Shown here: piece after piece, positions 1 through 64,000 of the stretch
Layout: each line of letters begins with the position of its first letter
Numbering within the stretch: the stretch's first letter is position 1
NCBI RefSeq assembly: GCF_016937515.1
Contig: NZ_JAFHKM010000002.1
Coordinates: 3,529,001-3,593,000 of the forward strand
Source: Cohnella algarum
GTDB taxonomy: Bacteria > Bacillota > Bacilli > Paenibacillales > Paenibacillaceae
DNA length: 64,000 nucleotides
Direction of reading: 5' to 3'
The notes under the pieces: generated by a model
Told to the model about the DNA's origin: nothing
The model's input: only the letters and a program-made list of their open reading frames with translations
Databases searched by the model: none
Translations under genes and position numbers: made by a program

Positions 1-85
1 TGTCCGTTTCCACAAAAGAGAACCATAACGAGTACCGAGGCTGTTAATCCCGCTAATAGTATAAACATGATGTGGTTAACCTCTT

Positions 86-141
86 ACTATCGACAGTACG
101 ATAAAGATAATTTACGACAGAGAAGTGCTATCGATAGGAGG
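86..141 (+). promoter_or_regulatory. Upstream region of first dehydrogenase, with repeated CTATCGA element and RBS
   Basis: The element CTATCGACAG lies at 87-96 and the perfect palindrome CTATCGATAG at 128-137. They share the CTATCGA core and could be regulator half-sites. AGGAGG at 136-141 lies 9 bases before a TTG codon at 151 and decides that start. I see no convincing -35/-10 pair, and bases 1-66 show no gene. Confidence 0.35.
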
Positions 142-150
142 TTTTGTATC

Positions 151-951
151 TTGAACAAGTATGCATATCGAAACAAGCTGGCAGTAGTCACCGGTGCTTC
201 ATCCGGAATAGGGAAAATGTATGCCAAAGAACTGGCGGCACGAGGCTGTCATGTGGTGCTGGCAGCGCGCTCCAAAGACAAACTGGATGCAATAGCTGGG
301 GAAATCAACCGCCAGTACGGCGTGCAGGCTTATGCATTGGCTTGCGATTTGTCCAAAGCGAACGCCCCGCGCCAACTGGCCGAACAAATTTCCGAACTGG
401 GCTTGTCCGTGGATATTCTCATCAATAATGCAGGCGTTGGCACTTACGGCCGTTTCGAGGAAATAGCCCCGGAGCGCGAGCAGGAGGAGATTATGCTGAA
501 CACGGCTGCGTTAGTCGATCTTACGCACCGGTTGCTGCCTAATATGCTGAAGCGAGAGGATGGAGTCATCGTTAACGTGGCATCGATGGCCGCGTTCATG
601 CCCTGTGCTTATTCGGCCGTTTATGGGGCTACCAAAGCATTTGTATTGTCCTTCTCTGAGGCACTATGGGCGGAAACGCGCGGGCGAGGCGTTCGCGTGC
701 TCGCACTGTGCCCTGGTGCAACCGAGACGGGTTTCTTCGATGCGGTAGGCAGCGAGGAAATGGGGGCGGGCCAAAAGCTCTCGACCCCGGAAAAGGTTGT
801 ACAGGCCGGATTTCGCGGGATTGACCAGGGACGCAGCTATATCATCGATGGCCGTAACAATTACCTTATGGCTCAATTGATGCGATTTTTTAGCAGGCGC
901 AGGGTAGCCTTGATCATGGAACGCATGTCAAGGCCAAAAAGACACGGATAG
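151..951 (+). CDS. Short-chain dehydrogenase/reductase (SDR), 266 aa
   Basis: This is a cytoplasmic NAD(P)-dependent oxidoreductase of the classical SDR family; its substrate cannot be told from sequence. The Rossmann motif TGASSGIG is at about residues 14-21, NNAG follows near residue 97, and the catalytic Ser and YxxxK (YGATK) lie near 155-160. The start is TTG 151 because AGGAGG is ideally placed before it; the reading frame is open back to 67, but nothing supports an earlier start. Length is normal. The C-terminal part (about 40 residues after the catalytic core) is basic and ends in RPKRHG, resembling the DltE/YqjQ-like SDR subgroup. It stands alone, followed by about 500 bases without a gene. 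Confidence 0.85.
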   Translation: MNKYAYRNKLAVVTGASSGIGKMYAKELAARGCHVVLAARSKDKLDAIAGEINRQYGVQAYALACDLSKANAPRQLAEQISELGLSVDILINNAGVGTYGRFEEIAPEREQEEIMLNTAALVDLTHRLLPNMLKREDGVIVNVASMAAFMPCAYSAVYGATKAFVLSFSEALWAETRGRGVRVLALCPGATETGFFDAVGSEEMGAGQKLSTPEKVVQAGFRGIDQGRSYIIDGRNNYLMAQLMRFFSRRRVALIMERMSRPKRHG

Positions 952-1446
952 CGGGATCCGGTTCTTTTGAGGATCTGCAGCTTGTAAACCAATTTAGCGG
1001 TAAGTGTGTTTTACCCCAATCGGTTATTCGCCAGGACTTATTTTGCTTTCGAATTGGCACGACGAATCGAAGGAACAGGAGTTTCATAATTTGCATTTCA
1101 TTCGGGATGGCTTGCGAAAGGGGGCTTTATTTGAAAAGCAGTGAAAAAACTTGTCGTTACAGACAGCGCGGTGAACCTTATCACAAGTAGGGCGAAGTTT
1201 TTGCTCAGAATTATTAAGAAAGGTAAGACCTATCAGGATAAAGGAAAAGCCCCTTGCGCTATTGTTTCAGCGGAAGGGGCTAAGCTTAAAAATACTTTTC
1301 GGTCTCCTCGTTGAAGGCGAGCTCGACGCTGCCGATGTGTTTCCTGTCGTCCAGCGTGTTCCTCTCACGATCAGGTGCATTAGGGTCTTGCGCTGCGGGA
1401 AAGCCTTTTTGATAGCGTTCCTACGTACACTGGGATATCCCTAAAT
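952..1446. other. Gene-poor stretch with one stem-loop and a doubtful 57-codon frame
   Basis: No known gene family is visible here. A GTG-started frame at 1141-1314 (57 aa, starting MKKLVVTDS) has no ribosome site and no recognisable family; it may be a remnant. Its 3' half overlaps the stem-loop at 1248-1281. The rest has stop codons in all frames and looks like degraded spacer between the first dehydrogenase and the broken transporter. Confidence 0.4.
1248..1281. terminator. Stem-loop, terminator-like without a clean T-run
   Basis: AGCCCCTTGCGCT (1248-1260) pairs with AGCGGAAGGGGCT (1269-1281) with one mismatch and an 8-base loop. No U-tract follows on either strand, so it may be a transcript-end hairpin or a leftover of another element. 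Confidence 0.4.
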
Positions 1447-1958
1447 TCACTTTAAGCCATTGGCCGGCTGCCTGTTCAGATCATCTTGGGAATTATCTGC
1501 TCGCGTTGCGAGTATTAGAAAAATGCCGATAACTGACATAACTATGACAATGATAAAGGAAATTGTAAAGTTAGTATTGAAGGATAAAAATCGACTTAAA
1601 ATAGAAGGACCAAATGCACCTCCTAAAATACTTAAAAGCGTGAAGAGTCCCATCCCGATACCAATCTCCGTCTTTTTCAAGGTCGATGGCACAACATTGG
1701 CAGCGGATGATACTAATGTGGTATAGCCGAGCGAAAAGATAAACATGACTATCCCAATGCCGAGGGGCATGTCTTGCAAAACCGCCATAAGCAGTGCTCC
1801 CAGAATCATAAAACCATGACCAGCTAGAATAATGATCCTGCCATTGTACTTGCGAGAAAGTGCTCCCATGTAAGGGACGAACAACGAACCAATCAGTGCG
1901 CCTGGGAACATGACGATGCCGATCAGGTTTGCTTGCAAGTTACCGCCCTGTTTTAGAA

Positions 1959-3505
1959 GTCCGGTGATAAAGTCCGCGTAAGCAGGCTTTTATCACGGTT
2001 TTGTCGAATTAATATCGTAACACGACTATCGAAAGAGTGATTAGGTATGAAAGCCCGCAAGTCATCGGCTATCCAGCCTCAGATGTTCCAATTCGTGGAT
2101 ATGGATGAACTCGTGCCGAAAAAGCACATCCTGCGCCAACTGAACGAAGCGCTTGATTTTTCCATCGTTCATGATTGGGTGGCGCCTCTATATACGGAAC
2201 GTACCGGCCGCCCGGCGGCTGACCCGGAGCGGATGGTTCGACTGATGCTGCTTTCGTATTTGTTCAACCATTCCGAACGGGAATTGTATCAACTGTTGCC
2301 CATGCATGCGGGCTATTTGTGGTTTTGCGGACTGGATTTCGAATCCGTCGTGCGCCCGGACTCATCGCGGCCGTCCCTGCCGGATCGGACGACCTTGGTG
2401 AAGACCCGGAAATTGTGGCGAACGCACGGTGTTTTTGAGAAGCTGATGAAACATGTCGTCGATCAGTGCATCGCCGCGGGACTGGTCCAACCCGATGTGC
2501 ATGTCGGCGTCGACGGCACCCAGGTACGGGCCAACGCATCCATTCACAGCTTGAAAGAAATCACCCTGGCCCCGGTGGAGTCGATTGAAGACTATTTGGC
2601 TCGCATGGCCCGGCAAGATGAAGAGACCGGTGGTGTCGCCCATGATTCCGATGATGACCGACAGCCGCCCGCACCGCCCGCGCAAAAAGAGCGGCTGCTG
2701 GAAGACGAAGCGACGCATGAAGATTTTCATGGCAAAACGTTCTCGAACAAGACCCACCGCAGCGTAACGGATCCGGATGCCCGCTTGTACAAAAAGAGCA
2801 ACGGTCAGGAAGCGCATTTGCGGTATTTGGTGCATGATGTGACGGATATCAAATCCGGCGTCATTCTGTCTACGCAAGCGAGCATCGCGTCCGGAACGGC
2901 TGAGCGTGAAACGAGCTTGCGGCAGCTCTTCGCGATCCGTTTTGCCCATCCGCAAATCCGGATTCGGACGCTTTCTGCCGATAAAGCCTACGGTACGACA
3001 GATTATCTGCAAGCGTTGTTCGAGCAAGGGATTGTTCCCCTGGTTTCGCTTCGCAACCTGACACTGGAAGATGTACCTGCTTGGAAACGTCAAACGAACG
3101 ATCCGGAGAAACAACGCAAACGGCTGGCCAAAATCCGGGAAATCCAAATTCGAAACAAAGCCAAACGAATTCAGCTTATGGGTTCTTACCGTCATCTGCA
3201 AAAGTTGCGGACGCGGTGCGAGCATGTGTTTGCCGAAAGCAAAGTCGCGCATGGCCTGGGCCGCGCACGGAGCCGTGGATTGGACTGCATGCAAGAGCAG
3301 GCGGTGCTCACGGCCATCGTTCAAAATCTGAAAAGACTGTGCCGGTTTAAGAAAAAGCGACCACAAACCGGTGTTTTGGCATGTCCAAAACCGAAATCCG
3401 TGATGATGGAGGCAGTGTCGGACCTGCTCATTTCGGCGCTGGTTGGGTTGTTTTCCTCTTTTTTTATGCCGAAGAGACGGTTACAACTGACCTAAATCAC
3501 CGGAC
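1959..3505 (+). mobile_element. IS1182-family insertion sequence, 1547 bp
   Basis: The ends carry GTCCGGTGAT (1959-1968) and its inverse ATCACCGGAC (3496-3505). They are flanked by identical TTTTAGAA copies at 1951-1958 and 3506-3513, an 8-bp target duplication lying inside the MFS gene. The element carries one transposase gene opposite in direction to the host gene. The intact ends, open transposase and perfect duplication suggest a recent insertion. Confidence 0.9.
2047..3495 (+). CDS. IS1182-family DDE transposase, 482 aa
   Basis: This is the transposase of the surrounding insertion sequence. The N-terminal part (roughly residues 1-120, starting near FQFVDMDELVPKKHILRQL) is the DUF772-type domain typical of IS1182. 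The RNase H-like catalytic part follows, with VGVDGTQVRANAS carrying a candidate first Asp and LSADKAYGTTDY a candidate second Asp. Close to the C-terminus is HVFAESKVAHGLGRARSRG, with the likely catalytic Glu. Length is typical and no frameshift is seen. The stop codon lies just inside the right inverted repeat. Confidence 0.93.
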   Translation: MKARKSSAIQPQMFQFVDMDELVPKKHILRQLNEALDFSIVHDWVAPLYTERTGRPAADPERMVRLMLLSYLFNHSERELYQLLPMHAGYLWFCGLDFESVVRPDSSRPSLPDRTTLVKTRKLWRTHGVFEKLMKHVVDQCIAAGLVQPDVHVGVDGTQVRANASIHSLKEITLAPVESIEDYLARMARQDEETGGVAHDSDDDRQPPAPPAQKERLLEDEATHEDFHGKTFSNKTHRSVTDPDARLYKKSNGQEAHLRYLVHDVTDIKSGVILSTQASIASGTAERETSLRQLFAIRFAHPQIRIRTLSADKAYGTTDYLQALFEQGIVPLVSLRNLTLEDVPAWKRQTNDPEKQRKRLAKIREIQIRNKAKRIQLMGSYRHLQKLRTRCEHVFAESKVAHGLGRARSRGLDCMQEQAVLTAIVQNLKRLCRFKKKRPQTGVLACPKPKSVMMEAVSDLLISALVGLFSSFFMPKRRLQLT

Positions 3506-4204
3506 TTTTAGAACCAAGGGCAATAAAAATAAAGCGGCCGGATATGCAGATGTGCCTGCAAATACAGAGAGCAAGGAATTTCTGTAGCTTTTGTTAGCGA
3601 GTAAAGAGATGGTGATAAAAAGTGAGTTCTTCCCGCGTATGTGGAATGAAAACGCAATAAACATCAGGACAGCAATTATTAAAAGATAAGGATTTAGGCT
3701 GATACCTAATACCAGAATGCCTACTGCCAAGGAGAATAATATAGCTCCTAAGACATCGAATTTCTCCCCTTGTGCAACATTAGTAGGGAAGTGTTTCACA
3801 ACAAATGGGATAATAAATACGATCAAGAGAGAAACAACAAAAAGACCGTGCCAACCAAACAGTTGAATAATAAATCCACTGAGGACGGGGGCTACTCCGT
3901 CCATCAGCGCGAAAGTAGTAGACACAAGGCTTAATGCTTTGCCTCTGTTCTCGGGTTTGAAATATTTAGGCGGAACTACATACGCTAGGGAGGGAATAGC
4001 CGCAGCACCAGCTGCTTGAATAATTCTTGCGGTTACAACGGCCGGAAAAGAGCTCGAAAAAACCCCCATTAGCGAACCAAGAGTGAATAGGGCTATCCCT
4101 ATTAGTATTAATGACCGTGCAGAGAAACGGTCGGTAAGCTTTCCATACGTACCCGAACCTGCTGCTAGTACAACTGCATACAGCGTCGTTACAAGACTGC
4201 TTTC

Positions 4205-4304
4205 GGAGGTATCTCCTTCGACCATAGTTCTGTTGAATTTGCACTAAATTTAGATTAACATTAAACGGAGAGCTCTCCTCTTTATATTAAGCGGAGAAGT
4301 CTCC
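4205..4304. promoter_or_regulatory. Three GGAG(A)-N-(T)CTCC inverted repeats between divergent tetR and MFS genes
   Basis: GGAGAGCTCTCC (4267-4278) is a perfect palindrome. GGAGAAGTCTCC (4293-4304) is a close copy centred 26 bp away, and GGAGGTATCTCC (4205-4216) lies in the first codons of the MFS gene. A TetR repressor next to a divergent efflux gene normally binds such repeats, so these are likely operators of the now-broken regulator. Confidence 0.6.
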
Positions 4305-4530
4305 ACATGTCAATATGAACCAAGTTTAGTATTAGGGGTGTTAACATGTCTGAGGAAATCAAGGTAATTCAGTCGCGAATTGAACGACGTGATGCCGCCG
4401 AGAATCGTCAACGAATATTGGTCGCAGCCCATAAACTTTTTGAGCAGAACGGCGTGGACCAGGTAAGTATGAACGTAAGCGTCAAATAGCCCCCACCTAG
4501 CGGCGGGAGCTCAGTTCGACTAATCTGTAG

Positions 4531-6105
4531 TTACTTTTTACTTAATCGGCACTCAGCCGGTAGCTCGTGCGACCATGGCATGAAGGGTTCGAGCGCGTCG
4601 GCATCGAGCGGTCCAGAGATTTGCGGCAACTGCTCGAAGAGGTACTTTAAGTAGTTGAACGGGTGCAGACCATTCTCCTTGGCCGATTCGATCACGCTGT
4701 AGATTACCGCGCTAGCCTTCGCGCCGCGAGGCGTGTTGGCGAACAGCCAGTTTTTGCGCCCGATCACGAACGGTTTGATCGACCGCTCGCTCCGATTGTT
4801 GTCGAGCTCCAGCCGCCCATCTGACAGGAACGCAGTAAGCTTATCCCACTGATTCAAGCTGTAGGCGATCGCTTGACCGGACAGGCTCTTCGGCAAGGTT
4901 TTGGACCGTTGCTCCTTCAGCCATCCATGATAGGCGTTAAGCACCGGCAGGCTTTGCTCCTGCCTCTTCGCCTGTCGCTCTTCAGCGGAGACTTCGGCAA
5001 GGTCCCGTTCAATTGCATACAGCTGGTTACAGTAAGCCAGGCCCTGTCCCGCAACGGTTCCCAGCTTCCTCATCTCCGGCGGCCCTGCCTTCAGCGCCTC
5101 GTCGTACTTGCGCCGGGCATGTGCCCAACAACCGACGAGCTTCACGTCTGCCACCTTGTGGTACCCAAGGTACCCATCCACATGCAAATAGCCTTTGAAT
5201 CCGGACAGGAAGTTACGCGGATGTTCGCCGCCCCGCGTCCGTTGGTATTCGTAGAGTATTGCCGGCGGCACATCACGTCCGGTCCGATATAGCCACAGGT
5301 AGGACGTCGCTTCCGCGGACTTGCCTTCTTCGCGCAGCACCTGAAGCGTCGTCTCGTCGGCATGCAGCACTTCTTGCCGCAGCAGATACGCCTTCATGGC
5401 AGCAAACAGCGGAGACAGCCATTGCTCCGCACCATACATCATCCAGTTCGCCATCGTCTGGCGAGACAACGTATAGCCAAGACGCGCGAACTGCTGCTCT
5501 TGCCGGTACAGGGGCAAGCCATCCACATATTTCTGCGTCATGACGTAGGCCATGCTGGACGGCGAAGCCAAGCTTCCGGGATAGACGGGCCTCGGCATGG
5601 GCGCCGTGACGATGGGTGTCTGGATCTCATGACGCTCGCAGTGGCGGCAAGCATAGACTTGACGAATATGCCGCATGACCTTGACCTGCGGGGGCACCAG
5701 CGCGATCTCGCTGCGCATCTCAGTCGTCATCTCATGCAGCGAGCCGCCGCAGCAAGCACAGGACCGTTCGCCTTCCTCGAGTTTGTACACGACGGTCTCT
5801 ACCGGCAGGTCGGAGAAGTCGTCTTCACGCTTGCCCGTCTGTTTGCGGCGCTCGTACGTGATCTTCTCTGTAGGTGGCTCTTGTCCGGCTGGTGTGGCCA
5901 GCACTTCGGCTTCGTTGAACAGATTCAGCTCCATCTGGTCCGGATTCGTCTTCTCGCTGGAAGTGCCGAAGCGCTTTTGCTGCGCCAGACGGAACTGTTC
6001 CTCGTACCACTTGAGCTTGGCCGATAGCTCGATATTTTGTTGTTCCAGCTTCGCATTTTGTTGCCGAAGCTCTTCGATCTGAGGCGATTCCGCTCGATTT
6101 TCCAT
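4531..6105 (-). CDS. tnpC: IS66-family transposase TnpC, 524 aa
   Basis: This is the catalytic transposase of the IS66 element. An N-terminal coiled coil (about residues 8-45, rich in Q, E and L) leads into the TnpC homeodomain-like region and a zinc-binding section (CACCGG with CRHCER). The DDE domain follows with HADET (first Asp) and HVDGYLGY (second Asp), and the C-terminal DNNRSERSIKPFVIGRKNW block with the catalytic Glu. The start is placed at ATG 6105 (MENRAES); the frame stays open up to 6408, but that overlaps tnpB. Length and motif order match intact family members. Confidence 0.92.
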   Translation of the reverse strand: MENRAESPQIEELRQQNAKLEQQNIELSAKLKWYEEQFRLAQQKRFGTSSEKTNPDQMELNLFNEAEVLATPAGQEPPTEKITYERRKQTGKREDDFSDLPVETVVYKLEEGERSCACCGGSLHEMTTEMRSEIALVPPQVKVMRHIRQVYACRHCERHEIQTPIVTAPMPRPVYPGSLASPSSMAYVMTQKYVDGLPLYRQEQQFARLGYTLSRQTMANWMMYGAEQWLSPLFAAMKAYLLRQEVLHADETTLQVLREEGKSAEATSYLWLYRTGRDVPPAILYEYQRTRGGEHPRNFLSGFKGYLHVDGYLGYHKVADVKLVGCWAHARRKYDEALKAGPPEMRKLGTVAGQGLAYCNQLYAIERDLAEVSAEERQAKRQEQSLPVLNAYHGWLKEQRSKTLPKSLSGQAIAYSLNQWDKLTAFLSDGRLELDNNRSERSIKPFVIGRKNWLFANTPRGAKASAVIYSVIESAKENGLHPFNYLKYLFEQLPQISGPLDADALEPFMPWSHELPAECRLSKK

Positions 6106-6176
6106 ATGGTATACTTCGGCACGGATGGGGGCAACGCCTGCCATAACATATGTCGAATTAAGTAAGGAATAGATTG

Positions 6177-6530
6177 CTAAATGACCGTAGCGGCGGTCAC
6201 TTTCGGGTGAGCCTGCCGCTGGCTGAGCGAAAGTCCGTCCAGCAGCCAGCGGAGCTCGCGGGTCGTGACCGTGACCGGATCGCTGTGATCCCTGGGCCAC
6301 TGGAACGTGCCGCGCTCGAGCCGGCGGTAGAACAGCCAGAAACCGTTGTGCTCCCAATACAAGATCTTTAACTTGTTCCGCTCGCGGTTGCAAAAGACGA
6401 ACAAGCATGGAGAGAATGGATTCAGTCCGAGCCCCTCTTGGACAAGAGCAGCCAATCCGTCGATGGATTTACGTAAATCCGTGCTGCCACAAGCCAGAAA
6501 TACCTGACGGCTGGTTAATTCGCTCAGCAT
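6177..6530 (-). CDS. tnpB: IS66 accessory protein TnpB, 117 aa
   Basis: This is the second gene of the IS66 element, required for transposition of many members, though its biochemical role is unclear. Family signs are TDLRKSIDGLAALVQ near the N-terminus, PCLFVFCNRERNKLKILYWE in the middle and the RLERGTFQWP block. It overlaps the end of tnpA by a few bases, which suggests coupled translation. It appears intact at normal length. Confidence 0.9.
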   Translation of the reverse strand: MLSELTSRQVFLACGSTDLRKSIDGLAALVQEGLGLNPFSPCLFVFCNRERNKLKILYWEHNGFWLFYRRLERGTFQWPRDHSDPVTVTTRELRWLLDGLSLSQRQAHPKVTAATVI

Positions 6531-6844
6531 ATGACCTCCAAAGCCTGCACCACGTCGCGGAGCAAAGTGGGATTGAACCCGGCGTCAACCTCGATGACGG
6601 CTGCGCCGATTCGGATGCGAAGGCAAGCCGAAGGTGTGGCTTCCGGCTCGGGAGTAATATGAGCTTTGACGAAGGTGGCTGACTTGACAGCAGCAGGGGA
6701 TGAACCGCTTAGTCTCTTCATCCATGTATAGAGCCCGCGACGATCCACCTGATTGGCTTTGCACCATCTTGCTGCTTTTTCTCCACTGGAACGGAAAGCG
6801 GCAATTCGTTCTTCCCATTTCTTCTGTACGTCTTCTCTGGCCAT
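6524..6844 (-). CDS. tnpA: IS66 accessory protein TnpA, 106 aa
   Basis: This is the first gene of the IS66 element. The N-terminal half resembles a helix-turn-helix (WEERIAAFRSSGEKAARWC followed by RGLYTWMKRL), as usual for TnpA, and the C-terminal IRIGAAVIEVDAGFNPTLL block is also typical. It is transcribed from the right end toward tnpB and tnpC and looks intact. Confidence 0.88.
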   Translation of the reverse strand: MAREDVQKKWEERIAAFRSSGEKAARWCKANQVDRRGLYTWMKRLSGSSPAAVKSATFVKAHITPEPEATPSACLRIRIGAAVIEVDAGFNPTLLRDVVQALEVIC

Positions 6845-7662
6845 AAAAAATCCTCCCCGAATTGGACTATGAGGAGGATTATCTCACGGTTATTGCAAGG
6901 AACGAAGGTGGGGAGAGTTTGACGCTTACCCTCGTATGAACCAGATCGCAGCGGAAGCCCAGATAGGTCCAGGCACCCTATATCGTCGTTATGCCAATAA
7001 AGGTGAATTGTGTTCGGATTTAATAAAAGACAGTGTCCTTCGGTTCTTCGAAGATATTGAGCAGTATCTATTGCAGCATCAGCAAGAGCCGCCGGATCAA
7101 CGGTTAAAAGGAATTCTCAAAATTTACATGCCTTTCATTGAGAAGAAAGCACAACTGTTAACAGGAGGCAAGGGATCCGCGTCAGCTAAGCGACTTCCGT
7201 ATCAATCACAGAATCCGCTCTATAACAAAATGCATCAAATCGCAGTCGAGTTATTCGATGAGATGGCAGAAGCGGATCGTCCAAGCCCAAATAGTATATT
7301 TAAAGCAGATATGCTGCTGATCGCCATAAGTATTGATTCATATTTTTATCAAAGAGATGTTCGCGGCTATTCACCCGATGAAATTTTGGAACACCTTTGC
7401 TCAACATTCATTTAAAGGGGTTTGATGCAGTTTATAATCTGGATGATCTTCAGCGAAAAAAATACTTTGCGAAGCAAATTAGTCGCCACGTTTGGGCTGA
7501 TTACTTGGAGGAGGCAGACCACCTCCGCCGTACGGAACAGAACAAACGAATTTACTCTCAACGCATGCCATGCTCGTTTTTGCTTGCATGGACCTCAAAA
7601 AGTTAGCCGCCTGGCTCTGGAAGTCAGACGGCCAAGGCCGGCGGTTCAATGGATTTTTCCTT

Positions 7663-7990
7663 TTATACATTATGTAGTAATGCTTGTAATCCTGCCGTAT
7701 TTATTACATTCCATGGTGTGTTTAATTCTGGCTGAAAGAAGAAGTCGGCATAGGCCAATTGTTCTAATGTGCATCCGGTTTGAATCGCAAGGGAGACCGT
7801 ATTGATATTAGCAGTCAAATCAACTTTAGACATGATTTGTCCCCCTAAAATCTCTAAAGTTGTTGGATCGTAAACCAGTTTGAACATAACGGTCGTCTCC
7901 GGAGAAAACAGGGCTGTCTCTTGTTCCAAGTAGACGGATTTTATCGCCGCTGGACCAAATGATTCTAGGGTACGACGAATAATTGCGCTG
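7663..7990 (-). pseudogene. C-terminal remnant of an NADH oxidase/CoA-disulfide reductase-type flavoprotein
   Basis: The minus-strand frame ends with about 90 residues of the dimerisation domain of the pyridine nucleotide-disulphide oxidoreductase family. Diagnostic stretches are [20 protein letters not shown] and INTVSLAIQ, then [19 protein letters not shown], which match the end of Nox/CoADR proteins. The FAD- and NAD-binding domains are absent, since the frame meets a stop near 8020 and similarity fades above about 7945. It has no start signal and lies beside the disrupted tetR gene, so it is a decayed fragment. Confidence 0.65.
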
Positions 7991-8014
7991 AAGAGATAAA
8001 AAATCTGTTTAAAA

Positions 8015-8349
8015 GGAGCAAGGCATACTCATGGCAACACTTGATGATTTTTTAAGCGCTCTTCTGTTCAAATAACGAGGAGATATGAACCAGAAAAACT
8101 AATTGGTCAACAAGTTGTAGCGATTGTAAATTTTCCAGTCAGACGAATGTACACCGATTGCTTAATACTTTTATGGGTTTAATTTAACGGGTAATGTTAG
8201 CGTCCAATGAAAAAGCGAAAGTCTAGGACATTATTTCTCGTCCATGGCTGTCGCTTTTTCGATTTCAAGGGTCAGCTAATACTTTTTTTATGGAGGCTAC
8301 AATATGGAAATCCTCTAGGCCACAACGGAATCGGATATGGACGCTTCAC
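8015..8349. other. Spacer with one long hairpin and no credible gene
   Basis: A 14-codon frame (8031-8075) follows an AAAAGGAG site, and a 5-codon frame starts near 8084; neither looks like a known peptide. The only clear structure is the inverted repeat at 8209-8260. The rest is AT-rich and stop-dense. Confidence 0.4.
8209..8260. terminator. Inverted repeat, possible terminator
   Basis: GAAAAAGCGA (8209-8218) pairs perfectly with TCGCTTTTTC (8251-8260). Inner arms AGTCTAGGAC and GTCCATGGCT pair partly. The U-rich side is inside the stem, so it may end transcription of the minus-strand tetR gene or of upstream plus-strand reading. Confidence 0.4.
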
Positions 8350-8988
8350 TTATGAAATGGCTTGCAAAATATGAACGATCTTTCTTTCCATATCGGAGTT
8401 GTCTATCGTCTTCAGATATTCAGGTTTTAGCAGTTGATACTGCTTCATGCAGTAGAAATCCAAAATCGCTTGTTTCAAAGTGATATCATACTGAATCGAA
8501 AATGACGGCTCGATAAAACGTCGCAGCACAGCGTCATCTTGAACCATAAACAAAACGGCATTCAATCTGTTGAAAATCTGTTGCTCCATACCGGACTCAA
8601 AAAATGTTTGTAAGCTTTTATTCCGATTTTGCAGGGCAACGGATAGTTTCTCAAAATGGGGCGGATAAAATTCCTTCAGATCTTGCAAGAATAAATCGGA
8701 AATAAACGTGGCACACATCAAGGATTGTAAAAATGTTAATTGAAAACGAACCAAAAAAGAGACGGAATCGTCTTTGACAACGGTGTCAGCCTTCTTCGAG
8801 TAATCAATGTAATAACTCACAACTTGTTCGATGATATCGTCTTTGGAGGGAAAGTACTTATAAAGTGTCACTTTGCTGATATCCATATATTTTGCGAGAT
8901 CGTCGACTTTCAGTTGGCTGAATCTTGTTCTTCTTATAATGGGTTTTATTTTTTCTACATATGCATCTACACTCACGGCTTTTCTCAC
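8350..8988 (-). CDS. TetR/AcrR-family transcriptional regulator, 212 aa
   Basis: This is a probable one-component repressor. The helix-turn-helix lies at about residues 22-48 (LKVDDLAKYMDISKVTLYKYF); the remaining helical part is the ligand and dimer domain. The start is GTG 8988, preceded by GGGAGG eight bases upstream. It is divergent from the dehydrogenase at 9170, with a palindromic AT-rich element between them, so it likely controls that gene and perhaps the MDR and SDR genes after it. The effector is unknown. Confidence 0.85.
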   Translation of the reverse strand: MRKAVSVDAYVEKIKPIIRRTRFSQLKVDDLAKYMDISKVTLYKYFPSKDDIIEQVVSYYIDYSKKADTVVKDDSVSFLVRFQLTFLQSLMCATFISDLFLQDLKEFYPPHFEKLSVALQNRNKSLQTFFESGMEQQIFNRLNAVLFMVQDDAVLRRFIEPSFSIQYDITLKQAILDFYCMKQYQLLKPEYLKTIDNSDMERKIVHILQAIS

Positions 8989-9060
8989 AGAAAGTGCCTC
9001 CCTTTAATGCCTCTCGAACTTATTATAACAAACTTGCTGACTTTCATGTATTGAGTTTAT

Positions 9061-9094
9061 TAAGTGAACAAATTTAATAAAATTAGTTTACTTA
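9061..9094. promoter_or_regulatory. Candidate TetR operator in the divergent intergenic region
   Basis: TAAGTGAAC (9061-9069) and GTTTACTTA (9086-9094) form an inverted repeat with one mismatch and a 16-base AT spacer. Position between a TetR gene and its divergent neighbour makes it the best operator candidate. Confidence 0.45.
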
Positions 9095-9169
9095 GTTAAA
9101 CCATTGCTATATAATCGTTTCTGTACCTAATCATCCGATTGCGGATTAACCAAAGGGAGGACGATTCAA

Positions 9170-9928
9170 ATGGAACAATTCATTAAGGGCAAATTCTCCG
9201 GCAAAAAGGTTGTGATCACGGGAGGCAGCAGCGGAATCGGCCTTGCGACGGCGAAGTTGCTCGTGGACGAAGGGGCACACGTTCTGATTACCGGACGTAC
9301 TCAGGCAACGCTGGATGCGGCTCGTGAACAACTCGGCAACAACGCAATCGCGGTCTTAAGCGATGCCGCCTCATTGAAGGATATCGCCGCGTTAGCCGAT
9401 CGAGTGAAGGCTGATTTTGGAACGATAGATGCCCTGTTCGTTAACGCTGGCGTCACGGGGTTTGTCCCTTTCGATTCAACGATCGAAGAAACGTACGACG
9501 AGATATTTACAATCAACGCCAAAGGGCCGTACTTTACCGTACAAAAACTCGCTCCACTCCTGAGCACAGGAAGCGGGGTAGTACTTACGACTTCAATCGT
9601 GAACGTAGTGGGTCTCCCCATGCTCAGTGCGTATGCAGCTAGCAAAGCGGCGCTGCGCTCCATGACTCGAAGCCTGGCACGCGAGTTATTGCCTCGAAAT
9701 ATTCGCGTCAACGCAGTCAGTCCCGGCGTCATTGACACAGGTATCATGGAAAAGTCAATGCCGAAAGAAGCTGCCCAACAGACAAAGGCGCAGATGAGAC
9801 AGCAGATCCCGATGCTGCGTTTGGGCGATCCAGTCGAGGTCGCCAAAGTCGTAGCATTCCTGGCATTTGACGCCACCTATACCACCGGGGCTGAGATACC
9901 TGTCGACGGAGGCGGCTCCCAGATCTGA
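9170..9928 (+). CDS. SDR-family oxidoreductase, 252 aa
   Basis: This is a classical NAD(P)-dependent short-chain dehydrogenase. TGGSSGIG is at residues 17-24, VNAGVTG follows near 98, and the catalytic YAASK is near 155-159 after TTSIVN. The C-terminus GAEIPVDGGGSQI is typical of the family. AAGGGAGG precedes ATG 9170. It is divergent from the TetR gene and is followed by an MDR-family oxidoreductase and another SDR in the same direction. The set looks like a TetR-controlled detoxification or carbonyl-reduction group; the substrate is not evident. Confidence 0.88.
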   Translation: MEQFIKGKFSGKKVVITGGSSGIGLATAKLLVDEGAHVLITGRTQATLDAAREQLGNNAIAVLSDAASLKDIAALADRVKADFGTIDALFVNAGVTGFVPFDSTIEETYDEIFTINAKGPYFTVQKLAPLLSTGSGVVLTTSIVNVVGLPMLSAYAASKAALRSMTRSLARELLPRNIRVNAVSPGVIDTGIMEKSMPKEAAQQTKAQMRQQIPMLRLGDPVEVAKVVAFLAFDATYTTGAEIPVDGGGSQI

Positions 9929-10019
9929 GCGAACTTTAGGATTTGTTGCTTTTCCTTGAAGACCGTTTGGATTCACAGGGAACACGATTTTATAAGAACA
10001 AAATGGAGGGAACATCGCA

Positions 10020-10969
10020 ATGGACAATACCATACGGACATCCGGTTCCACGACTACGGCGAACCGACCGATGTGTTGCGTTTGGAGGAGGCGGCAATCC
10101 CAGAACCGGGTCCGGGACGCATTCGCGTAAGGGTACGCGCTTGCGGGTTAAATCCGGTTGACTGGGCGATGTGCCGAGGACACTTTGCCGGTCAACTGCC
10201 GTTGCCTCGCGGGATTGGTCTGGACGTGTCCGGGATTGTAGACGCGGTTGGAGAGGGCGTAACCGATGTCGCCATCGGCGATGCCGTTCTGGGCGCCGCC
10301 GATTTCATGGGCGGATCGAGCGCCGGTGCGTCCGACCGAGCGATCATGTACTACTGGTTCCGCATGCCGGCCGGACTCGACTATGTACAGGCTGCAGCAC
10401 TGCCAATGGCGGTCGAAACCGCTTACCGGGGGATTGATACTCTCGGGGTGAGTTCGGGCCAGACCGTACTCGTGCACGGAGCCGGCACAACGGTAGGCTT
10501 CGCCGCCGTCCAGATCGCCCTCATGCGCGGTGCCCGAGTGGTCGCAACCGCTGGTACTGCCTACGCCGACAAACTCCGCGCCATGGGGGCGATGGTGACC
10601 TCGTACGGTGATGGAATGGTCGAACGAGTGACCGAACTGGCGAAGCAGCCGGTTGATCTCGCCCTGGATACCGCACCAATCAGCGGCTCATTGAAAGATC
10701 TGGTCCAAATCGTCAATGGGCATCCTCAGCATGTCCTAACCGTCAGCGATTTCGCCGCAGCCGCTGAACTTGGCGTTCGCGCCAGCTATGGAGAATTACA
10801 TACCGCACGTTATGACGTTGTCGTTGACTTCGCCCAATACGCAGCAGACGGCAAGTTCACGATTCCGGTCGCCAAGACTTTCGCACTCGACGCATGGCGT
10901 TCAGCTGTCGAAATCAGTCAGAGCGGGCGTGCCCACGGCAAATTGATCCTCCTGCCCGCCTCCGACTGA
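10020..10969 (+). CDS. MDR-family (quinone oxidoreductase-like) dehydrogenase with a probable frameshift at its 5' end
   Basis: From about 10,040 the frame encodes a zinc-independent medium-chain dehydrogenase/reductase. ACGLNPVDW and GLDVSGIVDAVG are the N-terminal catalytic fold, and LVHGAGTTVGFAAVQIA is the cofactor-binding loop. The good ribosome site (TGGAGGG, 10004-10010) serves ATG 10020, whose first codons (MDNTIRT) look right but are in another frame from the RFHDYGEPTDVLR that should follow. A one-base deletion around 10,035-10,045 would explain this. The main frame is open back to ATG 9956, but no ribosome site is there. Either the gene is broken, or the consensus lacks a base. Confidence 0.75.
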
Positions 10970-11014
10970 TGAGCACATATAACCGATGAAATTCTGAATG
11001 AAGGAGGACATGCA

Positions 11015-11875
11015 TTGAGTAAGAACCAACGAGAACATATTGCACTGATTACAGGCGCAAGTAACGGGATCGGGTTGGCATTGACCCGGAAAATGCTGTC
11101 GGAGAACTGGCAGGTGGTTGCTTTAAACCGGTCGGATTTTCCGGCGGACGACAGATTCCTCCAAAATCATCTCAAGGAAGGACGGCTCCGAGCCTATAAA
11201 GTGAAGGATCTCGCCGATTATGACAGCTTGAGACACTCTTTGGAAGAAATCAAAAGCAAGGAACAGCGGATCGATATTTTGTTCAACAACGCCGGAGGAG
11301 GCTTAAGTGAGCTTCGTTATTCGAAACAAGGCCGGGAATTGCATTATGAATTGTTGACGGTCGTTCCTTATATTATTCTGATGGAATTAAAGGAGCTGTT
11401 GAAGAACGGCAGCTTAAAAACGGTGATTAACACTTCGTCGCAGGTGTTTAGATTTACGAAGGAGTTTACGATCGAAAAATTGGAGCATCCCAAAACCTTC
11501 CGCAAAATGTATGGACCCTATGCGACTTCAAAGCTGGCTCTTTCGTTGTGGACCCAAGCCGTCGCACCGCAGCTTGCCAAGGAAGGCATCAAGATCCGCA
11601 GCGTTGACCCGGGCATTAACAACACGCTAAGAAAAGGAAAAGATTCCGGACTGACCGCAGGGTTTGAACTGTTTATGAAGTTTTTTTCCTCTCCGCCTAC
11701 ACATGGAGCCAGCCTATTATATGAGGGAGCTCTGGGCAAAAACAGCAATGAGACCGGCGTGTTTCTGTTCAAAGATCGAATTGCGGACTTGAAATTTACA
11801 GAACATGCGCAGCGTGTGCTGGAAAAAATATCCGATATCTATAGCCATGAATTTCTTGGCGCACCGAACCGTTAG
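11015..11875 (+). CDS. SDR-family oxidoreductase, 286 aa
   Basis: This is a short-chain dehydrogenase with TGASNGIG at residues 13-20, NNAGGG near 93 and catalytic YATSK near 170. AAGGAGG (11001-11007) selects the TTG start at 11015, because the nearby ATG 11010 stops after two codons. It is larger than the two other SDRs here and resembles retinol-dehydrogenase-like or oxidoreductase-type SDRs. It is probably co-transcribed with the MDR gene 45 bases upstream. Confidence 0.85.
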   Translation: MSKNQREHIALITGASNGIGLALTRKMLSENWQVVALNRSDFPADDRFLQNHLKEGRLRAYKVKDLADYDSLRHSLEEIKSKEQRIDILFNNAGGGLSELRYSKQGRELHYELLTVVPYIILMELKELLKNGSLKTVINTSSQVFRFTKEFTIEKLEHPKTFRKMYGPYATSKLALSLWTQAVAPQLAKEGIKIRSVDPGINNTLRKGKDSGLTAGFELFMKFFSSPPTHGASLLYEGALGKNSNETGVFLFKDRIADLKFTEHAQRVLEKISDIYSHEFLGAPNR

Positions 11876-11939
11876 TCACGACCGCACAATATTTTTTGAT
11901 CTGGCAAGCCTATTCCGAACTACATCGCTACGGGAATCG

Positions 11940-12145
11940 TCAAGCTTGCGACCGCGTACGAGACAGCCCAGTATCCGCCGGCCGCTTGACTGCTTTCATT
12001 TGCAGCCCGATGGCCTCCGCCTTCGTCTGTTGTTCCTTAACCTCGTTACCAGCGATTCCGCCAAGCGAGTGCTCTGCGCCAAAAAGGGCCGCCGGCGGAT
12101 CGAGCCCGGACAAGCCCGCTTCCGGCCCGACGGCCTCTCCTGCGA
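11940..12145 (-). pseudogene. Possible remnant of an alpha/beta-hydrolase C-terminus
   Basis: The minus-strand frame carries LFGAEHSLGGIAGNE, reminiscent of the catalytic-His region (EHSLGGI) near the end of some dienelactone-hydrolase-like proteins, and stops at 11940. No start and no nucleophile elbow are present. The resemblance is short, so this is tentative. Confidence 0.25.
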
Positions 12146-12173
12146 TCAGAGCAGGGGAGGCCGTTTTATTTTC
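12132..12173 (+). terminator. Rho-independent terminator
   Basis: CGGCCTCTCCTGC (12132-12144) pairs with GCAGGGGAGGCCG (12152-12164) with one G-U pair, and TTTTATTTT follows. It isolates the glycan locus from upstream transcription. Confidence 0.8.
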
Positions 12174-12294
12174 GCCGATGAGCCCGGCCCAATGATGGCC
12201 GCTTACTGTACAAGTGCCGTTACAGGAGATACTCGTCCGCTAATACAATGGGGATAAATGTCGGCCGCCCGACCCGAAAAACGGAGGTGATGGG

Positions 12295-13395
12295 ATGCAG
12301 AAGACAGGTCATCGATCAAAGGCGGGCGTCCGCGGAAGCAAGGAAGGCTATCGAAAAGGCTGGGACGACGGCTACCATCTCGGCATGTGCGAAGCGATCG
12401 TTCGCCGCACGCCGGGCTACGCGTCGCCCCCGAAAAATTTGCGGGTGTTGTATATTCCGCAAGGCTTCGAATCGGTCGACCGCGGCGTCATCGAGGGGCT
12501 GTCGCAAACCGTGTCCGCCCTCATCGTCGGAAATGCCGAGACGATGGCGGATCAGGCGCGGGAACACGCTCCCGATCTCGTTTTGGTGATGAACGGGCTT
12601 CACGTTTTTCCCGCCGATCATTTGGAGCAGGTGGCTCGCATACGCGCAATGGGGTGCCGGACGGCGATCTGGTTTGCCGACGATCCTTATTTTACGGTGG
12701 AAACGGCGGAAATCGCGCCGCATTACGACTGGGTGTTTACGCATGAGCTCAGCTGCGCGGACTGGTATCGAAGCCTCGGCTGCGCGAATGTCCATTACCT
12801 GCCGCTCGCGGCGAGCATTGCCTGCTATCGACCCGCTCATATCGAACCGCAATACCGCAGCGACGTTTGCTTTATCGGCACGGCGTTTCCGAACCGGGCG
12901 CTGTTTTTCGACCGGATGGCCGAATTTTTGGCGGGACTGCGAACGGTCATTATCGGGGGCTTATGGGAAACGCGCCTCGCGAACTACTCCCTGCTCCAGG
13001 ATCGGATTCGCCCCGGCTTCACGTCGCCCGACGAATGCGCCAAATATTACGCGGGGGCCAAAATCGTGCTTAATTTGCACAGGCAGACGGAAGAAGAGAA
13101 AAATACGGCGAACCTTCCCGGAAAATCGATCAATCCGAGAACGTACGAAATCGCCGCGAGCGGCGCGCTGCAGCTTACCGACATTCGGGAGGATTTGCCG
13201 CTTTATTATGCGCCGGGGAGGGAAATCGCGGTTTATTCCTCGCCCGAGGAAGCCCAGCACAAAATCCGCTATTACCTGAATCGCGAAAGCGAGCGGCGAA
13301 GCATGGCCTGGAACGCTCTCGTGCGAACCCGGAAGGAGCATACGTACGCCCACCGGCTGGATCGGCTGCTTCGGGTCGTGTTCGGAGAGGCATAG
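12295..13395 (+). CDS. CgeB-like glycosyltransferase, 366 aa
   Basis: The protein matches the CgeB-type family (DUF3880-like N-terminal half, Glyco_trans_1-like C-terminal half); in Bacillus subtilis CgeB acts in spore outer-layer maturation. Motifs are LVLVMNGLHVF, TAIWFADDPYF, VHYLPLAAS, VCFIGTAFPNRA, and INPRTYEIAASGALQLTD as the nucleotide-sugar site. The first about 30 residues are basic and carry the repeat EGYRKGWDDGYHLG, which recurs in the next two genes. GGAGGTGATGGG precedes ATG 12295. It is first in a plus-strand cluster of glycan genes. The sugar donor and acceptor are not evident. Confidence 0.8.
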   Translation: MQKTGHRSKAGVRGSKEGYRKGWDDGYHLGMCEAIVRRTPGYASPPKNLRVLYIPQGFESVDRGVIEGLSQTVSALIVGNAETMADQAREHAPDLVLVMNGLHVFPADHLEQVARIRAMGCRTAIWFADDPYFTVETAEIAPHYDWVFTHELSCADWYRSLGCANVHYLPLAASIACYRPAHIEPQYRSDVCFIGTAFPNRALFFDRMAEFLAGLRTVIIGGLWETRLANYSLLQDRIRPGFTSPDECAKYYAGAKIVLNLHRQTEEEKNTANLPGKSINPRTYEIAASGALQLTDIREDLPLYYAPGREIAVYSSPEEAQHKIRYYLNRESERRSMAWNALVRTRKEHTYAHRLDRLLRVVFGEA

Positions 13396-13430
13396 CCAAC
13401 CAATCCGCGGAAAGGAGGATGCCGGAGGCG

Positions 13431-14566
13431 ATGGCTAAAAGGAAGCGAAACGAAAGCTTGCCCGATCATGAGCTTGCGTTTAAGAGCCGAAGGAACGAAG
13501 GCTACGCAACCGGCCGGCAAATCGGCTATCTTCTCGGGCGATGCGAAGCCGTTCGTCGGCAGGCGCAAGTCGTTCCGGAGCGGAAATGGAATGTGAAAAT
13601 ACTGTACGTAACGTCAGGAAAAGGTTATCCGTACTCGCCGCTTGACGAGGCGATCATCCACGGTTTGCGGGTCGTCGCGCGGGAGGTCGTCGTTTTCGAG
13701 CAAAGCCCGGAAACCAAATCAAAGCTCGCCGCGGAAGCACTTGCGCACAAACCGGACCTGGTGCTGGTGCTGGAGAGCCTCCATTTGGATCTTCAATCGA
13801 TTTACCGCATCCGCCAGGCCGGCATACCGACGGCGGTCTGGTTTGCCGACGACCCTTATTACACCGACATGACGGATAAAATCGCGCCTCATTTCGATTA
13901 CGTTTTTTCGCTTGAAATGAACTGCCTCGATTTTTACCGCCAGTTGGGCTGCAAGGAGGTTCACTACTTGCCCTTTGCCGCCGACACCCGGAAATTCCGC
14001 CCGATCCATCTCGATCTGGTGCTGCGGAAGGATTTTTGTTTTATCGGCAGCGCTTTTTGGAACCGGGTCAAGGCGTTCGACGAGCTTGCGCCGTATTTGG
14101 CGGGCAAAAAAAAGTACATTTGCGGACTTTGGTGGGACCGCTTGAAAAATTACCGGCTGCTCGAACGCGATATCGATTTGGGGCGCTGGCTGACCCCGGA
14201 GGAGACGGCCCGAATCTACAACGCCTCCAAAGTCGTTCTCAACATGCATCGGGCGCATGACGACGAGACGTACAACTTCAACAGCCGAAAAATTCCCGCG
14301 AGCTCGCCCAATCCCCGGATGTTTGAAATCGCGGCATGCGGGACGCTGCAGTTGGTCGACAACCGGGGGACCTTGGCCGGTTTTACAAGCTGGGCGAGGA
14401 GGCGCTCTCATACTCTTCGCTCGGGGAGCTGATCGAAATCGGCGAATTTTATTTGAAGAACGAAAGCAAACGGCAGGAAGTCGCGGTCCGGGCGCTCAGG
14501 CGCACGTTGACGGAGCATACGTACCCGAAGCGGCTTGCCCAGATGATGGGCGTCATTTTCGGATGA
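13431..14566 (+). pseudogene. Second CgeB-like glycosyltransferase, frameshifted near the C-terminus
   Basis: This is a paralogue of the preceding gene, with RRNEGYATGRQIGYLLG, TAVWFADDPYY, VHYLPFAAD, FCFIGSAFWNR and SPNPRMFEIAACGTLQLVD in the same order. The frame breaks after LVDNRG at a run of five G (14365-14369). The expected continuation DLGRFYKLGEEALSYSSLGE is in the next frame and runs to the stop at 14566. One added G would give a protein of about 379 residues. The start is ATG 13431, with AAAGGAGG upstream; ATG 13419 is too close to that site. The break may be real, slippage-prone, or a consensus error. Confidence 0.75.
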
Positions 14567-14605
14567 CGGGCGCGATTCTCGGCCCCGAAGGCGGGAGGTG
14601 AAACG

Positions 14606-14860
14606 ATGGCGAACCTTCGCAAACGCCGCGCGGCAAAACGGCGGACCGGCAGCGGACGAAAAGCCCGATCGCGAAAAGCGAGGGGAGGGATCCGCTCCGT
14701 ACGGTCCCCGAGGCTGCCGAAGAAATCGGGTCCGGACCGCGGCCGCCGTCCGGAAAGCGAAGCGGCAACAGCGAGCTCTGCGTTCAACGAAGGCTATAAC
14801 GAGGGGTTCAACGCGGGCTTCGCCGAAGGCCTGGCGGACGAAGGCCGAGCCGCAAGCTGA
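14606..14860 (+). CDS. Small basic protein with GY/GF-repeat C-terminus, 84 aa
   Basis: GGGAGGTGA precedes ATG 14606. The first about 50 residues are dominated by Arg and Lys ([21 protein letters not shown]). The C-terminal 30 residues hold [16 protein letters not shown], the same Gly-aromatic spacing that begins the two CgeB-like proteins upstream. I know no family for it. It may be a stand-alone version of their N-terminal module, possibly a docking or nucleic-acid/anionic-polymer-binding peptide; this is inference. It sits 39 bases after the CgeB-like gene and 55 before gmd. Confidence 0.6.
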
Positions 14861-14915
14861 ACGGCCGCAGACGATTAGCGAACGAAGCCAATACTCGGAA
14901 GAAGGAGAATGGTCG

Positions 14916-16031
14916 ATGAGCAAGGTAGCTTTGATCACCGGCATCACCGGTCAAGACGGCGCATATCTGGCAGAATTGCTGCTCGCGAAAGGTTACGTCG
15001 TTCACGGCTTGAAACGCCGGAGCTCTCTTTCGAATACGGGAAGAATCGACGGTCTGTACCGGGGAGCGCATGTCCAGGACGCGAAATTCTTTTTGCATCA
15101 CGGCGACCTGACGGATTCCGCGAACCTGATCCGGATCGTCGCCGAGGTTCAGCCGGACGAAATTTATAACCTGGCGGCCATGAGCCATGTACACGTTAGC
15201 TTCGAATCGCCGGAGTATACGGCCAACGCCGACGGCATCGGCACGCTGAGGCTGCTGGAAGCGATAAGGATTCTGGGGTTGACCGGAAAAACCCGGTTCT
15301 ACCAGGCTTCGACGTCGGAGCTGTACGGACTCGTGCAAGCCGTGCCGCAAAGCGAAAAAACGCCGTTCTATCCCCGCAGTCCGTACGCCGCCGCGAAGCT
15401 GTACGCTTACTGGATTACGATAAACTATCGGGAAGCGTACGGCATGTTCGCCTGCAACGGCATTTTGTTCAATCATGAAAGTCCGATTCGCGGCGAGACG
15501 TTCGTAACGAGGAAAATTACGAGAGCGGCGGCGAGAATCGCCCTCGGGCTGCAGGAACAGCTGCGGCTCGGCAACTTGAGCGCCAAGCGGGACTGGGGCC
15601 ATGCGAAAGACTACGTGGAAGCGATGTGGCTGATGCTGCAGCAGCCGGAAGCCGAAGACTACGTGATCGCATCGGGCGTAACGACGGAGGTGCGGGAATT
15701 CGTTCGGCTGGCGTTCGACGAGCTCGGCATCGAGCTGGAGTTCCGGGGCGAGGGCGAGGGCGAGAAGGGCATCGTCAAGGCGTGCCGCCTGCCGGAGTTC
15801 CAGCTTCCGGTCGGCCGCGAAATCGTCGCGGTGGATCCCCGCTATTTCCGGCCGTCCGAAGTGGACCTGCTGCTGGGGGATCCGTCCAAAGCGCAGTCCA
15901 AGCTGGGGTGGGCGCCGAATTACGACTTGCGGAAGCTCGTAAAGGAGATGGTGGCCGGAGACTTGAACGAAGCCCGGAAAGCGGAGCATTTGAAAGAAGG
16001 CGGCTTCGGCGCGGAAATCGATATGGAATAG
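14916..16031 (+). CDS. gmd: GDP-mannose 4,6-dehydratase, 371 aa
   Basis: It converts GDP-D-mannose to GDP-4-dehydro-6-deoxy-D-mannose in the cytoplasm. It is an extended [22 protein letters not shown] at the NADP site (residues 4-22), [16 protein letters not shown], the catalytic TSE and [12 protein letters not shown] (YxxxK), and [17 protein letters not shown] for nucleotide binding. The frame is open to 14598, but GAAGGAGAA with ATG 14916 gives the family N-terminus. The reductase gene follows after 27 bases, and a manC gene that could supply GDP-mannose lies at 31933. Confidence 0.95.
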
Positions 16032-16058
16032 CCCGGCGAGAGAGGAGGAGCGGGAACG

Positions 16059-17009
16059 GTGAAAGCGTTGGTCACCGGCATTTCCGGATTTGCGGGAAGT
16101 CATTTGGCGGATTATTTGTTGAGCCAGAACGTGGAAGTGTTCGGCATGGTGCGCAGCGGCAGCAAGCTGGAACGGCTTGGGAACGCCATTGGGCGCATTC
16201 GGCTTGTGGAATGCGATCTGCGCGAAGAACAGGCCGTCCACCGGGTCGTCAAAACGCTGAGGCCCGATCTGATCTTTCATCTCGGAGCGCAAAGTTCGGT
16301 TCCGGTTTCGTGGAGTTCGCCGATCGATACGCTGCATAACAATATCGCCGGACAAATTCACCTTATGGACGCCGTTCGGCTGAGCGGGATCGATTGCAAA
16401 ATCCAAATCGCCGCTTCCAGCGAAGCGTACGGGAGCGTACAGCCCCGCGAAGTGCCGCTCAAGGAGACGAATCCCCTTCGCCCTTTAAGCCCGTACGCGG
16501 TCAGCAAAGCGACCCAGGAATTGCTCGGCTACCAGTACTTCAAAAGCTACGGCCTGCCGATCGTCGTCACCCGGGCTTTTAATCATATCGGACCGAGACA
16601 GAGCGACAACTTCGTCGCTTCCAGCTTTGCCAGGCAAATTGCCCGGATTGAAAAGGGCGAGAGTCCGCCCGTGCTGTACGTCGGCAATTTGGAGGCGTGC
16701 CGGGATTTTACCGACGTGAGGGATGTCGTTCGCGCGTACTGGCTGGCGCTTAAGGAGGGGGAGCCCGGGGAAATTTACAACGTCGCCTCGGGCGAATGCC
16801 GGCCGATTCGCGAGCTGCTCGAACGGCTGCTCTCCCTGGCCGCCGTCGAGATCAAGGTGAAGCAGGACCCGGATCGGCTGCGGCCCGCCGATGCGGCTAC
16901 GCTGTATGGCGATTATTCCAAGCTGGAGCGCAAAACGGGCTGGAGGCCGGAAATTCCGTTTTCTCGCACGCTTGAGGATTTGCTGGAGGATTGGCGCAAG
17001 GCGCAATGA
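16059..17009 (+). CDS. rmd: GDP-4-dehydro-6-deoxy-D-mannose reductase, 316 aa
   Basis: It reduces the Gmd product, most likely to GDP-D-rhamnose; reduction to GDP-6-deoxy-D-talose is the alternative. Motifs are VTGISGFAGSHLADYLL (NAD(P) site, residues 4-20), LGAQSSVPVSW, SSEAYGSV and SPYAVSKATQELL (YxxxK), plus RAFNHIGPRQ. AGAGGAGGAG selects GTG 16059. In S-layer-bearing Bacillales this pair makes D-rhamnose for surface glycans. Stereochemistry cannot be fixed from sequence. Confidence 0.88.
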   Translation: MKALVTGISGFAGSHLADYLLSQNVEVFGMVRSGSKLERLGNAIGRIRLVECDLREEQAVHRVVKTLRPDLIFHLGAQSSVPVSWSSPIDTLHNNIAGQIHLMDAVRLSGIDCKIQIAASSEAYGSVQPREVPLKETNPLRPLSPYAVSKATQELLGYQYFKSYGLPIVVTRAFNHIGPRQSDNFVASSFARQIARIEKGESPPVLYVGNLEACRDFTDVRDVVRAYWLALKEGEPGEIYNVASGECRPIRELLERLLSLAAVEIKVKQDPDRLRPADAATLYGDYSKLERKTGWRPEIPFSRTLEDLLEDWRKAQ

Positions 17010-17034
17010 CATTTTTGGGGAGGGTGCGATTCGC

Positions 17035-18474
17035 ATGAGACATGGCGCGACGGCAGCGAAAACGAGGAGCAAGCGGAAAAGAACTTCGGTGAAGGTCCGC
17101 AGGACGTATCGGGAGGTAAAGACGAAGAAAAAATCGCTCAAGCTTACATTCAAAAAGGTTCGGAAGCTGAAGCTCAAAAAATCGTACGGGCGACTTCGGC
17201 GCGGCAAAAGAAAAGGAAGCCTGCGCTTGGCCAAAAAAGGGAAGCGGGCAAGGCTGGCCGTTCCGGTTCACGAGCATCCGCCGGAGGTCGTCGAACATCC
17301 TCCGCACCAAGAGCCCGAACATCGCGGAGAGCCCGAAGAACCTGCGGACACGGGAGCGCCCGGATTTTACAGAGGGATCAACCTGGTCGGATTTTTGCGG
17401 GCGGAGCTGGGCCTAGGCGAGTCGGTGCGGCTTGCGGCAAGATCGCTGGAAGCCAATCGAATTCCGTTCGGCATTCTGGATTATAAAGAGGTCATTTCCG
17501 AAGGCATGGGCGATTCGACCTGGGTGCATAAGGAAATGGGAGGACCGCTTTACAAGGTCAACGTTTTCCACATGAATTCGGACTCCCTGCCGCACTGCCA
17601 CAACTATTTCGGTCACGATTTGTGGCATAACCGCTTCAACATCGGCGTCTGGCACTGGGAACTGCCGGAGTTTCCGGACGAACTGTGCGAAGGCTTCAAT
17701 TACGTACAGGAAATCTGGGCCCCGACGACGTATGTTCAGCAGATTATCGCCCAAAAATCGAGGGTGCCGGTGGTACGAATTCCCCACGGCATTCACGTCG
17801 ATTTTATCCCGGAGTTGAACCGCGACGCCTTCGGCCTGCCGCACGACCGCTATCTTTTCTTTATGATGTTCGACCTGCAAAGCACGATGGCGCGCAAAAA
17901 CCCGCAAGGCGTGATCGATGCGTTCAAAATGGCGTTCGATAAAGACGACCCGCGCGTCGGCCTCGTGCTGAAGGTCAACAATTCGAGCCTGCGTCCCGAG
18001 GATGTCGAGCAGATCCGTCCGCTCATCGACGGGCACAGCAACATTTTCCTGATGGACCGGCTGATGAACCGGATCGAGGTGAACTCGCTGATCAACAGCA
18101 CCGATTGCTATGTTTCGCTGCACAGGGCCGAAGGCTTCGGGCTGGGGCTCGCGGAAGCGATGTTCCTCGGCAAGCCGGTCATCGGAACGAACTATTCCGG
18201 CAACACGGACTTCATGAGTCCGGAAAATTCCTGTCTCGTCGACTACACGATGGTCCATGTGGGCGACGTATGGGCGGGTCCGTACCAGGCTCATCAAATA
18301 TGGGCGGAACCCGACATCGCGCAAGCGGCCGGGTATATGCAGCAGCTCGCCTTCAATCCGGAATGGCGCACGGCGCTTGCCCTCAGGGGACAGGAGACGA
18401 TCCGGACGCAATTTTCGCCCGAGGTGGCGGGACGGATGATGAAGCAAAGGTTGAAAGAACTGGGCTGGTATTGA
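17035..18474 (+). CDS. GT4-type glycosyltransferase with long Lys/Arg-rich N-terminal extension, 479 aa
   Basis: Residues 1 to about 75 are extremely basic (KRKRTSVKVRRT, KKKSLKLTFKKVRKLKLKKS, KKGKRAR). An acidic, His- and Pro-rich linker of about 30 residues (HEHPPEVVEHPPHQEPEHRG) follows. From about residue 108 a GT-B retaining transferase begins with GFYRGINLVGFLRAELGLGE. It has the HRAEGFGLGLAEAMFLGKPVIGT block, whose E-x7-E pattern is the nucleotide-sugar site, and GNTDFMSPENS. The basic and acidic tracts are not part of the catalytic family and may dock the enzyme on an anionic surface or partner. It directly follows rmd, so GDP-rhamnose is a candidate donor. Confidence 0.82.
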   Translation: MRHGATAAKTRSKRKRTSVKVRRTYREVKTKKKSLKLTFKKVRKLKLKKSYGRLRRGKRKGSLRLAKKGKRARLAVPVHEHPPEVVEHPPHQEPEHRGEPEEPADTGAPGFYRGINLVGFLRAELGLGESVRLAARSLEANRIPFGILDYKEVISEGMGDSTWVHKEMGGPLYKVNVFHMNSDSLPHCHNYFGHDLWHNRFNIGVWHWELPEFPDELCEGFNYVQEIWAPTTYVQQIIAQKSRVPVVRIPHGIHVDFIPELNRDAFGLPHDRYLFFMMFDLQSTMARKNPQGVIDAFKMAFDKDDPRVGLVLKVNNSSLRPEDVEQIRPLIDGHSNIFLMDRLMNRIEVNSLINSTDCYVSLHRAEGFGLGLAEAMFLGKPVIGTNYSGNTDFMSPENSCLVDYTMVHVGDVWAGPYQAHQIWAEPDIAQAAGYMQQLAFNPEWRTALALRGQETIRTQFSPEVAGRMMKQRLKELGWY

Positions 18475-18578
18475 AGCCTCGTTTCATAATTGGTCGAATC
18501 TTCATGGTACAAGGCCCGATCACCGGAAGGCCAGTCTGCATTATATAGAGCATACCACGACGAAAGGGGTGCTCTGAT

Positions 18579-18944
18579 ATGGCAGTTTTTGTGTATAAAA
18601 CAGGGGCGATTCCGCGCGCTTCTTTGGATGCGACGACGACGGTCAGCGTGACGGTTACGAACATGAACGACGATCTCGGCGTCAATACGGCCCGCATCAT
18701 CTATTGGGAAGTGCCGGCTGCCGGCGCGAAAACGGCTCTTTCGCAAACGGCCTTCGCTCTTCTTGCAAACAACAACTTGACGACTTCCTTTACGGTTACG
18801 TCGACGGTGGCTCAATTTGCGGTCGAGGTTCGCTATTCGAATCCGAACATCGTTCCGGAAATTACGCTGGTCGGCGGAGCTGCGGTGGAACGCATCCAGG
18901 CGGGGGAAATGTTCTTCGCCAGCAGTCCGACGGACAATCCGTAA
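18579..18944 (+). CDS. Thr/Ala/Val-rich, probably beta-sandwich protein of unknown function, 121 aa
   Basis: GAAAGGGGTG precedes ATG 18579. The sequence alternates Thr, Val and small residues (TTTVSVTVTNMNDD, TTSFTVTSTVAQFAVEVRY), which predicts beta-strands and no membrane segment or signal peptide. I do not recognise a characterised family. It sits inside the glycosyltransferase cluster with its own terminator, and its many exposed-looking Thr and Ser could make it a glycan acceptor or surface subunit; that is inference. Confidence 0.7.
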   Translation: MAVFVYKTGAIPRASLDATTTVSVTVTNMNDDLGVNTARIIYWEVPAAGAKTALSQTAFALLANNNLTTSFTVTSTVAQFAVEVRYSNPNIVPEITLVGGAAVERIQAGEMFFASSPTDNP

Positions 18945-18961
18945 TCGCTCTGTCATCGAGG

Positions 18962-18988
18962 GACCGCCGCTTGCCGGCGGTCTTTTTC
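18962..18988 (+). terminator. Rho-independent terminator after the 121-aa protein
   Basis: GACCGCCG (18962-18969) pairs perfectly with CGGCGGTC (18975-18982) around a 5-base loop, then TTTTTCT follows. Confidence 0.85.
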
Positions 18989-19110
18989 TGATGAGTCGAG
19001 GCGGTCACCTGTCCGGAGCCGCCGACATAAATTGATGGACGGACGTTTTTTTCGGTAACGGGCCGCGCGGGAAGGGCAAGCTCGGCTTCGGTTCAAGGAG
19101 GCAAAAGCAG

Positions 19111-20058
19111 ATGGAGCTCGGAGAACATCCGCTCGGGGAAAATCCGCATAGCGCCGGCAGAGCCAAAGAATGGATTCGCCAAATCCGGAGCGACGCGGAG
19201 CAGCTCAAGGCGGTTTTGTGGTCGGCGGAGGAATGGAACGCGATCGGGAAAACGATGGAAATCTGGCAATCCCGGATGCAAAATCACCGCAACGATATTA
19301 TCGAGCATTTGAATTGGTACAAAAATATCGGCTGGAAAACGTTTCTGCCGGACGCGGAGCAGTTCGAAGCCCGGGCGAACTTGGAAGCGACGGCGAAGGA
19401 AAAGGCCCGGCTTGCGGAATGGGTCGAGGGGAATGTGCGAATGTCCAATTTCTATTTGGCGTTCAAGCGGCAGCTTCCGGAAAGCAAATTGTTCGGGCTG
19501 CTCGCGCAATCCGGCCTTCCCGAAATCGGCCGGCTGTCCGTGCTGGACGCCTCCTGCGGAGACGGAACGTGGCTGCGGGCCTGCATCGGGCGCGGAGCGG
19601 AACCGAAGCGGCTCGCGGGAGTCGAATTGAGCCGGGAAGCGCTCGCGGAGGCAAGGCGGCAGTCGCCGCCCGGCGTCGCGTATGCGCATGCCGATCCGGA
19701 CGATCTTCCGTTCGCCTCAGGGTCGTTCGATCTGATTTTGGCAGTCGGCTTGTTTATGCATATGCTGGACGACGGATTGCGGGCCGCGGCTGCCGGCGAG
19801 CTGATCAGATTGCTTGCCGACGGCGGCATGATCGTAACGTTCGACTTTCATTCGGGAACGGAAAAAGGACTCGAGCCGTACCTCCGCTATACGACGAAGG
19901 GGATGGATCCGGAGGAGCTCGGGCGTCTGTTTGCCGGGCTTGCGGTCGAATACGAGTATATGCCGCTCAGCGACAAGCATCCCGATTACGGATACGGCTT
20001 CGCGGCGATAAGGAAGTCCGTCGGGGAACGGGGGGAACCGGATGCGCATGAGTCGTGA
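19111..20058 (+). CDS. Class I SAM-dependent methyltransferase with N-terminal helical region, 315 aa
   Basis: The SAM-binding Rossmann core starts at about residue 145 with VLDASCGDGTWL (motif I), followed by GVELSREALAEAR, the acidic DPDDLPFASGSFDLILAV post-motif and a C-terminal strand. The first about 140 residues are helical and charged, with no known domain. AAGGAGG precedes ATG 19111. The gene overlaps the next one by 17 bases and opens a tightly packed operon with two Maf-type glycosyltransferases, so a sugar or protein acceptor is likely. The exact substrate is unknown. Confidence 0.8.
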   Translation: MELGEHPLGENPHSAGRAKEWIRQIRSDAEQLKAVLWSAEEWNAIGKTMEIWQSRMQNHRNDIIEHLNWYKNIGWKTFLPDAEQFEARANLEATAKEKARLAEWVEGNVRMSNFYLAFKRQLPESKLFGLLAQSGLPEIGRLSVLDASCGDGTWLRACIGRGAEPKRLAGVELSREALAEARRQSPPGVAYAHADPDDLPFASGSFDLILAVGLFMHMLDDGLRAAAAGELIRLLADGGMIVTFDFHSGTEKGLEPYLRYTTKGMDPEELGRLFAGLAVEYEYMPLSDKHPDYGYGFAAIRKSVGERGEPDAHES

Positions 20059-20371
20059 ACGGATGGAGCAAACGCTGGCGCAGTTGGAAACGGCGATATC
20101 TTCGTGCATCCAAGAATGGAAGCGGGATAACGACGAAACGGGCTACGAACGCTTTCTGCAGTCGCTTGACCTGCTGGAAGCGATGGCGGACGCCGCGGCC
20201 GCGGATGGCGGCAGCGAGCCTGCGAAGCTTGTCCCGCTCCTGACGAAGCTGCATGCCCATGTGCGGAACCGGGACATCGTCGCGATCGTCGACGAATTCG
20301 AATGGAGCCTCATTCCGTTTGTTCGGGATTGGCGAAAGGTTGTGACCGCAAATGCCGGAAATCCGGGTTGA
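20042..20371 (+). CDS. Small helical protein of unknown function, 109 aa
   Basis: The frame overlaps the methyltransferase upstream by 17 bases and the Maf-type gene downstream by 20, which argues strongly that it is translated. The sequence is alpha-helical and acidic (EQTLAQLETAISSCIQEWK, VDEFEWSLIPFVRDWRKVV), with no signal peptide or membrane segment. It resembles small FliT/FlgN-like helical chaperones only in size and composition, so I assign no function. An ATG at 20048 is an alternative start. Confidence 0.65.
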   Translation: MRMSRERMEQTLAQLETAISSCIQEWKRDNDETGYERFLQSLDLLEAMADAAAADGGSEPAKLVPLLTKLHAHVRNRDIVAIVDEFEWSLIPFVRDWRKVVTANAGNPG

Positions 20372-22277
20372 CGAAGACGAACATGGCGGCAACGGCGACG
20401 GATTATTCCGCCGCAACCTGGCGCTTCTTCAGGAACCGCTGCAGCGGCGGATTTTGCAGGCGGAGGCGGAGGAAGCGAACGGCCGGATCGAGGTGCTGCG
20501 GACAGCCTCGGGACTGCCGGTCGCGCGTTACGGGAGCGTAGACACGTCCGCGATGATCAACGGCGCCGATCCTCTCGGACAGGCGAAGGAATGGTGCGAC
20601 CAAATTCCGCTCGAGCAGGTCGGCGCGCTATTCGTTTACGGCTGCGGCTTCGGGTATCCGCTGTTCGAAATTGCGACCCGGAAACATCCGGAGACGCTGG
20701 TGTTCGTATTCGAGCCCGATATCCGGCTGTTTGCCGCGATGCTTCGCGAGTTTCATCTGGAGCCTTGCCTTCGTTCGCGAAAATTCGCCTTTTTCGTCGG
20801 CCGCTACGAGGAATTCGCGCCGGAGTTCGAACGGCTGATGTCGTCCGACATTTTCCACGGGTGCACGGCTCCCACGCTTGCCTTCGCTCCCGGATCCAGG
20901 CTGATGAAACGCGAATGCTTCCGCATTCACGAACGGGTTTTCGAGTTTTTCATGCTGCAGCTGGAAAAAATGGGGAACGATCATTACGATTCCGTGCTCG
21001 GGTTTCATCAGATCGTCGACAATGTGGACGAAGTGCTCGAAAATCCGTACTTGAGCTGTTTGAAAGACCGGTTTGCGAACGTTCCGGCGTTCATTATCGC
21101 CAACGGCCCTTCGCTCGACCGGGCGATTCCGGCGTTGAAGGAAGCGTGCGGCAAAGCGCTTATCGTGGCCAGCGAATCCGCCGTCACCCCGCTGCTGCGC
21201 AACGGAATCGTGCCGGACGCGGTTTGCGTATCGGAACGCTCGGAGCGAAGCTATCGGCGTCATTTCGAGGGGAAGGCGTATCCGGGGGAGCTGGCGCTGC
21301 TCGGCATGGCCGTCATCGATCCGCGGATTTTTTCCTCGTTCAAGGGGCCGAAAATTCCCGTTTTTCGCAGTCTGGAATCGAACGGCTCGTTTTTCAACCA
21401 GATCGTGGGGGACGGCAGCGCGCTGTTCGGCGGGAAAAGCTCGGCGCATTTCGCCTTCGAAGCGGCTCTCTACATGGGGGCCGACCCGATCGCGCTCGTC
21501 GGGCAGGATTTGGCGTACGGCCGGGACGGATCGACGCACAGCGCCCAATCGGTGTACGCCGAGGCGGCGCACCGGGAGGCGGTGCAAAGGCTCCGGGAAC
21601 AGCCGACCGTCCATTTGCCGAGCAACGACGGCCGGATGATTCCCTCGAACGCCATCTGGTACCAATTCAAGCTCATCTTCGAGCAGATGATCGCGGAACA
21701 TCCGCGGGCGACGGTGATCAATACGACGGAAACGGGCGCCGCGATCGGCGGAACGGCCGTCGCCAAGCTTTCGGACGTCGTCAGGGCGTACTGCGGCGAG
21801 CCGCTGCGGGTCAAACCCCATGAAATCATAAACGAAGCCAAGCGTTCGCTCGACCGGGACGACCGAACCCGCAAGCGGGAGCGGCTGGCGATCGAGCTGG
21901 CCAAATACAGGGACGTATATCGTTCCCTGGAGCAGCGCATGGCGAAGCGGAAAAGCGGCTGCGAGCGGCTCGCCGAGGAAGCGCGAGCCGGCACGGACGC
22001 GCTCGTTCCGGGCTTCCGCCGCGAATACGAGCGAAACCGGAAGGAAATCATGCAATTTCTTTCGCCCGACATGCACATCCTTTACTTTCAGCAAGTCATC
22101 ATGGCCGGATATTACAAATTGAACGCGCTCGGTCCGCCGTCTTCGCCGAACGCCTTCCGCAAGGCGTTCCTCGTTCAATACGAGACGTTCGAGCATCTGC
22201 GTTTCGTTTGCGAGAGCTTGGTCCGGAATATCGGGATCGCCCTCGGCAAGCTTGCGGACGGGGACGGACGAAAATGA
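20352..22277 (+). CDS. Maf-type (DUF115) motility-associated-factor glycosyltransferase, 641 aa
   Basis: Maf proteins transfer nonulosonic acids (pseudaminic or legionaminic type) to Ser/Thr of flagellins. Family signs here are LFVYGCGFGYPLFEIA, LVFVFEPDIRLFAAML, the sialyltransferase-like core AFIIANGPSLDRAIPALK with SESAVTPLL, GIVPDAVCVSERSE, and ALVGQDLAYGRDGSTHS. A helical C-terminal region follows. Length is typical. Its stop overlaps the start of a paralogue by four bases (ATGA). CMP-nonulosonate genes (neuB, neuC, cytidylyltransferase) follow downstream and could supply the donor. No flagellar gene is nearby, so the acceptor is open. Confidence 0.88.
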   Translation: MPEIRVDEDEHGGNGDGLFRRNLALLQEPLQRRILQAEAEEANGRIEVLRTASGLPVARYGSVDTSAMINGADPLGQAKEWCDQIPLEQVGALFVYGCGFGYPLFEIATRKHPETLVFVFEPDIRLFAAMLREFHLEPCLRSRKFAFFVGRYEEFAPEFERLMSSDIFHGCTAPTLAFAPGSRLMKRECFRIHERVFEFFMLQLEKMGNDHYDSVLGFHQIVDNVDEVLENPYLSCLKDRFANVPAFIIANGPSLDRAIPALKEACGKALIVASESAVTPLLRNGIVPDAVCVSERSERSYRRHFEGKAYPGELALLGMAVIDPRIFSSFKGPKIPVFRSLESNGSFFNQIVGDGSALFGGKSSAHFAFEAALYMGADPIALVGQDLAYGRDGSTHSAQSVYAEAAHREAVQRLREQPTVHLPSNDGRMIPSNAIWYQFKLIFEQMIAEHPRATVINTTETGAAIGGTAVAKLSDVVRAYCGEPLRVKPHEIINEAKRSLDRDDRTRKRERLAIELAKYRDVYRSLEQRMAKRKSGCERLAEEARAGTDALVPGFRREYERNRKEIMQFLSPDMHILYFQQVIMAGYYKLNALGPPSSPNAFRKAFLVQYETFEHLRFVCESLVRNIGIALGKLADGDGRK

Positions 22278-24207
22278 CGGCCTCGGAGCATCCGGACTTG
22301 AGGCGGAACGAAACGTTTGCCCGGAACGCGGCGTTTCTTCCGGCGCCGCTGCGGCGGCGCATCCTGGAAGCGGACCCGGAGGAAATCCGAAGCGGGATCG
22401 CCGTCGCCCGGTCCGAAGACGGGCATCCGGTCTGCAGCATGGCCGAAGGCGGCCGAACGTTTCGAATCAACAGCCTGCGGCCGCAGGACCAGGCGAAGCG
22501 CTGGTGCGGCCAAATTCCGTTCGGCGAGGTCGGCGCCCTGTTCGTATACGGCTGCGGCTTCGGCTACCCGCTGCTGGAAATCGCCGAACGAAAGGATCCG
22601 GACACGCTCGTTCTCGTGTTCGAGCGGAGCCTGCCCTTGTTCGCGGCGATGCTTGCCCACGTCGATCTGGAGCCGGTATTCCGCACGGGGAAGTTCGCCT
22701 TTTTCGTCGGGCGGCCGGATTCGTTTTCGCCGGAGTTCGCGCGGTTGATTTCGCAGCCGGAGCTGTTTTTTCTGACGGCGCCGACGCTTGCCTTCGCTCC
22801 GGAAGCGCGGCTGTTCAAGCGGGAATACGTTCAAATTCATGCGCGCGCGCTCGAACTGCTCGCCCTGCAAACGAAAAAAATCGGAAACGACCATTACGAC
22901 TCCGTTCTCGGGTTCCGCCAGACGATCGCAAATTTGCCCGAAGTGCTGGGAAATCCGTACGCAAGCTGCCTGAAAGACAAGTTCAAGGGCGTACCGGCCT
23001 TCATTATCGCGAACGGCCCGTCGCTTGACAAGGACATTCCCGAATTGAAGCGGGCGGTCGGCAAAGCGCTTATCCTGTGCAGCGAATCGGCGATCGCGCC
23101 GCTGATGAAAAACGGGATCGTGCCCGATGCGATCTGCGTTTCGGAACGTTCGGAGAAAAGCTATCGGCGTCATTTCGAACGCGACCGGTATCCGGAAAAG
23201 CTGGCGCTGCTCGGTCTTTCGGTCATCGACCCGCGCATTTTCGCGTCTTTCGAAGGGCCGAAAATTCCGATTTTTCGCCGTTTCGATTCCGACAGCCGGC
23301 TCGTTAACGGGGCGATCGGGGACGGCAGCGCGTTTTTCGGCGGAAGAAGCTCGGCGCATCTCGCGTTCGAGGCCGCGGTGTACATGGGAGCGAATCCGGT
23401 CGTGCTGGTCGGGCAGGATCTCGCGTACGGCCCCGGCGGGGAGACGCACAGCAGGCAGTCGGTGTATGCGGAAGCTTCGCAGCGGGAAACGGTCGAACGC
23501 ATCAAGGCGTCGCCGGACGTTTACTTGCGGGGCAACGACGGGCGAACGGTCCGTTCCAACGCGAAGTGGAACCATTTCAAGCTGATCTTCGCCGAGATGA
23601 TCAAGGAAAATCCGCATGTCGCCGTGCTGAATGCGACGGAAGCGGGCGCCGTCATCAAGGGCGCGAAATACGCGCCGCTGGGGCGCGCGATCGACGCTTA
23701 TTGCGCGAGGGACCTGCCGGTCGCTCTGCATGAGGTCGTTCGCGACGCGAAGCGGGCGGTGGACGTCGCAAGCCGAAAACGGAGGCTTGGGACGCTTCAG
23801 GTCGAGCTCGAAAAGTATGCGGCGATCTACGACGCGCTCGATTCGTTCTGCGCCCGGCAGCAGGAGCGGTGCGAGCGGCGGATCGGGGGCCGGAAGCCGG
23901 ACCCGATTCCGTCTCCGCCTCCCAAGGCGAACGGCGGGGCGAATCCGCCGACTTCGCGCTCGAAGCGCTGCCGCTGTTTCTGGATCCGCACCTGCATATG
24001 ACGTATTTTCAACAGGCGCTGTTCGCCGGCCTTCACCCCTTGAACGAGCTCGGGCCCGCCCGTTCCCGGGAAAAGCGCGACGCTTCGCTGGGCATGCAGG
24101 CCGAACTTTTCGGCTGGCTTGGTTTGGTGTGCCGAAGCCTTGCCTCCCATTTTCGCGACGCGGCCGGAAGCATCCGCTCATGGAGAGACGGCATGCCGCC
24201 GGAATGA
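22274..24207 (+). pseudogene. Second Maf-type glycosyltransferase, frameshifted before the C-terminal domain
   Basis: This tandem paralogue of the preceding gene has the same blocks: LFVYGCGFGYPLLEIAE, AFIIANGPSLDKDIPELK, GIVPDAICVSERSEKSY and VLVGQDLAYGPGGETHS. The first frame runs on to about 24,001 but goes off-family after CERRIGG. The true C-terminal part (FALEALPLFLDPHLHMTYFQQ) is in another frame and ends at 24,207. A single missing base between 23,880 and 23,945, for example at the five-G run at about 23,884-23,888, would restore about 644 residues. ATG 22274 overlaps the upstream stop, so translation is coupled. Confidence 0.78.
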
Positions 24208-24243
24208 ATAAGATAGGATGCGAAAGGAACGGGGGAGATCAGG

Positions 24244-25296
24244 GTGACAAATCCGCCTTCTATCCTGCGGGACGCATGCCTTGTCGTGGCGGAAATCGCG
24301 CAGGCGCACGACGGCAGCCTCGGCACGGCGCACGCGCTGATCGACGCGGCGGCCGAGGCCGGCGCGGACGCCGTCAAATTCCAGACGCATATCGCCTCGG
24401 AGGAGAGCACGTCCCGCGAGCCGTGGAGGGTCAAGTTCAGCCGGCAGGACGCCACCCGCTACGATTATTGGAAACGGATGGAGTTTACGAAGGAGCAATG
24501 GAGGGGACTGAAGGCGCACGCGGAGGAGCGGGGGCTGATCTTCTTCAGTTCGCCGTTCTCGCCGCTTGCGGTCGATTGGCTGGAGGAGCTCGGCGTTCCG
24601 TTCTGGAAGGTGGCTTCCGGCGAAATCGCGAACAAGCCGTTGATCGATCGGATGCTGCGAACGGGCAAGCCGATGCTGGTGTCGACCGGCATGTGCACGC
24701 TGGAGGAGCTGGACGCGTGCGTCGGCCGGATCCGGGAGGCGGGCGGCGAGGTCGTCGTCTTTCAGTGCACGTCCGAATATCCGTGTCCGCCGGAGCGCGT
24801 CGGCCTGAATCTGCTCTCTTTTTACCGGGAGCGGTATGGCTGCCCGGTCGGCCTGTCCGACCATTCGGGCGAAATCTATCCGGGCCTGGCGGCCGCCTGG
24901 CTTGGCGCCTCGATGATCGAGGTGCACCTCACGCTGTCCAAGCGCGCGTTCGGACCGGACGTGCCGGCTTCGCTGACGCCGGAGCGGCTGAGGCAGCTCG
25001 CGGAGGGCGTCAAGTTCATGCGAAGGATGCGGGACTCTCCGGTCGATAAGGAAACGGCGGCCGGCCGGCTCGGGGATCTGCGGGCGATTTTTTACCGCAG
25101 CCTCGTGGCCCGATCGGACCTGAAGGCGGGCACGGTGCTTACGGAGGACATGATCGCCGTCAAAAAGCCGGGAGGCGGCCTTTCGCCGGACCGTCTGGGC
25201 GAGCTGATCGGCAAAAGGCTGCGGCGCTCCGTGCCCGCCGATCATCCGTTCGGCGAGTCCGATTTTGCGGCGGAAGAGGAGGGCGACGGGCGTTGA
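24244..25296 (+). CDS. neuB: Nonulosonic acid synthase (NeuB/LegI family), 350 aa
   Basis: It condenses phosphoenolpyruvate with an N-acyl-mannosamine-type sugar to a nine-carbon nonulosonic acid. The TIM-barrel part begins VVAEIAQAHDGSLG and DAVKFQTH, with FFSSPFSP, WKVASGEI, STGMCTLEELD, FQCTSEYPCP and GLSDHSG. A C-terminal SAF domain follows from about residue 290 (ARSDLKAGTVLTEDMIAVKKPG). GTG 24244 follows GGGGGAGATCAGG. Its last bases overlap the TTG start of neuC. Whether the product is sialic, legionaminic or another acid cannot be read from sequence. Confidence 0.9.
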   Translation: MTNPPSILRDACLVVAEIAQAHDGSLGTAHALIDAAAEAGADAVKFQTHIASEESTSREPWRVKFSRQDATRYDYWKRMEFTKEQWRGLKAHAEERGLIFFSSPFSPLAVDWLEELGVPFWKVASGEIANKPLIDRMLRTGKPMLVSTGMCTLEELDACVGRIREAGGEVVVFQCTSEYPCPPERVGLNLLSFYRERYGCPVGLSDHSGEIYPGLAAAWLGASMIEVHLTLSKRAFGPDVPASLTPERLRQLAEGVKFMRRMRDSPVDKETAAGRLGDLRAIFYRSLVARSDLKAGTVLTEDMIAVKKPGGGLSPDRLGELIGKRLRRSVPADHPFGESDFAAEEEGDGR

Positions 25297-26456
25297 ACAT
25301 TTGCGTGGTTTTGGTGGACCGCGCCAATTATGGCCGCTTGAAGCCGGTCATGGCCGAGCTGCGGACGCGTCCCGGCGTCCGGATGCAGGTCGTCTGCGCC
25401 GGAACGATGCTGCTCGACCGGTTCGGCAAGGCGAAGCAGGTCGTGGAAGCGGACGGTTTTCCGATTGACGAAGAGGTGTATCTGGAAATCGACGGTTCGC
25501 TGCCCGCCACGATGACGAAATCGATCGGACTCGGCATTATCGAGTTTTCCAGCGTTTTTCGCAAGCTTGATCCCGATTTCGTCCTGCTGATCGGCGACCG
25601 GTACGAGGCGCTCGCGGCCGCCATCGCCGCCGTGTACCAGAATCTGTGCCTCATCCATCTGCAGGGCGGAGAAGTGACCGGTTCGATCGACGAGGCGACG
25701 CGCCATGCGATCACGAAGCTCGCCCATTATCATTTTCCGGCCACGAGGCGCTCGGGGCGGTACATCGTCCGGATGGGGGAACGGCCGGAGACGGTGTTTC
25801 CGCTCGGCTGCCCGAGCGCGGACGTCGTCGCGGCCGCTTCCGGGGACGTGCCGGCCGAGCGCATCGCCGCCGCGGGCGTCGGGGCGGAAATCGACTTCGG
25901 CAAGCCGTATCTGCTGACGCTGTTCCATCCCGTCACGACCGAATTCGCCGCGGCGGAAGATCAGATGAACGAGCTGCTGGCGGCCGTCAAGGAGACGGGC
26001 ATGCAAATCGTGCTGCTGTGGCCGAACATCGACGCGGGCGCGGATTCCGTTTCCGGCGCGATCCGCCGGTTTCGCGAATTCAACCGCGACGTTCCGCTGC
26101 ACGCGTTCAAAAATTTCGAACCCGAGAACTACGTTCCGCTGCTGCGGCAGGCGGCCTGTTGCGTCGGCAATTCCTCCAGCTTCGTCCGGGAGGCTTCCTT
26201 CCTCGGGACGCCGGTCGTGCTGGTCGGCTCCAGGCAGGACGGGAGGGAGTGGAGCGGGGCGGTAAAGCGGGTAGAGCCGATCCGGGAGGCGATCGCGGAG
26301 GCGATTGCCGCGCAGCTCGCCCACGGGCGATATCCGCCAAGCGGCTTGTACGGCAAGCCCGGCGTGTCGGCGCGGATCGCGGACAAAATCGCGACGCTGC
26401 GCCCGTACGGCCAAAAAAGGCTGGCGTACGGAAAAGAAAAGGCGACGGGGGTGTGA
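25293..26456 (+). CDS. neuC: Hydrolysing UDP-N-acetylglucosamine 2-epimerase (NeuC/LegG type), 387 aa
   Basis: It makes ManNAc (or a di-N-acetyl analogue) from the UDP-sugar, the substrate for NeuB. The GT-B-like fold is shown by ICVVLVDRANYGRLKPVMAEL at the N-terminus, LLIGDRYEALAAAIAA, IHLQGGEVTGSIDEATRHAI, LFHPVT, LLWPNIDAG, and NSSSFVREASFLGTPVVLVGSRQ with the UDP-binding residues. The start is TTG 25293, sharing TTGA with the neuB stop. No dehydratase or aminotransferase of the legionaminate pathway lies in the window, so a ManNAc-to-Neu5Ac route is the simplest reading. Confidence 0.9.
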   Translation: MNICVVLVDRANYGRLKPVMAELRTRPGVRMQVVCAGTMLLDRFGKAKQVVEADGFPIDEEVYLEIDGSLPATMTKSIGLGIIEFSSVFRKLDPDFVLLIGDRYEALAAAIAAVYQNLCLIHLQGGEVTGSIDEATRHAITKLAHYHFPATRRSGRYIVRMGERPETVFPLGCPSADVVAAASGDVPAERIAAAGVGAEIDFGKPYLLTLFHPVTTEFAAAEDQMNELLAAVKETGMQIVLLWPNIDAGADSVSGAIRRFREFNRDVPLHAFKNFEPENYVPLLRQAACCVGNSSSFVREASFLGTPVVLVGSRQDGREWSGAVKRVEPIREAIAEAIAAQLAHGRYPPSGLYGKPGVSARIADKIATLRPYGQKRLAYGKEKATGV

Positions 26457-26460
26457 TCGA

Positions 26461-27408
26461 TTGAAGCGGTTGGTGTACAGCGGACCGCCCGAAACCGTCG
26501 GCATCGTGGAGAAGGAGATGAACGGGCGATTCGAGGTTGTCGCTCCCGGCGAGGAACCGGAATCGCTGCTTCCGGAAATTGAGCGGTGCGCGGTGTTTCT
26601 GGACGCCTCGATGAAGACGAGGCTGACCGAGGAAACGATCGCGAAGGCAAAGGCGCTTGAGCTGGTCGCGACGGCGACGACCGGGGCGACCCATATCGAC
26701 GCCGAGGCGCTGCGGCGGCGGGGCATCCCGCTTCTGACGCTGAAAGGGCAAACGGAGTTCCTGCGCGAGCTGACGCCGGCGGCCGAGCATTCGTGGCTGC
26801 TCCTGCTCGCGTGCGCCAGACGGCTGCGCGGCGCGATCGAAGGAACGCTGCGCGGCGAATGGAACCGGCAGCGTTATCCGGGCGTCATGCTGCGCGGCAA
26901 AACGCTCGGCATCGTCGGCATGGGCCGCATCGGCACCTGGATGGCGAAGTACGCGGATGCGTTCGGGATGAAGGTCGTCGCCTACGACCCGTATGCGGAC
27001 GAATTTCCGCCGCGGACGGAACGGGCCGGGTTGGACCGGCTGCTGGCCGTATCGGATTTCGTCAGCGTTCACGTTCACGTGACGGAGGAGACGAAAGGGC
27101 TGCTGAGCGCGGACAAAATATCGGGCATGAAGCCGGGTGCGGTCCTGATCAACACGTCGCGCGGCGAGGTGGTCGACGAGCGGGCGCTGCTCGAGGCGCT
27201 CCGCTCGGGCAAGCTTGCCGCGGCCGGGCTCGACGTGCTGGCGGACGAACCGGACATCGGCCGGAGCGAGCTGTGGCAATACGCCCGGCAATCGGAGCGT
27301 ATGATCGTTACCCCGCATATCGGGGGCTACTGTCCGGAGACGGTCGAGCGGGCCGTCGCGTTCGCCTGCGGGCGCATCCGCGATTACTGCGAAGGAGGCG
27401 CGCCATGA
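26461..27408 (+). CDS. D-2-hydroxyacid dehydrogenase family protein, 315 aa
   Basis: This is an NAD-dependent D-isomer-specific 2-hydroxyacid dehydrogenase. The Rossmann motif GIVGMGRIGTWMAKY lies at about residues 150-164, the domain carries NTSRGEVVDERALLEAL with the catalytic Arg region, DVLADEPDIG holds the Glu, and VTPHIGGYCPET holds the catalytic His. TTG 26461 follows GGGGGTG. It lies between neuC and a ThDP enzyme and overlaps the latter by four bases (ATGA), so it is part of the nonulosonate operon. Its substrate there is unknown. Confidence 0.85.
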   Translation: MKRLVYSGPPETVGIVEKEMNGRFEVVAPGEEPESLLPEIERCAVFLDASMKTRLTEETIAKAKALELVATATTGATHIDAEALRRRGIPLLTLKGQTEFLRELTPAAEHSWLLLLACARRLRGAIEGTLRGEWNRQRYPGVMLRGKTLGIVGMGRIGTWMAKYADAFGMKVVAYDPYADEFPPRTERAGLDRLLAVSDFVSVHVHVTEETKGLLSADKISGMKPGAVLINTSRGEVVDERALLEALRSGKLAAAGLDVLADEPDIGRSELWQYARQSERMIVTPHIGGYCPETVERAVAFACGRIRDYCEGGAP

Positions 27409-29112
27409 GCGAGCTGGCCCGCCGGCTCGCCGGGGAGCTGGTCCGCGCGGGTGTCCGGCACGCCTTCGGCGTCGCCGGCAGCGGGATCAGCTACGATCTG
27501 ATCGCGTGCCTCCGGAGCTCGGCGTTCCGTACTATCCGGCCGCCCACGAAGCGGCCGCCGCGCTGATGGCCGGGGCGTGCGGCCGGGACGGCCGGCTGCG
27601 GGCGGCGGCGATCGGCATTAAAGGGCCGGGACTTGCGAATTTCGTCCCGGGCATGCTCGCCAACCGGTACGAGGCGAGGGCCGCGCTTACGGCGAGCGAA
27701 TCGTATCCGTCCGCCGCCCCGGCTTACGCCATGCACAAGCGGGCCGACCATGCCGCGCTGGCAAGCGCGGCCGCGAAAGGGTATGCCCGGCTGGACCGCG
27801 AGCTTCGCGTCGTCGGATCGCTTGCCGAGCTCGCCGCCCGGGAGACGCCGGGTCCGGTCCATCTGGACATCGCCGAAGAGCCGGAAGACGCGGCCGGGGT
27901 CCGTTGCTTTTCGGCCGTCGATTCGGGCCTGCCGGCTTGCGGCGAACCGGGCGAACCGGGCGAAGCGGCCGGATCGGACGGCGGGAGGCGGGCGCTGGAG
28001 CGCGCGCTCGAAGCCGTTCGGCGCTCGGAGAGGCCGGCGATCGTTCTCGGCTCGGTGGCGGCCCGGCGGCTCGGTTCGTTCCGCTGGGACCGAATCGGCG
28101 TGCCGGTGCTGACGACGGCGGCCGCCAAAGGGTGCGTCGACGAGCGGAGCGATTTTTACGGCGGCATCGTCACCGGAGAAATCGCGAAGCTGTCGCCGGA
28201 GCGAAACGTTCTGCGGGAAGCGGACCTCGTCGTCGGCATCGGCCTCCGAAATACGGAGGTCGTTCGCACGGCGCTGACCGAAGCCGAAATCGTGATCGCG
28301 GACCATGCCGCTCCCGGGCTGAACGCGGGCTTCGGGGCGTCGGCCGTCGCGCATCCGGACGATCTGGAAGCCGCGTGCGCGGAGCTGGCGGAGGCCCTTT
28401 CCGCCAAAAGCTGGGGGCGGAGTATCTCCGGACCTACTGGCGGGACGTGGACCGCGAGCTGTTTCGCGGCTCGTGGCTTCCGGCGGCCGCGCTGCGCGAA
28501 ACGCAGGAGCGGCTGGAAGGCAAGGAAACGATTCTGACGGCGGACACGGGACTGTTCTGCACCGTCGCCGAAACGGTATGGAAGGCGCGACGGCCTTTCG
28601 AATATTGCGGCAGCGGCAACGGCCGGTTCATGGGCATTTCGGTGCCTTCCGCCATCGGCCTGGCCGTCGCCCATCCGAACGCGACGGTCGTTTGCGTCGC
28701 CGGCGACGGCGGCATCCGCCCTTATCTGGCCGAGCTGAAGCTGGCCGTCGCCTGCAAGCTCAGGCTTGTCGTGCTGTACATGACCGACGGGGGGTACGGC
28801 TCGATCCGGCGGGCGACGGCATCCCGAACGGTCGGCGGCGTCCCGACGGGCGGCCGTCCGGAAACCGGCCGTCCGGAAACCGGCCGTCCGGGAGCCGGCA
28901 TGCCGCCGGGCGGACACCCGGCGGAAATCGCCGATTCGAGCTGGTACCGGCCGATGGCCGCGCTCGGCTGGGAAGCGGCGCGGGCGGAGAGCGTCCGGCA
29001 GCTGCGGCGGGCGCTTGCGCGAATCGACCCGGACCGGATGGAGGCTCCGTTTTTTTTGGAATTGGCGTTCGACAAGGCCCGATATACGTCGATGACGGTA
29101 AATTTGAGGTGA
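27405..29112 (+). pseudogene. Thiamine-diphosphate enzyme (acetolactate synthase-like), two apparent frameshifts
   Basis: The three ThDP-family domains are all present but in three frames. ATG 27405 starts the PYR domain (HAFGVAGSGISYDLIACL); after about 27,510 it continues in the next frame (ELGVPYYPAAHEAAAALMAG, with the catalytic Glu). The central domain follows, and at the five-G run near 28,413 the frame changes again into EYLRTYWRDVDREL. The PP domain GDGGIRPYLAELKLAV binds ThDP and Mg, although the usual Asn-Asn is MTDGGYG here. Each break is fixed by one added base. An insertion with GRPETG repeats lies near 28,850-28,915. The enzyme probably makes or breaks a C-C bond on a 2-oxo acid. 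Confidence 0.75.
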
Positions 29113-29117
29113 AAAAA

Positions 29118-30158
29118 ATGCCTGCCAAGCATATTCTAGTTCTCGGTGCCGGATCGGTCGGCAAGCGGCACTTGCGCAACTTCGCTTCCTTGGGCTGCCG
29201 CGTATCCGCCATGGACCCCCGCCGGGACCGGCTGGACGAAGCGGGGAAAGAGACGGAGCTCGCGCACGCTTTCGCCGCCTTGGACGAGGCGTGGCGCGCG
29301 GACGATTTCGATGCCGTCGTCATCGCCTCGCCTCCCGCCTTCCATGTCGACCAATGCCTGCAATGCCTGCAGCGGGGCAAGCCGGTGCTGCTGGAAAAGC
29401 CGCTCTCCCCGTCGCTTGCCGATGCGCGGCGGCTCCCGGCTTCGGATGCGGGCCGTCCGGCGTCCCCCGCCCTGCTGATCGGCTACACGTACCGGTGGTG
29501 GGCCTCGATCGTCCATTTGCGCGACATGCTTCGCGGCGGGGCGATCGGCAAGCCGCTGTACGCCGATTTCGTCATGAGCGCCCATCTCGCCGATTGGCAT
29601 CCGTGGGAGCCCTATCAGCAGTTTTTTATGGCCAGCGAGAAGCTGGGCGGCGGCGCCCTGCTCGACGAGAGCCACTTCATCGATTTGCTCGTCTGGCTTT
29701 TCGGCATGCCGAAAAGCGTATACGCCAACGTCGAGCGCATCAGCTCGCTTGAAATCGAAACCGACGATCATGTGGACATTTTGGCATCATACGACTGGAG
29801 CTTTCGCGCGCGAATCCATTTGGATCTGTACGGGCGGCCGCACGAGAAAACGATTCGGATCGTCGGCGAGAGCGGAACGCTCGTCTGGACGTTCGAACCG
29901 GATGCCGTCCGCATCGGGCTCGGGGCCGGGCCGGACTGGAAGGAAATCCGCTTCGGCCATGAGCGGAACGAGATGTTTCTGCGGCTTGCCGGGCATTTTC
30001 TGGATATCGTCCGCGGAGACGCCGAGCCGGCGTGCGCGCTTCGGGACGGGCTTAACGTCATGGAGGTCGTCGAGGCGTGCCGGCAAAGCTCGCGAAGCGG
30101 CCGCTCCGCGGAGCTTCGTTCCGTCGGGAAGGACGGTGAAAGCTATGTATCTGAATAA
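29118..30158 (+). CDS. Gfo/Idh/MocA-family NAD(P)-dependent sugar dehydrogenase, 346 aa
   Basis: The N-terminal Rossmann fold HILVLGAGSVGKRHLRNFASLG (residues about 5-26) and VVIASPPAFHVDQ lead to the family signature KPVLLEKPLSPS (catalytic Lys) and GYTYRWWASIVHLRDML. The C-terminal beta-sheet domain has GGGALLDESHFIDLLVWLFG with the catalytic His/Asp region. GAGGTG is 6 bases before ATG 29118. Its stop lies inside the next gene's start, so the two are coupled. It may oxidise or reduce a sugar intermediate or nonulosonic acid; the substrate is unknown. Confidence 0.87.
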   Translation: MPAKHILVLGAGSVGKRHLRNFASLGCRVSAMDPRRDRLDEAGKETELAHAFAALDEAWRADDFDAVVIASPPAFHVDQCLQCLQRGKPVLLEKPLSPSLADARRLPASDAGRPASPALLIGYTYRWWASIVHLRDMLRGGAIGKPLYADFVMSAHLADWHPWEPYQQFFMASEKLGGGALLDESHFIDLLVWLFGMPKSVYANVERISSLEIETDDHVDILASYDWSFRARIHLDLYGRPHEKTIRIVGESGTLVWTFEPDAVRIGLGAGPDWKEIRFGHERNEMFLRLAGHFLDIVRGDAEPACALRDGLNVMEVVEACRQSSRSGRSAELRSVGKDGESYVSE

Positions 30159-30870
30159 AAGCGTCATCGCCATCGTTCCGGCGCGCAGCGGAAGCAAAGG
30201 CATTCCCGGCAAAAACATGCGCAAGCTGTCGGGACTTACGCTTATCGGCCATGCGGGAACATGCCTGAGCCGGCTGCCGTGGCTCGATGCCAAGGTGATT
30301 TCGTCCGATTGTCCGGCATACATCGAGGAAGGCGGACGTTACGGGCTTGACGCCCCATTCGTTCGCCCCGCCGAATTGAGCGGGGATACGGCCGGGGCGG
30401 TGGAGACGGCCGTTCATGCGCTGGCGGAAGCCGAAAGGGCGTACGGCCGAACCTACGACGTCGTGCTGCTGATCGAGCCGACGAGTCCGCTGCGGGAGGC
30501 CGAGGACGTGGAGCGGGCGACGGAGCTGCTCATCCGCTCGCAGGCGGATTCGGTCGTGACGGTGAGCGCGCTGCCGTCCAAATTCCATCCGCGGAAAATA
30601 TTCGGCCTGGACGGAGGCAAGCTTGCGTTTTACGAGCGGGACGGCGCCGAAATCGCCTATCGGCAGGCGCTGGACGACAAGTACTGGCGCAACGGCGTTT
30701 GCTACGCGCTGACGAGGGATTGCCTTTTGAACAAGCGAAAAATCGTGACGGATCGCACGCTGCCGCTTCCGATCGGTCGCGAGGTCGTCAATATCGACGA
30801 GCCCGTCGAGCTCGAATGGGCGGATTTTTTGCTTCGCAAGCGCGGAAAAAAGGAGGCGAGGCGCCGATGA
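30145..30870 (+). CDS. neuA: CMP-nonulosonic acid synthetase (NeuA/PtmB-like cytidylyltransferase), 241 aa
   Basis: It activates a nonulosonic acid with CTP to the CMP-sugar used by sialyltransferase-like enzymes. The signature IVPARSGSKGIPGKNMRKLSG at residues 9-29 binds CTP. Further blocks are VISSDCPAYIEEGGRYG, LIEPTSPLREAEDVERA and VVNIDEPVELEWADF near the end. The start is ATG 30145, overlapping the dehydrogenase upstream by 14 bases. Length is at the short end for NeuA and fits the PtmB subgroup. Confidence 0.88.
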   Translation: MYLNKSVIAIVPARSGSKGIPGKNMRKLSGLTLIGHAGTCLSRLPWLDAKVISSDCPAYIEEGGRYGLDAPFVRPAELSGDTAGAVETAVHALAEAERAYGRTYDVVLLIEPTSPLREAEDVERATELLIRSQADSVVTVSALPSKFHPRKIFGLDGGKLAFYERDGAEIAYRQALDDKYWRNGVCYALTRDCLLNKRKIVTDRTLPLPIGREVVNIDEPVELEWADFLLRKRGKKEARRR

Positions 30871-31817
30871 ACTGTCCGTTATGCGGACAAAAGGAGCCGC
30901 AAATGCTGACCGACCGCCTGCGGAACGGGGAACCGCTCCGCGTCTTGTACTGCCCGGATTGCGACGCGGGCTATCTCGAAGACCGGAAAACCGGCGACGA
31001 GCTGAAGGCGTACTATCGGGACGCGTACAGGAAAGAATACAAGCCGGATTTGCGCAAACAGGCGGATGCCGGCCGGCTGTTCGACATCGCCGCCCGGTTC
31101 CAGGAGGACAGGATCGCGCGGATCGAGCGCTACTTGCGCAAGGAAGCGTCCGTTTTGGACGTAGGCTGCTCGTCGGGCGCTTTTTTGTACCGGATCAAGG
31201 ACAAGGTCCAGGCGTTGGCCGGCGTCGAGCCGGATCCGGAGGCGGCCCGCTTTGCGTCGCGCGCGTGCGGCTGCCCGGTTTATGCGGGCTATTTGCCCGA
31301 GACGCCGCTGCCGAAAGGCTCGTTCGACGTCGTCTGCTCCTTTCAGGTAATGGAGCATGTCGAGGACCCGCTGGCGTTTTTGCTGCAAATGAAAGAGTAC
31401 GTGAAGGATGACGGGGTTTTGTGCGTCGAAGTGCCGAATTTGCGGGATGCGCTTGTCTCGGCGTTCGAGCTGCCGAACTACAGGCGTTTCTATTTTCGCA
31501 GCGCCCACCTGTTCTACTTCGGCGATCGCGGCTTGCGGCTGCTGATGGAACGGGCGGGGCTCGAGGGCGACGTCTTTTATTCGCAGGACTATCACTTTGT
31601 CAATCACATGAACTGGGCGCTGAGCGACAAGCCCCAGCCGAGCGCGGAGGACGGCATGGGGGAGCCGGCCTTTCCGCTGCGGCGGGATGCCGATCCGGAT
31701 GCCGGGGCCAGGCTGAACGGCTTCTTGCGCAGGGTGAACCGGGAGTACAAGGCGCTGCTGGAAGAGCTCGGCATAACGTCGAAAATCGGTTTCATCGCCC
31801 GCAAAAAGCGGGATTGA
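30867..31817 (+). CDS. Class I methyltransferase with N-terminal Cys4 zinc knuckle, 316 aa
   Basis: Cys3, Cys6, Cys29 and Cys32 form a zinc-ribbon-like knuckle. The SAM core begins near residue 93 with VLDVGCSSGAFLYRI, then LAGVEPDPEAARFA and SFDVVCSFQVMEHVEDPLAFL (methyltransferase type 23). This layout is typical of sugar C- or O-methyltransferases in deoxysugar and surface-glycan loci. It overlaps the cytidylyltransferase by four bases (ATGA). A methylated nonulosonic acid or rhamnose is a possible product; that is inference. Confidence 0.85.
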   Translation: MNCPLCGQKEPQMLTDRLRNGEPLRVLYCPDCDAGYLEDRKTGDELKAYYRDAYRKEYKPDLRKQADAGRLFDIAARFQEDRIARIERYLRKEASVLDVGCSSGAFLYRIKDKVQALAGVEPDPEAARFASRACGCPVYAGYLPETPLPKGSFDVVCSFQVMEHVEDPLAFLLQMKEYVKDDGVLCVEVPNLRDALVSAFELPNYRRFYFRSAHLFYFGDRGLRLLMERAGLEGDVFYSQDYHFVNHMNWALSDKPQPSAEDGMGEPAFPLRRDADPDAGARLNGFLRRVNREYKALLEELGITSKIGFIARKKRD

Positions 31818-31932
31818 CCGGAAGCGCCCGCCGCTGTCCGATCGGGAAAAGGGCGCTTCGGCCGCGCTCATCCGGGGAGAAGTCCAAGCCGGTCCCGTCC
31901 CCCTTTCATAGAATAGCCAAGGGGTGATACGG

Positions 31933-33021
31933 ATGAATGCGGTAATTATGGCCGGCGGAAAAGGCAACCGGTTCTGGCCGAGAAGCGTCGAGGCCAAGCC
32001 GAAGCAGTTTCTGGAGCTGACGGCGAGCGGAGAAACGATGCTGCAGGTAACGTACCGGCGCCTTCGTTCGTGGCTGCCGAGCGAGAACATTTACGTCTCC
32101 ACCGCGCAAAAATACGTTTCGCTCGTTCGCGAGCAATTGCCCGGCATCGACGAGAAAAGGATGATCGTAGAGCCGGAGCAGCGGGATACCGCTCCCGGCA
32201 TCGCGCTGGTCGCGCTCTCCTTCTTGGCTCGGGGCAACGGCGACGTGTTCGCGACGATTCCGTCCGACCATCATATCGGGGACGAGAAGGCGCTCGGCGC
32301 CGCTCTCCGCCAGGCCGCCTCCGTGGCGGAGGAAGAGGGAGCGATCGTGACGCTCGGGGTTGCGCCGACCCGCCCGGAGACGGGCTACGGCTATATCCGC
32401 GCGTCGGAATTGCCGGGCGGGAACGGCGTCTTCAAAGTTTCTTCCTTTATCGAAAAGCCGGACGCGGCAACGGCCGAGAAGCTGGTCCGGCAACGCCATG
32501 TATTTTGGAACAGCGGCATTTTCGTCTGGAAGCCGTCGACCGTCGCGCATTATATGGCGAAATTTCAGCCGGACATGTGGACTGCGCTTAACGAAGGGAC
32601 AGACCGGCTGGACGCCGTCTACAAGGGTTTGCCCGGCCTATCGGTCGATTACGCGATCTTGGAAAAAGCCGACCGCATTTATATGATTCCCGCCCGGTTC
32701 GAGTGGGATGACGTGGGCAGCTGGACGTCGCTGGAACGGGTTCGGGTTCCCGATGCCGACGGCAACGTCAAGGAAGGCTTCGTGGAAACGGTGGACAGCC
32801 GGAACAACATCGTGTTCTCCGAAAGCGCCCGCACGATCGTCATCGGGGCCAGCGATCTGATCGTCGTATCGACGGCGGACGGACTGCTGGTCTGTCACAA
32901 GTCGAGGGAGCAGAGCATCAAGACAGTGCTGCAGAGCTTGAAGAGCAAAGGGGACGGCGGGGACAGCGAGGACGGCGAGAACAGCGAGAACAGCGAGAAC
33001 AGCGAGAACAGCGGGACCTGA
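31933..33021 (+). CDS. manC: Mannose-1-phosphate guanylyltransferase, 362 aa
   Basis: It makes GDP-mannose from GTP and mannose-1-phosphate, feeding gmd/rmd about 17 kb upstream. Motifs are NAVIMAGGKGNRFWPRS (residues 2-18), the KPKQFLEL block, IVEPEQRDTAPGIAL, TIPSDHHIGD, FIEKPD, WNSGIFVWK and FEWDDVGSW. It lacks the C-terminal isomerase domain of bifunctional enzymes. The start is ATG 31933, seven bases after AAGGGGTGA. The last about 20 residues are an odd acidic tail (GDGGDSEDGENSENSENSEN) coded by 9-base repeats. Confidence 0.93.
   Translation: MNAVIMAGGKGNRFWPRSVEAKPKQFLELTASGETMLQVTYRRLRSWLPSENIYVSTAQKYVSLVREQLPGIDEKRMIVEPEQRDTAPGIALVALSFLARGNGDVFATIPSDHHIGDEKALGAALRQAASVAEEEGAIVTLGVAPTRPETGYGYIRASELPGGNGVFKVSSFIEKPDAATAEKLVRQRHVFWNSGIFVWKPSTVAHYMAKFQPDMWTALNEGTDRLDAVYKGLPGLSVDYAILEKADRIYMIPARFEWDDVGSWTSLERVRVPDADGNVKEGFVETVDSRNNIVFSESARTIVIGASDLIVVSTADGLLVCHKSREQSIKTVLQSLKSKGDGGDSEDGENSENSENSENSGT
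32953..33017 (+). repeat. Short in-frame 9-bp repeats at the manC 3' end
   Basis: GAGAACAGC repeats four times in a row (about 32,977-33,012), giving the Glu-Asn-Ser tail of ManC. The tract is prone to length change. Confidence 0.75.
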
Positions 33022-33170
33022 AGCCCGGCGGGCCGGAGCTTCCGCCTTTTCGGCACAAACGGGAACGAGGCGGGACAGGCTTTGGGCGGGCCGGCTTGGA
33101 AGCATCCGCACGGAGTAGACGCAAGCGGCGTCAGGTTCGCTGCGTATGGGGGACCCGGCGGCGGCGCGGA

Positions 33171-33655
33171 CGTGGTGCACCCAGTACGCTACATGGAGGA
33201 AATCCGACGCTGGCGGAGCGAATGTGATGCATCCAGTACGCTACATGGAGGAAATCCGACGCTGGCGGAGCGAATGTGATGCATCCAGTGCGCTACATGG
33301 AGGGAGTTCGGCGCTGGCGGAGCGAATGTGGCGCATCCAGTGCGCTACATGGAGGGAGTTCGGCGCTGGCGAAGCGAATGTGGCGCATCCAGTGCGCTAC
33401 ATGGAGGGAGTTCGGGGCTGGCGGCACGAATGTGGTGCATCTAGTGCGCTACATGGAGGGAGTTCGGCGCTGGCGGAGCGAATGTGGCGCATCCAGTGCG
33501 CTACATGGAGGGAGTTTGGCGCTGGCGGCACGAATGTGATGCATCCAGTGCGCTACATGGAGGGAATCCCGCGCTGTGGGCGCGAATGTGGTGCATCCAG
33601 TGCGCTACATGGAGGGAATCCGGCGCTGGGGGCGCGGATGTGGTGCACTCGGTTG
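33171..33655. repeat. Tandem array of nine 52-bp units downstream of manC
   Basis: The landmark CTACATGG occurs at 33189, 33241, 33293, 33345, 33397, 33449, 33501, 33553 and 33605, exactly 52 bases apart. Units differ by a few bases and are divergent only at the array ends. Each unit holds a small hairpin, GCGCA-TCCAG-TGCGC. There are no unique spacers, so it is not a CRISPR array. Because 52 is not a multiple of three, several frames stay open across it. Together with flanks this fills the 773-base gap between manC and the parB-like gene. Confidence 0.92.
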
Positions 33656-33663
33656 CGCATAGC

Positions 33664-33712
33664 AAGGGGCTGCGCCGCTCGCGGAACAACATCCGCCGCG
33701 GCACAGCCCCTT
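33664..33712. terminator. Long hairpin, probable bidirectional terminator
   Basis: AAGGGGCTGCGCCGC (33664-33678) pairs with GCGGCACAGCCCCTT (33698-33712) with one mismatch; TTT follows within the stem end. It lies between the convergent manC and parB-like genes. Confidence 0.6.
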
Positions 33713-33794
33713 TGATTGCCGATGAAGTACGAACGGTACGGCAAGCGTTTTAAACCCGTCCGCAGGACGAAACGGCGGCGGTCGCCGCCGCCCG

Positions 33795-35000
33795 CTAAAG
33801 GCGCGCGGAATCCGCGGAGCGGCTCCCGGCGATCCGATTTCCGGCCGCCGTCCATTCCGCCAGGCGCCGCTCCAGCTTCCCGGCCAGCGCATGCACCTGC
33901 TCGGCAAAAGCTTCCCGCGCCGCCGGGTCCATCGACTCCGCCGCCCGCTCGAGCGCTTCCGCGGAGAGCTCCGCTGCCGACAGCGCGGCCAGCAGCGCCT
34001 GCATTCCGGCCCGGACGGCGGCCTCCGCGGATGCAGGCGTTTCGCCGCCGCCGCGCGCCGTTCCGTCCGTTTCGGCCGGGGCGGCACCCGAGCCGGCGGC
34101 GGCAGGTCCGCCGGCATCGGTCCCGCTCTCCGCCGCGCCCGCGGGCTCCTGCGCCCCGGCTCCGGCCGCTTCCCGCGCCGATCCGTCCCCGCCTTCCCGT
34201 TCGGCCGCTTCCTGCCCGGGTCCGCCTGTTGCCTCCCGTCCGGCCGATGTACCGGCTCGGGCCTTCGGCTCGGGCTTTTTGCCGCGTTCGGCCTTGTTGC
34301 TCTCGTATACCGACCACGTTTCCAGCAGCGCGGGTCCCGTCTTGTACAGCAGCTTGGCTTTGGTGGCGTCCGAGATGTCCGGATCCTTGAACAGGCGGGC
34401 GATCCGCTTGATGTCGCCGACGGGAAGCTCGTCCCGCGCGGCGGTCAAGGCGAGGGAATCCCGGTACTCCATCGGCAAGTCCTTGAGCGGCAACGCCTGA
34501 TCCTCGGTCAGCCGGTCCTTGCGGATTTCGGTTCCCTTGACGATCAACTCCCGCACGGCCGGTCCGAAGTTAAGCAGGTCGCACTTTTTCTTGATATAGC
34601 TTTCGGTTTTGCCCAGCTTGGCGCCCAAATATTTGAGCGAGCTGTTGAACGCGGATTCGTGCAGCAGCTTATGGTAAGCTTCCGCCTCTTCGATCGGGGA
34701 AAAGCCTTCGCGCGTCAAATTCTCGGCGACCTGCTCCAGATAGATTTCCGTCGCGTCCGTCGCCGCAGAGACGATGCAGGGGATGGAGGGAAGTCCGAGC
34801 GTCTTGCAGGCGAGATAGCGCCGGTTGCCGTAAATGATCGTATACCTTCCGTTTTCCGCTTTCCGCACCTTGATCGGAGACAGCAGGCCGAGCTGTTCGA
34901 TGCTGCGGGTCAGCTCCTGCAACGCCTCCTCGTCGAAGCGGGAACGGGGCTGATGCTTGTCTTCGTCGATAAGGCTCAGGTCGATTTGAACAATGTCCAT
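33795..35000 (-). CDS. ParB/Spo0J-family protein, 401 aa, without a ParA partner
   Basis: The N-terminal ParB/sulfiredoxin-like domain has DLSLIDEDKHQPRSRFDEEAL at residues about 5-25, then IKVRKAENGRYTIIYGNRRY and the arginine box EQVAENLTREGFSPIEEA. A helix-turn-helix follows (LGAKLGKTESYIKKKCDLL). After about residue 240 an Ala/Gly/Glu-rich low-complexity linker of some 80 residues leads to a helical C-terminus (SAEALERAAESMDPAAREAF). Upstream ATG codons are unlikely; ATG 35000 is six bases from GGAG. No parA or origin is in view, so a regulatory or nucleoid role is as likely as partition. Confidence 0.8.
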   Translation of the reverse strand: MDIVQIDLSLIDEDKHQPRSRFDEEALQELTRSIEQLGLLSPIKVRKAENGRYTIIYGNRRYLACKTLGLPSIPCIVSAATDATEIYLEQVAENLTREGFSPIEEAEAYHKLLHESAFNSSLKYLGAKLGKTESYIKKKCDLLNFGPAVRELIVKGTEIRKDRLTEDQALPLKDLPMEYRDSLALTAARDELPVGDIKRIARLFKDPDISDATKAKLLYKTGPALLETWSVYESNKAERGKKPEPKARAGTSAGREATGGPGQEAAEREGGDGSAREAAGAGAQEPAGAAESGTDAGGPAAAGSGAAPAETDGTARGGGETPASAEAAVRAGMQALLAALSAAELSAEALERAAESMDPAAREAFAEQVHALAGKLERRLAEWTAAGNRIAGSRSADSARL

Positions 35001-35083
35001 GGGCATCTCCTGTTTTAGAGTGGCAATATATGTATTATATATCGGACAAGTCGTTTCGTCATATTTCGAAATTGTTATTGCAT

Positions 35084-35253
35084 AAAACGGCAGCCGCTGG
35101 TAGAATGAAAACACAATAATTGAAAGCGCTTCAAATCGCGCTATAATTACAACGTTGTAATTAAAGGTCGATTGGAGGGAACGGGGTGGAAAAACGATAC
35201 TTTTCATAATTTTTTTGTTTTCGTTTCGGATTAAAATTCAAACGTTGTAAAAT
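35084..35253 (+). promoter_or_regulatory. Control region of the sugar-uptake operon: cre-like site and LacI-type palindromes
   Basis: TTGAAAGCGCTTCAA (35120-35134) fits a catabolite-responsive element for CcpA. AATTACAACGTTGTAATT (35145-35162) is a perfect 18-bp palindrome with a central CG, and a related TTCAAACGTTGTAAA is near 35237-35251. The last two are probable operators of the LacI-family regulator encoded in the operon. Confidence 0.6.
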
Positions 35254-35296
35254 AACCGATTCGCGCCGCGGAACGGGAACAAGGAGTGCCGGCACG

Positions 35297-36214
35297 ATGG
35301 AGAATCGAAAGCCGAAACTGCTTCATCTGATCAAACGGGATAAATATTTGCTGTTGATGTTTGCTCCCATCTTCGTCTATTACGCCGTATTCATGTATTT
35401 GCCGATGCCTGGAATTGTAATCGCCTTCAAGGATTTTGCTCCAGGGCAAGGCATTTGGGGCGGGGAATGGGTCGGGCTCAAGTGGTTCGGGCAGTTTGCC
35501 GATTCGATTTACTTCTGGCGGCTTATCCGCAATACGTTTCTGCTCGCTTTTTACCCGCTGCTGTTCGGCTTCTGGATTCCGATTCTGTTCGCGGTCTGCA
35601 TCGTCGAAATTAAAAACCGCGCGTTCAAGCGCTTCGCCCAGACGGTTACATATTTGCCGCACTTTATATCCACCGTCGTCATCGCGGGCATGATCATCAA
35701 CTTTTTGTCGCCGACGGACGGCATCGTCAATTCGTTTCTCGCCAGGCTCGGCATGGAAAAAATCAACTTCATGATGGAGCCGGGCTGGTTCCGCGCCATC
35801 TTCACCGGTTCCGAAATCTGGCAGAGCTTCGGGTTCAGCTCGATCATCTACATCGCCGCCATTATGGGCATCGATCCGGAAATGTACGATTCCGGCAAAA
35901 TCGACGGCGTCAACAAGTTTCAGGAGCTGTGGCATCTGACGCTGCCGAGCATCAAGCCGACGATCGTCATTCTGCTGCTGCTGTCGCTCGGCGGACTGAT
36001 GAGCGTCGGGTTCGAGAAGGTGTATCTGCTTTATAACGGCTCGACCTACGAGACGGCGGACGTCCTGTCGACCTACGTTTACCGGATGGGCATCGAAGGA
36101 CAAAACTTCGGGCTTGCCGCCGCGATCGGCCTGTTCAATTCGCTCGTCACGTTCATCCTCGTCTTTGCGGCGAACGCGCTGTCAAGGCGGGCTACGAACC
36201 TGTCGTTATGGTAA
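35297..36214 (+). CDS. Carbohydrate ABC transporter permease, LplB/YteP type, 305 aa
   Basis: This is one of two membrane subunits of a CUT1-family sugar importer. Six hydrophobic segments are visible, starting with YLLLMFAPIFVYYAVFMYLP. The EAA-type loop reads MYDSGKIDGVNKFQELWHLTLPSI and contacts the ATPase, which is not encoded here and is probably a shared MsmX-like protein. AAGGAG lies before ATG 35297. It opens an operon with a second permease, binding protein, LacI regulator and pectinesterase. Confidence 0.9.
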   Translation: MENRKPKLLHLIKRDKYLLLMFAPIFVYYAVFMYLPMPGIVIAFKDFAPGQGIWGGEWVGLKWFGQFADSIYFWRLIRNTFLLAFYPLLFGFWIPILFAVCIVEIKNRAFKRFAQTVTYLPHFISTVVIAGMIINFLSPTDGIVNSFLARLGMEKINFMMEPGWFRAIFTGSEIWQSFGFSSIIYIAAIMGIDPEMYDSGKIDGVNKFQELWHLTLPSIKPTIVILLLLSLGGLMSVGFEKVYLLYNGSTYETADVLSTYVYRMGIEGQNFGLAAAIGLFNSLVTFILVFAANALSRRATNLSLW

Positions 36215-36257
36215 TGCGGCCATTCCCGCCCCATCTCGAGGCAAAGGAGCCAATTCA

Positions 36258-37139
36258 ATGAGAAAATCGCCGGCAGACCGCACGTACTATTCGCTGGTCT
36301 ATCTGATGACCGTTGCGGCCGTCATCGCCACGCTTTATCCGTTCCTGTACGTGCTCAGCGTTTCGTTCAGCTCTGTAAGCGCTATTGACAAACAGCAAGT
36401 GTGGCTGTTTCCGGTCGACTTCACGTTTGACGGCTACAAAATGGTGCTGCAGTACAAGGAAATCTGGACTTCCTACTACAACACGATCTGGTACACCGTC
36501 GTCGGCACGGCGCTGAACCTGTTCGCCACGTGCCTGGCGGCTTTCCCGCTGTCCCGCGCCAAGTTCTTTTTGCGGCGCAAGCTCAATTTTTTCATCGCGT
36601 TCACGATGTACTTTTCCGGCGGCCTCATCCCGGCGTACATGCTCATCACCTCGCTCGGCTTGTACAATACCCGTTGGGTGATGGTGCTTCCCGTGCTCGT
36701 CTCGACGTTTAACGTCATGATCTGCCGCTCGGCGTTCGAGAGCATTCCGGGCGAAATATTCGAGAGCGCCAGTCTGGACGGGGCCAACGACCTGACGATT
36801 TTGTACCGGATCGCGGTTCCGATCATCAAGCCGACGCTGGCGGTGCTCGGGCTCTATTATGCCGTGTTCCACTGGAACAACTTCTTTAGCGCGTTGTTGT
36901 ATTTAGGCAACCAGGAGCTGCAGCCGCTGCAAATTTTCCTTAGGCGGGTGCTCGTCATGGCGTCGCCGGAAATTATGCAGAAGATGGGCGGAGGGACGTC
37001 GACGAGCGCGCTCGCGGTGTCGACCCTGCAGGTTCGCTATGTGTCGATCGTCGTCAGCATCGTGCCGATCGTCATGATCTATCCGTTCATCCAGCGCTAT
37101 TTCGTTAAGGGCATCACGCTCGGGGCAGTAAAAGGGTAG
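36258..37139 (+). CDS. Carbohydrate ABC transporter permease, LplC/YtcP type, 293 aa
   Basis: This is the second membrane subunit of the importer. Hydrophobic segments begin with LVYLMTVAAVIATLYPFLYV. The EAA loop is IFESASLDGANDLTILYRIAVPII, and the C-terminus FVKGITLGAVKG is characteristic of the YtcP/LplC group. AAAGGAG selects ATG 36258; the frame is open from 36114, but that would overlap the upstream gene. Confidence 0.9.
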   Translation: MRKSPADRTYYSLVYLMTVAAVIATLYPFLYVLSVSFSSVSAIDKQQVWLFPVDFTFDGYKMVLQYKEIWTSYYNTIWYTVVGTALNLFATCLAAFPLSRAKFFLRRKLNFFIAFTMYFSGGLIPAYMLITSLGLYNTRWVMVLPVLVSTFNVMICRSAFESIPGEIFESASLDGANDLTILYRIAVPIIKPTLAVLGLYYAVFHWNNFFSALLYLGNQELQPLQIFLRRVLVMASPEIMQKMGGGTSTSALAVSTLQVRYVSIVVSIVPIVMIYPFIQRYFVKGITLGAVKG

Positions 37140-37187
37140 CCGCCCTTTTCTGTATATAGCTTTCCAAACTACGAGGAGGGAAGAAAA

Positions 37188-38789
37188 ATGGCAAACAGAA
37201 GAAAAGGGTTGGTCTGCGCGGCAGGTCTGGCGCTGCTCGCACTGGCGGTCGCCGGCTGCTCCGGCGGCGGAAGCGAAGCGAAGGGGAGCGCGACGCCGGC
37301 AAGCGGCGGGGCGTCCTCGTCGAGCTACGTCTATACGGGCTCGGGGCCGATAACCGACGCGCCGGAGAAGCTGACGATTCTCGCGACGAACGCCTGGACG
37401 ACGAACGTCGACCTGGCCACGGCGGAAATCGTCCGGACGATCGTCGACAAGGCGGGCGTGACGGTCGACTGGCAGCTGCTGCCGCCGCAAAATTACGCCG
37501 ATGCGGTCAGTCCGCGGCTCGCTTCCGGCATCGATCTCCCGGATATCGTCTATCTGCCCGACCAGGATCAGCTGATGAAGTACATTAAAAGCGGCTTGTT
37601 TCTTCCGATCGACGAGTATTACGAAAAATACGGCGTGAATCTGAAAAAGCTGTACGAGCAAAATCCGGACATCAAGGCAAGCCTGACGACGCCCGACGGC
37701 CGGATGAACTACGTGCCGCAGCGGGTGCTGACGAAAAACTACATGCCGCTGTTCATGGTCAACACGCGCTGGCTGGACGCCGTCGGCCTCAAGGAGCCCG
37801 CCACGCTCGACGAGTTCACGGAGATGCTGCGCAAATTCAAGACGGACGACCCGAACGGGAACGGCCAGGCGGACGAAATTCCGTTCTCGCTCGATCCGAA
37901 GTTTTTGCCGATGGCGTTCGGGCCCTCGTTCGGCATGGATCTGTATACCCAGTTTTACGCGGACGACGCGGGAAAAGTGCATTTCGGCTACTATGAGCCG
38001 GCATACGAGGACTATTTGACGTATTTGAACGGCTTGTACGGGGAAGGGCTGCTGCCGGTCGACTTCGCGAGCACGACGAGCGATCAGGTGACCTCGCGGT
38101 TTTCCCAGAACGTCACGGGCGCCACGTTTAACTTCAGCTGGTACACGTCGATGGTGTACAGCCCGCTGTTCGAGGATTACGACCCGAACGTGCCGCTGAT
38201 CAAGGGCATCGCCCCGCTGGCCGGACCGAACGGGGACCGGTTCTACGTCGGCCGGACGCCGGTCAGCGGCATTTTCGGCATCTCCAAAAACGCCAAAAAC
38301 CCGGAGCTTGCGTTCAAATTCCTCGACTACGCTTCTTCGGAAGAGGCGCAGACGTATTACACCTGGGGGATCGAAGGCGTCACGTACGAAATCGCGGACG
38401 GCAAGAAGCGGTTTACGGAGCAGGGCAAAAGCAACGACTTCATCCAGAAGCTCGGCATCGGCCCGGTGAACCTGCCGAACTCGCAATCGACCGAATCGAC
38501 GGACGTGCTGGTGGCGCCGTGGCATGCGGAAATTGACAAGGAGATGGAAAAGTATATTAAAGCGCCGTTCCCGTTCGTCTACGCCCTGCCGGAGGAAGCG
38601 AGCGTGGAGAGCCAGTACATGACGGATATTTCGACGTACGTCGAAGAAATGCACTACAAGTTCATCACCGGACAGGAGAACCTGGGCAATTTCGGCAAAT
38701 ACATCGCCAATCTGCAAAAAATGGGCATCGAGCAAGTGATCGAGGTCAAGCAGGCGCAGTACGACCGGTACTTGGCCGCCAACGCGTAA
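37188..38789 (+). CDS. Extracellular sugar-binding lipoprotein of the LplA group, 533 aa
   Basis: The signal peptide ends in the lipobox LAVAGC (Cys24-25 region), so it is a membrane-anchored lipoprotein. The mature part starts with a Gly/Ser linker, then PEKLTILATNAWTTNVD and the two-lobed type-1 periplasmic-binding fold typical of long CUT1 receptors (about 500 aa). The FKTDDPNGNGQADEIPFSL block is a calcium-loop signature shared by this group. Gene order with two permeases and a pectinesterase suggests an oligosaccharide derived from pectin as ligand; that is inference. Confidence 0.9.
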   Translation: MANRRKGLVCAAGLALLALAVAGCSGGGSEAKGSATPASGGASSSSYVYTGSGPITDAPEKLTILATNAWTTNVDLATAEIVRTIVDKAGVTVDWQLLPPQNYADAVSPRLASGIDLPDIVYLPDQDQLMKYIKSGLFLPIDEYYEKYGVNLKKLYEQNPDIKASLTTPDGRMNYVPQRVLTKNYMPLFMVNTRWLDAVGLKEPATLDEFTEMLRKFKTDDPNGNGQADEIPFSLDPKFLPMAFGPSFGMDLYTQFYADDAGKVHFGYYEPAYEDYLTYLNGLYGEGLLPVDFASTTSDQVTSRFSQNVTGATFNFSWYTSMVYSPLFEDYDPNVPLIKGIAPLAGPNGDRFYVGRTPVSGIFGISKNAKNPELAFKFLDYASSEEAQTYYTWGIEGVTYEIADGKKRFTEQGKSNDFIQKLGIGPVNLPNSQSTESTDVLVAPWHAEIDKEMEKYIKAPFPFVYALPEEASVESQYMTDISTYVEEMHYKFITGQENLGNFGKYIANLQKMGIEQVIEVKQAQYDRYLAANA

Positions 38790-38943
38790 CAAAAGCCGAA
38801 CGGAATGGAGAGCGGCGCGGGGAGGCGTCGGCAGACACTTCTCCGCCCGCTTTGAAAGCGCTAGCCTTCGAGGGGAAATTTCGGTATTGTTAGGGTAACG
38901 GAGAAGTTTGACGGTTCGGTCGGAAAGGGCGTGAACGCAAGCG

Positions 38944-39921
38944 ATGATCACGATCAAGGATATCGCCAAGCTGGCGGGCGTAAGCTACAGCACGGTGTCC
39001 AAGGCGCTAAACGGCAATCCTCTCATCAAGCCGGCGACGCGGAAGAAGGTGCTGGAAATCGCCGAAAAGCATCAGTACCGGAAAAATATTTTGGCCACCC
39101 AGCTTTCCTCCGGCAAAAGCAATATTATCGGGTTTGTCCTTGACGAATTGAGCAGCAACCCGCTGTTCGCGCATATGTCCAAAAGCTTGCACCAGGAGCT
39201 GAGAAAGCGGGGCTATCAGATGATTCTCGTCGTCTCGATGGACGGCTACGAAATTTTCAGCCAGCTGCGGGTCGACGGGTGCATCTTCTGGGACTATCGG
39301 CCCGGCAAGCATAACGATTTCATGAAGGATTTTTCGAACCTGAGCATTCCCTGGTTCTCGCTCGGCGCGGATGACAATCCGAACTCCCCCTACATCATGA
39401 TCGACCGGAAGGAAGGGATTTACAAAGCGGTGGAATTTCTTCACGCGTTCGGCCACCGCAGAATCGGCTTCATCGGCAATTCGCAGGACATCAAGCTCGA
39501 AGGCTTCAAGGAAGCGCTTCGGCGCCTGGGGCTCGGGTTCTCGGAGGACCACGTGCTGCCGGCGCACTCGAGCTGGGAAGACGGCTATTTCGCCGTGCGT
39601 CGTTTCCCGTTCGGGGAAGGATCGCCGACCGCGTTTATCGGCTTGAACAGCCTGGTAACGAGGGGGGCGCTTCGGGCGCTGCTTGAGGCGGGCTTCCATG
39701 TGCCGGACGATATTTCGTTGATCGGCTACGACGATTTGCCGGAAATGCAAAACGCCGAGGTCGCCCTGACGACCGTCGGCCCCCCGCTGGACGAGATGGC
39801 CGCCCAAGCGGCGGAGCTGATCGTGGCGCTGATTCGCGACGAGCCGGCGGAATACCCGATCGTGGTTCGGCCGCGAATCCAGCAGCGGAATTCGGTCGCG
39901 GCGTGCAAAGAAGAGAGATAG
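38944..39921 (+). CDS. LacI-family transcriptional regulator, 325 aa
   Basis: The N-terminal helix-turn-helix is ITIKDIAKLAGVSYSTVSKA at residues 2-21 with the hinge helix PATRKKVLEIAEKHQY after it. The rest is a periplasmic-binding-like effector domain (ILVVSMDGYEIFSQL, GHRRIGFIGNSQDIK, FIGLNSLVTRGAL). It probably represses the operon through the ACAACGTTGT-type palindromes upstream of the first permease and responds to a pectic sugar. A near-cre sequence (TTGAAAGCGCTAGCC, about 38,853-38,867) lies just before it. Confidence 0.88.
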   Translation: MITIKDIAKLAGVSYSTVSKALNGNPLIKPATRKKVLEIAEKHQYRKNILATQLSSGKSNIIGFVLDELSSNPLFAHMSKSLHQELRKRGYQMILVVSMDGYEIFSQLRVDGCIFWDYRPGKHNDFMKDFSNLSIPWFSLGADDNPNSPYIMIDRKEGIYKAVEFLHAFGHRRIGFIGNSQDIKLEGFKEALRRLGLGFSEDHVLPAHSSWEDGYFAVRRFPFGEGSPTAFIGLNSLVTRGALRALLEAGFHVPDDISLIGYDDLPEMQNAEVALTTVGPPLDEMAAQAAELIVALIRDEPAEYPIVVRPRIQQRNSVAACKEER

Positions 39922-39942
39922 CGGGAGGGGGAGAAATCGGCG

Positions 39943-41082
39943 ATGAGTCATGAGAGGGACCGGAATCCGGCGTTTCACCTTGCGGAAACGGCGGCGAGGC
40001 GCAGCTTCGTCGTCGCGGCGGACGGCAGCGGGGACTTTGCGTCCGTTCAGGCGGCCGTCGACGCGATCCCTCCGGATTTTCCGGAACGGGTGACGATTTT
40101 CATACGTCAGGGCGAATACCGGGAAAAGGTGTTTATCGACCGCCGGAAAGTCAGCCTGATCGGCGAGGGAGCGGATCGGACGGCGATCCGGTGGGACGAT
40201 TACGCCTTGAAGACGTTTCCGGACGGAGAACCGTACAACACGTTCAACACGTATACGCTGTTCGCGGGCGCGGACGATTTCATCGCGGAAGACTTGTCGA
40301 TCGTCAACGGCGCGGGCCGCGGCGAGGACGTCGGACAGGCGGTAGCCTTGTACGCCGACGGCGACCGGGCGGTTTTCCGGCGGTGCCGACTGATCGGGTG
40401 GCAGGATACGCTGTTTACGGGGCCGCTGCCGCCGAGCCCGGTCGAACGGGCGACGTTCGGCGGCCCGAGAGAAGGAGCTCCCCGCCGGCCCTCGCGCCAA
40501 TACTACGAGGACTGTTACATCGAGGGCGACGTCGATTTCATTTTCGGGTCGGCGACGGCGGTGTTCAACCGGTGCGAGCTGTTTTCGAAAGCCCGCCGGG
40601 AATCGCCGGAGGACGGAGAAGACCGCGTTCACGGCTGGATTGCGGCGCCGTCGACTCCGGAGGACGCGGCTTTCGGCTATTTGTTTTTGTCGTGCCGTCT
40701 GACCGGCGACGCTCCGCCTCGCTCCGTCTACCTCGGACGCCCTTGGCGCGATTTCGCGAGCGCGGCGTTCGTGCGGTGCGACATGGGGGCGCATATCCGG
40801 CCGGAGGGCTGGCACGACTGGGACAAGCCCGGCGCGCGGCGGACGGCGCGATTCGCGGAATACGGCTGCGCCGGCCCCGGCGCTCCGGGCGGACACGGCC
40901 GGGCGGGAGCCGCGAACGGCGCCGCGCCCGAAGGGCGGACGGCGGCCGCGCGGGTCGATTGGAGCCGTCAGCTGACGAGCGAGGAAGCGGACGAAATGAC
41001 CGTTGACCGGGTGCTTGCCGGCGCGGACGGCTGGAACCCGCTTGCCGCAAAGCCGGGCATGCTCGAATTTGGCGGCGGATAA
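39943..41082 (+). CDS. Pectinesterase-family protein without signal peptide, 379 aa
   Basis: It should remove methyl esters from (oligo)galacturonides. The right-handed beta-helix family is marked by VVAADGSGDFASVQAAVDAI (residues about 21-40), GQAVALYADGD, GWQDTLF (catalytic Gln-Asp), DVDFIFGSATAVF (second catalytic Asp) and LGRPWRDFA (catalytic Arg). There is no signal peptide, so it acts in the cytoplasm on imported oligomers, which fits the ABC importer in the same operon. A Gly/Ala-rich insertion near residues 305-325 is unusual. Confidence 0.88.
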   Translation: MSHERDRNPAFHLAETAARRSFVVAADGSGDFASVQAAVDAIPPDFPERVTIFIRQGEYREKVFIDRRKVSLIGEGADRTAIRWDDYALKTFPDGEPYNTFNTYTLFAGADDFIAEDLSIVNGAGRGEDVGQAVALYADGDRAVFRRCRLIGWQDTLFTGPLPPSPVERATFGGPREGAPRRPSRQYYEDCYIEGDVDFIFGSATAVFNRCELFSKARRESPEDGEDRVHGWIAAPSTPEDAAFGYLFLSCRLTGDAPPRSVYLGRPWRDFASAAFVRCDMGAHIRPEGWHDWDKPGARRTARFAEYGCAGPGAPGGHGRAGAANGAAPEGRTAAARVDWSRQLTSEEADEMTVDRVLAGADGWNPLAAKPGMLEFGGG

Positions 41083-41110
41083 GCGGGTTTCGGACGCAGA
41101 GAATCGCAGA

Positions 41111-41144
41111 GGACCGCCCTTACGGGCGGTCCGAATCGGTTTTG
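41111..41144 (+). terminator. Rho-independent terminator after the pectinesterase gene
   Basis: GGACCGCCC (41111-41119) pairs perfectly with GGGCGGTCC (41124-41132) around TTAC. GAATCGGTTTT follows, a weak T-run. Confidence 0.7.
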
Positions 41145-41268
41145 CCGTGAAAATGCGGAGGCCGGCTCCCAATGTCCGGTTCGCTCCCGGCCGATCCGCA
41201 TGACCGGCGCCAAGAGGGTCGGCCCCTGCAGACTGCCGCTTGCGGCGCCCTGCGGCCAGCCGCAGCAA

Positions 41269-42315
41269 TCAAACGCTGCTCGCCTCCCGGGTTCCGTTGC
41301 CGAGCATCGCCTGTTTCCAACGGGAATATACGTCCCAGGCGTCGCCTTTGTCGAGCAGCGCCTTGCACGTGTACAGCCCTTCCTCCACCGACTTGACCTT
41401 GCCCGTCAGGCTCAGCCTCACGGCGCCGTTCAGCAATACCTGATTGTAGAACGCCATGTGGCCGCCGCCTTGCAGCACCGCTTCCGCGGTGCTCAGCTGC
41501 TCCCGGGCGTTCCACTGCGTTTCGGGAACTTCCGTTTCCAGGCCGATCGCCTCGGGGTCGACGATGTTCAGCTCGAATGCTTCGTTTTCAACCGCGTAAA
41601 CGCGGGTCGGCCGATCGATGAACAAGTCCTCGGAGCCTTCCGCGCCTTGGACGATCAGCGCTTTTCTGTAGCCGAGCTTGACCATCAGCCGCGAGAGGCG
41701 GTCGAACACGGTATTGTGGTAGATGCCGAAGACAAGGTAAGGAGAAAACGAAAAGTCGATCAGCTTCTCCGCCGTATTGAAGATGGTCCTCATGCCGATC
41801 TCCTGGCGGAGCGGGCGAATCCGGGCCAGCGGCGGACACCATTGCTCCGTCGGGACGAACAGAACGCCCGTCTGCGCCGCGGCTTCGACGCACCGCTCCG
41901 ACGACAGCGTCTCCGCGTTTATGCCGGCTTCCTTCAGCAAATCGAGCAGCGTGACGCCCCATTTCGGCGGCAAGGAGGCGGACCCGTGCAGCGTAACGGG
42001 CATCCCGGCGGCGGCAAGCAGGAAGGCGGTCGGAAAGGTCGCGATAAACGAAGTTTTGCGGCCGTCGTACGGTCCGGCGAAATCGATTCCTTCGTGAACG
42101 GGCCGGCGTTCGGCATATTTGCGGCAGACGGCCACGAACGCCTCCAGTTCTTCCACGCTTTCCAGCTTGATTCTCTCGGCTGCCAGAAACGCTCCGATTT
42201 GCGCGGGCGTGGCCTGCAGGTTCAAGATATATTCGGCAGCCTGAAAGGCCTCGTCGTAAGTAAGGTCCCGGGCGCCTCGCTTGCCTCGCGCGACTTCCTT
42301 CAGCAGTTGGATCAT
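41269..42315 (-). CDS. Anthranilate phosphoribosyltransferase-like protein of a nitrite-assimilation locus, 348 aa
   Basis: The fold is that of TrpD/thymidine-phosphorylase-like transferases: an N-terminal helical domain (LTYDEAFQAAEYILNLQATP) and GMPVTLHGSASLPPKWGVTLLDLL replacing the phosphoribosyl-pyrophosphate loop. Canonical TrpD has GTGGD and NHG residues, which I do not see intact, so it is not a tryptophan enzyme. Such TrpD-like genes accompany nitrate/nitrite assimilation genes in many bacteria. ATG 42315 overlaps the stop of the ANTAR gene (ATGA) and follows GGGAGG. Its reaction is unknown. Confidence 0.78.
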   Translation of the reverse strand: MIQLLKEVARGKRGARDLTYDEAFQAAEYILNLQATPAQIGAFLAAERIKLESVEELEAFVAVCRKYAERRPVHEGIDFAGPYDGRKTSFIATFPTAFLLAAAGMPVTLHGSASLPPKWGVTLLDLLKEAGINAETLSSERCVEAAAQTGVLFVPTEQWCPPLARIRPLRQEIGMRTIFNTAEKLIDFSFSPYLVFGIYHNTVFDRLSRLMVKLGYRKALIVQGAEGSEDLFIDRPTRVYAVENEAFELNIVDPEAIGLETEVPETQWNAREQLSTAEAVLQGGGHMAFYNQVLLNGAVRLSLTGKVKSVEEGLYTCKALLDKGDAWDVYSRWKQAMLGNGTREASSV

Positions 42316-42932
42316 TTCTTCGCCCTCCCTTGTTTTTGATCCTGCAGCAGCTCGTAAACTTTGACAATCGAGGTGGCGACGTCGACCATTCGCTTTCGCT
42401 CGTTCATCGCCTGCTTGCGAAGGAGGTCGTAAGCTTCGGATTCGGAAATGTTTTTGACTTTGCAGAGCACGCCTTTGGCCATATCGATCCACTTCCGTTC
42501 CTCAAGGCGCGACAGAAGCTGCTCCCGTTCCTTGTTCCACTGCTGGCGCTCGAAGCATTGCTTGGCTCCGAAATGCAGCGCCCAATGAACCTCCTGCGGA
42601 AGCATGGACGGGGACAAGATGCCGTCCACCATAATCCGGTCTTCGCAAGCCTCGACGGACAAGGTGGCGGTAGAATCGCTGCACCACCAGAGGATGGGAA
42701 CGATCTTTTTTTGCAAAAGGGAGCTCGACCAGGACTGAATATCCGATATCGGGATATGCAGGATAGAGGCGTCGGCGTCGCGCACCCGGTCCAATGCGAG
42801 CGATGGATCATCCGCCGTCTCGACCAGATAACCGCAGGAACGGAGAAGGTTTTCCGGCAGCGAAACGGATTCGGCAGACGGCTTTCGTTCCGGTGCTGTG
42901 GACTTATTATAAATAACCAGCAGGGAATGCAT
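42312..42932 (-). CDS. ANTAR-domain RNA-binding response regulator (NasT/NasR-like), 206 aa
   Basis: The N-terminal part (residues 1 to about 125) is a receiver-like fold without a clear phosphorylation-site pattern. The C-terminal ANTAR domain runs from about residue 135 (EREQLLSRLEERKWIDMAKGVL then ISESEAYDLLRKQAMNERKRM). Proteins of this kind bind paired RNA hairpins and stop premature termination. It is divergent from nirB, whose leader has exactly such hairpins, so it is the probable antiterminator for nitrite reductase. It is cotranscribed with the TrpD-like gene. Confidence 0.87.
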   Translation of the reverse strand: MHSLLVIYNKSTAPERKPSAESVSLPENLLRSCGYLVETADDPSLALDRVRDADASILHIPISDIQSWSSSLLQKKIVPILWWCSDSTATLSVEACEDRIMVDGILSPSMLPQEVHWALHFGAKQCFERQQWNKEREQLLSRLEERKWIDMAKGVLCKVKNISESEAYDLLRKQAMNERKRMVDVATSIVKVYELLQDQKQGRAKK

Positions 42933-43083
42933 GAACCGACGCCCCTTTCTTATCGGTATCTAATAATAAACGCCTATTTATGTTGCAATTTCGTGACGAA
43001 AAAGTCTTGCGTTAATTTATATAACACAAACCCCTTGCTTTTGTCGATAATTTGCCCAAATCATATTTTTCATGTGATTTTTA

Positions 43084-43112
43084 TTGACGTTTTCGAAGCG
43101 ATAGTGTATATT
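43084..43112 (+). promoter_or_regulatory. SigA-type promoter of nirB
   Basis: TTGACG (43084-43089) and TATATT (43107-43112) are separated by 17 bases. Transcription should start near 43119, giving a leader of about 150 bases before nirB ATG 43272. Confidence 0.75.
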
Positions 43113-43138
43113 TTTCATAATAAAACCGAATCATTTCA

Positions 43139-43240
43139 CGAATACAAAGGGGTATTCGGAAGAAGAGGCAATGGAGCCTGCTTCACTTCAAGCGATGGGA
43201 AACGTCTGTTTTCCCCCGCGAAGTGGAGCGGGCTTTTATG
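43139..43240 (+). promoter_or_regulatory. ANTAR-type dual-hairpin leader with overlapping terminator before nirB
   Basis: Hairpin P1 (43139-43158) has arms CGAATAC and GTATTCG with a six-base loop AAAGGG. Hairpin P2 (43159-43184) has AGGC/GCCT plus GAAG/CTTC with a six-base loop AATGGA. Both loops have A at position 1 and G at position 4, the known ANTAR signature. The terminator pairs AGCCTGCTTCACTTC (43175-43189) with GAAGTGGAGCGGGCT (43220-43234), followed by TTTTATGTTTTG. Its 5' arm shares the P2 3' arm, so P2 and terminator exclude each other. Confidence 0.85.
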
Positions 43241-43271
43241 TTTTGCGGATACAGAGAGGAGAGGGAAACGC

Positions 43272-45698
43272 ATGACCAACCGCCAAAAACTGGTTCTCGT
43301 CGGAAACGGAATGGCCGGGGTGCGCGCGATCGAGCATTTGCTGAAGCTGACTCCCGACGCTTACGACATCACGATTTTCGGAGCCGAGCCGTACCCGAAT
43401 TATAACCGGATCGCGCTGTCTTCCGTGCTTGCGGGGGGAGCGGATATGAAGGATATCATTTTTAACGATTTGAATTGGTATTCGGAAAACAACATCCGCT
43501 TGTTTATGGGGCACGCCGTCACTCGCATCGATACGGCGCGGCGCAAGGTTTTTTCCGACAAGGGAGCCGAAGCGGAGTACGATTCCCTCATTTTGGCCAC
43601 CGGTTCCAATCCGTTCATGCTGCCCCTTCCCGGCGCGGACAAAGAGGGCGTGATCGGATTCCGGGATATTAAAGATTGCGAAATCATGATGGAAACCTCC
43701 AAAACGTATAAAAAAGCGGTCGTCATCGGCGGCGGCCTTCTCGGGCTCGAAGCGGCGAGAGGCCTGCTCAATTTGGGCATGGACGTCTCCGTCGTGCACA
43801 TTCACGAACATATTATGGACCGCCAGTTGGATACGGCCGCTTCCATGATGCTGCGCCGGGAGCTTGAAAGCCAGGGCATGAAATTTTTGCTCAAAAAGCA
43901 TTCCGAATCGATCGTCGGCCGCAAACGGGTGCAGGCTTTGAAGTTTGCCGACGGCTCGCAAATCGAAACGGATTTGATCGTCATGGCGGTCGGCATCCGG
44001 CCGGACGTCAAGCTCGCGAAGGCCTCCGGCATCGAGGTGGACCGGGGCATCGTCGTCAACGATTATATGGAAACGAGCGTTCCCGGCGTATATGCCGTCG
44101 GCGAGTGCGCCCAGCATCGGGGAATTTTCTACGGGCTCGTCGCTCCGCTTTACGAGCAGGGGGCCGTGCTCGCCAAGCGGCTTGCGGGAGTCGAGACGGA
44201 AGGCTATGCGGGCTCGGTTACGTCGACCAAGCTCAAAGTATCGGGCGTGAACGTATTTTCGGCGGGCGTTTTCAAGGAGCCGGAGGGTGCCCGTTCGCTG
44301 CGTTACCAGGACGAAATCGACGGCATTTACAAAAAACTCGTCATTCAGGACGACAAGCTGATCGGAGCGGTTCTGTTCGGCGATACCGGCGACGGCGCCA
44401 AGCTGTTTTCCCTCATTAAAAAGGGCGAATCGATCAAGGGCCGGGAAAAGGAGCTGCTCGGCATCGCGGCCGGCGGCCAATCGGAGTCTTCGGCGAGCCG
44501 TCTGGAAGCGATGGCGGACGACGAAATCATTTGCGGCTGCAACGGCGTCTCGAAAGGCGCGATCAAGGACGCGATTCTTTCCAAAGGCTGCACGAGCGTC
44601 GGCGACATTAAAGCTTGCACGAAAGCTTCCGCTTCCTGCGGCGGCTGCAAGCCGGAAGTCGCGGAGCTGCTGCAAATTTATGCCGGCGATAAAGTCGTGT
44701 CCGTCAAGGAAGGCATTTGCGGCTGCACGACGCTGAGCCGGGACGAAATCGTCGCCGAAATCAAGCGCATGGGCCTGAAAACGATCAAAGAAGTGATGAA
44801 CGTCCTGGAGTGGAACAACGAAGAAGGCTGCTCCAAGTGCCGTCCTTCCCTGAACTATTATCTTGGCATGCTTTGGCCCGAAGAATACAAGGACGAGAAA
44901 GAATCGCGGTTCACGAACGAGCGGTATCACGCCAACATCCAGAAGGACGGAACGTATTCGGTCGTTCCCCGCATATACGGCGGGGTCACGTCCCCCGCGG
45001 AACTGAAGAAAATCGCGGAAGTGGCGGAAAAGTTCGAAGTGCCGCTCGTCAAGTTTACCGGCGGACAGCGGATCGACCTGCTCGGCGTGAAAAAAGAAGA
45101 TCTCCCCAAAATGTGGGAAGAGCTGGATATGCCCTCCGGACACGCATACGGGAAGGCCCTTCGCACCGTCAAGACGTGCGTCGGATCGACCTTCTGCCGC
45201 TTCGGCACCCAGGACGCGATGGGGATGGGCATTCGGCTGGAAAAAGAGTTCGAGCGCCTGAACACTCCCGCCAAGGTGAAGCTGGCCGTATCCGGCTGCC
45301 CGCGGAACTGCGCGGAAGCGACCATCAAGGATTTCGGCATCGTGGCGATCGACGGCGGCTGGGAGCTGCATGTCGGCGGCAACGGCGGCGTTCACGTCCG
45401 GGCGACGGATCTGCTCTGCGTCGTCAAAACGGAGGACGAGGTCGTCGAATGGGCCAGCGCGTTCCTTCAATATTACCGGGAAAACGCGCAATGGAACGAA
45501 CGGACCTCGAACTGGGTGGAACGGGTCGGCCTGGACAGCATCAAGCAGGCATTGGAAAAGAAGGAAGACCGGCTTGCGCTTCAGGAAAGAATCAAGACGG
45601 CGCTCGGCGTAACGAAGGACCCGTGGAAGGAAATCGTCGAAGAAAAGGAATTGCGCAAAAATTTCGAACCGCTCGCCGGCGTTCCGGCATCCGTTTGA
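43272..45698 (+). CDS. nirB: NADH-dependent assimilatory nitrite reductase large subunit, 808 aa
   Basis: It reduces nitrite to ammonia with NAD(P)H, using FAD, [2Fe-2S], [4Fe-4S] and siroheme. The N-terminal FAD/NAD part has LVLVGNGMAGVRAIEHLL, ILATGSNPF and VIGGGLLGLEAARGL. Two BFD-like [2Fe-2S] segments follow: CGCNGVSKGAIKDAI with SCGGC, and CGCTTLSRDEI with CSKC. The C-terminal siroheme part has CVGSTFC and SGCPRNCAE (Cys ligands). The frame is open to 42330, but GAGGG and ATG 43272 give the family start. The gene is controlled by the leader described separately and is followed by nirD after 18 bases. Confidence 0.97.
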   Translation: MTNRQKLVLVGNGMAGVRAIEHLLKLTPDAYDITIFGAEPYPNYNRIALSSVLAGGADMKDIIFNDLNWYSENNIRLFMGHAVTRIDTARRKVFSDKGAEAEYDSLILATGSNPFMLPLPGADKEGVIGFRDIKDCEIMMETSKTYKKAVVIGGGLLGLEAARGLLNLGMDVSVVHIHEHIMDRQLDTAASMMLRRELESQGMKFLLKKHSESIVGRKRVQALKFADGSQIETDLIVMAVGIRPDVKLAKASGIEVDRGIVVNDYMETSVPGVYAVGECAQHRGIFYGLVAPLYEQGAVLAKRLAGVETEGYAGSVTSTKLKVSGVNVFSAGVFKEPEGARSLRYQDEIDGIYKKLVIQDDKLIGAVLFGDTGDGAKLFSLIKKGESIKGREKELLGIAAGGQSESSASRLEAMADDEIICGCNGVSKGAIKDAILSKGCTSVGDIKACTKASASCGGCKPEVAELLQIYAGDKVVSVKEGICGCTTLSRDEIVAEIKRMGLKTIKEVMNVLEWNNEEGCSKCRPSLNYYLGMLWPEEYKDEKESRFTNERYHANIQKDGTYSVVPRIYGGVTSPAELKKIAEVAEKFEVPLVKFTGGQRIDLLGVKKEDLPKMWEELDMPSGHAYGKALRTVKTCVGSTFCRFGTQDAMGMGIRLEKEFERLNTPAKVKLAVSGCPRNCAEATIKDFGIVAIDGGWELHVGGNGGVHVRATDLLCVVKTEDEVVEWASAFLQYYRENAQWNERTSNWVERVGLDSIKQALEKKEDRLALQERIKTALGVTKDPWKEIVEEKELRKNFEPLAGVPASV

Positions 45699-45716
45699 GC
45701 CGAGGGGAGGATTACA

Positions 45717-46028
45717 ATGAACAAGCTGCTGGTTGGGAACGTCGCGGAAATCGATAAAAAGGGCGCGCGGACCGTCCGGGTGGACGATTTGGAAATTGCC
45801 CTGTTTCGGCTCTCGGACGGAGACGTTCTGGCGGTTGAAAACAAATGCCCGCACAAAGCGGGGAAGCTTTCGGAAGGCATGGTGTGCGGAAGCACGGTGC
45901 ATTGCCCGCTGCACGACTGGAAAATCGATTTGCGGGACGGGCGCGTGCAAGAGCCGGATACCGGCTGCGTCACGACGTTCGACGTCGAAGTCGATTCGGC
46001 GAGCGGGTCGATCTACGTTAAGCTGTAA
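45717..46028 (+). CDS. nirD: Nitrite reductase small subunit, Rieske-type, 103 aa
   Basis: This is the small subunit of NirBD. The Rieske-like [2Fe-2S] pattern is intact: CPHKAGKLSEGMV with Cys-x-His and CPLHDWKIDL with Cys-x2-His. The GGGGAGGA site serves ATG 45717. It belongs to the nirB transcription unit. Confidence 0.95.
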   Translation: MNKLLVGNVAEIDKKGARTVRVDDLEIALFRLSDGDVLAVENKCPHKAGKLSEGMVCGSTVHCPLHDWKIDLRDGRVQEPDTGCVTTFDVEVDSASGSIYVKL

Positions 46029-46070
46029 TCCGGCGAAAGCCTGATTCGGATCAAGGGGAGGACGGGAGCG

Positions 46071-46847
46071 ATGGCCGGAAACAAGCCCGGGTACGTATCG
46101 ATCGTCGGAGCGGGGCCGGGAGATCCGGAGCTGATCACGCTGAAGGCGCTGCGGCGGATCGAGGCCGCCGATGTCCTTTTGTACGATCGTCTGGTTAGCG
46201 AGGAGCTGCTCGACTATGCAAGAGAAGATGCGGTTCGCGTCTATTGCGGAAAGGCGCCGGGCCGGCATGCGATGCCGCAGGAGCGGATTCAGGCGCTGAT
46301 GATGGAGCACGCCTCGCAGGGCAAGCATGTCGTCCGGCTGAAAGGCGGAGACCCGTTCGTCTTCGGCCGGGGCGGAGAGGAGGCGCTGGCCATGGCGGCG
46401 GCGGGCATTCCTTACGAAGTCGTGCCCGGCGTCACGTCGGCCATCGGAGCTTCCGCTTCAACCGGCATACCGTTGACGCATCGGGGGCTCGGGGCATCCG
46501 TCGCCATCGTCACCGGCAGCCGCTGCCACGATCACGACGCCCCCGTCCGCTGGGACAAGCTTGCGGACGGCGTCGATACGCTCGTCATTTATATGGGCGT
46601 CAGCCAGTTGGGCCATATTCGCGAGCAGCTTCTGCTTTACGGGAAAAACCGGCAGACGCCCGTCGCGCTCATCGAGCGGGGAACGACAAGCGGTCAGCGG
46701 GTCTGGACCGGCACGCTGGACAACGTCGAAAAGCTGGCGGCGGCCATGAAGCTGAGCAACCCCGCCCTCATCGTCGTGGGAGAAGTCGTCAAGGTGCGGG
46801 AACGGCTGCTTCGGCTCGACGAGGAAGTCAGGTCTCGAATCGGGTAG
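46071..46847 (+). CDS. cobA: Uroporphyrinogen-III C-methyltransferase (SUMT), 258 aa
   Basis: It methylates uroporphyrinogen III to precorrin-2, the first step to siroheme, the cofactor of NirB. Motifs are VSIVGAGPGDPELITLKALR (residues about 9-28), DVLLYDRLV, RLKGGDPFVFGRGGEEALA and GVTSAIGASASTGIPLTHRG. AAGGGGAGGA precedes ATG 46071. It is a stand-alone SUMT without the CysG oxidase/chelatase part, so those steps must be elsewhere. Confidence 0.95.
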   Translation: MAGNKPGYVSIVGAGPGDPELITLKALRRIEAADVLLYDRLVSEELLDYAREDAVRVYCGKAPGRHAMPQERIQALMMEHASQGKHVVRLKGGDPFVFGRGGEEALAMAAAGIPYEVVPGVTSAIGASASTGIPLTHRGLGASVAIVTGSRCHDHDAPVRWDKLADGVDTLVIYMGVSQLGHIREQLLLYGKNRQTPVALIERGTTSGQRVWTGTLDNVEKLAAAMKLSNPALIVVGEVVKVRERLLRLDEEVRSRIG

Positions 46848-46930
46848 CCGAAATAGCGGGAGGTCGTTATTTTGCCCCGCGCGACGGGGCCCGATACGGG
46901 ATCGAAGCAAAATATCGTCCCCTTTAGACA

Positions 46931-46987
46931 GAAGAGGCCGTCCCTAAGGTCCATTTTGACCTTTCGGAACGGCTTCTTTCGTTTTTA
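46931..46987 (+). terminator. Rho-independent terminator after cobA
   Basis: GAAGAGGCCGTCCCTAAGGTC (46931-46951, imperfect) pairs with GACCTTTCGGAACGGCTTC (46958-46976), and TTTCGTTTTT follows. It lies between convergent cobA and the NlpC/P60 gene and could serve both. Confidence 0.78.
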
Positions 46988-47590
46988 CAGCGCGCTGCCT
47001 CCGAACAGGAAGCGGTGCTCCCACGAATTGCCCACGATCGAGGTGACGGTCACGCCGCCGCTTTCGACGGAGTACGTGTGCAGCAAATTGCCGTCGCCAA
47101 GGTAAATTCCGACGTGCGTAATGCGTTCGCTCGATTTGTCGATTCCCGCATAGTCGGCTTCGTCTCCGCCTTTGTATTCCATAAAGAACACCAGATCCCC
47201 GCGCTTCAACTGGCCGATGTCCGTGACGACGGAACCGTTGTTTTTCACGTAGTCGCCCTGGGCCCTAGAATCGCCCGGCAGCGTGACGCCGAGCGTTTCC
47301 CTGAAAATCCAGCGCAGGAACGAGGAGCAGTCGAACGCCGCGTCCGACTCCCGGTCCGCCCCGAATTCGTAAGGAGTTCCTTTATATTTCATGCCCTCGG
47401 CAATAACTTGTTCGATTTTGGACGAATCGGCAGCCGGAGTTGCCGCATTCGCGATGTTGCCTTGTTCGTTCGCCTGGCCGACGTCTGCGAATTTCGCAGC
47501 CGGCGCCGCCGCGGCATGACCGGCGGATGCGCCAAATGAACCCGCGGCCGCGATCCCGAAAGCAAGTATCGATAGTCCAAGAAGTTTCAT
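46985..47590 (-). CDS. Secreted NlpC/P60-family cell-wall peptidase, 201 aa
   Basis: A signal peptide (MKLLGLSILAFGIAAAGSFG, cleavage near ASAGHA-A) exports the protein. The NlpC/P60 domain starts near residue 60 (VIAEGMKYKGTPYEFGAD). The catalytic Cys is in FDCSSFLRW and the His in ITHVGIYLGDG, with a third polar residue in LLHTYS. It probably cuts gamma-D-Glu-diamino-acid bonds in peptidoglycan stem peptides. It has no separate wall-binding domain. It is convergent with cobA and divergent from the lia operon. Confidence 0.9.
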   Translation of the reverse strand: MKLLGLSILAFGIAAAGSFGASAGHAAAAPAAKFADVGQANEQGNIANAATPAADSSKIEQVIAEGMKYKGTPYEFGADRESDAAFDCSSFLRWIFRETLGVTLPGDSRAQGDYVKNNGSVVTDIGQLKRGDLVFFMEYKGGDEADYAGIDKSSERITHVGIYLGDGNLLHTYSVESGGVTVTSIVGNSWEHRFLFGGSAL

Positions 47591-47869
47591 TTCAGCACCT
47601 CCATCAGGTAGTACCTATACGCTAACACAGGCCGGCGGCCGGATGTAACCCTCAAATGTTGCCACCGCATCCGCACGCTCCGATCCGGCCGCGTCCGCAA
47701 GCCCGATCCGCCTGCGGTCCGAAGGCGGTCGACGTCCTCGACCACAGTCTAGGCCCAAAAACATTCGCGGGTCCGTTATGCCGAAATCGCGTTCGGTTTA
47801 CAATGGGTTTGTGAGGTAAACGAATCGGCTGGCCCCAAGCCCGTCGAACTGAAAAAGGAGGTGCAGCCA

Positions 47870-48166
47870 TTGAAAAAAGGAAACGGATTGGCCATCGTGC
47901 TCATTCTCATCGGCATCCTGCTGCTAGTCGGCAAACTCGGCAACCTGTTCGGATTTTTGATCGGCCTGCTGATTCCGCTGCTCGTTATCGGATTGGGCGT
48001 AATCGGCTGGAGAAACGGCAACCGATTTATCGGCGGCATCCTGATGGTCATCGGCGGTTTCATGCTGCTGGGCAAATTGTCCGCCGTCATCTTTTGGATC
48101 GCCGCGATCGGCCTGATTGTTTTCGGAATTACGATGCTGACCCGTAATCGGACAAGACGAATATAG
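47870..48166 (+). CDS. liaI: LiaI-like small membrane protein, 98 aa
   Basis: The protein is almost all hydrophobic: three to four segments (LAIVLILIGILLLVGKLG, FLIGLLIPLLVIGLGVIGW, GGILMVIGGFMLLG, VIFWIAAIGLIVFGITML). It fits the LiaI/LiaF N-terminal-like membrane family. AAAGGAGGTG (47854-47863) selects TTG 47870 over GTG 47861. It heads the envelope-stress operon and probably anchors the PspA partners at the membrane. Confidence 0.75.
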   Translation: MKKGNGLAIVLILIGILLLVGKLGNLFGFLIGLLIPLLVIGLGVIGWRNGNRFIGGILMVIGGFMLLGKLSAVIFWIAAIGLIVFGITMLTRNRTRRI

Positions 48167-48199
48167 TCGACGCAGACTTTTTAATGAAGGAGGAGCGAT

Positions 48200-48868
48200 A
48201 TGAGCGTCATCAAACGGGTTCGTGACATGACCGTTGCCACCTTGAACGACAGGTTGGAAAACTCGGAAGACCCGGTCCGCCTGATCGATCAGTTTTTGTG
48301 GTCGACCCACCAGGAAATCGTCCAATGCGAACAGTTGCAGCGCCAATACGCCGCGCACACCGAACACCTGCTCAGGCAATGGAAAGATGCCGTCCAATGG
48401 AAAAACCGGCGCGAGGAACAAGCGCTTACGGCTTTGAAAGCAGGAGAAGAACATGTCGCCAAAATGGCGCTTCAAGATAAAGTCGCTTTCGAAGAGAAGG
48501 CGATCCGATATGAAGGTCTCTACGAACAAAGCAAAGGCGAGCTTGCCGAACTGGAGCAGTTGCTGCAAGAATTGAGAGACGAATATCGGCTCGTATACGA
48601 TCAGCGCCAATTTTATCTTGCCCGAATGGAGTCCTTGCGGCTGCAGCAGAGGCTTAACGCGAGATTCGGGCCGGGAGCGGCGGAAGGCCCCGCCAACATG
48701 TTCCGCAAGCTGAACGACCGCCTGACCGATATCGAGCTTGAAACGAAGAGCTTGCGGGATTTGCGCCGAATGGGCCAGGAAACGTCTTATCACGAGGGAA
48801 CGGCCGCCCAGAACGCGATCGACCGCGAGCTGGAGCAGCTCAAACGCAAACTGCAACAAGGAGGTTAA
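48200..48868 (+). CDS. PspA/IM30-family protein (LiaH-like), 222 aa
   Basis: PspA proteins are coiled-coil ESCRT-III-like scaffolds that protect the membrane. The N-terminus MSVIKRVRDMTVATLNDRLE with NSEDPVRLIDQFL is the family signature, followed by long helices (about residues 25-200) rich in Gln and Glu. AAGGAGGAG precedes ATG 48200. A second PspA is encoded two genes later; the two share only the overall pattern. It is probably induced by LiaR. Confidence 0.88.
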   Translation: MSVIKRVRDMTVATLNDRLENSEDPVRLIDQFLWSTHQEIVQCEQLQRQYAAHTEHLLRQWKDAVQWKNRREEQALTALKAGEEHVAKMALQDKVAFEEKAIRYEGLYEQSKGELAELEQLLQELRDEYRLVYDQRQFYLARMESLRLQQRLNARFGPGAAEGPANMFRKLNDRLTDIELETKSLRDLRRMGQETSYHEGTAAQNAIDRELEQLKRKLQQGG

Positions 48869-48871
48869 CGA

Positions 48872-49381
48872 ATGCGCAAATTGTACCGTTCGACCCGAGA
48901 TCGCAAAATATTCGGCATCTGCGGCGGGCTGTCCGATTTTCTGGGCGTAGATGCAACGCTGCTGCGCATCCTGCTTGTTGTCGTCACCGTTTTTTCGGCC
49001 GGATCGCTAGTGTTCGTGTATTTGATCGCCGGGTTCATCATTCCGCAGGAACCGACTCATCACGCATTCGGTTCCGGTCCCTACGGAACCCCGTACGGCG
49101 ACCCTTGGAACGGCGGAACGCGGCCGGGCCCGACCAATTACGGCTGGACGCCTCCGGCGGGCTCTCCCCCTCCGGCGGGACAGGGCTGGACCCCCGGACA
49201 AAGCGGTTATGGCGGCACGGCGGGTTATACGGCGGCAAAGCCCCAACCTTCCGCGACGCCGCGGGAGACGGAAGGACTCGACGCCATGATGGAAGATATC
49301 GAAAAAAAAGCGCTCCGCAAGGAACTGGAAGAACTGAAAGCACGCATTGCCAAATTTGAAGAACAATCGAAAGGGGAATAA
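48872..49381 (+). CDS. pspC: PspC-domain membrane protein with coiled-coil tail, 169 aa
   Basis: The PspC domain is at residues 1-60 ([24 protein letters not shown], then [29 protein letters not shown] as the membrane part). A Gly/Pro/Tyr-rich linker (residues about 65-125) follows. The C-terminal 40 residues form a charged coiled coil ([21 protein letters not shown]). PspC proteins sense or transmit membrane stress with PspA. It starts just four bases after pspA and is joined to the next PspA gene. Confidence 0.88.
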
Positions 49382-49385
49382 AAAG

Positions 49386-50090
49386 ATGGGTGTATTTCAA
49401 CGGATGAAGGATATGACGAAGGCTTCCATTCACGACATGCTGGACAAATTAGAGGACCCGATCGTCATGCTGAACCAATACTTGCGCGATATGGAAAAAG
49501 AAATTCACGAAGCGGAAGTGACGGTCGCCAAGCAAATGGCCGCCGAACGCCGTCTGAAGCAGCGCCTCGACGAGGCGATCCGCATCGGCGCCGAACGCGA
49601 ATCGCAAGCCGAACAAGCGCTGCGCGCAGGCAACGAAACGCTTGCCCGCAAGCTTCTGGAAGAGAAAGTTTATTACGACAAGCAAGCGAACGACGTGCTC
49701 GGCCTGCACGATCAGGCGCAAGCCCAAGTGAGCGAGCTGACGACGCAGCTGCACGAAATGAAGGACGAGTACTACAAGCTTCGCAACAAGCGCAACGAGC
49801 TTTCGGCCCGTGCCCAAATGGCAAAAGCCCGCAAGCAAATGGCTCAAATCAGCTCGCTTCACACGATCGAAAGCGGCTCCGCCGCCCGCGGCTTCCACCG
49901 GATGGAAGAAAAAATCATGCAAATGGAAGCCGAAGCCGACGTCGTCCGCATGCCGGGCTCGCCGCTCAGCGCTTCTCCGATCAACGTCGATCCGGAAAAA
50001 ACGTTCCGCGTCGAACAGGAGCTGGCCGCGCTGAAGAGCCGTATCGCTCCTTCGGCTCCCGCGCAAAACACCGCATCCTCGGATGAATAA
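49386..50090 (+). CDS. Second PspA/IM30-family protein, 234 aa
   Basis: [21 protein letters not shown] with [19 protein letters not shown] is the canonical PspA/LiaH N-terminus. It is helical throughout with a short disordered tail. AAAGGGGAA and ATG 49386 set the start. It is closer to standard PspA/YvqH than the first copy. Two PspA proteins in one operon suggest mixed or specialised assemblies. Confidence 0.9.
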
Positions 50091-50264
50091 GGGACAACGG
50101 AGCGGCCGGGAATCCGGCTAAAGAAAAGCTAAAGCAACCGTTTCCGACAGCCGGAAACATATGGTATGCTTACAAAGGTACGAATGGGCCATGACGGATG
50201 CAAATCCGTTATGGCCTTCGCCGCGAAGTCAACGTTAGATAACCGCGGAGGAGGTGCGGCCGTA

Positions 50265-50906
50265 TTGAAGTCGATATCGAATCAGGCGCTTGTGTTCATC
50301 GCGGCCGGCTGCTATCTCATGCTCGGCGGAATCGCGGGTTACTTAACGGCGAATACGATCGTTCTCCTTGTTCTGGGCGTGGACCGGTTCAAAAGGGATC
50401 GCAATCGGTTGGCCGCCGTCTTGATCGCGATTGCCGTCTTGACGCTGATCATCAATGAGTTCGGCCTGGTCGTCGCGATCGTGCTCATCTCGCTGGGCTT
50501 GTTTTATAGGAAAACGAAGCCGCAAGCCGGGGGGAACTTCGTCAGCAGGCACCGGCTGTTGCTGCATCTGCGTTTGGACCGGCCTTCCTGGATTCTCCGC
50601 TCGATGGCGTATTGGCACGCGTTCGGCGAATCGCGAGTGGACTTGACGATGGCCGTGCCGGAAGAGCGGGAGACGACCGTCGTACTGCAAGGCATCGTCG
50701 GCGACGCCGAATGGATCGTTCCGGAAGATTACGGGCTGCAGATCGAGGCTTCCGTTTTGCTCGGCCAGATCCACTGGAACGCGATCCAAGAGGGAGGAGT
50801 CGCCCAGAAAGTCGTCTGGCGATCCCCGGATTACGAGCAGAAGGAGCATCAGGTGAAACTCCAGCTGTTCTATCTCGTAGGGAATATAAGAATTCGGCAG
50901 ATGTAG
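50265..50906 (+). CDS. liaF: LiaF-like negative regulator of LiaS, 213 aa
   Basis: The N-terminal part has three to four hydrophobic segments (ALVFIAAGCYLMLGGIAGYL, LAAVLIAIAVLTLIINEFG, LVVAIVLISLGLFY). The C-terminal part (residues about 115-213, beta-rich) matches the LiaF C-terminal domain (ESRVDLTMAVPEERETTVVLQ). GGAGGAGGTG selects TTG 50265. LiaF normally holds the LiaS kinase inactive until the envelope is stressed. It lies just upstream of liaS. Confidence 0.86.
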   Translation: MKSISNQALVFIAAGCYLMLGGIAGYLTANTIVLLVLGVDRFKRDRNRLAAVLIAIAVLTLIINEFGLVVAIVLISLGLFYRKTKPQAGGNFVSRHRLLLHLRLDRPSWILRSMAYWHAFGESRVDLTMAVPEERETTVVLQGIVGDAEWIVPEDYGLQIEASVLLGQIHWNAIQEGGVAQKVVWRSPDYEQKEHQVKLQLFYLVGNIRIRQM

Positions 50907-50918
50907 GAGGGATAAGGA

Positions 50919-51986
50919 ATGGTATGGCGTCATATGGGCGAAACCGTTTTATTTTCCCTCGGCATCGGTTTCGTCATCGTATATTTATTGGAAAGTCAGG
51001 ATCTTGCCGCTCCCTTCGAGTCCTGGTCGACGATCATCTCCTTCGGGTTAACGGCGATCGGCGTCCTCATCGTTGCGGGGGCGGCATACGGATTTTACCG
51101 GAGTTATCCGATCCGGAACCGGCTCGAATGGATGCGCGATTCGATGCTCATGCTCGAAAAGGGGAATCCGGCGCCTCCGCTGCCCGACATGGGCAAGGAT
51201 GAAATCGGCCGATTGGCGGAACAGCTGTCGCGCATCAGCCGAAAGTGGGAAGAGCAGGTGGCGACGCTGCAGCGCCTTTCGACCAACAATACGGAGCTTG
51301 CGGTGAAGGTGCGGACGAGCGCGGTGATCGAAGAACGGCAGCGGCTGGCGAGGGAACTGCATGACGCGGTCAGCCAGCAGCTTTTTGCTATTTCCATGAC
51401 GGCCACCGCGGTCGGCCGGACGCTCGAGCAGGATTTCGACCGGGCGAGGCGGCAAGTCGAACTGATCGAGGAAATGGCCGCCGTCGCCCAGTCCGAAATG
51501 CGGGCGCTGCTGCTTCATTTGCGTCCGGTCCATCTCGACGGCAAGCGGCTGGCCGATGCGATTCCGGAACTTGTAAAGGAAATGCAGGCCAAGGTGCCGG
51601 TAAATATTTCGTTGGATATGGACGAGGATTTGCCGCTTAATAAAGGAATGGAGAATCACCTGTTCCGCATGGTGCAGGAGGCGCTGTCCAACACGCTGCG
51701 CCATGCCAAAGCCACGAAGATGGACATCGCCCTGCACCGCCGCGGAGACTCGGTAAGGCTGGCGATTCGCGACAACGGCGTCGGTTTCGACGTTTTGGAG
51801 AAGAAACAGACGTCTTACGGCCTGGTCAGCATGGAGGAGAGGGCGAACGAGCTCGGCGGCTCCTTTAACGTGGCAAGCGCCCCGGGCAAGGGGACGAGAA
51901 TCGAAATCAGAGTGCCGATAACGGCGGAAGAAAGAGGTTGGAACGATGGCGGAGTACAATCCGATCCGAGTCCTGCTGGTGGATGA
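50919..51986 (+). CDS. liaS: LiaS-like sensor histidine kinase, 355 aa
   Basis: Two N-terminal membrane segments (TVLFSLGIGFVIVYLLE and TIISFGLTAIGVLIVAGAAYGF) lead to a HAMP-like stretch. The HisKA_3 dimer domain has RQRLARELHDAVSQQLFAIS with the phosphorylated His. The HATPase part has MVQEALSNTLRHAKAT (N box), DNGVGFD (G1 box) and LGGSFNVASAPGKGTRI (G2). It is a short-loop kinase without an extracellular sensor, as in intramembrane-sensing LiaS. It overlaps liaR by 41 bases. Confidence 0.92.
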   Translation: MVWRHMGETVLFSLGIGFVIVYLLESQDLAAPFESWSTIISFGLTAIGVLIVAGAAYGFYRSYPIRNRLEWMRDSMLMLEKGNPAPPLPDMGKDEIGRLAEQLSRISRKWEEQVATLQRLSTNNTELAVKVRTSAVIEERQRLARELHDAVSQQLFAISMTATAVGRTLEQDFDRARRQVELIEEMAAVAQSEMRALLLHLRPVHLDGKRLADAIPELVKEMQAKVPVNISLDMDEDLPLNKGMENHLFRMVQEALSNTLRHAKATKMDIALHRRGDSVRLAIRDNGVGFDVLEKKQTSYGLVSMEERANELGGSFNVASAPGKGTRIEIRVPITAEERGWNDGGVQSDPSPAGG

Positions 51987-52599
51987 CCATGAAATGGTCC
52001 GAATCGGACTGGCGGCCGTGCTGGGGACCGAAGACGGCATCGAGGTCGTAGGCGAGGCCGGCAACGGAGCCGAAGGCTTGCGTCTGGCCAAAGCCTATAA
52101 TCCGGATGTCGTGCTGATGGACTTGGTGATGGAAGGGATGGACGGCATCGAGACGACGCGCCGGCTTCTGGAAGAACACCCGAATTGCCGCGTCATCGTC
52201 CTGACGAGTTATCTCGACGACGAGAAGATGTATCCGGTCATCGAAGCCGGCGCCTTCAGCTATTTGCTCAAAACGTCGCGCGCTTCCGAAATCGCGGATG
52301 CCATCCGGGCGGCCGCCCGCGGCCAGGCCGTGCTCGAGTCCCAGGTCGCTTCCAAAATGATGAACCGGTTCCGCAAGCCGGTTTCGGCATCCTCCATGCC
52401 GCACGAGGAATTGACCGATCGGGAAATGGAAGTATTGCAGCTGATCGCCCAAGGAAAATCGAACCAGGAAATCGCCGACGAACTGTTTATCGGCATCAAG
52501 ACGGTAAAGTACCATTTGACGAATTTGTTCGGCAAGCTCGGAGTCGAGGATCGCACGCAAGCTGCCATCTATGCCCACCGAAACGGAATCGCCAAATAA
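51946..52599 (+). CDS. liaR: LiaR-like response regulator, NarL family, 217 aa
   Basis: The receiver domain has VLLVDDHEMVRIGLAAVL at residues about 7-24 and the phospho-acceptor Asp in VVLMDLVMEGMDG. The LuxR-type HTH is at residues about 150-205 (LTDREMEVLQLIAQGKSNQEI). It is the partner of LiaS and probably activates this operon itself. Normal length. Confidence 0.93.
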   Translation: MAEYNPIRVLLVDDHEMVRIGLAAVLGTEDGIEVVGEAGNGAEGLRLAKAYNPDVVLMDLVMEGMDGIETTRRLLEEHPNCRVIVLTSYLDDEKMYPVIEAGAFSYLLKTSRASEIADAIRAAARGQAVLESQVASKMMNRFRKPVSASSMPHEELTDREMEVLQLIAQGKSNQEIADELFIGIKTVKYHLTNLFGKLGVEDRTQAAIYAHRNGIAK

Positions 52600-52648
52600 G
52601 ATCGGCGTTTATGCCGTACATAACCAGCCATATCTGGATGGCCGCGCC

Positions 52649-52682
52649 GCCCCGCAATCACGCCCGGATTGCGGGGCGGCGG
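52649..52682. terminator. GC-rich hairpin between convergent genes
   Basis: CCGCCCCGCAATC pairs perfectly with GATTGCGGGGCGG around a 7-base loop. No T-run follows, but position after liaR and before the convergent gene suggests it ends transcription. Confidence 0.55.
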
Positions 52683-52744
52683 CATTTCGACGGCCCGGAC
52701 GCGGGCGAGCGTCCCGGTCGTGGGCGGGCGCCGGCGGCCGCCGG

Positions 52745-53119
52745 CTAGAGCAGCAGAACCGCTTCGACGGGGTCGAGCGGCAGCACGATTTTCGTACGGG
52801 AAACGGGCTCGAGTTCGAGCGCTCCCCAATACGGATTCGCAGGGGGAGGTCCGCCCGCGGAGTCGGACTCCGTCCGAATGCCGGCTTTCCGCCGCGTCCG
52901 GCCGGCGGAGCGTTTTTTGGCCGGCTTCGGCTTCGCTTGCGTGCGATCGGCCTCCGGTTCCTCGTCGATATCGCCGTTCAGCACCACTTTTCCCTTCGCG
53001 CAGCCGGTCAACAGGCCGTAATACCGGGCGCCGTCGTTCATGACGATGCATACCGGATGCCCCCTGAGCTTCAGAAGGTTCTTTTCGTCAGCCGGAATAT
53101 GATCATCCATCCCCTTCAC
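52745..53119 (-). CDS. Small protein with possible Hfq/LSm-like N-terminal half, 124 aa
   Basis: The first about 50 residues, with LRGHPVCIVMNDGARYYGLL and GKVVLNG, have the strand pattern of a small SH3/LSm-like barrel. A basic Lys/Arg/Pro linker (PKPAKKRSAGRTRRKAG) and a hydrophobic C-terminus (KIVLPLDPVEAVLLL) follow. I know no named family. The start is ATG 53119 or 53110 (MDDHIPA). It is a single gene convergent with liaR and divergent from zwf, and its role is unknown. Confidence 0.6.
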   Translation of the reverse strand: MKGMDDHIPADEKNLLKLRGHPVCIVMNDGARYYGLLTGCAKGKVVLNGDIDEEPEADRTQAKPKPAKKRSAGRTRRKAGIRTESDSAGGPPPANPYWGALELEPVSRTKIVLPLDPVEAVLLL

Positions 53120-53298
53120 CCCCTTGAACCTCGTTCGGAACCAGTATATTCACCCGCGGGCTCCTGCGCATGGACGCGTACCCAGTCGCGCGAAAGCCGC
53201 CGGCAGAAGCGGAAAAAGCGATGGTTTGAATCCGATAGCAAACGGCGTTTAAGTATGATAAACTACAGTACGTGTATTCAAATTTCGGAAAATGGAAG

Positions 53299-54858
53299 AT
53301 GAGGAACATGACGGATAAAACCATTGAGACGACCGCCGCGGCTGACGGCGCTGTCTATTTTATTTTCGGCGCGACGGGCGACCTGGCCCGGCGCAAGCTG
53401 TTCCCCGCTTTGTATAGCCTTTATCTCGAAGGAAAGCTGGGCGAACGGTTCGCCGTCGTCGGGCTTGCGCGCCGCGCGCGCACGGACGAGCAGTTCCGGG
53501 ACGACGTGTACGAGTCGATCCGCGAATTTTGCCGGTACAAGCCCGATGACGCCAATTGGCAAGCCTTTGCGGCACATTTCTCCTATCACCCGCTGGACAT
53601 CGGAAACGTCGACGGCTTCCGCGAGCTGAAGGCGTCCACGGAAGCGCTGGAAGCCCGCTATTCGATTCCGGGCAATCGCTTGTTTTATTTGGCGCTGGCC
53701 CCGGAACTGTTCGGCGCCGTATCGCGCAACCTTCGCGACGGCGGCATGCTGGAAAGCAAAGGCTGGCACCGGCTCGTCATCGAGAAGCCGTTCGGCTACG
53801 ACTATCCGTCCGCCGAAAAGCTTAACGAAGAAATTCGCCACGTTTTCCGGGAAGAGGAAGTGTTCCGGATCGACCATTATCTCGGCAAGGAAATGGTGCA
53901 GAACATCCAGGTCATCCGGTTTGCCAATGCGTTTTTCGAGCCGCTTTGGAACAATAACCACATCGCGAACGTGCAAATCACGCTCGCCGAGACGGTCGGC
54001 GTCGAGGAGCGGGGCGCCTACTACAATAAGTCCGGGGCGCTGCGCGACATGGTGCAGAACCACATGCTTCAGATGCTGACGATGATCGCCATGGAGCCGC
54101 CGAGCCGCCTCGATCCCGAAGATATTCATGACGAAAAGGTCAAGGTGCTCCGTTCCGTCCGGAATTTCCGCTCTGCCGAAGAAGTGGAACAGGACGTCGT
54201 GCGGGCGCAGTACACCGACGGCCAGTTCCGGGGACAAGCGGTCAAGGGCTATCGCAACGAGGATTCGGTTCCGTCCGACTCGACAACCGAGACGTTTTTC
54301 GCCGCTCGGCTGTTCGTGGACAATTTCCGCTGGGCGGGCGTGCCGTTCTACGTGCGCACCGGCAAGCGCCTCCCGGTCAAATCGACCGAGATCGTGATCG
54401 AGTTCAAAAACGTGCCGAACAATGTGCTGTTCGCAAGCCGCAGCCAGCTGCAGCCGAACCTGCTCGTCATCCGGGTCAACCCGATGGAAGGGATCTACAT
54501 TAAAATCAACGCCAAAAAGCCCGGCAACGATATGACGATCCAGCCGGTGGCGATGGAATTTTGCCAAAGCTGCCAGGTCGGCATCAACACGCCGGAAGCT
54601 TACGAGCGGTTGATCTACGACGCCGCCCGCGGCGATTCCACGTATTTCACCCGTTGGGACGAGCTGGCCGCCGCTTGGCAATTGGTCGATCCGATCGCCG
54701 CCGCCTGGCGCCAGGCGCCGGAACGCGTGGCGACGTATCCCGCCGGCACGTGGGGACCCGTGCAGGCCGACGAACTGCTGAGCCGGGACGGCTTCTTCTG
54801 GTGGCCGGTCAACGGACAGGACGAAGACAATGTCATCTGGGTCACGAACACAAAGTAA
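53299..54858 (+). CDS. zwf: Glucose-6-phosphate 1-dehydrogenase, 519 aa
   Basis: It oxidises glucose-6-phosphate with NADP in the oxidative pentose phosphate path. FIFGATGDLARRKLFPALY at residues about 22-40 binds NADP; EKPFG and RIDHYLGKEMVQN carry the substrate-binding Lys/His; the C-terminal domain is complete. The start is uncertain: ATG 53299 or 53308 (ribosome site weak; GTG 53272 is also in frame). It has its own terminator, and neighbours are unrelated. Confidence 0.95.
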   Translation: MRNMTDKTIETTAAADGAVYFIFGATGDLARRKLFPALYSLYLEGKLGERFAVVGLARRARTDEQFRDDVYESIREFCRYKPDDANWQAFAAHFSYHPLDIGNVDGFRELKASTEALEARYSIPGNRLFYLALAPELFGAVSRNLRDGGMLESKGWHRLVIEKPFGYDYPSAEKLNEEIRHVFREEEVFRIDHYLGKEMVQNIQVIRFANAFFEPLWNNNHIANVQITLAETVGVEERGAYYNKSGALRDMVQNHMLQMLTMIAMEPPSRLDPEDIHDEKVKVLRSVRNFRSAEEVEQDVVRAQYTDGQFRGQAVKGYRNEDSVPSDSTTETFFAARLFVDNFRWAGVPFYVRTGKRLPVKSTEIVIEFKNVPNNVLFASRSQLQPNLLVIRVNPMEGIYIKINAKKPGNDMTIQPVAMEFCQSCQVGINTPEAYERLIYDAARGDSTYFTRWDELAAAWQLVDPIAAAWRQAPERVATYPAGTWGPVQADELLSRDGFFWWPVNGQDEDNVIWVTNTK

Positions 54859-54872
54859 AACCGAGCACGAAG

Positions 54873-54920
54873 AAAGCATCCTCCCTGGCCGAACGCGGCC
54901 TTGGGCGGATGCTTTTTTTT
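54873..54920 (+). terminator. Rho-independent terminator after zwf
   Basis: AAAGCATCC (54873-54881) pairs with GGATGCTTT (54907-54915); an inner CTGGCCG/CGGCC hairpin extends it. Eight T follow. Confidence 0.9.
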
Positions 54921-55083
54921 GACCGCGCGTCGATCGCCGAAGTGCCAGGTCCGTTTCGATTTTTTACGAAAACCGCAATTTAAGTTGATTTTCGCCGAAT
55001 ATACGGCCTTTATGATGAAGGGGCAATGAAGCTTGAAGAACATTTTGACAAAAATGAAAGAAATCCTTCAATCGGGAGCAGTG

Positions 55084-55863
55084 ATGAACAGCCCTATGAT
55101 TCGGTACTTGTGGTTCGATCTCGGCTATACCCTGGTCAAAACCAACCGCGAAGACATCTATCGGAAAACGCTGGAGACGCTCGGAATCGTCAAAACCCGG
55201 GATGAAATCACGATCGCCTATCATTTGGCGGACAAGCTGTTCATGCGGGAATACCGGGGGGTGCTCGGTAAGGACAGCCGTCACTTTCTGCCCTGGTATA
55301 TCGGCGTCTTGAACTACTATTTGGGGCTCTCGCTTCCCATCGAGGAAGTGATCTCTTTGCAGCAAAAGGCGGCGAAGGAAGAAGGAATGCGGTGGACGGC
55401 GTTCGATTTCAGCAAGCCGACCTTGCGCTCGTTGAAGGAAGCGGGCTACCGGCTGGGCCTCATCTCCAACTGGGACGGGACCGCTCGCGAAGTGCTGAAG
55501 GCGAACCGGCTTGACGAAGAGTTCGACTTCGCGATTATTTCCTCGGAAATCGGCATCGAAAAACCGGATCCGGCCATCTTCGAAATCGCCCTGTCCGAAA
55601 GCGGCGCGACCGCGGAGCAGTCGCTGTATGTCGGCGACAATTACTACGATGACGTCGTCGGTTCGCGTCAAGCCGGCATGGACTGCCTGCTGATCAATCC
55701 GTACGGAACGAGAGGCATCGAGGAGTTGAATTACGATCGGGTCATCTCCAGCATTCGGGAGGTCGCCGCCTATTTGGGTCAACTGCAGGGAGTTGGCAGC
55801 CCGTCGTTAAGCGAGGGAGAACGACATGTCGACCATATTGGAACGAATTCAGGAAACGTTTGA
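55084..55863 (+). CDS. HAD-superfamily phosphatase-like hydrolase, 259 aa
   Basis: HAD motifs are visible: motif I WFDLGYTLV near residue 10, motif II ISNWDGTA, motif III around IEKPDPAIF (Lys) and motif IV VGDNYYDD. Motif I reads D-L-G-Y-T, so the usual second Asp, the general acid, is a Gly, as in phosphonatase-like members. The enzyme may act by another mechanism or on a special substrate. ATG 55084 follows GGGAG; a TTG at 55033 is an alternative. It overlaps the RpiR gene by 38 bases and starts a peptide-uptake operon. Confidence 0.82.
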   Translation: MNSPMIRYLWFDLGYTLVKTNREDIYRKTLETLGIVKTRDEITIAYHLADKLFMREYRGVLGKDSRHFLPWYIGVLNYYLGLSLPIEEVISLQQKAAKEEGMRWTAFDFSKPTLRSLKEAGYRLGLISNWDGTAREVLKANRLDEEFDFAIISSEIGIEKPDPAIFEIALSESGATAEQSLYVGDNYYDDVVGSRQAGMDCLLINPYGTRGIEELNYDRVISSIREVAAYLGQLQGVGSPSLSEGERHVDHIGTNSGNV

Positions 55864-56683
55864 CGTTTTAAGCCCGGGGCAGAAACGGGCGGCGCATTAC
55901 ATTCAGAGACATATCCAGGACGCGGCGCTGCAATCGGCCCAAAAAATCGCGGAGAAATCGGGCGTCAGCGAGGCGACGGTTCATCGGTTGGCCCAGGCGC
56001 TTTCGTATTCCGGGTTTTCCGACATGCATCAGGAATTGCAGCAATTCGTGATCAAGGATCAGCGGGCCGTCTACAATTTCATGCAATCGACAACCCGTCA
56101 GGAGGAGTCCTGGCTGGAGAAGCATTTTGCCCAGGAAATGCAGAATATTCGGGAAACGATGCAGCAAACCGATAAAGCCCGGATTCATCAGGCCGCAAGG
56201 CTGCTGCTGGATGCCGACCGCATCTGGATCGCCGGGTGGAGGCTGGGCTTGTCGGTCACGGCGTTTTTTCAATTCGTTTTGAAATATATGCTGGGCAATT
56301 GCGAGTTGATTCCGCAAGGAGGTGTTGCCGAGTACGCAACGTACATTCGTTCCGGCGATGTCGTTTTTGTCAGCGGTTTTCCCCGCTATTGCTCCAAAAC
56401 CTTGAAAGTGTCCAAGCTGGCCAAGGAACAGGAGGCACGGGTGATCGCGCTGACCGACTCCAGCTTGTCGCCCTTTGCGAAGCTGGCCGATCTGACGCTG
56501 CTGGCGGAATGCAAATCCACCGGGTTTCTGGATTCATACACCGCGCCGCTGTCGGTCGTGGGCGCCATCATTAACGAGATTTCGTATTTGGAGAAAGATA
56601 GGGTGAAACGCCATTTGGAGAAAATGGAGCTGATGTTCAAGGAATTTCAGGACAGCTTCGAATGGATGAATAAAACAAAGTGA
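55826..56683 (+). CDS. RpiR/MurR-family transcriptional regulator, 285 aa
   Basis: The N-terminal HTH_6 domain has IAEKSGVSEATVHRLAQALS (residues about 35-54). A SIS domain from about residue 125 (DRIWIAGWRLGLSVTAFFQ, VVFVSGFPRYCSKTL) binds a phosphosugar-like ligand. RpiR proteins control sugar, amino-sugar or muramic acid use. It sits between a phosphatase and an MBL hydrolase, followed by a peptide ABC transporter, so it probably controls that set. Confidence 0.9.
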   Translation: MSTILERIQETFDVLSPGQKRAAHYIQRHIQDAALQSAQKIAEKSGVSEATVHRLAQALSYSGFSDMHQELQQFVIKDQRAVYNFMQSTTRQEESWLEKHFAQEMQNIRETMQQTDKARIHQAARLLLDADRIWIAGWRLGLSVTAFFQFVLKYMLGNCELIPQGGVAEYATYIRSGDVVFVSGFPRYCSKTLKVSKLAKEQEARVIALTDSSLSPFAKLADLTLLAECKSTGFLDSYTAPLSVVGAIINEISYLEKDRVKRHLEKMELMFKEFQDSFEWMNKTK

Positions 56684-56705
56684 CCATCGCGGGAAGGAAG
56701 CGGGC

Positions 56706-57440
56706 ATGGAATTAACGGTAATCGGCTGCTGGGGAGCGTACCCGGCCCCAAACGAAGCGACTTCGGGTTATTTGATCAAGCGCGGGGAACTGTCGATTCT
56801 GCTCGATTGCGGCAGCGGCGTCTTGTCCAGGCTGCAAAACGAGGTGCCGTTGGAACAGTTGGACGCGGTCTTTATCACGCATACGCATGCGGATCATATC
56901 GCGGACGCGTTGACGCTGGAATTCGCCGCTCTGGTTCTGATGCAAACCGGAAAACGTTCGAAGCCGCTGGACGTTTACGTTTACGGAGAAGATCCGGACA
57001 AGCTCGGGTTTCAATTTCCCGAATGCGTCAGAGTGCATCCGATCGATCTTCGGCAGAAGGTGCAAATCGGCGAACTGACGATGGAATTTTCCGAGAACGT
57101 GCACGAAGTTCCTTGCTGCGCGGTCAAAGTGACCGCCGCTGACGGCAAATCGCTCGTGTACTCCAGCGACACGGGATATTGCGACAGCATCGTCGAGTTC
57201 TCCCGCCAGGCGGACGTGCTGGTGCTGGAGAGCAGCTTCTACGATTGGCAGAAGGGCGCGATGCGGGGGCATCTGACGGCGGGGGAGGCGGGCGAGATCG
57301 CGGCTTTGGCCAAGCCCGGCCAGCTGGTGCTGACGCATTTTCCCCATTACGGCGATCTTCGCCAACTGGAGGCGGAAGCCTCCTCACGGTTCGACGGACA
57401 GACAAGGCTGGCTTTTGGCGGAATGAAGCTGAACATCTAA
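56706..57440 (+). CDS. MBL-fold metal-dependent hydrolase, 244 aa
   Basis: The metallo-beta-lactamase fold has the metal motif THTHADHIADALTLE (His-x-His-x-Asp-His) at about residues 60-74, and further metal ligands in SSDTGYCD and LTHFPHYGD. It resembles the RNase Z/ElaC-like and phosphodiesterase-type hydrolases. The substrate is not clear. GGAAG precedes ATG 56706, 22 bases after rpiR. Confidence 0.86.
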   Translation: MELTVIGCWGAYPAPNEATSGYLIKRGELSILLDCGSGVLSRLQNEVPLEQLDAVFITHTHADHIADALTLEFAALVLMQTGKRSKPLDVYVYGEDPDKLGFQFPECVRVHPIDLRQKVQIGELTMEFSENVHEVPCCAVKVTAADGKSLVYSSDTGYCDSIVEFSRQADVLVLESSFYDWQKGAMRGHLTAGEAGEIAALAKPGQLVLTHFPHYGDLRQLEAEASSRFDGQTRLAFGGMKLNI

Positions 57441-57473
57441 GGAATTCAACGGACTATTCCGAAAGGGGCATGA

Positions 57474-59063
57474 TTGAAAATGACTTGGAAGATGAACATG
57501 AGGAGAGGTTTGTTCGCTTTGACCTTGTCGACGGTGATCGTTTCGGGATGCGGCACGAATACTCCGTCCGCTAGTCCCGTTTCCGGCTCGTCGGAGACGC
57601 CGCAATCCCAGGCATCGGCGGACGGCGGCACGAACAGCCCGTCTTCCGGAGGAACCGTCCGGGTGGCGATGGCGACGGAACCGGACAATCTGGATCCTTA
57701 CTTGTCGGCAGCGACGGATACCGGCTCGATGATGGACAACGTGTTCGACGGCTTGTTCGAAGCGGGCGAAAACAGCGAGCTCGTTCCGGCCATCGCGGAG
57801 TCGTATCAAGTGTCGGAGGACGGGTTGACGTACACGTTTGCCTTGAGGCAAGGCGTGACGTTCCATGACGGGTCCGCGCTCACCTCGGAGGACGTGTATT
57901 ATTCGTACGCCAAGCTGGCGGGCCTGAACGGCCAGGAGCCGCTGTCCTCCAAGTTCTCCGGCATCGGAAGCATCGAAACGCCCGACGACTATACGGTGAC
58001 CGTCAAGCTGAAAGAGCGGGATGCCGCCTTCCTCGCCGCCAACATCATCGCCATCGTGCCGAAAGATTACGAGAAGCAAAGCGAGCATCCGGTCGGCGCC
58101 GGCCCCTTCAAGTTTGTCGAATACACCCCGGGACAGCAGCTGGCGCTCGAAAAGAACGAGCAATTTTACGACCCGGAACGCGCGCCGAAGCTGGATCGGG
58201 TCGAATTCAAAATCATGCCCGACGTCAACTCTTCGATTCTCGCCCTGCAGTCCGGCGACATCGACATGGTTCCGGGCGTCAGCGCTCAAGGCGCGCTTCA
58301 GCTCGGGGAAAGCTTTACCCTCGTCTCCGGCCCGCAGAACATGGTTCAACTGATGGCGCTGAACAATTCCGTGAAGCCGCTGGATGACGCGAAGGTTCGC
58401 CAGGCGATCAACTACGCGATCGACAAGGACGTCATCATCGAGACGGTGGCCGAGGGGAACGGAACGAAGCTGGGCTCGAACATGAGTCCCGCGATGAAGA
58501 TGTACTATCAGGAAGGGCTGGAGGACAGGTATTCGTTTAACGCCGAGCAAGCCAAGCAGCTGCTGCGGGAAGCGGGATACGAGAACGGGTTCGATCTGAC
58601 GATCACGGTTCCGTCGAACTATCAATTCCATGTCGATACGGCCCAGGTGATCGCGGAACAGCTGAAACAGGTCGGCATTCGGGCCGAAATCAAGCAAATC
58701 GAATGGAGCAGCTGGCTGGAGGACGTCTACAACAACGCGAAATACGAGGCCACGATCGTCGGATTGACGGGCAAGCTGGATCCGCACGAAGTGCTGGGCC
58801 GATACGAGACGACCTATCCGAAAAATTTCTTCAAGTTCAGCAACGACGAATTCGACCGTTTGGTCAACGAAGGCCGCACGGAGCTGGACGAAACCAAGCG
58901 CGCCGCGCTGTACAAGGAAGCGCAAACCGTTCTGACCGAACAGGCGGCCGCTGTCTTTATTATGGATCCGAGCCGCACGGTGGCGATGAAATCGAACCTG
59001 CACGGATTTAAAACGTACCCGGTCCAGAAGTACGACTTCGCCGAAATGTACTATGCCGAATAA
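57474..59063 (+). CDS. Peptide ABC transporter substrate-binding lipoprotein (DppA/OppA family), 529 aa
   Basis: The signal peptide with lipobox VSGC makes it a lipoprotein; a Ser/Pro/Gly-rich linker follows to about residue 60. The SBP_bac_5 domain has VRVAMATEPDNLDPYLSA, VTFHDGSALTSEDVYYSY and GAGPFKFVEYTPGQQ. It delivers a peptide or related ligand to the permeases encoded next. TTG 57474 fits the AAAGGGG site best; ATG 57480 is possible. Confidence 0.92.
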   Translation: MKMTWKMNMRRGLFALTLSTVIVSGCGTNTPSASPVSGSSETPQSQASADGGTNSPSSGGTVRVAMATEPDNLDPYLSAATDTGSMMDNVFDGLFEAGENSELVPAIAESYQVSEDGLTYTFALRQGVTFHDGSALTSEDVYYSYAKLAGLNGQEPLSSKFSGIGSIETPDDYTVTVKLKERDAAFLAANIIAIVPKDYEKQSEHPVGAGPFKFVEYTPGQQLALEKNEQFYDPERAPKLDRVEFKIMPDVNSSILALQSGDIDMVPGVSAQGALQLGESFTLVSGPQNMVQLMALNNSVKPLDDAKVRQAINYAIDKDVIIETVAEGNGTKLGSNMSPAMKMYYQEGLEDRYSFNAEQAKQLLREAGYENGFDLTITVPSNYQFHVDTAQVIAEQLKQVGIRAEIKQIEWSSWLEDVYNNAKYEATIVGLTGKLDPHEVLGRYETTYPKNFFKFSNDEFDRLVNEGRTELDETKRAALYKEAQTVLTEQAAAVFIMDPSRTVAMKSNLHGFKTYPVQKYDFAEMYYAE

Positions 59064-59078
59064 GCAGGGGAAGCGGCC

Positions 59079-60023
59079 TTGAGATTTTATATTCGCAAGT
59101 CGTTTACGCTGGCGGCTACGGTATTGCTCGTCTCGGTCATCACGTTTCTGGTGTTTCAGGTGCTGCCGGGAGATCCCGCCCAGATCGTTCTGGGCGTGGA
59201 CGCCGATCCGTACCAGCTGGCCGCTCTCCGGCAGGACATGGGGCTTGATCGTCCTGTCGGGGAGCGTTATTGGACGTGGATGGCCAATGCCGTTTCCGGC
59301 GATCTCGGCGATTCGCTGCGCTACCAGCGGCCGGTGTCGGAAATTTTGGCGGAGCGCTTGCCGGTCACGATTTCGCTGGCGCTCTTCTCCCTGGGGTTGA
59401 CCTTGGCGATCGGTCTGCCCCTCGGCATTTATGTCGCCCGAAAAGACGGCAAATTATCCTCGGTGCTGATCTCGGCTTTTACCCAGCTCGGCGTATCCGT
59501 TCCGTCTTTCTGGCTCGCTTTTCTCCTGATTCTGCTTTTCTCCGTAACGTTCAGGCTGTTTCCGACCTATGGCTACGTTCCCTGGAGCCAGGATCCGGCG
59601 GGCACGATCCGTTCGCTGTTTTTGCCGTCCCTTGCGCTCGCGATTCCCTCCATCGCCGTCGTCGTCCGCTATTTGCGAAATACGCTGCTCGACCAGGCGA
59701 CGATGGATTACGTGCGGACCGCCAGGAGCAAAGGGCTGCGAGAGAGCGCGATCATGTACCGGCACCTGCTGCGCAACGCCCTCATTCCGGTCGTCACCAT
59801 CGTCGGCCTGCTGATCGCCGAAACGCTCGGAGGCAGCATCGTCGTAGAGAACGTGTTCGCGCTTCCGGGACTTGGCAACCTGCTGATTACGTCGATCGGA
59901 ACGCGGGATTTGCCTTTGGTCCAATCGCTGGTTCTGTATATCGCCGTTCTGGTGGTCGGCATCAATTTCGCGGTCGATATTCTGTATAAAGTCATCGATC
60001 CCCGCATTCGATTGAAAAGGTGA
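59079..60023 (+). CDS. Peptide ABC transporter permease, DppB type, 314 aa
   Basis: Six hydrophobic segments begin with FTLAATVLLVSVITFLVFQVL. The N-terminal VLPGDPAQIVLG and the EAA loop MDYVRTARSKGLRESAIMYRH, which docks on the ATPases, are typical. It starts at TTG 59079, 16 bases after the binding protein gene. Confidence 0.92.
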   Translation: MRFYIRKSFTLAATVLLVSVITFLVFQVLPGDPAQIVLGVDADPYQLAALRQDMGLDRPVGERYWTWMANAVSGDLGDSLRYQRPVSEILAERLPVTISLALFSLGLTLAIGLPLGIYVARKDGKLSSVLISAFTQLGVSVPSFWLAFLLILLFSVTFRLFPTYGYVPWSQDPAGTIRSLFLPSLALAIPSIAVVVRYLRNTLLDQATMDYVRTARSKGLRESAIMYRHLLRNALIPVVTIVGLLIAETLGGSIVVENVFALPGLGNLLITSIGTRDLPLVQSLVLYIAVLVVGINFAVDILYKVIDPRIRLKR

Positions 60024-60029
60024 GAGACG

Positions 60030-60848
60030 ATGAATCTGAAACTGTGGTTGAAAAGCAAACCGTTGGTCATCGGCGGATTTCTCGTCGTTTCGCTGCTGCT
60101 CTTCGCGCTGGTCGGCTTGTTCTACACCCCTTACGAGCCGAATGAAATGAATACCGCAATGCGTCTGGCGCCTCCCCAGCCGGCCCATCTATGGGGAACG
60201 GACAATTTCGGCCGCGATATTTTCAGCCGGATCATGGAAGGAGCGCGGACGGCCTTTCTGATCGGCTTCAGCTCCGTCTCCATCGGCCTGGTCTTCGGTT
60301 TGCTGATCGGCGCCGCCGCCGGCTATTTGGGCGGCTGGGTCGATGAGGTCATCATGCGGATCGTCGACGCGATGCTCGCTTTTCCCGGCATTTTGCTGGC
60401 GATCATGTTCGTGTCCGTGTTCGGGCCGGGGCTTAACATCACGATCGCGGCGCTCGGCATGATGAGCATTCCCTCCTTTACGCGGATTGCCCGAAGCGGA
60501 TTCATCCAGGTCAAGGAGTTCGATTTCGTCAAGGCTTCCGTCGCGAAAGGTGCGGGGCCGTGGCGGATCATCTTTCTGCATATTCTCCCCAACATGGCTT
60601 CCCCCCTCATCGTGGCGGCCACGCTGGGGTTCTCCGGCGCGGTATTGGCCGAAGCGGGGCTCAGCTATCTCGGCATCGGCGTGCAGCCTCCGGATCCGAG
60701 CTGGGGCCGCATGCTGAGCGAAGCCCAACCGTACCTGGCGAACGCGCCATGGTATGTTTTGATCACCGGCGGGGTCATCACGGCGATGGTGCTCGGGTTT
60801 AATCTGCTTGGCGACGGCATCCGGGATTTGTACGACAAGAAGAAGTAG
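60030..60848 (+). CDS. Peptide ABC transporter permease, DppC type, 272 aa
   Basis: The second permease has LWGTDNFGRDIFSRIMEGAR, the hallmark of DppC/OppC, and the EAA-type loop FDFVKASVAKGAGPWRIIFLHI. About five to six membrane segments are present. It follows dppB after 6 bases. Confidence 0.92.
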   Translation: MNLKLWLKSKPLVIGGFLVVSLLLFALVGLFYTPYEPNEMNTAMRLAPPQPAHLWGTDNFGRDIFSRIMEGARTAFLIGFSSVSIGLVFGLLIGAAAGYLGGWVDEVIMRIVDAMLAFPGILLAIMFVSVFGPGLNITIAALGMMSIPSFTRIARSGFIQVKEFDFVKASVAKGAGPWRIIFLHILPNMASPLIVAATLGFSGAVLAEAGLSYLGIGVQPPDPSWGRMLSEAQPYLANAPWYVLITGGVITAMVLGFNLLGDGIRDLYDKKK

Positions 60849-60859
60849 GAGGTGCGCGC

Positions 60860-61842
60860 ATGGCGCCGGCATTGTTGGAGCTGCAGAACTACCAGGTTGC
60901 TTTTTCCGCCGGACAGGAAAGCTACCCGGCGCTGCGGGAGATTTCGTTTGCCGTTCGGGATCGGGAAGCGCTCGGGATTGTCGGGGAATCCGGCTGCGGG
61001 AAAAGCTTGACCGCCTTGTCCGTCATGGGGTTATTGCCCAAGGGGGCGGCCGTGTCCGGCGGGGAGGCCCGGCTAAACGGCAAAAGCCTGAACGGCTTGA
61101 CGCCGGAAGACTGGCGTTCCGTCCGCGGAAAGCAAGTCGCGATGATTTTTCAGGATCCGATGACGGCCCTGAATCCGCTTATTCCGGTCGGCCGGCAAAT
61201 TGCCGAGGCGGCGTCGACCCATCTGCCCGTTTCGAAACGGGAAGCCAAAAATCTCGCCCTGGACATGATGAGGAAGGTCGGGCTGTCCCGAACGGAGCAT
61301 TTGTACCGCGAATACCCGCACCAATTGTCGGGAGGGATGAGGCAGCGGATCATGATCGCGATGGCGATGATCTGCAAGCCGCAGCTTCTGATCGCCGACG
61401 AGCCGACGACTGCGCTGGACGTGACCATTCAGGCGCAAATTCTCGATTTGCTGCGGGAGATGAAAGAGAACGCGGGTGCGGCGATGATGTTCATCTCGCA
61501 CGATCTGGGCGTCATTCGCGAAATCTGCGACCGGGTCATCGTCATGTATGCCGGCTATATCGTCGAGGAGGCCCCGTGAAGGAGCTGCTGGATCGTCCGC
61601 TGCATCCGTATACGATCGGCCTGCTGAAGTCCATTCCCGATATCGGCCAAAGAGGCGCGCCGTTGTACACCATACCCGGAAGGGTTCCTTCGCTGGCCGA
61701 GCGGAAAGGCGGCTGCCCGTTCGCCGGACGCTGCGCCCATGCGGAGCCGGAATGCGCGACCCGCTTGCCGGCGCTGGAGCGGAGGGCGGCCCACCATCGG
61801 GTGCGATGCCATCTGTACGCGGACAAGGAGGCGAGCCGATGA
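60860..61842 (+). pseudogene. Peptide ABC transporter ATP-binding protein, DppD/OppD type, frameshifted
   Basis: Walker A VGESGCGKSLTALS, Q-loop FQDPMTALNPL, signature LSGGMRQRIMIAMAM and Walker B LLIADEPTTALD are all in the first frame. This frame ends early at YIVEEAP (61579). The normal C-terminus (KELLDRPLHPYTIGLLKSIP and CPFAGRCAHAEPEC, an oligopeptide/dipeptide transporter ATPase tail) continues in another frame to 61842. Adding one base at the CCCCG run near 61,572-61,577 restores about 327 residues. The first 239 residues could already be a functional ATPase core, but a one-base consensus error is equally likely. Confidence 0.8.
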
Positions 61843-62801
61843 AGCCGGACCTCATTCGGGTGGAAGGGCTGTCCAAATATTATCCGATGCCGCGGCAGGG
61901 CTTAAGGGAGCGGCCGCGCTTCGTCAAAGCCGTGGACGGCGTGTCGTTCCAAATTCGCGAAGGGGAAACGTTCGGCCTGGTCGGGGAAAGCGGGTGCGGC
62001 AAGTCGACGACCGGCCAGATGCTCGTACGGCTGCTGGAACGTTCGGGAGGCGATATTTATTATCGGGACCGGAACGTTGCGAATTTGTCCGGACGGCAGA
62101 TGAAGCCGTTTCGCCGCGAACTGCAAATCGTGTTTCAGGATCCGTACGCTTCCCTGAATCCGAAGAAGCCGATCGGCTGGATTCTCGAGGAGCCGTTGAT
62201 CATTCACCGGATCGGGGACAAGCAGACGCGGAAAAAGATCGTCGACCAAACGCTGGAGCGCGTCGGTCTGGATTCGAGCTATCTGAAGCGGTACCCTCAT
62301 GAGTTGAGCGGCGGTCAAAGACAGCGGGTCGGCATCGCCACCGCGCTCGTTCTGAATCCCGAATTCATCGTCGTCGACGAAGCGGTGTCCGCGCTGGACG
62401 TTTCCATCCAGTCGCAAATCCTGAATTTGCTCAAAGAGCTGCAGCGGTCGTTCGGTTTGACGTATCTGTTTATCTCGCATGACTTGAACGTCGTTCAATA
62501 TATGAGCGACCGGATCGCGGTGATGTACCTGGGAAAAATCGTCGAGATTTTCGACGTCGCCGAAACGGGGGGCGAACCGCTTCATCCGTATACCCGGGCG
62601 CTGTTTTCGGCCGTTCCCCGCATCCGGGAGCGGGAGAGGGAACGAATCGTGCTGAAGGGAGATATGCCGAGTCCGGCCCATCCCCCGGAGGGATGCGCGT
62701 TTCACCCTCGCTGTCCGCAAGCGACCGACCGATGCAGGCAATCCGCTCCCGCGTTGCGAGCGCACGGAACGGGCCGGATGGTCAGCTGTCATTTGGTATA
62801 G
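61839..62801 (+). CDS. Peptide ABC transporter ATP-binding protein, DppF/OppF type, 320 aa
   Basis: Walker A VGESGCGKSTTGQMLVRLL, Q-loop FQDPYASLNP, signature LSGGQRQRVGIATALVLNP and Walker B FIVVDEAVSALD are complete. The C-terminal CAFHPRCPQATDRC tail is the family hallmark. ATG 61839 overlaps the dppD stop (ATGA). The first partner gene is apparently frameshifted; this one is intact. Confidence 0.92.
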   Translation: MKPDLIRVEGLSKYYPMPRQGLRERPRFVKAVDGVSFQIREGETFGLVGESGCGKSTTGQMLVRLLERSGGDIYYRDRNVANLSGRQMKPFRRELQIVFQDPYASLNPKKPIGWILEEPLIIHRIGDKQTRKKIVDQTLERVGLDSSYLKRYPHELSGGQRQRVGIATALVLNPEFIVVDEAVSALDVSIQSQILNLLKELQRSFGLTYLFISHDLNVVQYMSDRIAVMYLGKIVEIFDVAETGGEPLHPYTRALFSAVPRIRERERERIVLKGDMPSPAHPPEGCAFHPRCPQATDRCRQSAPALRAHGTGRMVSCHLV

Positions 62802-62813
62802 GAGGAGATTTAA

Positions 62814-63629
62814 ATGCGCATCGGAGTCATATCGGATCTTCATGTCGATCTGAACGAACAGGCGGGAGAGCCGTCCGTCGAACAGGCGCTGCTGGAAGTC
62901 GTCGACGAAAGCCGGCTGGACGCCTTGATCATTGCCGGGGATATTTCGAACGATGTCCGCCTCAGCCTGAAGGTGTTGAACGGCTTGCGGGACGCGAGCG
63001 GCATCCCGGTTTTGTTCGTTCCCGGCAACCACGATTATTGGAGCAAAGAGAACGGAATAACGGACACGTGGGAAATATACGGGCAGTTTCGGACGTACGA
63101 CGGATGCTTGAGCGAGTCGCCCCGGGCGCTGAACGAAGATTGGGTCGTCATCGGAAACTCCGGCTGGTACGATTATACGCTGGGCGAGGACAAGTACGGG
63201 TTTGGCGATTTCGAGAAAATGCGGACCCCGGACCGTACCTGGCAGGACAGCCTGTACGTCGACTGGGGAAGAAGCAACCGCGACATCCACCGGTACTTCT
63301 ATGAAGGGCTGGAGCGGGAGCTTTCCGAATACCGGGGAAAACAGGTCATCATGGTGACGCATATGCTGACGCATCCCTATTTCAAGGTTCCGATGCCTCA
63401 TCCGCAGTGGGGATACTTCAACGCGTTTTTGGGGAGCGCGGAGTATGCGGCGCTGTATGAGAAGTACGGCGTGCGCTACGGGATCATGGGCCATGTCCAT
63501 TACCGGAAGCGGCATGCCGAGCGGGGGACGGAAATGATTTGCGCTTGCCTGGGATACCGCAGAGAATGGAAGGAAGCGGACGCGCGCCGGGAAATCCGGA
63601 ACTGCATGCAAATCATTGCCATTGAATGA
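62814..63629 (+). CDS. Calcineurin-like metallophosphoesterase, 271 aa
   Basis: The five metal-binding motifs are present in order: GVISDLHVD, AGDISND, VPGNHDYW, VTHMLTHP and MGHVHYR. This is a cytoplasmic hydrolase of the YkuE/MPP-like type, substrate unknown. AGGAGGAG lies before ATG 62814. It is last in the operon that starts at the HAD gene, and so may act on a product of the imported peptide or sugar-peptide. Confidence 0.88.
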   Translation: MRIGVISDLHVDLNEQAGEPSVEQALLEVVDESRLDALIIAGDISNDVRLSLKVLNGLRDASGIPVLFVPGNHDYWSKENGITDTWEIYGQFRTYDGCLSESPRALNEDWVVIGNSGWYDYTLGEDKYGFGDFEKMRTPDRTWQDSLYVDWGRSNRDIHRYFYEGLERELSEYRGKQVIMVTHMLTHPYFKVPMPHPQWGYFNAFLGSAEYAALYEKYGVRYGIMGHVHYRKRHAERGTEMICACLGYRREWKEADARREIRNCMQIIAIE

Positions 63630-63731
63630 GGATAACTTCCGGTTCCCTTCTTTCGTCCGCTATGATATAGTACGAAAGACAACTAAAGAAGAATTCCGGC
63701 CCCGGCTTCGATAACCCGAAGTCGCGCTTGC

Positions 63732-63768
63732 CGGGAGAGGTTCGCGAACTCCCTCTATAAAAAACTAT
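63732..63768 (+). promoter_or_regulatory. preQ1-I riboswitch aptamer
   Basis: GAGAGGTTCGCGAACT then CCCTCTATAAAAAACTA match the preQ1-I consensus: a short P1 stem with pairing GGGAG to CTCCC, and an A-rich tail AUAAAAAACUA that forms the pseudoknot. It sits about 135 bases before queC, a queuosine-pathway gene, as expected for control by preQ1. Confidence 0.88.
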
Positions 63769-63809
63769 CCCTTAGCGACGGCCCGTCAGGGTGACGTCGT
63801 TTTGGCGTT

Positions 63810-63855
63810 CGGCGCGAAGCTGGTTTTTAAAGCTTCGCGCCGATTCTTTAGTTTT
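63810..63855 (+). terminator. Riboswitch terminator before queC
   Basis: CGGCGCGAAGCT (63810-63821) pairs perfectly with AGCTTCGCGCCG (63831-63842) around a 9-base loop, then ATTCTTTAGTTTT. In the ligand-bound state this hairpin should stop transcription. Confidence 0.8.
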
Positions 63856-63906
63856 GGGAGCAACCGGCGCAAGAATCTCTCTCTTCATCCAAAGGGAGAT
63901 GGCACC

Positions 63907-64000
63907 ATGCAACAAACCGAAACAACCTCGAAAGCGGTCGTCGTGTTCAGCGGCGGCCAGGACAGCACGACCTGTTTGTTTTGGGCGCTGGAACGCTTCG
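63907..64000 (+). CDS. queC: 7-cyano-7-deazaguanine synthase, 5' end only
   Basis: QueC makes preQ0 for queuosine. The first 31 codons are in the window; [19 protein letters not shown] has the ATP-pyrophosphatase loop SGGQDST of the family. ATG 63907 follows AAAGGGAGA. The gene runs beyond the end of the window. Control is by the preQ1-I riboswitch and terminator just upstream. Confidence 0.93.

Follow-up and report, generated by a model that had tools for sequence, protein, structure and literature searches.

Which sugar would be made by a gene run that joins NeuB- and NeuC-type enzymes to a D-2-hydroxyacid dehydrogenase (D2HDH), a ThDP-dependent enzyme, a Gfo/Idh/MocA oxidoreductase and a CMP-sugar synthetase? 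The question is raised by a locus of Cohnella algarum, lying in a stretch of 64,000 nucleotides that we call the window. Our answer, tentative and held with somewhat less than even confidence, is that the run represents one copy, probably in decay, of a six-enzyme pathway that recurs among bacteria and would yield a CMP-activated nonulosonic acid of the Neu5Ac type, its skeleton altered.

Results

Gene content of the locus

The genes and the basis of their assignment are given in Table 1. The original prediction had described seven consecutive genes, from NeuB to the methyltransferase. Six of the seven open reading frames are of the predicted kind and place, whereas the ThDP gene, taken there as ordinary, is split over three frames. 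Compared with an intact relative, it shows homology in the frames 27405-27521, 27521-28426 and 28405-29109, and it contains a 15-bp repeat array (28851-28899) in a stretch that, by eye, is missing from the intact relative's protein. No second close ThDP copy was detected elsewhere in the window's genome, and the gene is intact in the relatives L031/L033 and L032. Maf-type gene 2 also changes frame near 23890-23902, homology passing from frame 2 to frame 1. The window copy of the set thus looks damaged and is probably decaying; alternatively, the changes of frame may have arisen in assembly. The flanks, two adjacent Maf-type genes 5' and a ManC-type gene 3' of the run, are shared with L031/L033. 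From its family, Maf-type gene 1 likely serves in sugar transfer to flagellin.

Table 1. Genes of the run and its flanks, with window coordinates
Feature	Position	Strand	Basis and remarks
Maf-type (MptE-like) glycosyltransferase gene 1	20352..22277	+	MptE-like 115.6 bits, above cut-off; 66% identity to L031 protein
Maf-type gene 2	22208..~24207	+	MptE-like 121 bits; Maf_flag10_N 19.8 bits, below cut-off 23.5
NeuB-type synthase	24244..25296	+	GTG start; homology begins 24277; TIGR03569 NeuB_NnaB 311.5 bits
NeuC-type hydrolysing UDP-GlcNAc 2-epimerase	25293..26456	+	TIGR03568 337.2 bits, cut-off 235.9
D-2-hydroxyacid dehydrogenase (D2HDH)	26461..27408	+	TTG start; 2-Hacid_dh_C 184.1 bits
ThDP-dependent enzyme gene, broken	27405..29112	+	Homology in three successive frames
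Gfo/Idh/MocA oxidoreductase	29118..30158	+	GFO_IDH_MocA 61.8 bits; C-terminal domains 62.6 and 65.5 bits
CMP-sugar synthetase (CMP-transferase)	30145..30870	+	CTP_transf_3 47.3 bits
SAM methyltransferase, N-terminal Cys4 motif, accessory	30867..31817	+	Methyltransf_23 84.5 bits
ManC-type mannose-1-phosphate guanylyltransferase, flanking	31924..33021	+	TIGR01479 288.2 bits, below cut-off 372.95

The solved enzymes nearest to NeuB and NeuC are of the Neu5Ac/ManNAc type. The best family for NeuB is the Neu5Ac synthase equivalog, although its score does not reach the cut-off of 399.65 bits and thus the equivalog level; the nearest structure is SiaC/NeuB of N. meningitidis (185.4 bits), while SpsE (139.6) and PseI (134.6) score lower. 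NeuC passes the curated cut-off for hydrolysing UDP-GlcNAc 2-epimerases and is nearer to the human GNE epimerase (222 bits) than to the diacetylbacillosamine epimerase (171.9 bits). For the CMP-synthetase the best NCBIfam model is PseF (94.3 bits, below the cut-off of 205.7), and the nearest solved enzyme is N. meningitidis NeuA (89.5 bits). The run therefore resembles the bacterial Neu5Ac pathway (NeuC-NeuB-NeuA) in its above-threshold NeuC and in the nearest relatives of NeuB and CMP-synthetase; it differs in adding D2HDH, ThDP and Gfo/Idh enzymes, and in that NeuB and CMP-synthetase fall under their cut-offs. With the legionaminic and pseudaminic acid pathways it shares a nonulosonic acid route, CMP activation and Maf genes at the locus. 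Their dehydratase, aminotransferase and acetyltransferase families are, however, missing from the ten window proteins scanned, so that, as the original prediction held, the run is not a standard set of either kind.

Recurrence in other genomes

Scanning for the ThDP family, we kept the best 80 of at least 531 confirmed places and divided them by whether a D2HDH match lies beside the ThDP gene. The D2HDH gene directly precedes it at 34 of these 80 loci, this adjacency being true of the linked loci by definition. Where enough DNA was available, Gfo/Idh directly follows ThDP in 24 of 29 linked loci and CMP-synthetase directly follows Gfo/Idh in 21 of 28. NeuC is nearby in 27 of the 34 and NeuB in 22; six of the 12 without a local NeuB have one elsewhere (53-56% identity, whole-genome search). 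At the other 46 of the best 80 ThDP loci, NeuB, NeuC, Gfo/Idh and CMP-synthetase were all without a match. In 12 of the 33 loci measured, the D2HDH gene runs exactly 4 bases into the ThDP gene. All 32 placeable linked ThDP proteins form one clade with none of the 46 unlinked ones inside (support 0.86, midpoint root; two of the 34 linked loci, with best ThDP matches of at most 250 residues, were dropped). The recurrence counts and the single clade dismiss a chance gene neighbourhood, and since the same enzymes recur in distantly related bacteria, the pathway is probably real.

The recurrent core consists of six enzymes: NeuB, NeuC, D2HDH, ThDP, Gfo/Idh and CMP-synthetase. Conservation of the order of all seven genes had been proposed as a test; the six-enzyme set does recur across genomes, whereas the Cys4 methyltransferase, matched in 14 of 34 linked loci and with only 24-32% identity outside L033, is accessory. 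The ManC-type gene, found among the 34 linked loci (from the best 80 kept) in L033 only, probably belongs to a different sugar. The divergence of one core protein correlates with that of another in all 15 combinations; rho is highest between Gfo/Idh and CMP-synthetase (0.85) and between NeuB and CMP-synthetase (0.80), these being raw values that include shared species history; such co-divergence would suit a synthetase that recognises a modified sugar.

The linked loci belong to several phyla, and 32 of the 34 come from metagenome-assembled genomes. Only three of 295 genomes from the same family carry the set. In wider Bacillota, one of 398 genomes was found at E 1e-90, the window's own, in a sample that did not report the genomes of L031 or L032. 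A search of plasmid records with the ThDP protein came up empty at E 1e-40. The intact set is present in a cultured organism, Cohnella laeviribosi DSM 21336.

Some loci depart from the common arrangement. No orthologous Gfo/Idh follows ThDP in five of 29 (L036, L044, L047, L048 and L054); L036 and L054 have distant upstream Gfo/Idh genes (28 and 26% identity). L037 and L038 carry a D2HDH-ThDP-Gfo trio, their genomes' NeuB being distant (34% and 38%), and in L038 the trio is surrounded by unrelated housekeeping-type genes. The L051 contig has a NeuB-D2HDH-CMP-synthetase run that lacks ThDP and Gfo/Idh, so that D2HDH may also work independently of the ThDP enzyme.

The ThDP enzyme and the Shewanella precedent

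Catabolic acetolactate synthases are the closest matches to the family profile of the ThDP enzyme (204.3 and 198.5 bits), and the catalytic Glu49 of the family is invariant in 32 sequences. Where catabolic acetolactate synthase carries His-Gln-Ser, the family has an invariant His111-Lys112-Arg113; Arg396 is likewise invariant. Together these residues would suit an acidic partner.

None of the papers that our literature searches brought up describes the set, and the available parts of PMC5109656, PMC4758666 and PMC7371886 contain no such gene set. The only near precedent that these searches gave is the Shewanella oneidensis sfmABCDE operon. According to the available part of its description, flagellin modification there requires a ThDP enzyme in addition to the NeuB-like one; the operon encodes NeuB-like, IlvB-like ThDP, reductase, methyltransferase and ATP-grasp proteins, its loss shifts the flagellin mass, and the nonulosonic acid bears a 236/250/264-Da moiety with an O-methyl group (PMC3765264). 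By that description, each system brings together, in a single operon close to a Maf gene, NeuB-like and IlvB-like ThDP proteins with an oxidoreductase and a SAM methyltransferase; the Shewanella operon differs in having a short-chain reductase and ATP-grasp and, as far as described, in having no NeuC, D2HDH, Gfo/Idh or CMP-synthetase (PMC3765264).

On this model, a small hydroxy acid formed by D2HDH and ThDP would be joined to the nonulosonic acid as an N-acyl or O-acyl group and then O-methylated, as proposed for sfm. The parts list, flagellin mass change and O-methyl moiety of Shewanella (PMC3765264, as far as available) speak for such a route, as do the methyltransferase matches noted above, an ATP-grasp gene and methyltransferase match adjoining the L037 trio, and an MBOAT acyltransferase gene after ThDP in L048. 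The ATP-grasp and MBOAT genes each occur, however, only once among the 30 relatives' neighbours annotated, and no ligase (ATP-grasp included) or acyltransferase family matched the ten window proteins scanned. The lactyl-like N-acyl group of the original prediction, which would need such an enzyme, is weakened accordingly, ATP-grasp appearing, among the annotated neighbours, in the L037 run only. We consider this substituent route rather unlikely.

An additional nucleotide-sugar dehydrogenase

The original prediction missed a gene for a nucleotide-sugar dehydrogenase (411.6 bits to TIGR03026 against a cut-off of 189.8), which in L031/L033 and L032, two relatives with intact ThDP, stands between NeuC and D2HDH. 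The window run lacks it, and a 54% homologue is encoded elsewhere in the window's genome. It is nearby in only five of 34 linked loci, and 22 whole genomes contain it at 42-52% identity (10 genomes), at 34-35% (four) or not at all at E 1e-60 (eight); we therefore rejected it as a seventh core gene. L121 carries a separate run of NeuB, D2HDH, CMP-synthetase and a TviB-like dehydrogenase.

These arrangements, and the homologue in the window's genome, speak for a route in which a UDP-GlcNAc 6-dehydrogenase makes a uronic acid, D2HDH oxidises the hydroxyl adjoining the uronic carboxylate, and ThDP then decarboxylates or extends the resulting 2-oxo acid, leaving an altered tail. It would supply the 2-hydroxy or 2-oxo acid that both enzymes need. 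Besides the sparse occurrence of the dehydrogenase, stereochemistry counts against this route: the C5 hydroxyl of gluco- or manno-uronic acid has the L configuration, ill-suited to a D-2-hydroxyacid enzyme. Such a terminal-carboxylate route is, in our judgement, unlikely.

D2HDH and Gfo/Idh

The D2HDH profile is nearest to the phosphoglycerate dehydrogenase 1wwk (219.9 bits), yet the window protein scores far under the cut-off of NCBIfam TIGR01327 (198.6 against 454 bits). An arginine in the VRS segment of 1wwk, presumably the substrate-loop arginine of phosphoglycerate dehydrogenase, aligns with invariant Ala49 of the D2HDH family, which disfavours a phosphorylated substrate and, with it, a phosphoglycerate-based donor. 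The window Gfo/Idh protein is 77% identical to that of L031, and its EKP and DESHF(W)IDL regions are kept in 21 aligned orthologues. Its nearest solved structure in a single-sequence search is 3q2k (68.5 bits), which we take to be WlbA; the family profile ranks an unspecific dehydrogenase, 3ezy (97.5 bits), above 3q2k (94.3), so that a WlbA-type 3-dehydrogenase reading is favoured by the former search and not by the latter.

In the WlbA group, 2-oxoglutarate-coupled NAD recycling is known. This kinship, and the likeness of D2HDH to phosphoglycerate dehydrogenases, would fit a helper role in which D2HDH only recycles NADH for Gfo/Idh at the expense of a 2-oxo acid, ThDP removes or supplies this acid, and a keto or epimerised Neu5Ac results. 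Given the ranking of 3ezy, and since a ThDP clade specific to the pathway and marked by invariant residues of its own exceeds a helper's needs, we find this improbable. Least credible is plain Neu5Ac synthesis with dispensable extras or, for the window only, a dead remnant making nothing: the former draws on the Neu5Ac-type affinities of NeuB, NeuC and CMP-synthetase, yet dispensable enzymes would not remain linked across phyla and two of the three proteins fall under curated cut-offs, while the latter draws on the broken ThDP gene, the frame change in Maf-type gene 2 and the missing dehydrogenase, though assembly errors may also account for the frame changes.

Discussion

We return to the preferred reading, a six-enzyme pathway to a nonulosonic acid of altered skeleton. 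By their nearest solved relatives, NeuC would convert UDP-GlcNAc to ManNAc and NeuB would add PEP to it. For all reactions past NeuB, and for the order of the steps, we infer the following. Gfo/Idh would oxidise a hydroxyl of the sugar to a ketone, onto which, probably, the ThDP enzyme would transfer a unit of two or more carbons from a 2-oxo acid; D2HDH would be the source of that acid or set its redox state, and the dedicated CMP-synthetase would activate the altered sugar. In Cohnella and Paenibacillus, with two Maf proteins or one, the product would probably be placed on flagellin, and the methyltransferase may cap the sugar.

YerE-like ThDP enzymes, in the available part of PMC12247030, add acyl units to keto sugars. 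Like our set, their clusters pair a ThDP enzyme of the acetolactate-synthase kind with an oxidoreductase by which the keto sugar could be formed; the known cases branch CDP-linked deoxy sugars (PMC12247030), whereas the putative activity here would belong to a nonulosonic acid setting. The ThDP family described here has both the acetolactate-synthase-like fold assignment and the catalytic Glu of that group. It is possible, if doubtful, that bacteria of several phyla make undescribed carbon-branched or carbon-extended nonulosonic acids through a dedicated ThDP carboligase acting on a Neu5Ac-type sugar. A point against the preferred reading is that simple carbon branching does not require D2HDH.

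On cell surfaces, nonulosonic acids (the group of sialic acid and its bacterial relatives) are recognised by hosts, phages and neighbours, and the known bacterial members vary in amino, acyl and stereochemical features on one nine-carbon chain. A recurrent set that adds an enzyme making carbon-carbon bonds would, if true, widen nonulosonic acid chemistry and provide a genetic marker for these sugars in genomes and metagenomes. With the intact set present in cultured C. laeviribosi, the question is open to experiment.

Recurrence of the gene set

The gene set is real and recurrent. A search with the ThDP protein of L031, a locus of a relative treated as one with the Cohnella laeviribosi DSM 21336 record L033, returned at least 171 proteins at E 1e-30 among 8000 candidates scored. 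An alignment of 32 ThDP proteins (A1) was used to scan one genome per species across 84,980 species, and the best 80 of 531 places were grouped by the presence of a D-2-hydroxyacid dehydrogenase (D2HDH) gene directly before the ThDP gene, which was found in 34; all counts for these linked loci refer to the best 80 of 531 places. A Gfo/Idh/MocA oxidoreductase (Gfo/Idh) gene directly follows ThDP in 24 of the 29 linked loci with at least 1.3 kb of downstream DNA; of the 28 with 2.1 kb or more, 21 have a CMP-synthetase gene immediately after Gfo/Idh. NeuC lies within the stretch in 27 of the 34 and NeuB in 22, with seven having neither. Whole-genome searches (E 1e-30) for the 12 linked loci without local NeuB found one elsewhere in nine genomes (six at 53-56% identity, three distant at 34-38%) and nowhere in the other three. 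The remaining 46 of the best 80 loci showed no match to NeuB, NeuC, Gfo/Idh or CMP-synthetase, and one distant match to D2HDH.

The midpoint-rooted tree of 78 ThDP proteins, from which two linked proteins were left out as too short, groups 32 of the 34 linked proteins in a single clade with support 0.86 that includes none of the 46 others. Gene order takes two recurring forms: NeuB-D2HDH-ThDP-Gfo-CMP synthetase-NeuC and NeuB-NeuC-(methyltransferase)-D2HDH-ThDP-Gfo-CMP synthetase. In 12 of 33 measured loci the D2HDH and ThDP genes share an overlap of exactly four bases. All 15 protein pairs show correlated divergence, uncorrected for shared species history (in each pair, none of 300 permutations reached the observed value), and the correlation is strongest for Gfo/Idh with CMP-synthetase. 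The 34 linked loci, with one clade for 32 of their ThDP proteins, bear out that the genes are found together in other genomes, the check proposed in the original prediction.

By record title, linked loci come from alpha-, gamma- and deltaproteobacteria, Acidobacteria, Verrucomicrobia, Omnitrophota, Parcubacteria-type bacteria, an anaerolinean, Cohnella and a Prochlorococcus (ThDP identity 27%); 32 of the 34 are metagenome-assembled genomes. Only three of 295 genomes of the window's own family encode the ThDP protein, and the same three have a close NeuC (73-100% identity), other NeuC matches being at 30-37%. As far as our searches go, the set is a variant of nonulosonic acid pathways undescribed within the literature searched.

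State of the set in Cohnella algarum

The 6.2-Mb genome of C. algarum shares its genus with that of L031. The run of genes in the original prediction is real and recurs, but its description as seven genes calls for correction: the ThDP gene is not a single reading frame, the protein of an intact relative aligning to it across three successive frames, and relatives have an additional dehydrogenase that the prediction did not cover. The repeat-bearing stretch of the broken gene has no counterpart in the L031 protein, as compared by eye, and no second close ThDP copy was found in the genome (next best, 24% identity). In L031 and a second relative, L032, the ThDP gene is intact and NeuC is separated from D2HDH by a nucleotide-sugar dehydrogenase (TIGR03026, 411.6 bits). 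This enzyme is missing from the window run, with homologues elsewhere in the genome at 54% and 45%. Because frames are changed in ThDP and also in the second Maf gene, and the dehydrogenase is absent from the run, the window copy looks decayed, or the assembly is in error at this place.

Features of the window and of loci in other genomes
Location	Positions	Strand	Feature
Window	2047-3495, 4531-6408		Two transposase-like reading frames (judged by eye)
Window	13419-14432		CgeB-like glycosyltransferase frame; end unlike adjacent paralogue (12295-13395), possible further frame change (judged by eye)
Window	20352-33021	single	Maf, Maf, NeuB, NeuC, D2HDH, ThDP, Gfo/Idh, CMP-synthetase, methyltransferase, ManC
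Window	28851-28899		15-bp tandem repeat, 3.3 copies, in final part of broken ThDP gene
Window	33160-33647		Tandem array directly 3' of ManC-type gene; 52-bp unit, 9.4 copies, 90% matches
L038 (Parcubacteria genome)	2516-5959		D2HDH-ThDP-Gfo/Idh amid Y-family polymerase, sigma factor and anaerobic ribonucleotide reductase genes; no close NeuB nearby
L121 (contig of L051)	5407-9564	other	NeuB, D2HDH, CMP-synthetase, TviB-like nucleotide-sugar dehydrogenase; ThDP and Gfo/Idh absent
L122 (genome of L067)	4547-7865		NeuB on separate contig, adjoining epimerase and nucleotide-sugar dehydrogenase genes

Predicted chemistry and its alternatives

The window NeuC scores over its curated cut-off, with human GNE epimerase as nearest solved relative; NeuB and CMP-synthetase are nearest to N. 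meningitidis NeuB and NeuA, yet each falls below its NCBIfam cut-off. By resemblance, these enzymes point to a ManNAc-based, Neu5Ac-type start of the predicted pathway.

By profile, the ThDP family is most like catabolic acetolactate synthases (204 bits). It retains the catalytic Glu; it has His-Lys-Arg at the position of their His-Gln-Ser and one more invariant Arg elsewhere. D2HDH has Glu263 and His286 in 23 of 23 aligned sequences and Arg234 in at least 90%, residues that we take to be catalytic. Among solved enzymes, D2HDH is closest to phosphoglycerate dehydrogenases; an invariant Ala stands where those have their substrate-loop Arg. All 21 aligned Gfo/Idh sequences conserve three presumably catalytic residues: the EKP Lys, and the Asp and His within the DESH segment. 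In the simplest chemistry employing every enzyme of the set, Gfo/Idh would form a ketone on the sugar, the ThDP enzyme would use a 2-oxo acid to add a carbon unit there, D2HDH would handle that acid, and CMP-synthetase would activate the new sugar. YerE-like enzymes offer a precedent for ThDP-dependent carbon-unit addition, on other sugars (PMC12247030), and the Shewanella sfm operon one for the pairing of a ThDP enzyme with a NeuB-like protein in flagellin modification (PMC3765264). An MBOAT gene in the expected place of Gfo/Idh in L048 counts against this scheme, as do the gene content of L037, L038 and L121 and the nucleotide-sugar dehydrogenases described next.

Alternatively, a 6-dehydrogenase may make a uronic acid, with D2HDH and ThDP changing the sugar tail. 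This gains weight from the L121 run with its TviB-like dehydrogenase; the D2HDH there is 39% identical to the window type and, since it occurs without ThDP, a role apart from ThDP is favoured. A nucleotide-sugar dehydrogenase lies near the set in five of the 34 linked loci, and searches of 22 genomes at E 1e-60 found one in 14, with identities of 42-52% in 10. D2HDH and ThDP might instead make an attached hydroxy acid, a route favoured in L037, where an ATP-grasp gene adjoins D2HDH-ThDP-Gfo/Idh; L037 and L038 both have these three genes and only a distant NeuB in the genome.

Predicted role in the cell

The set has Maf-type genes next to it in the window, in L031/L033 and in L032; among the 34 linked loci they occur in L033 only. 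This adjacency suggests flagellin as the putative acceptor of the sugar in these loci. Neighbours elsewhere are of glycosyltransferase, capsule, sulfotransferase or deacetylase type, and the putative destination of the sugar there is thus probably a surface polysaccharide.
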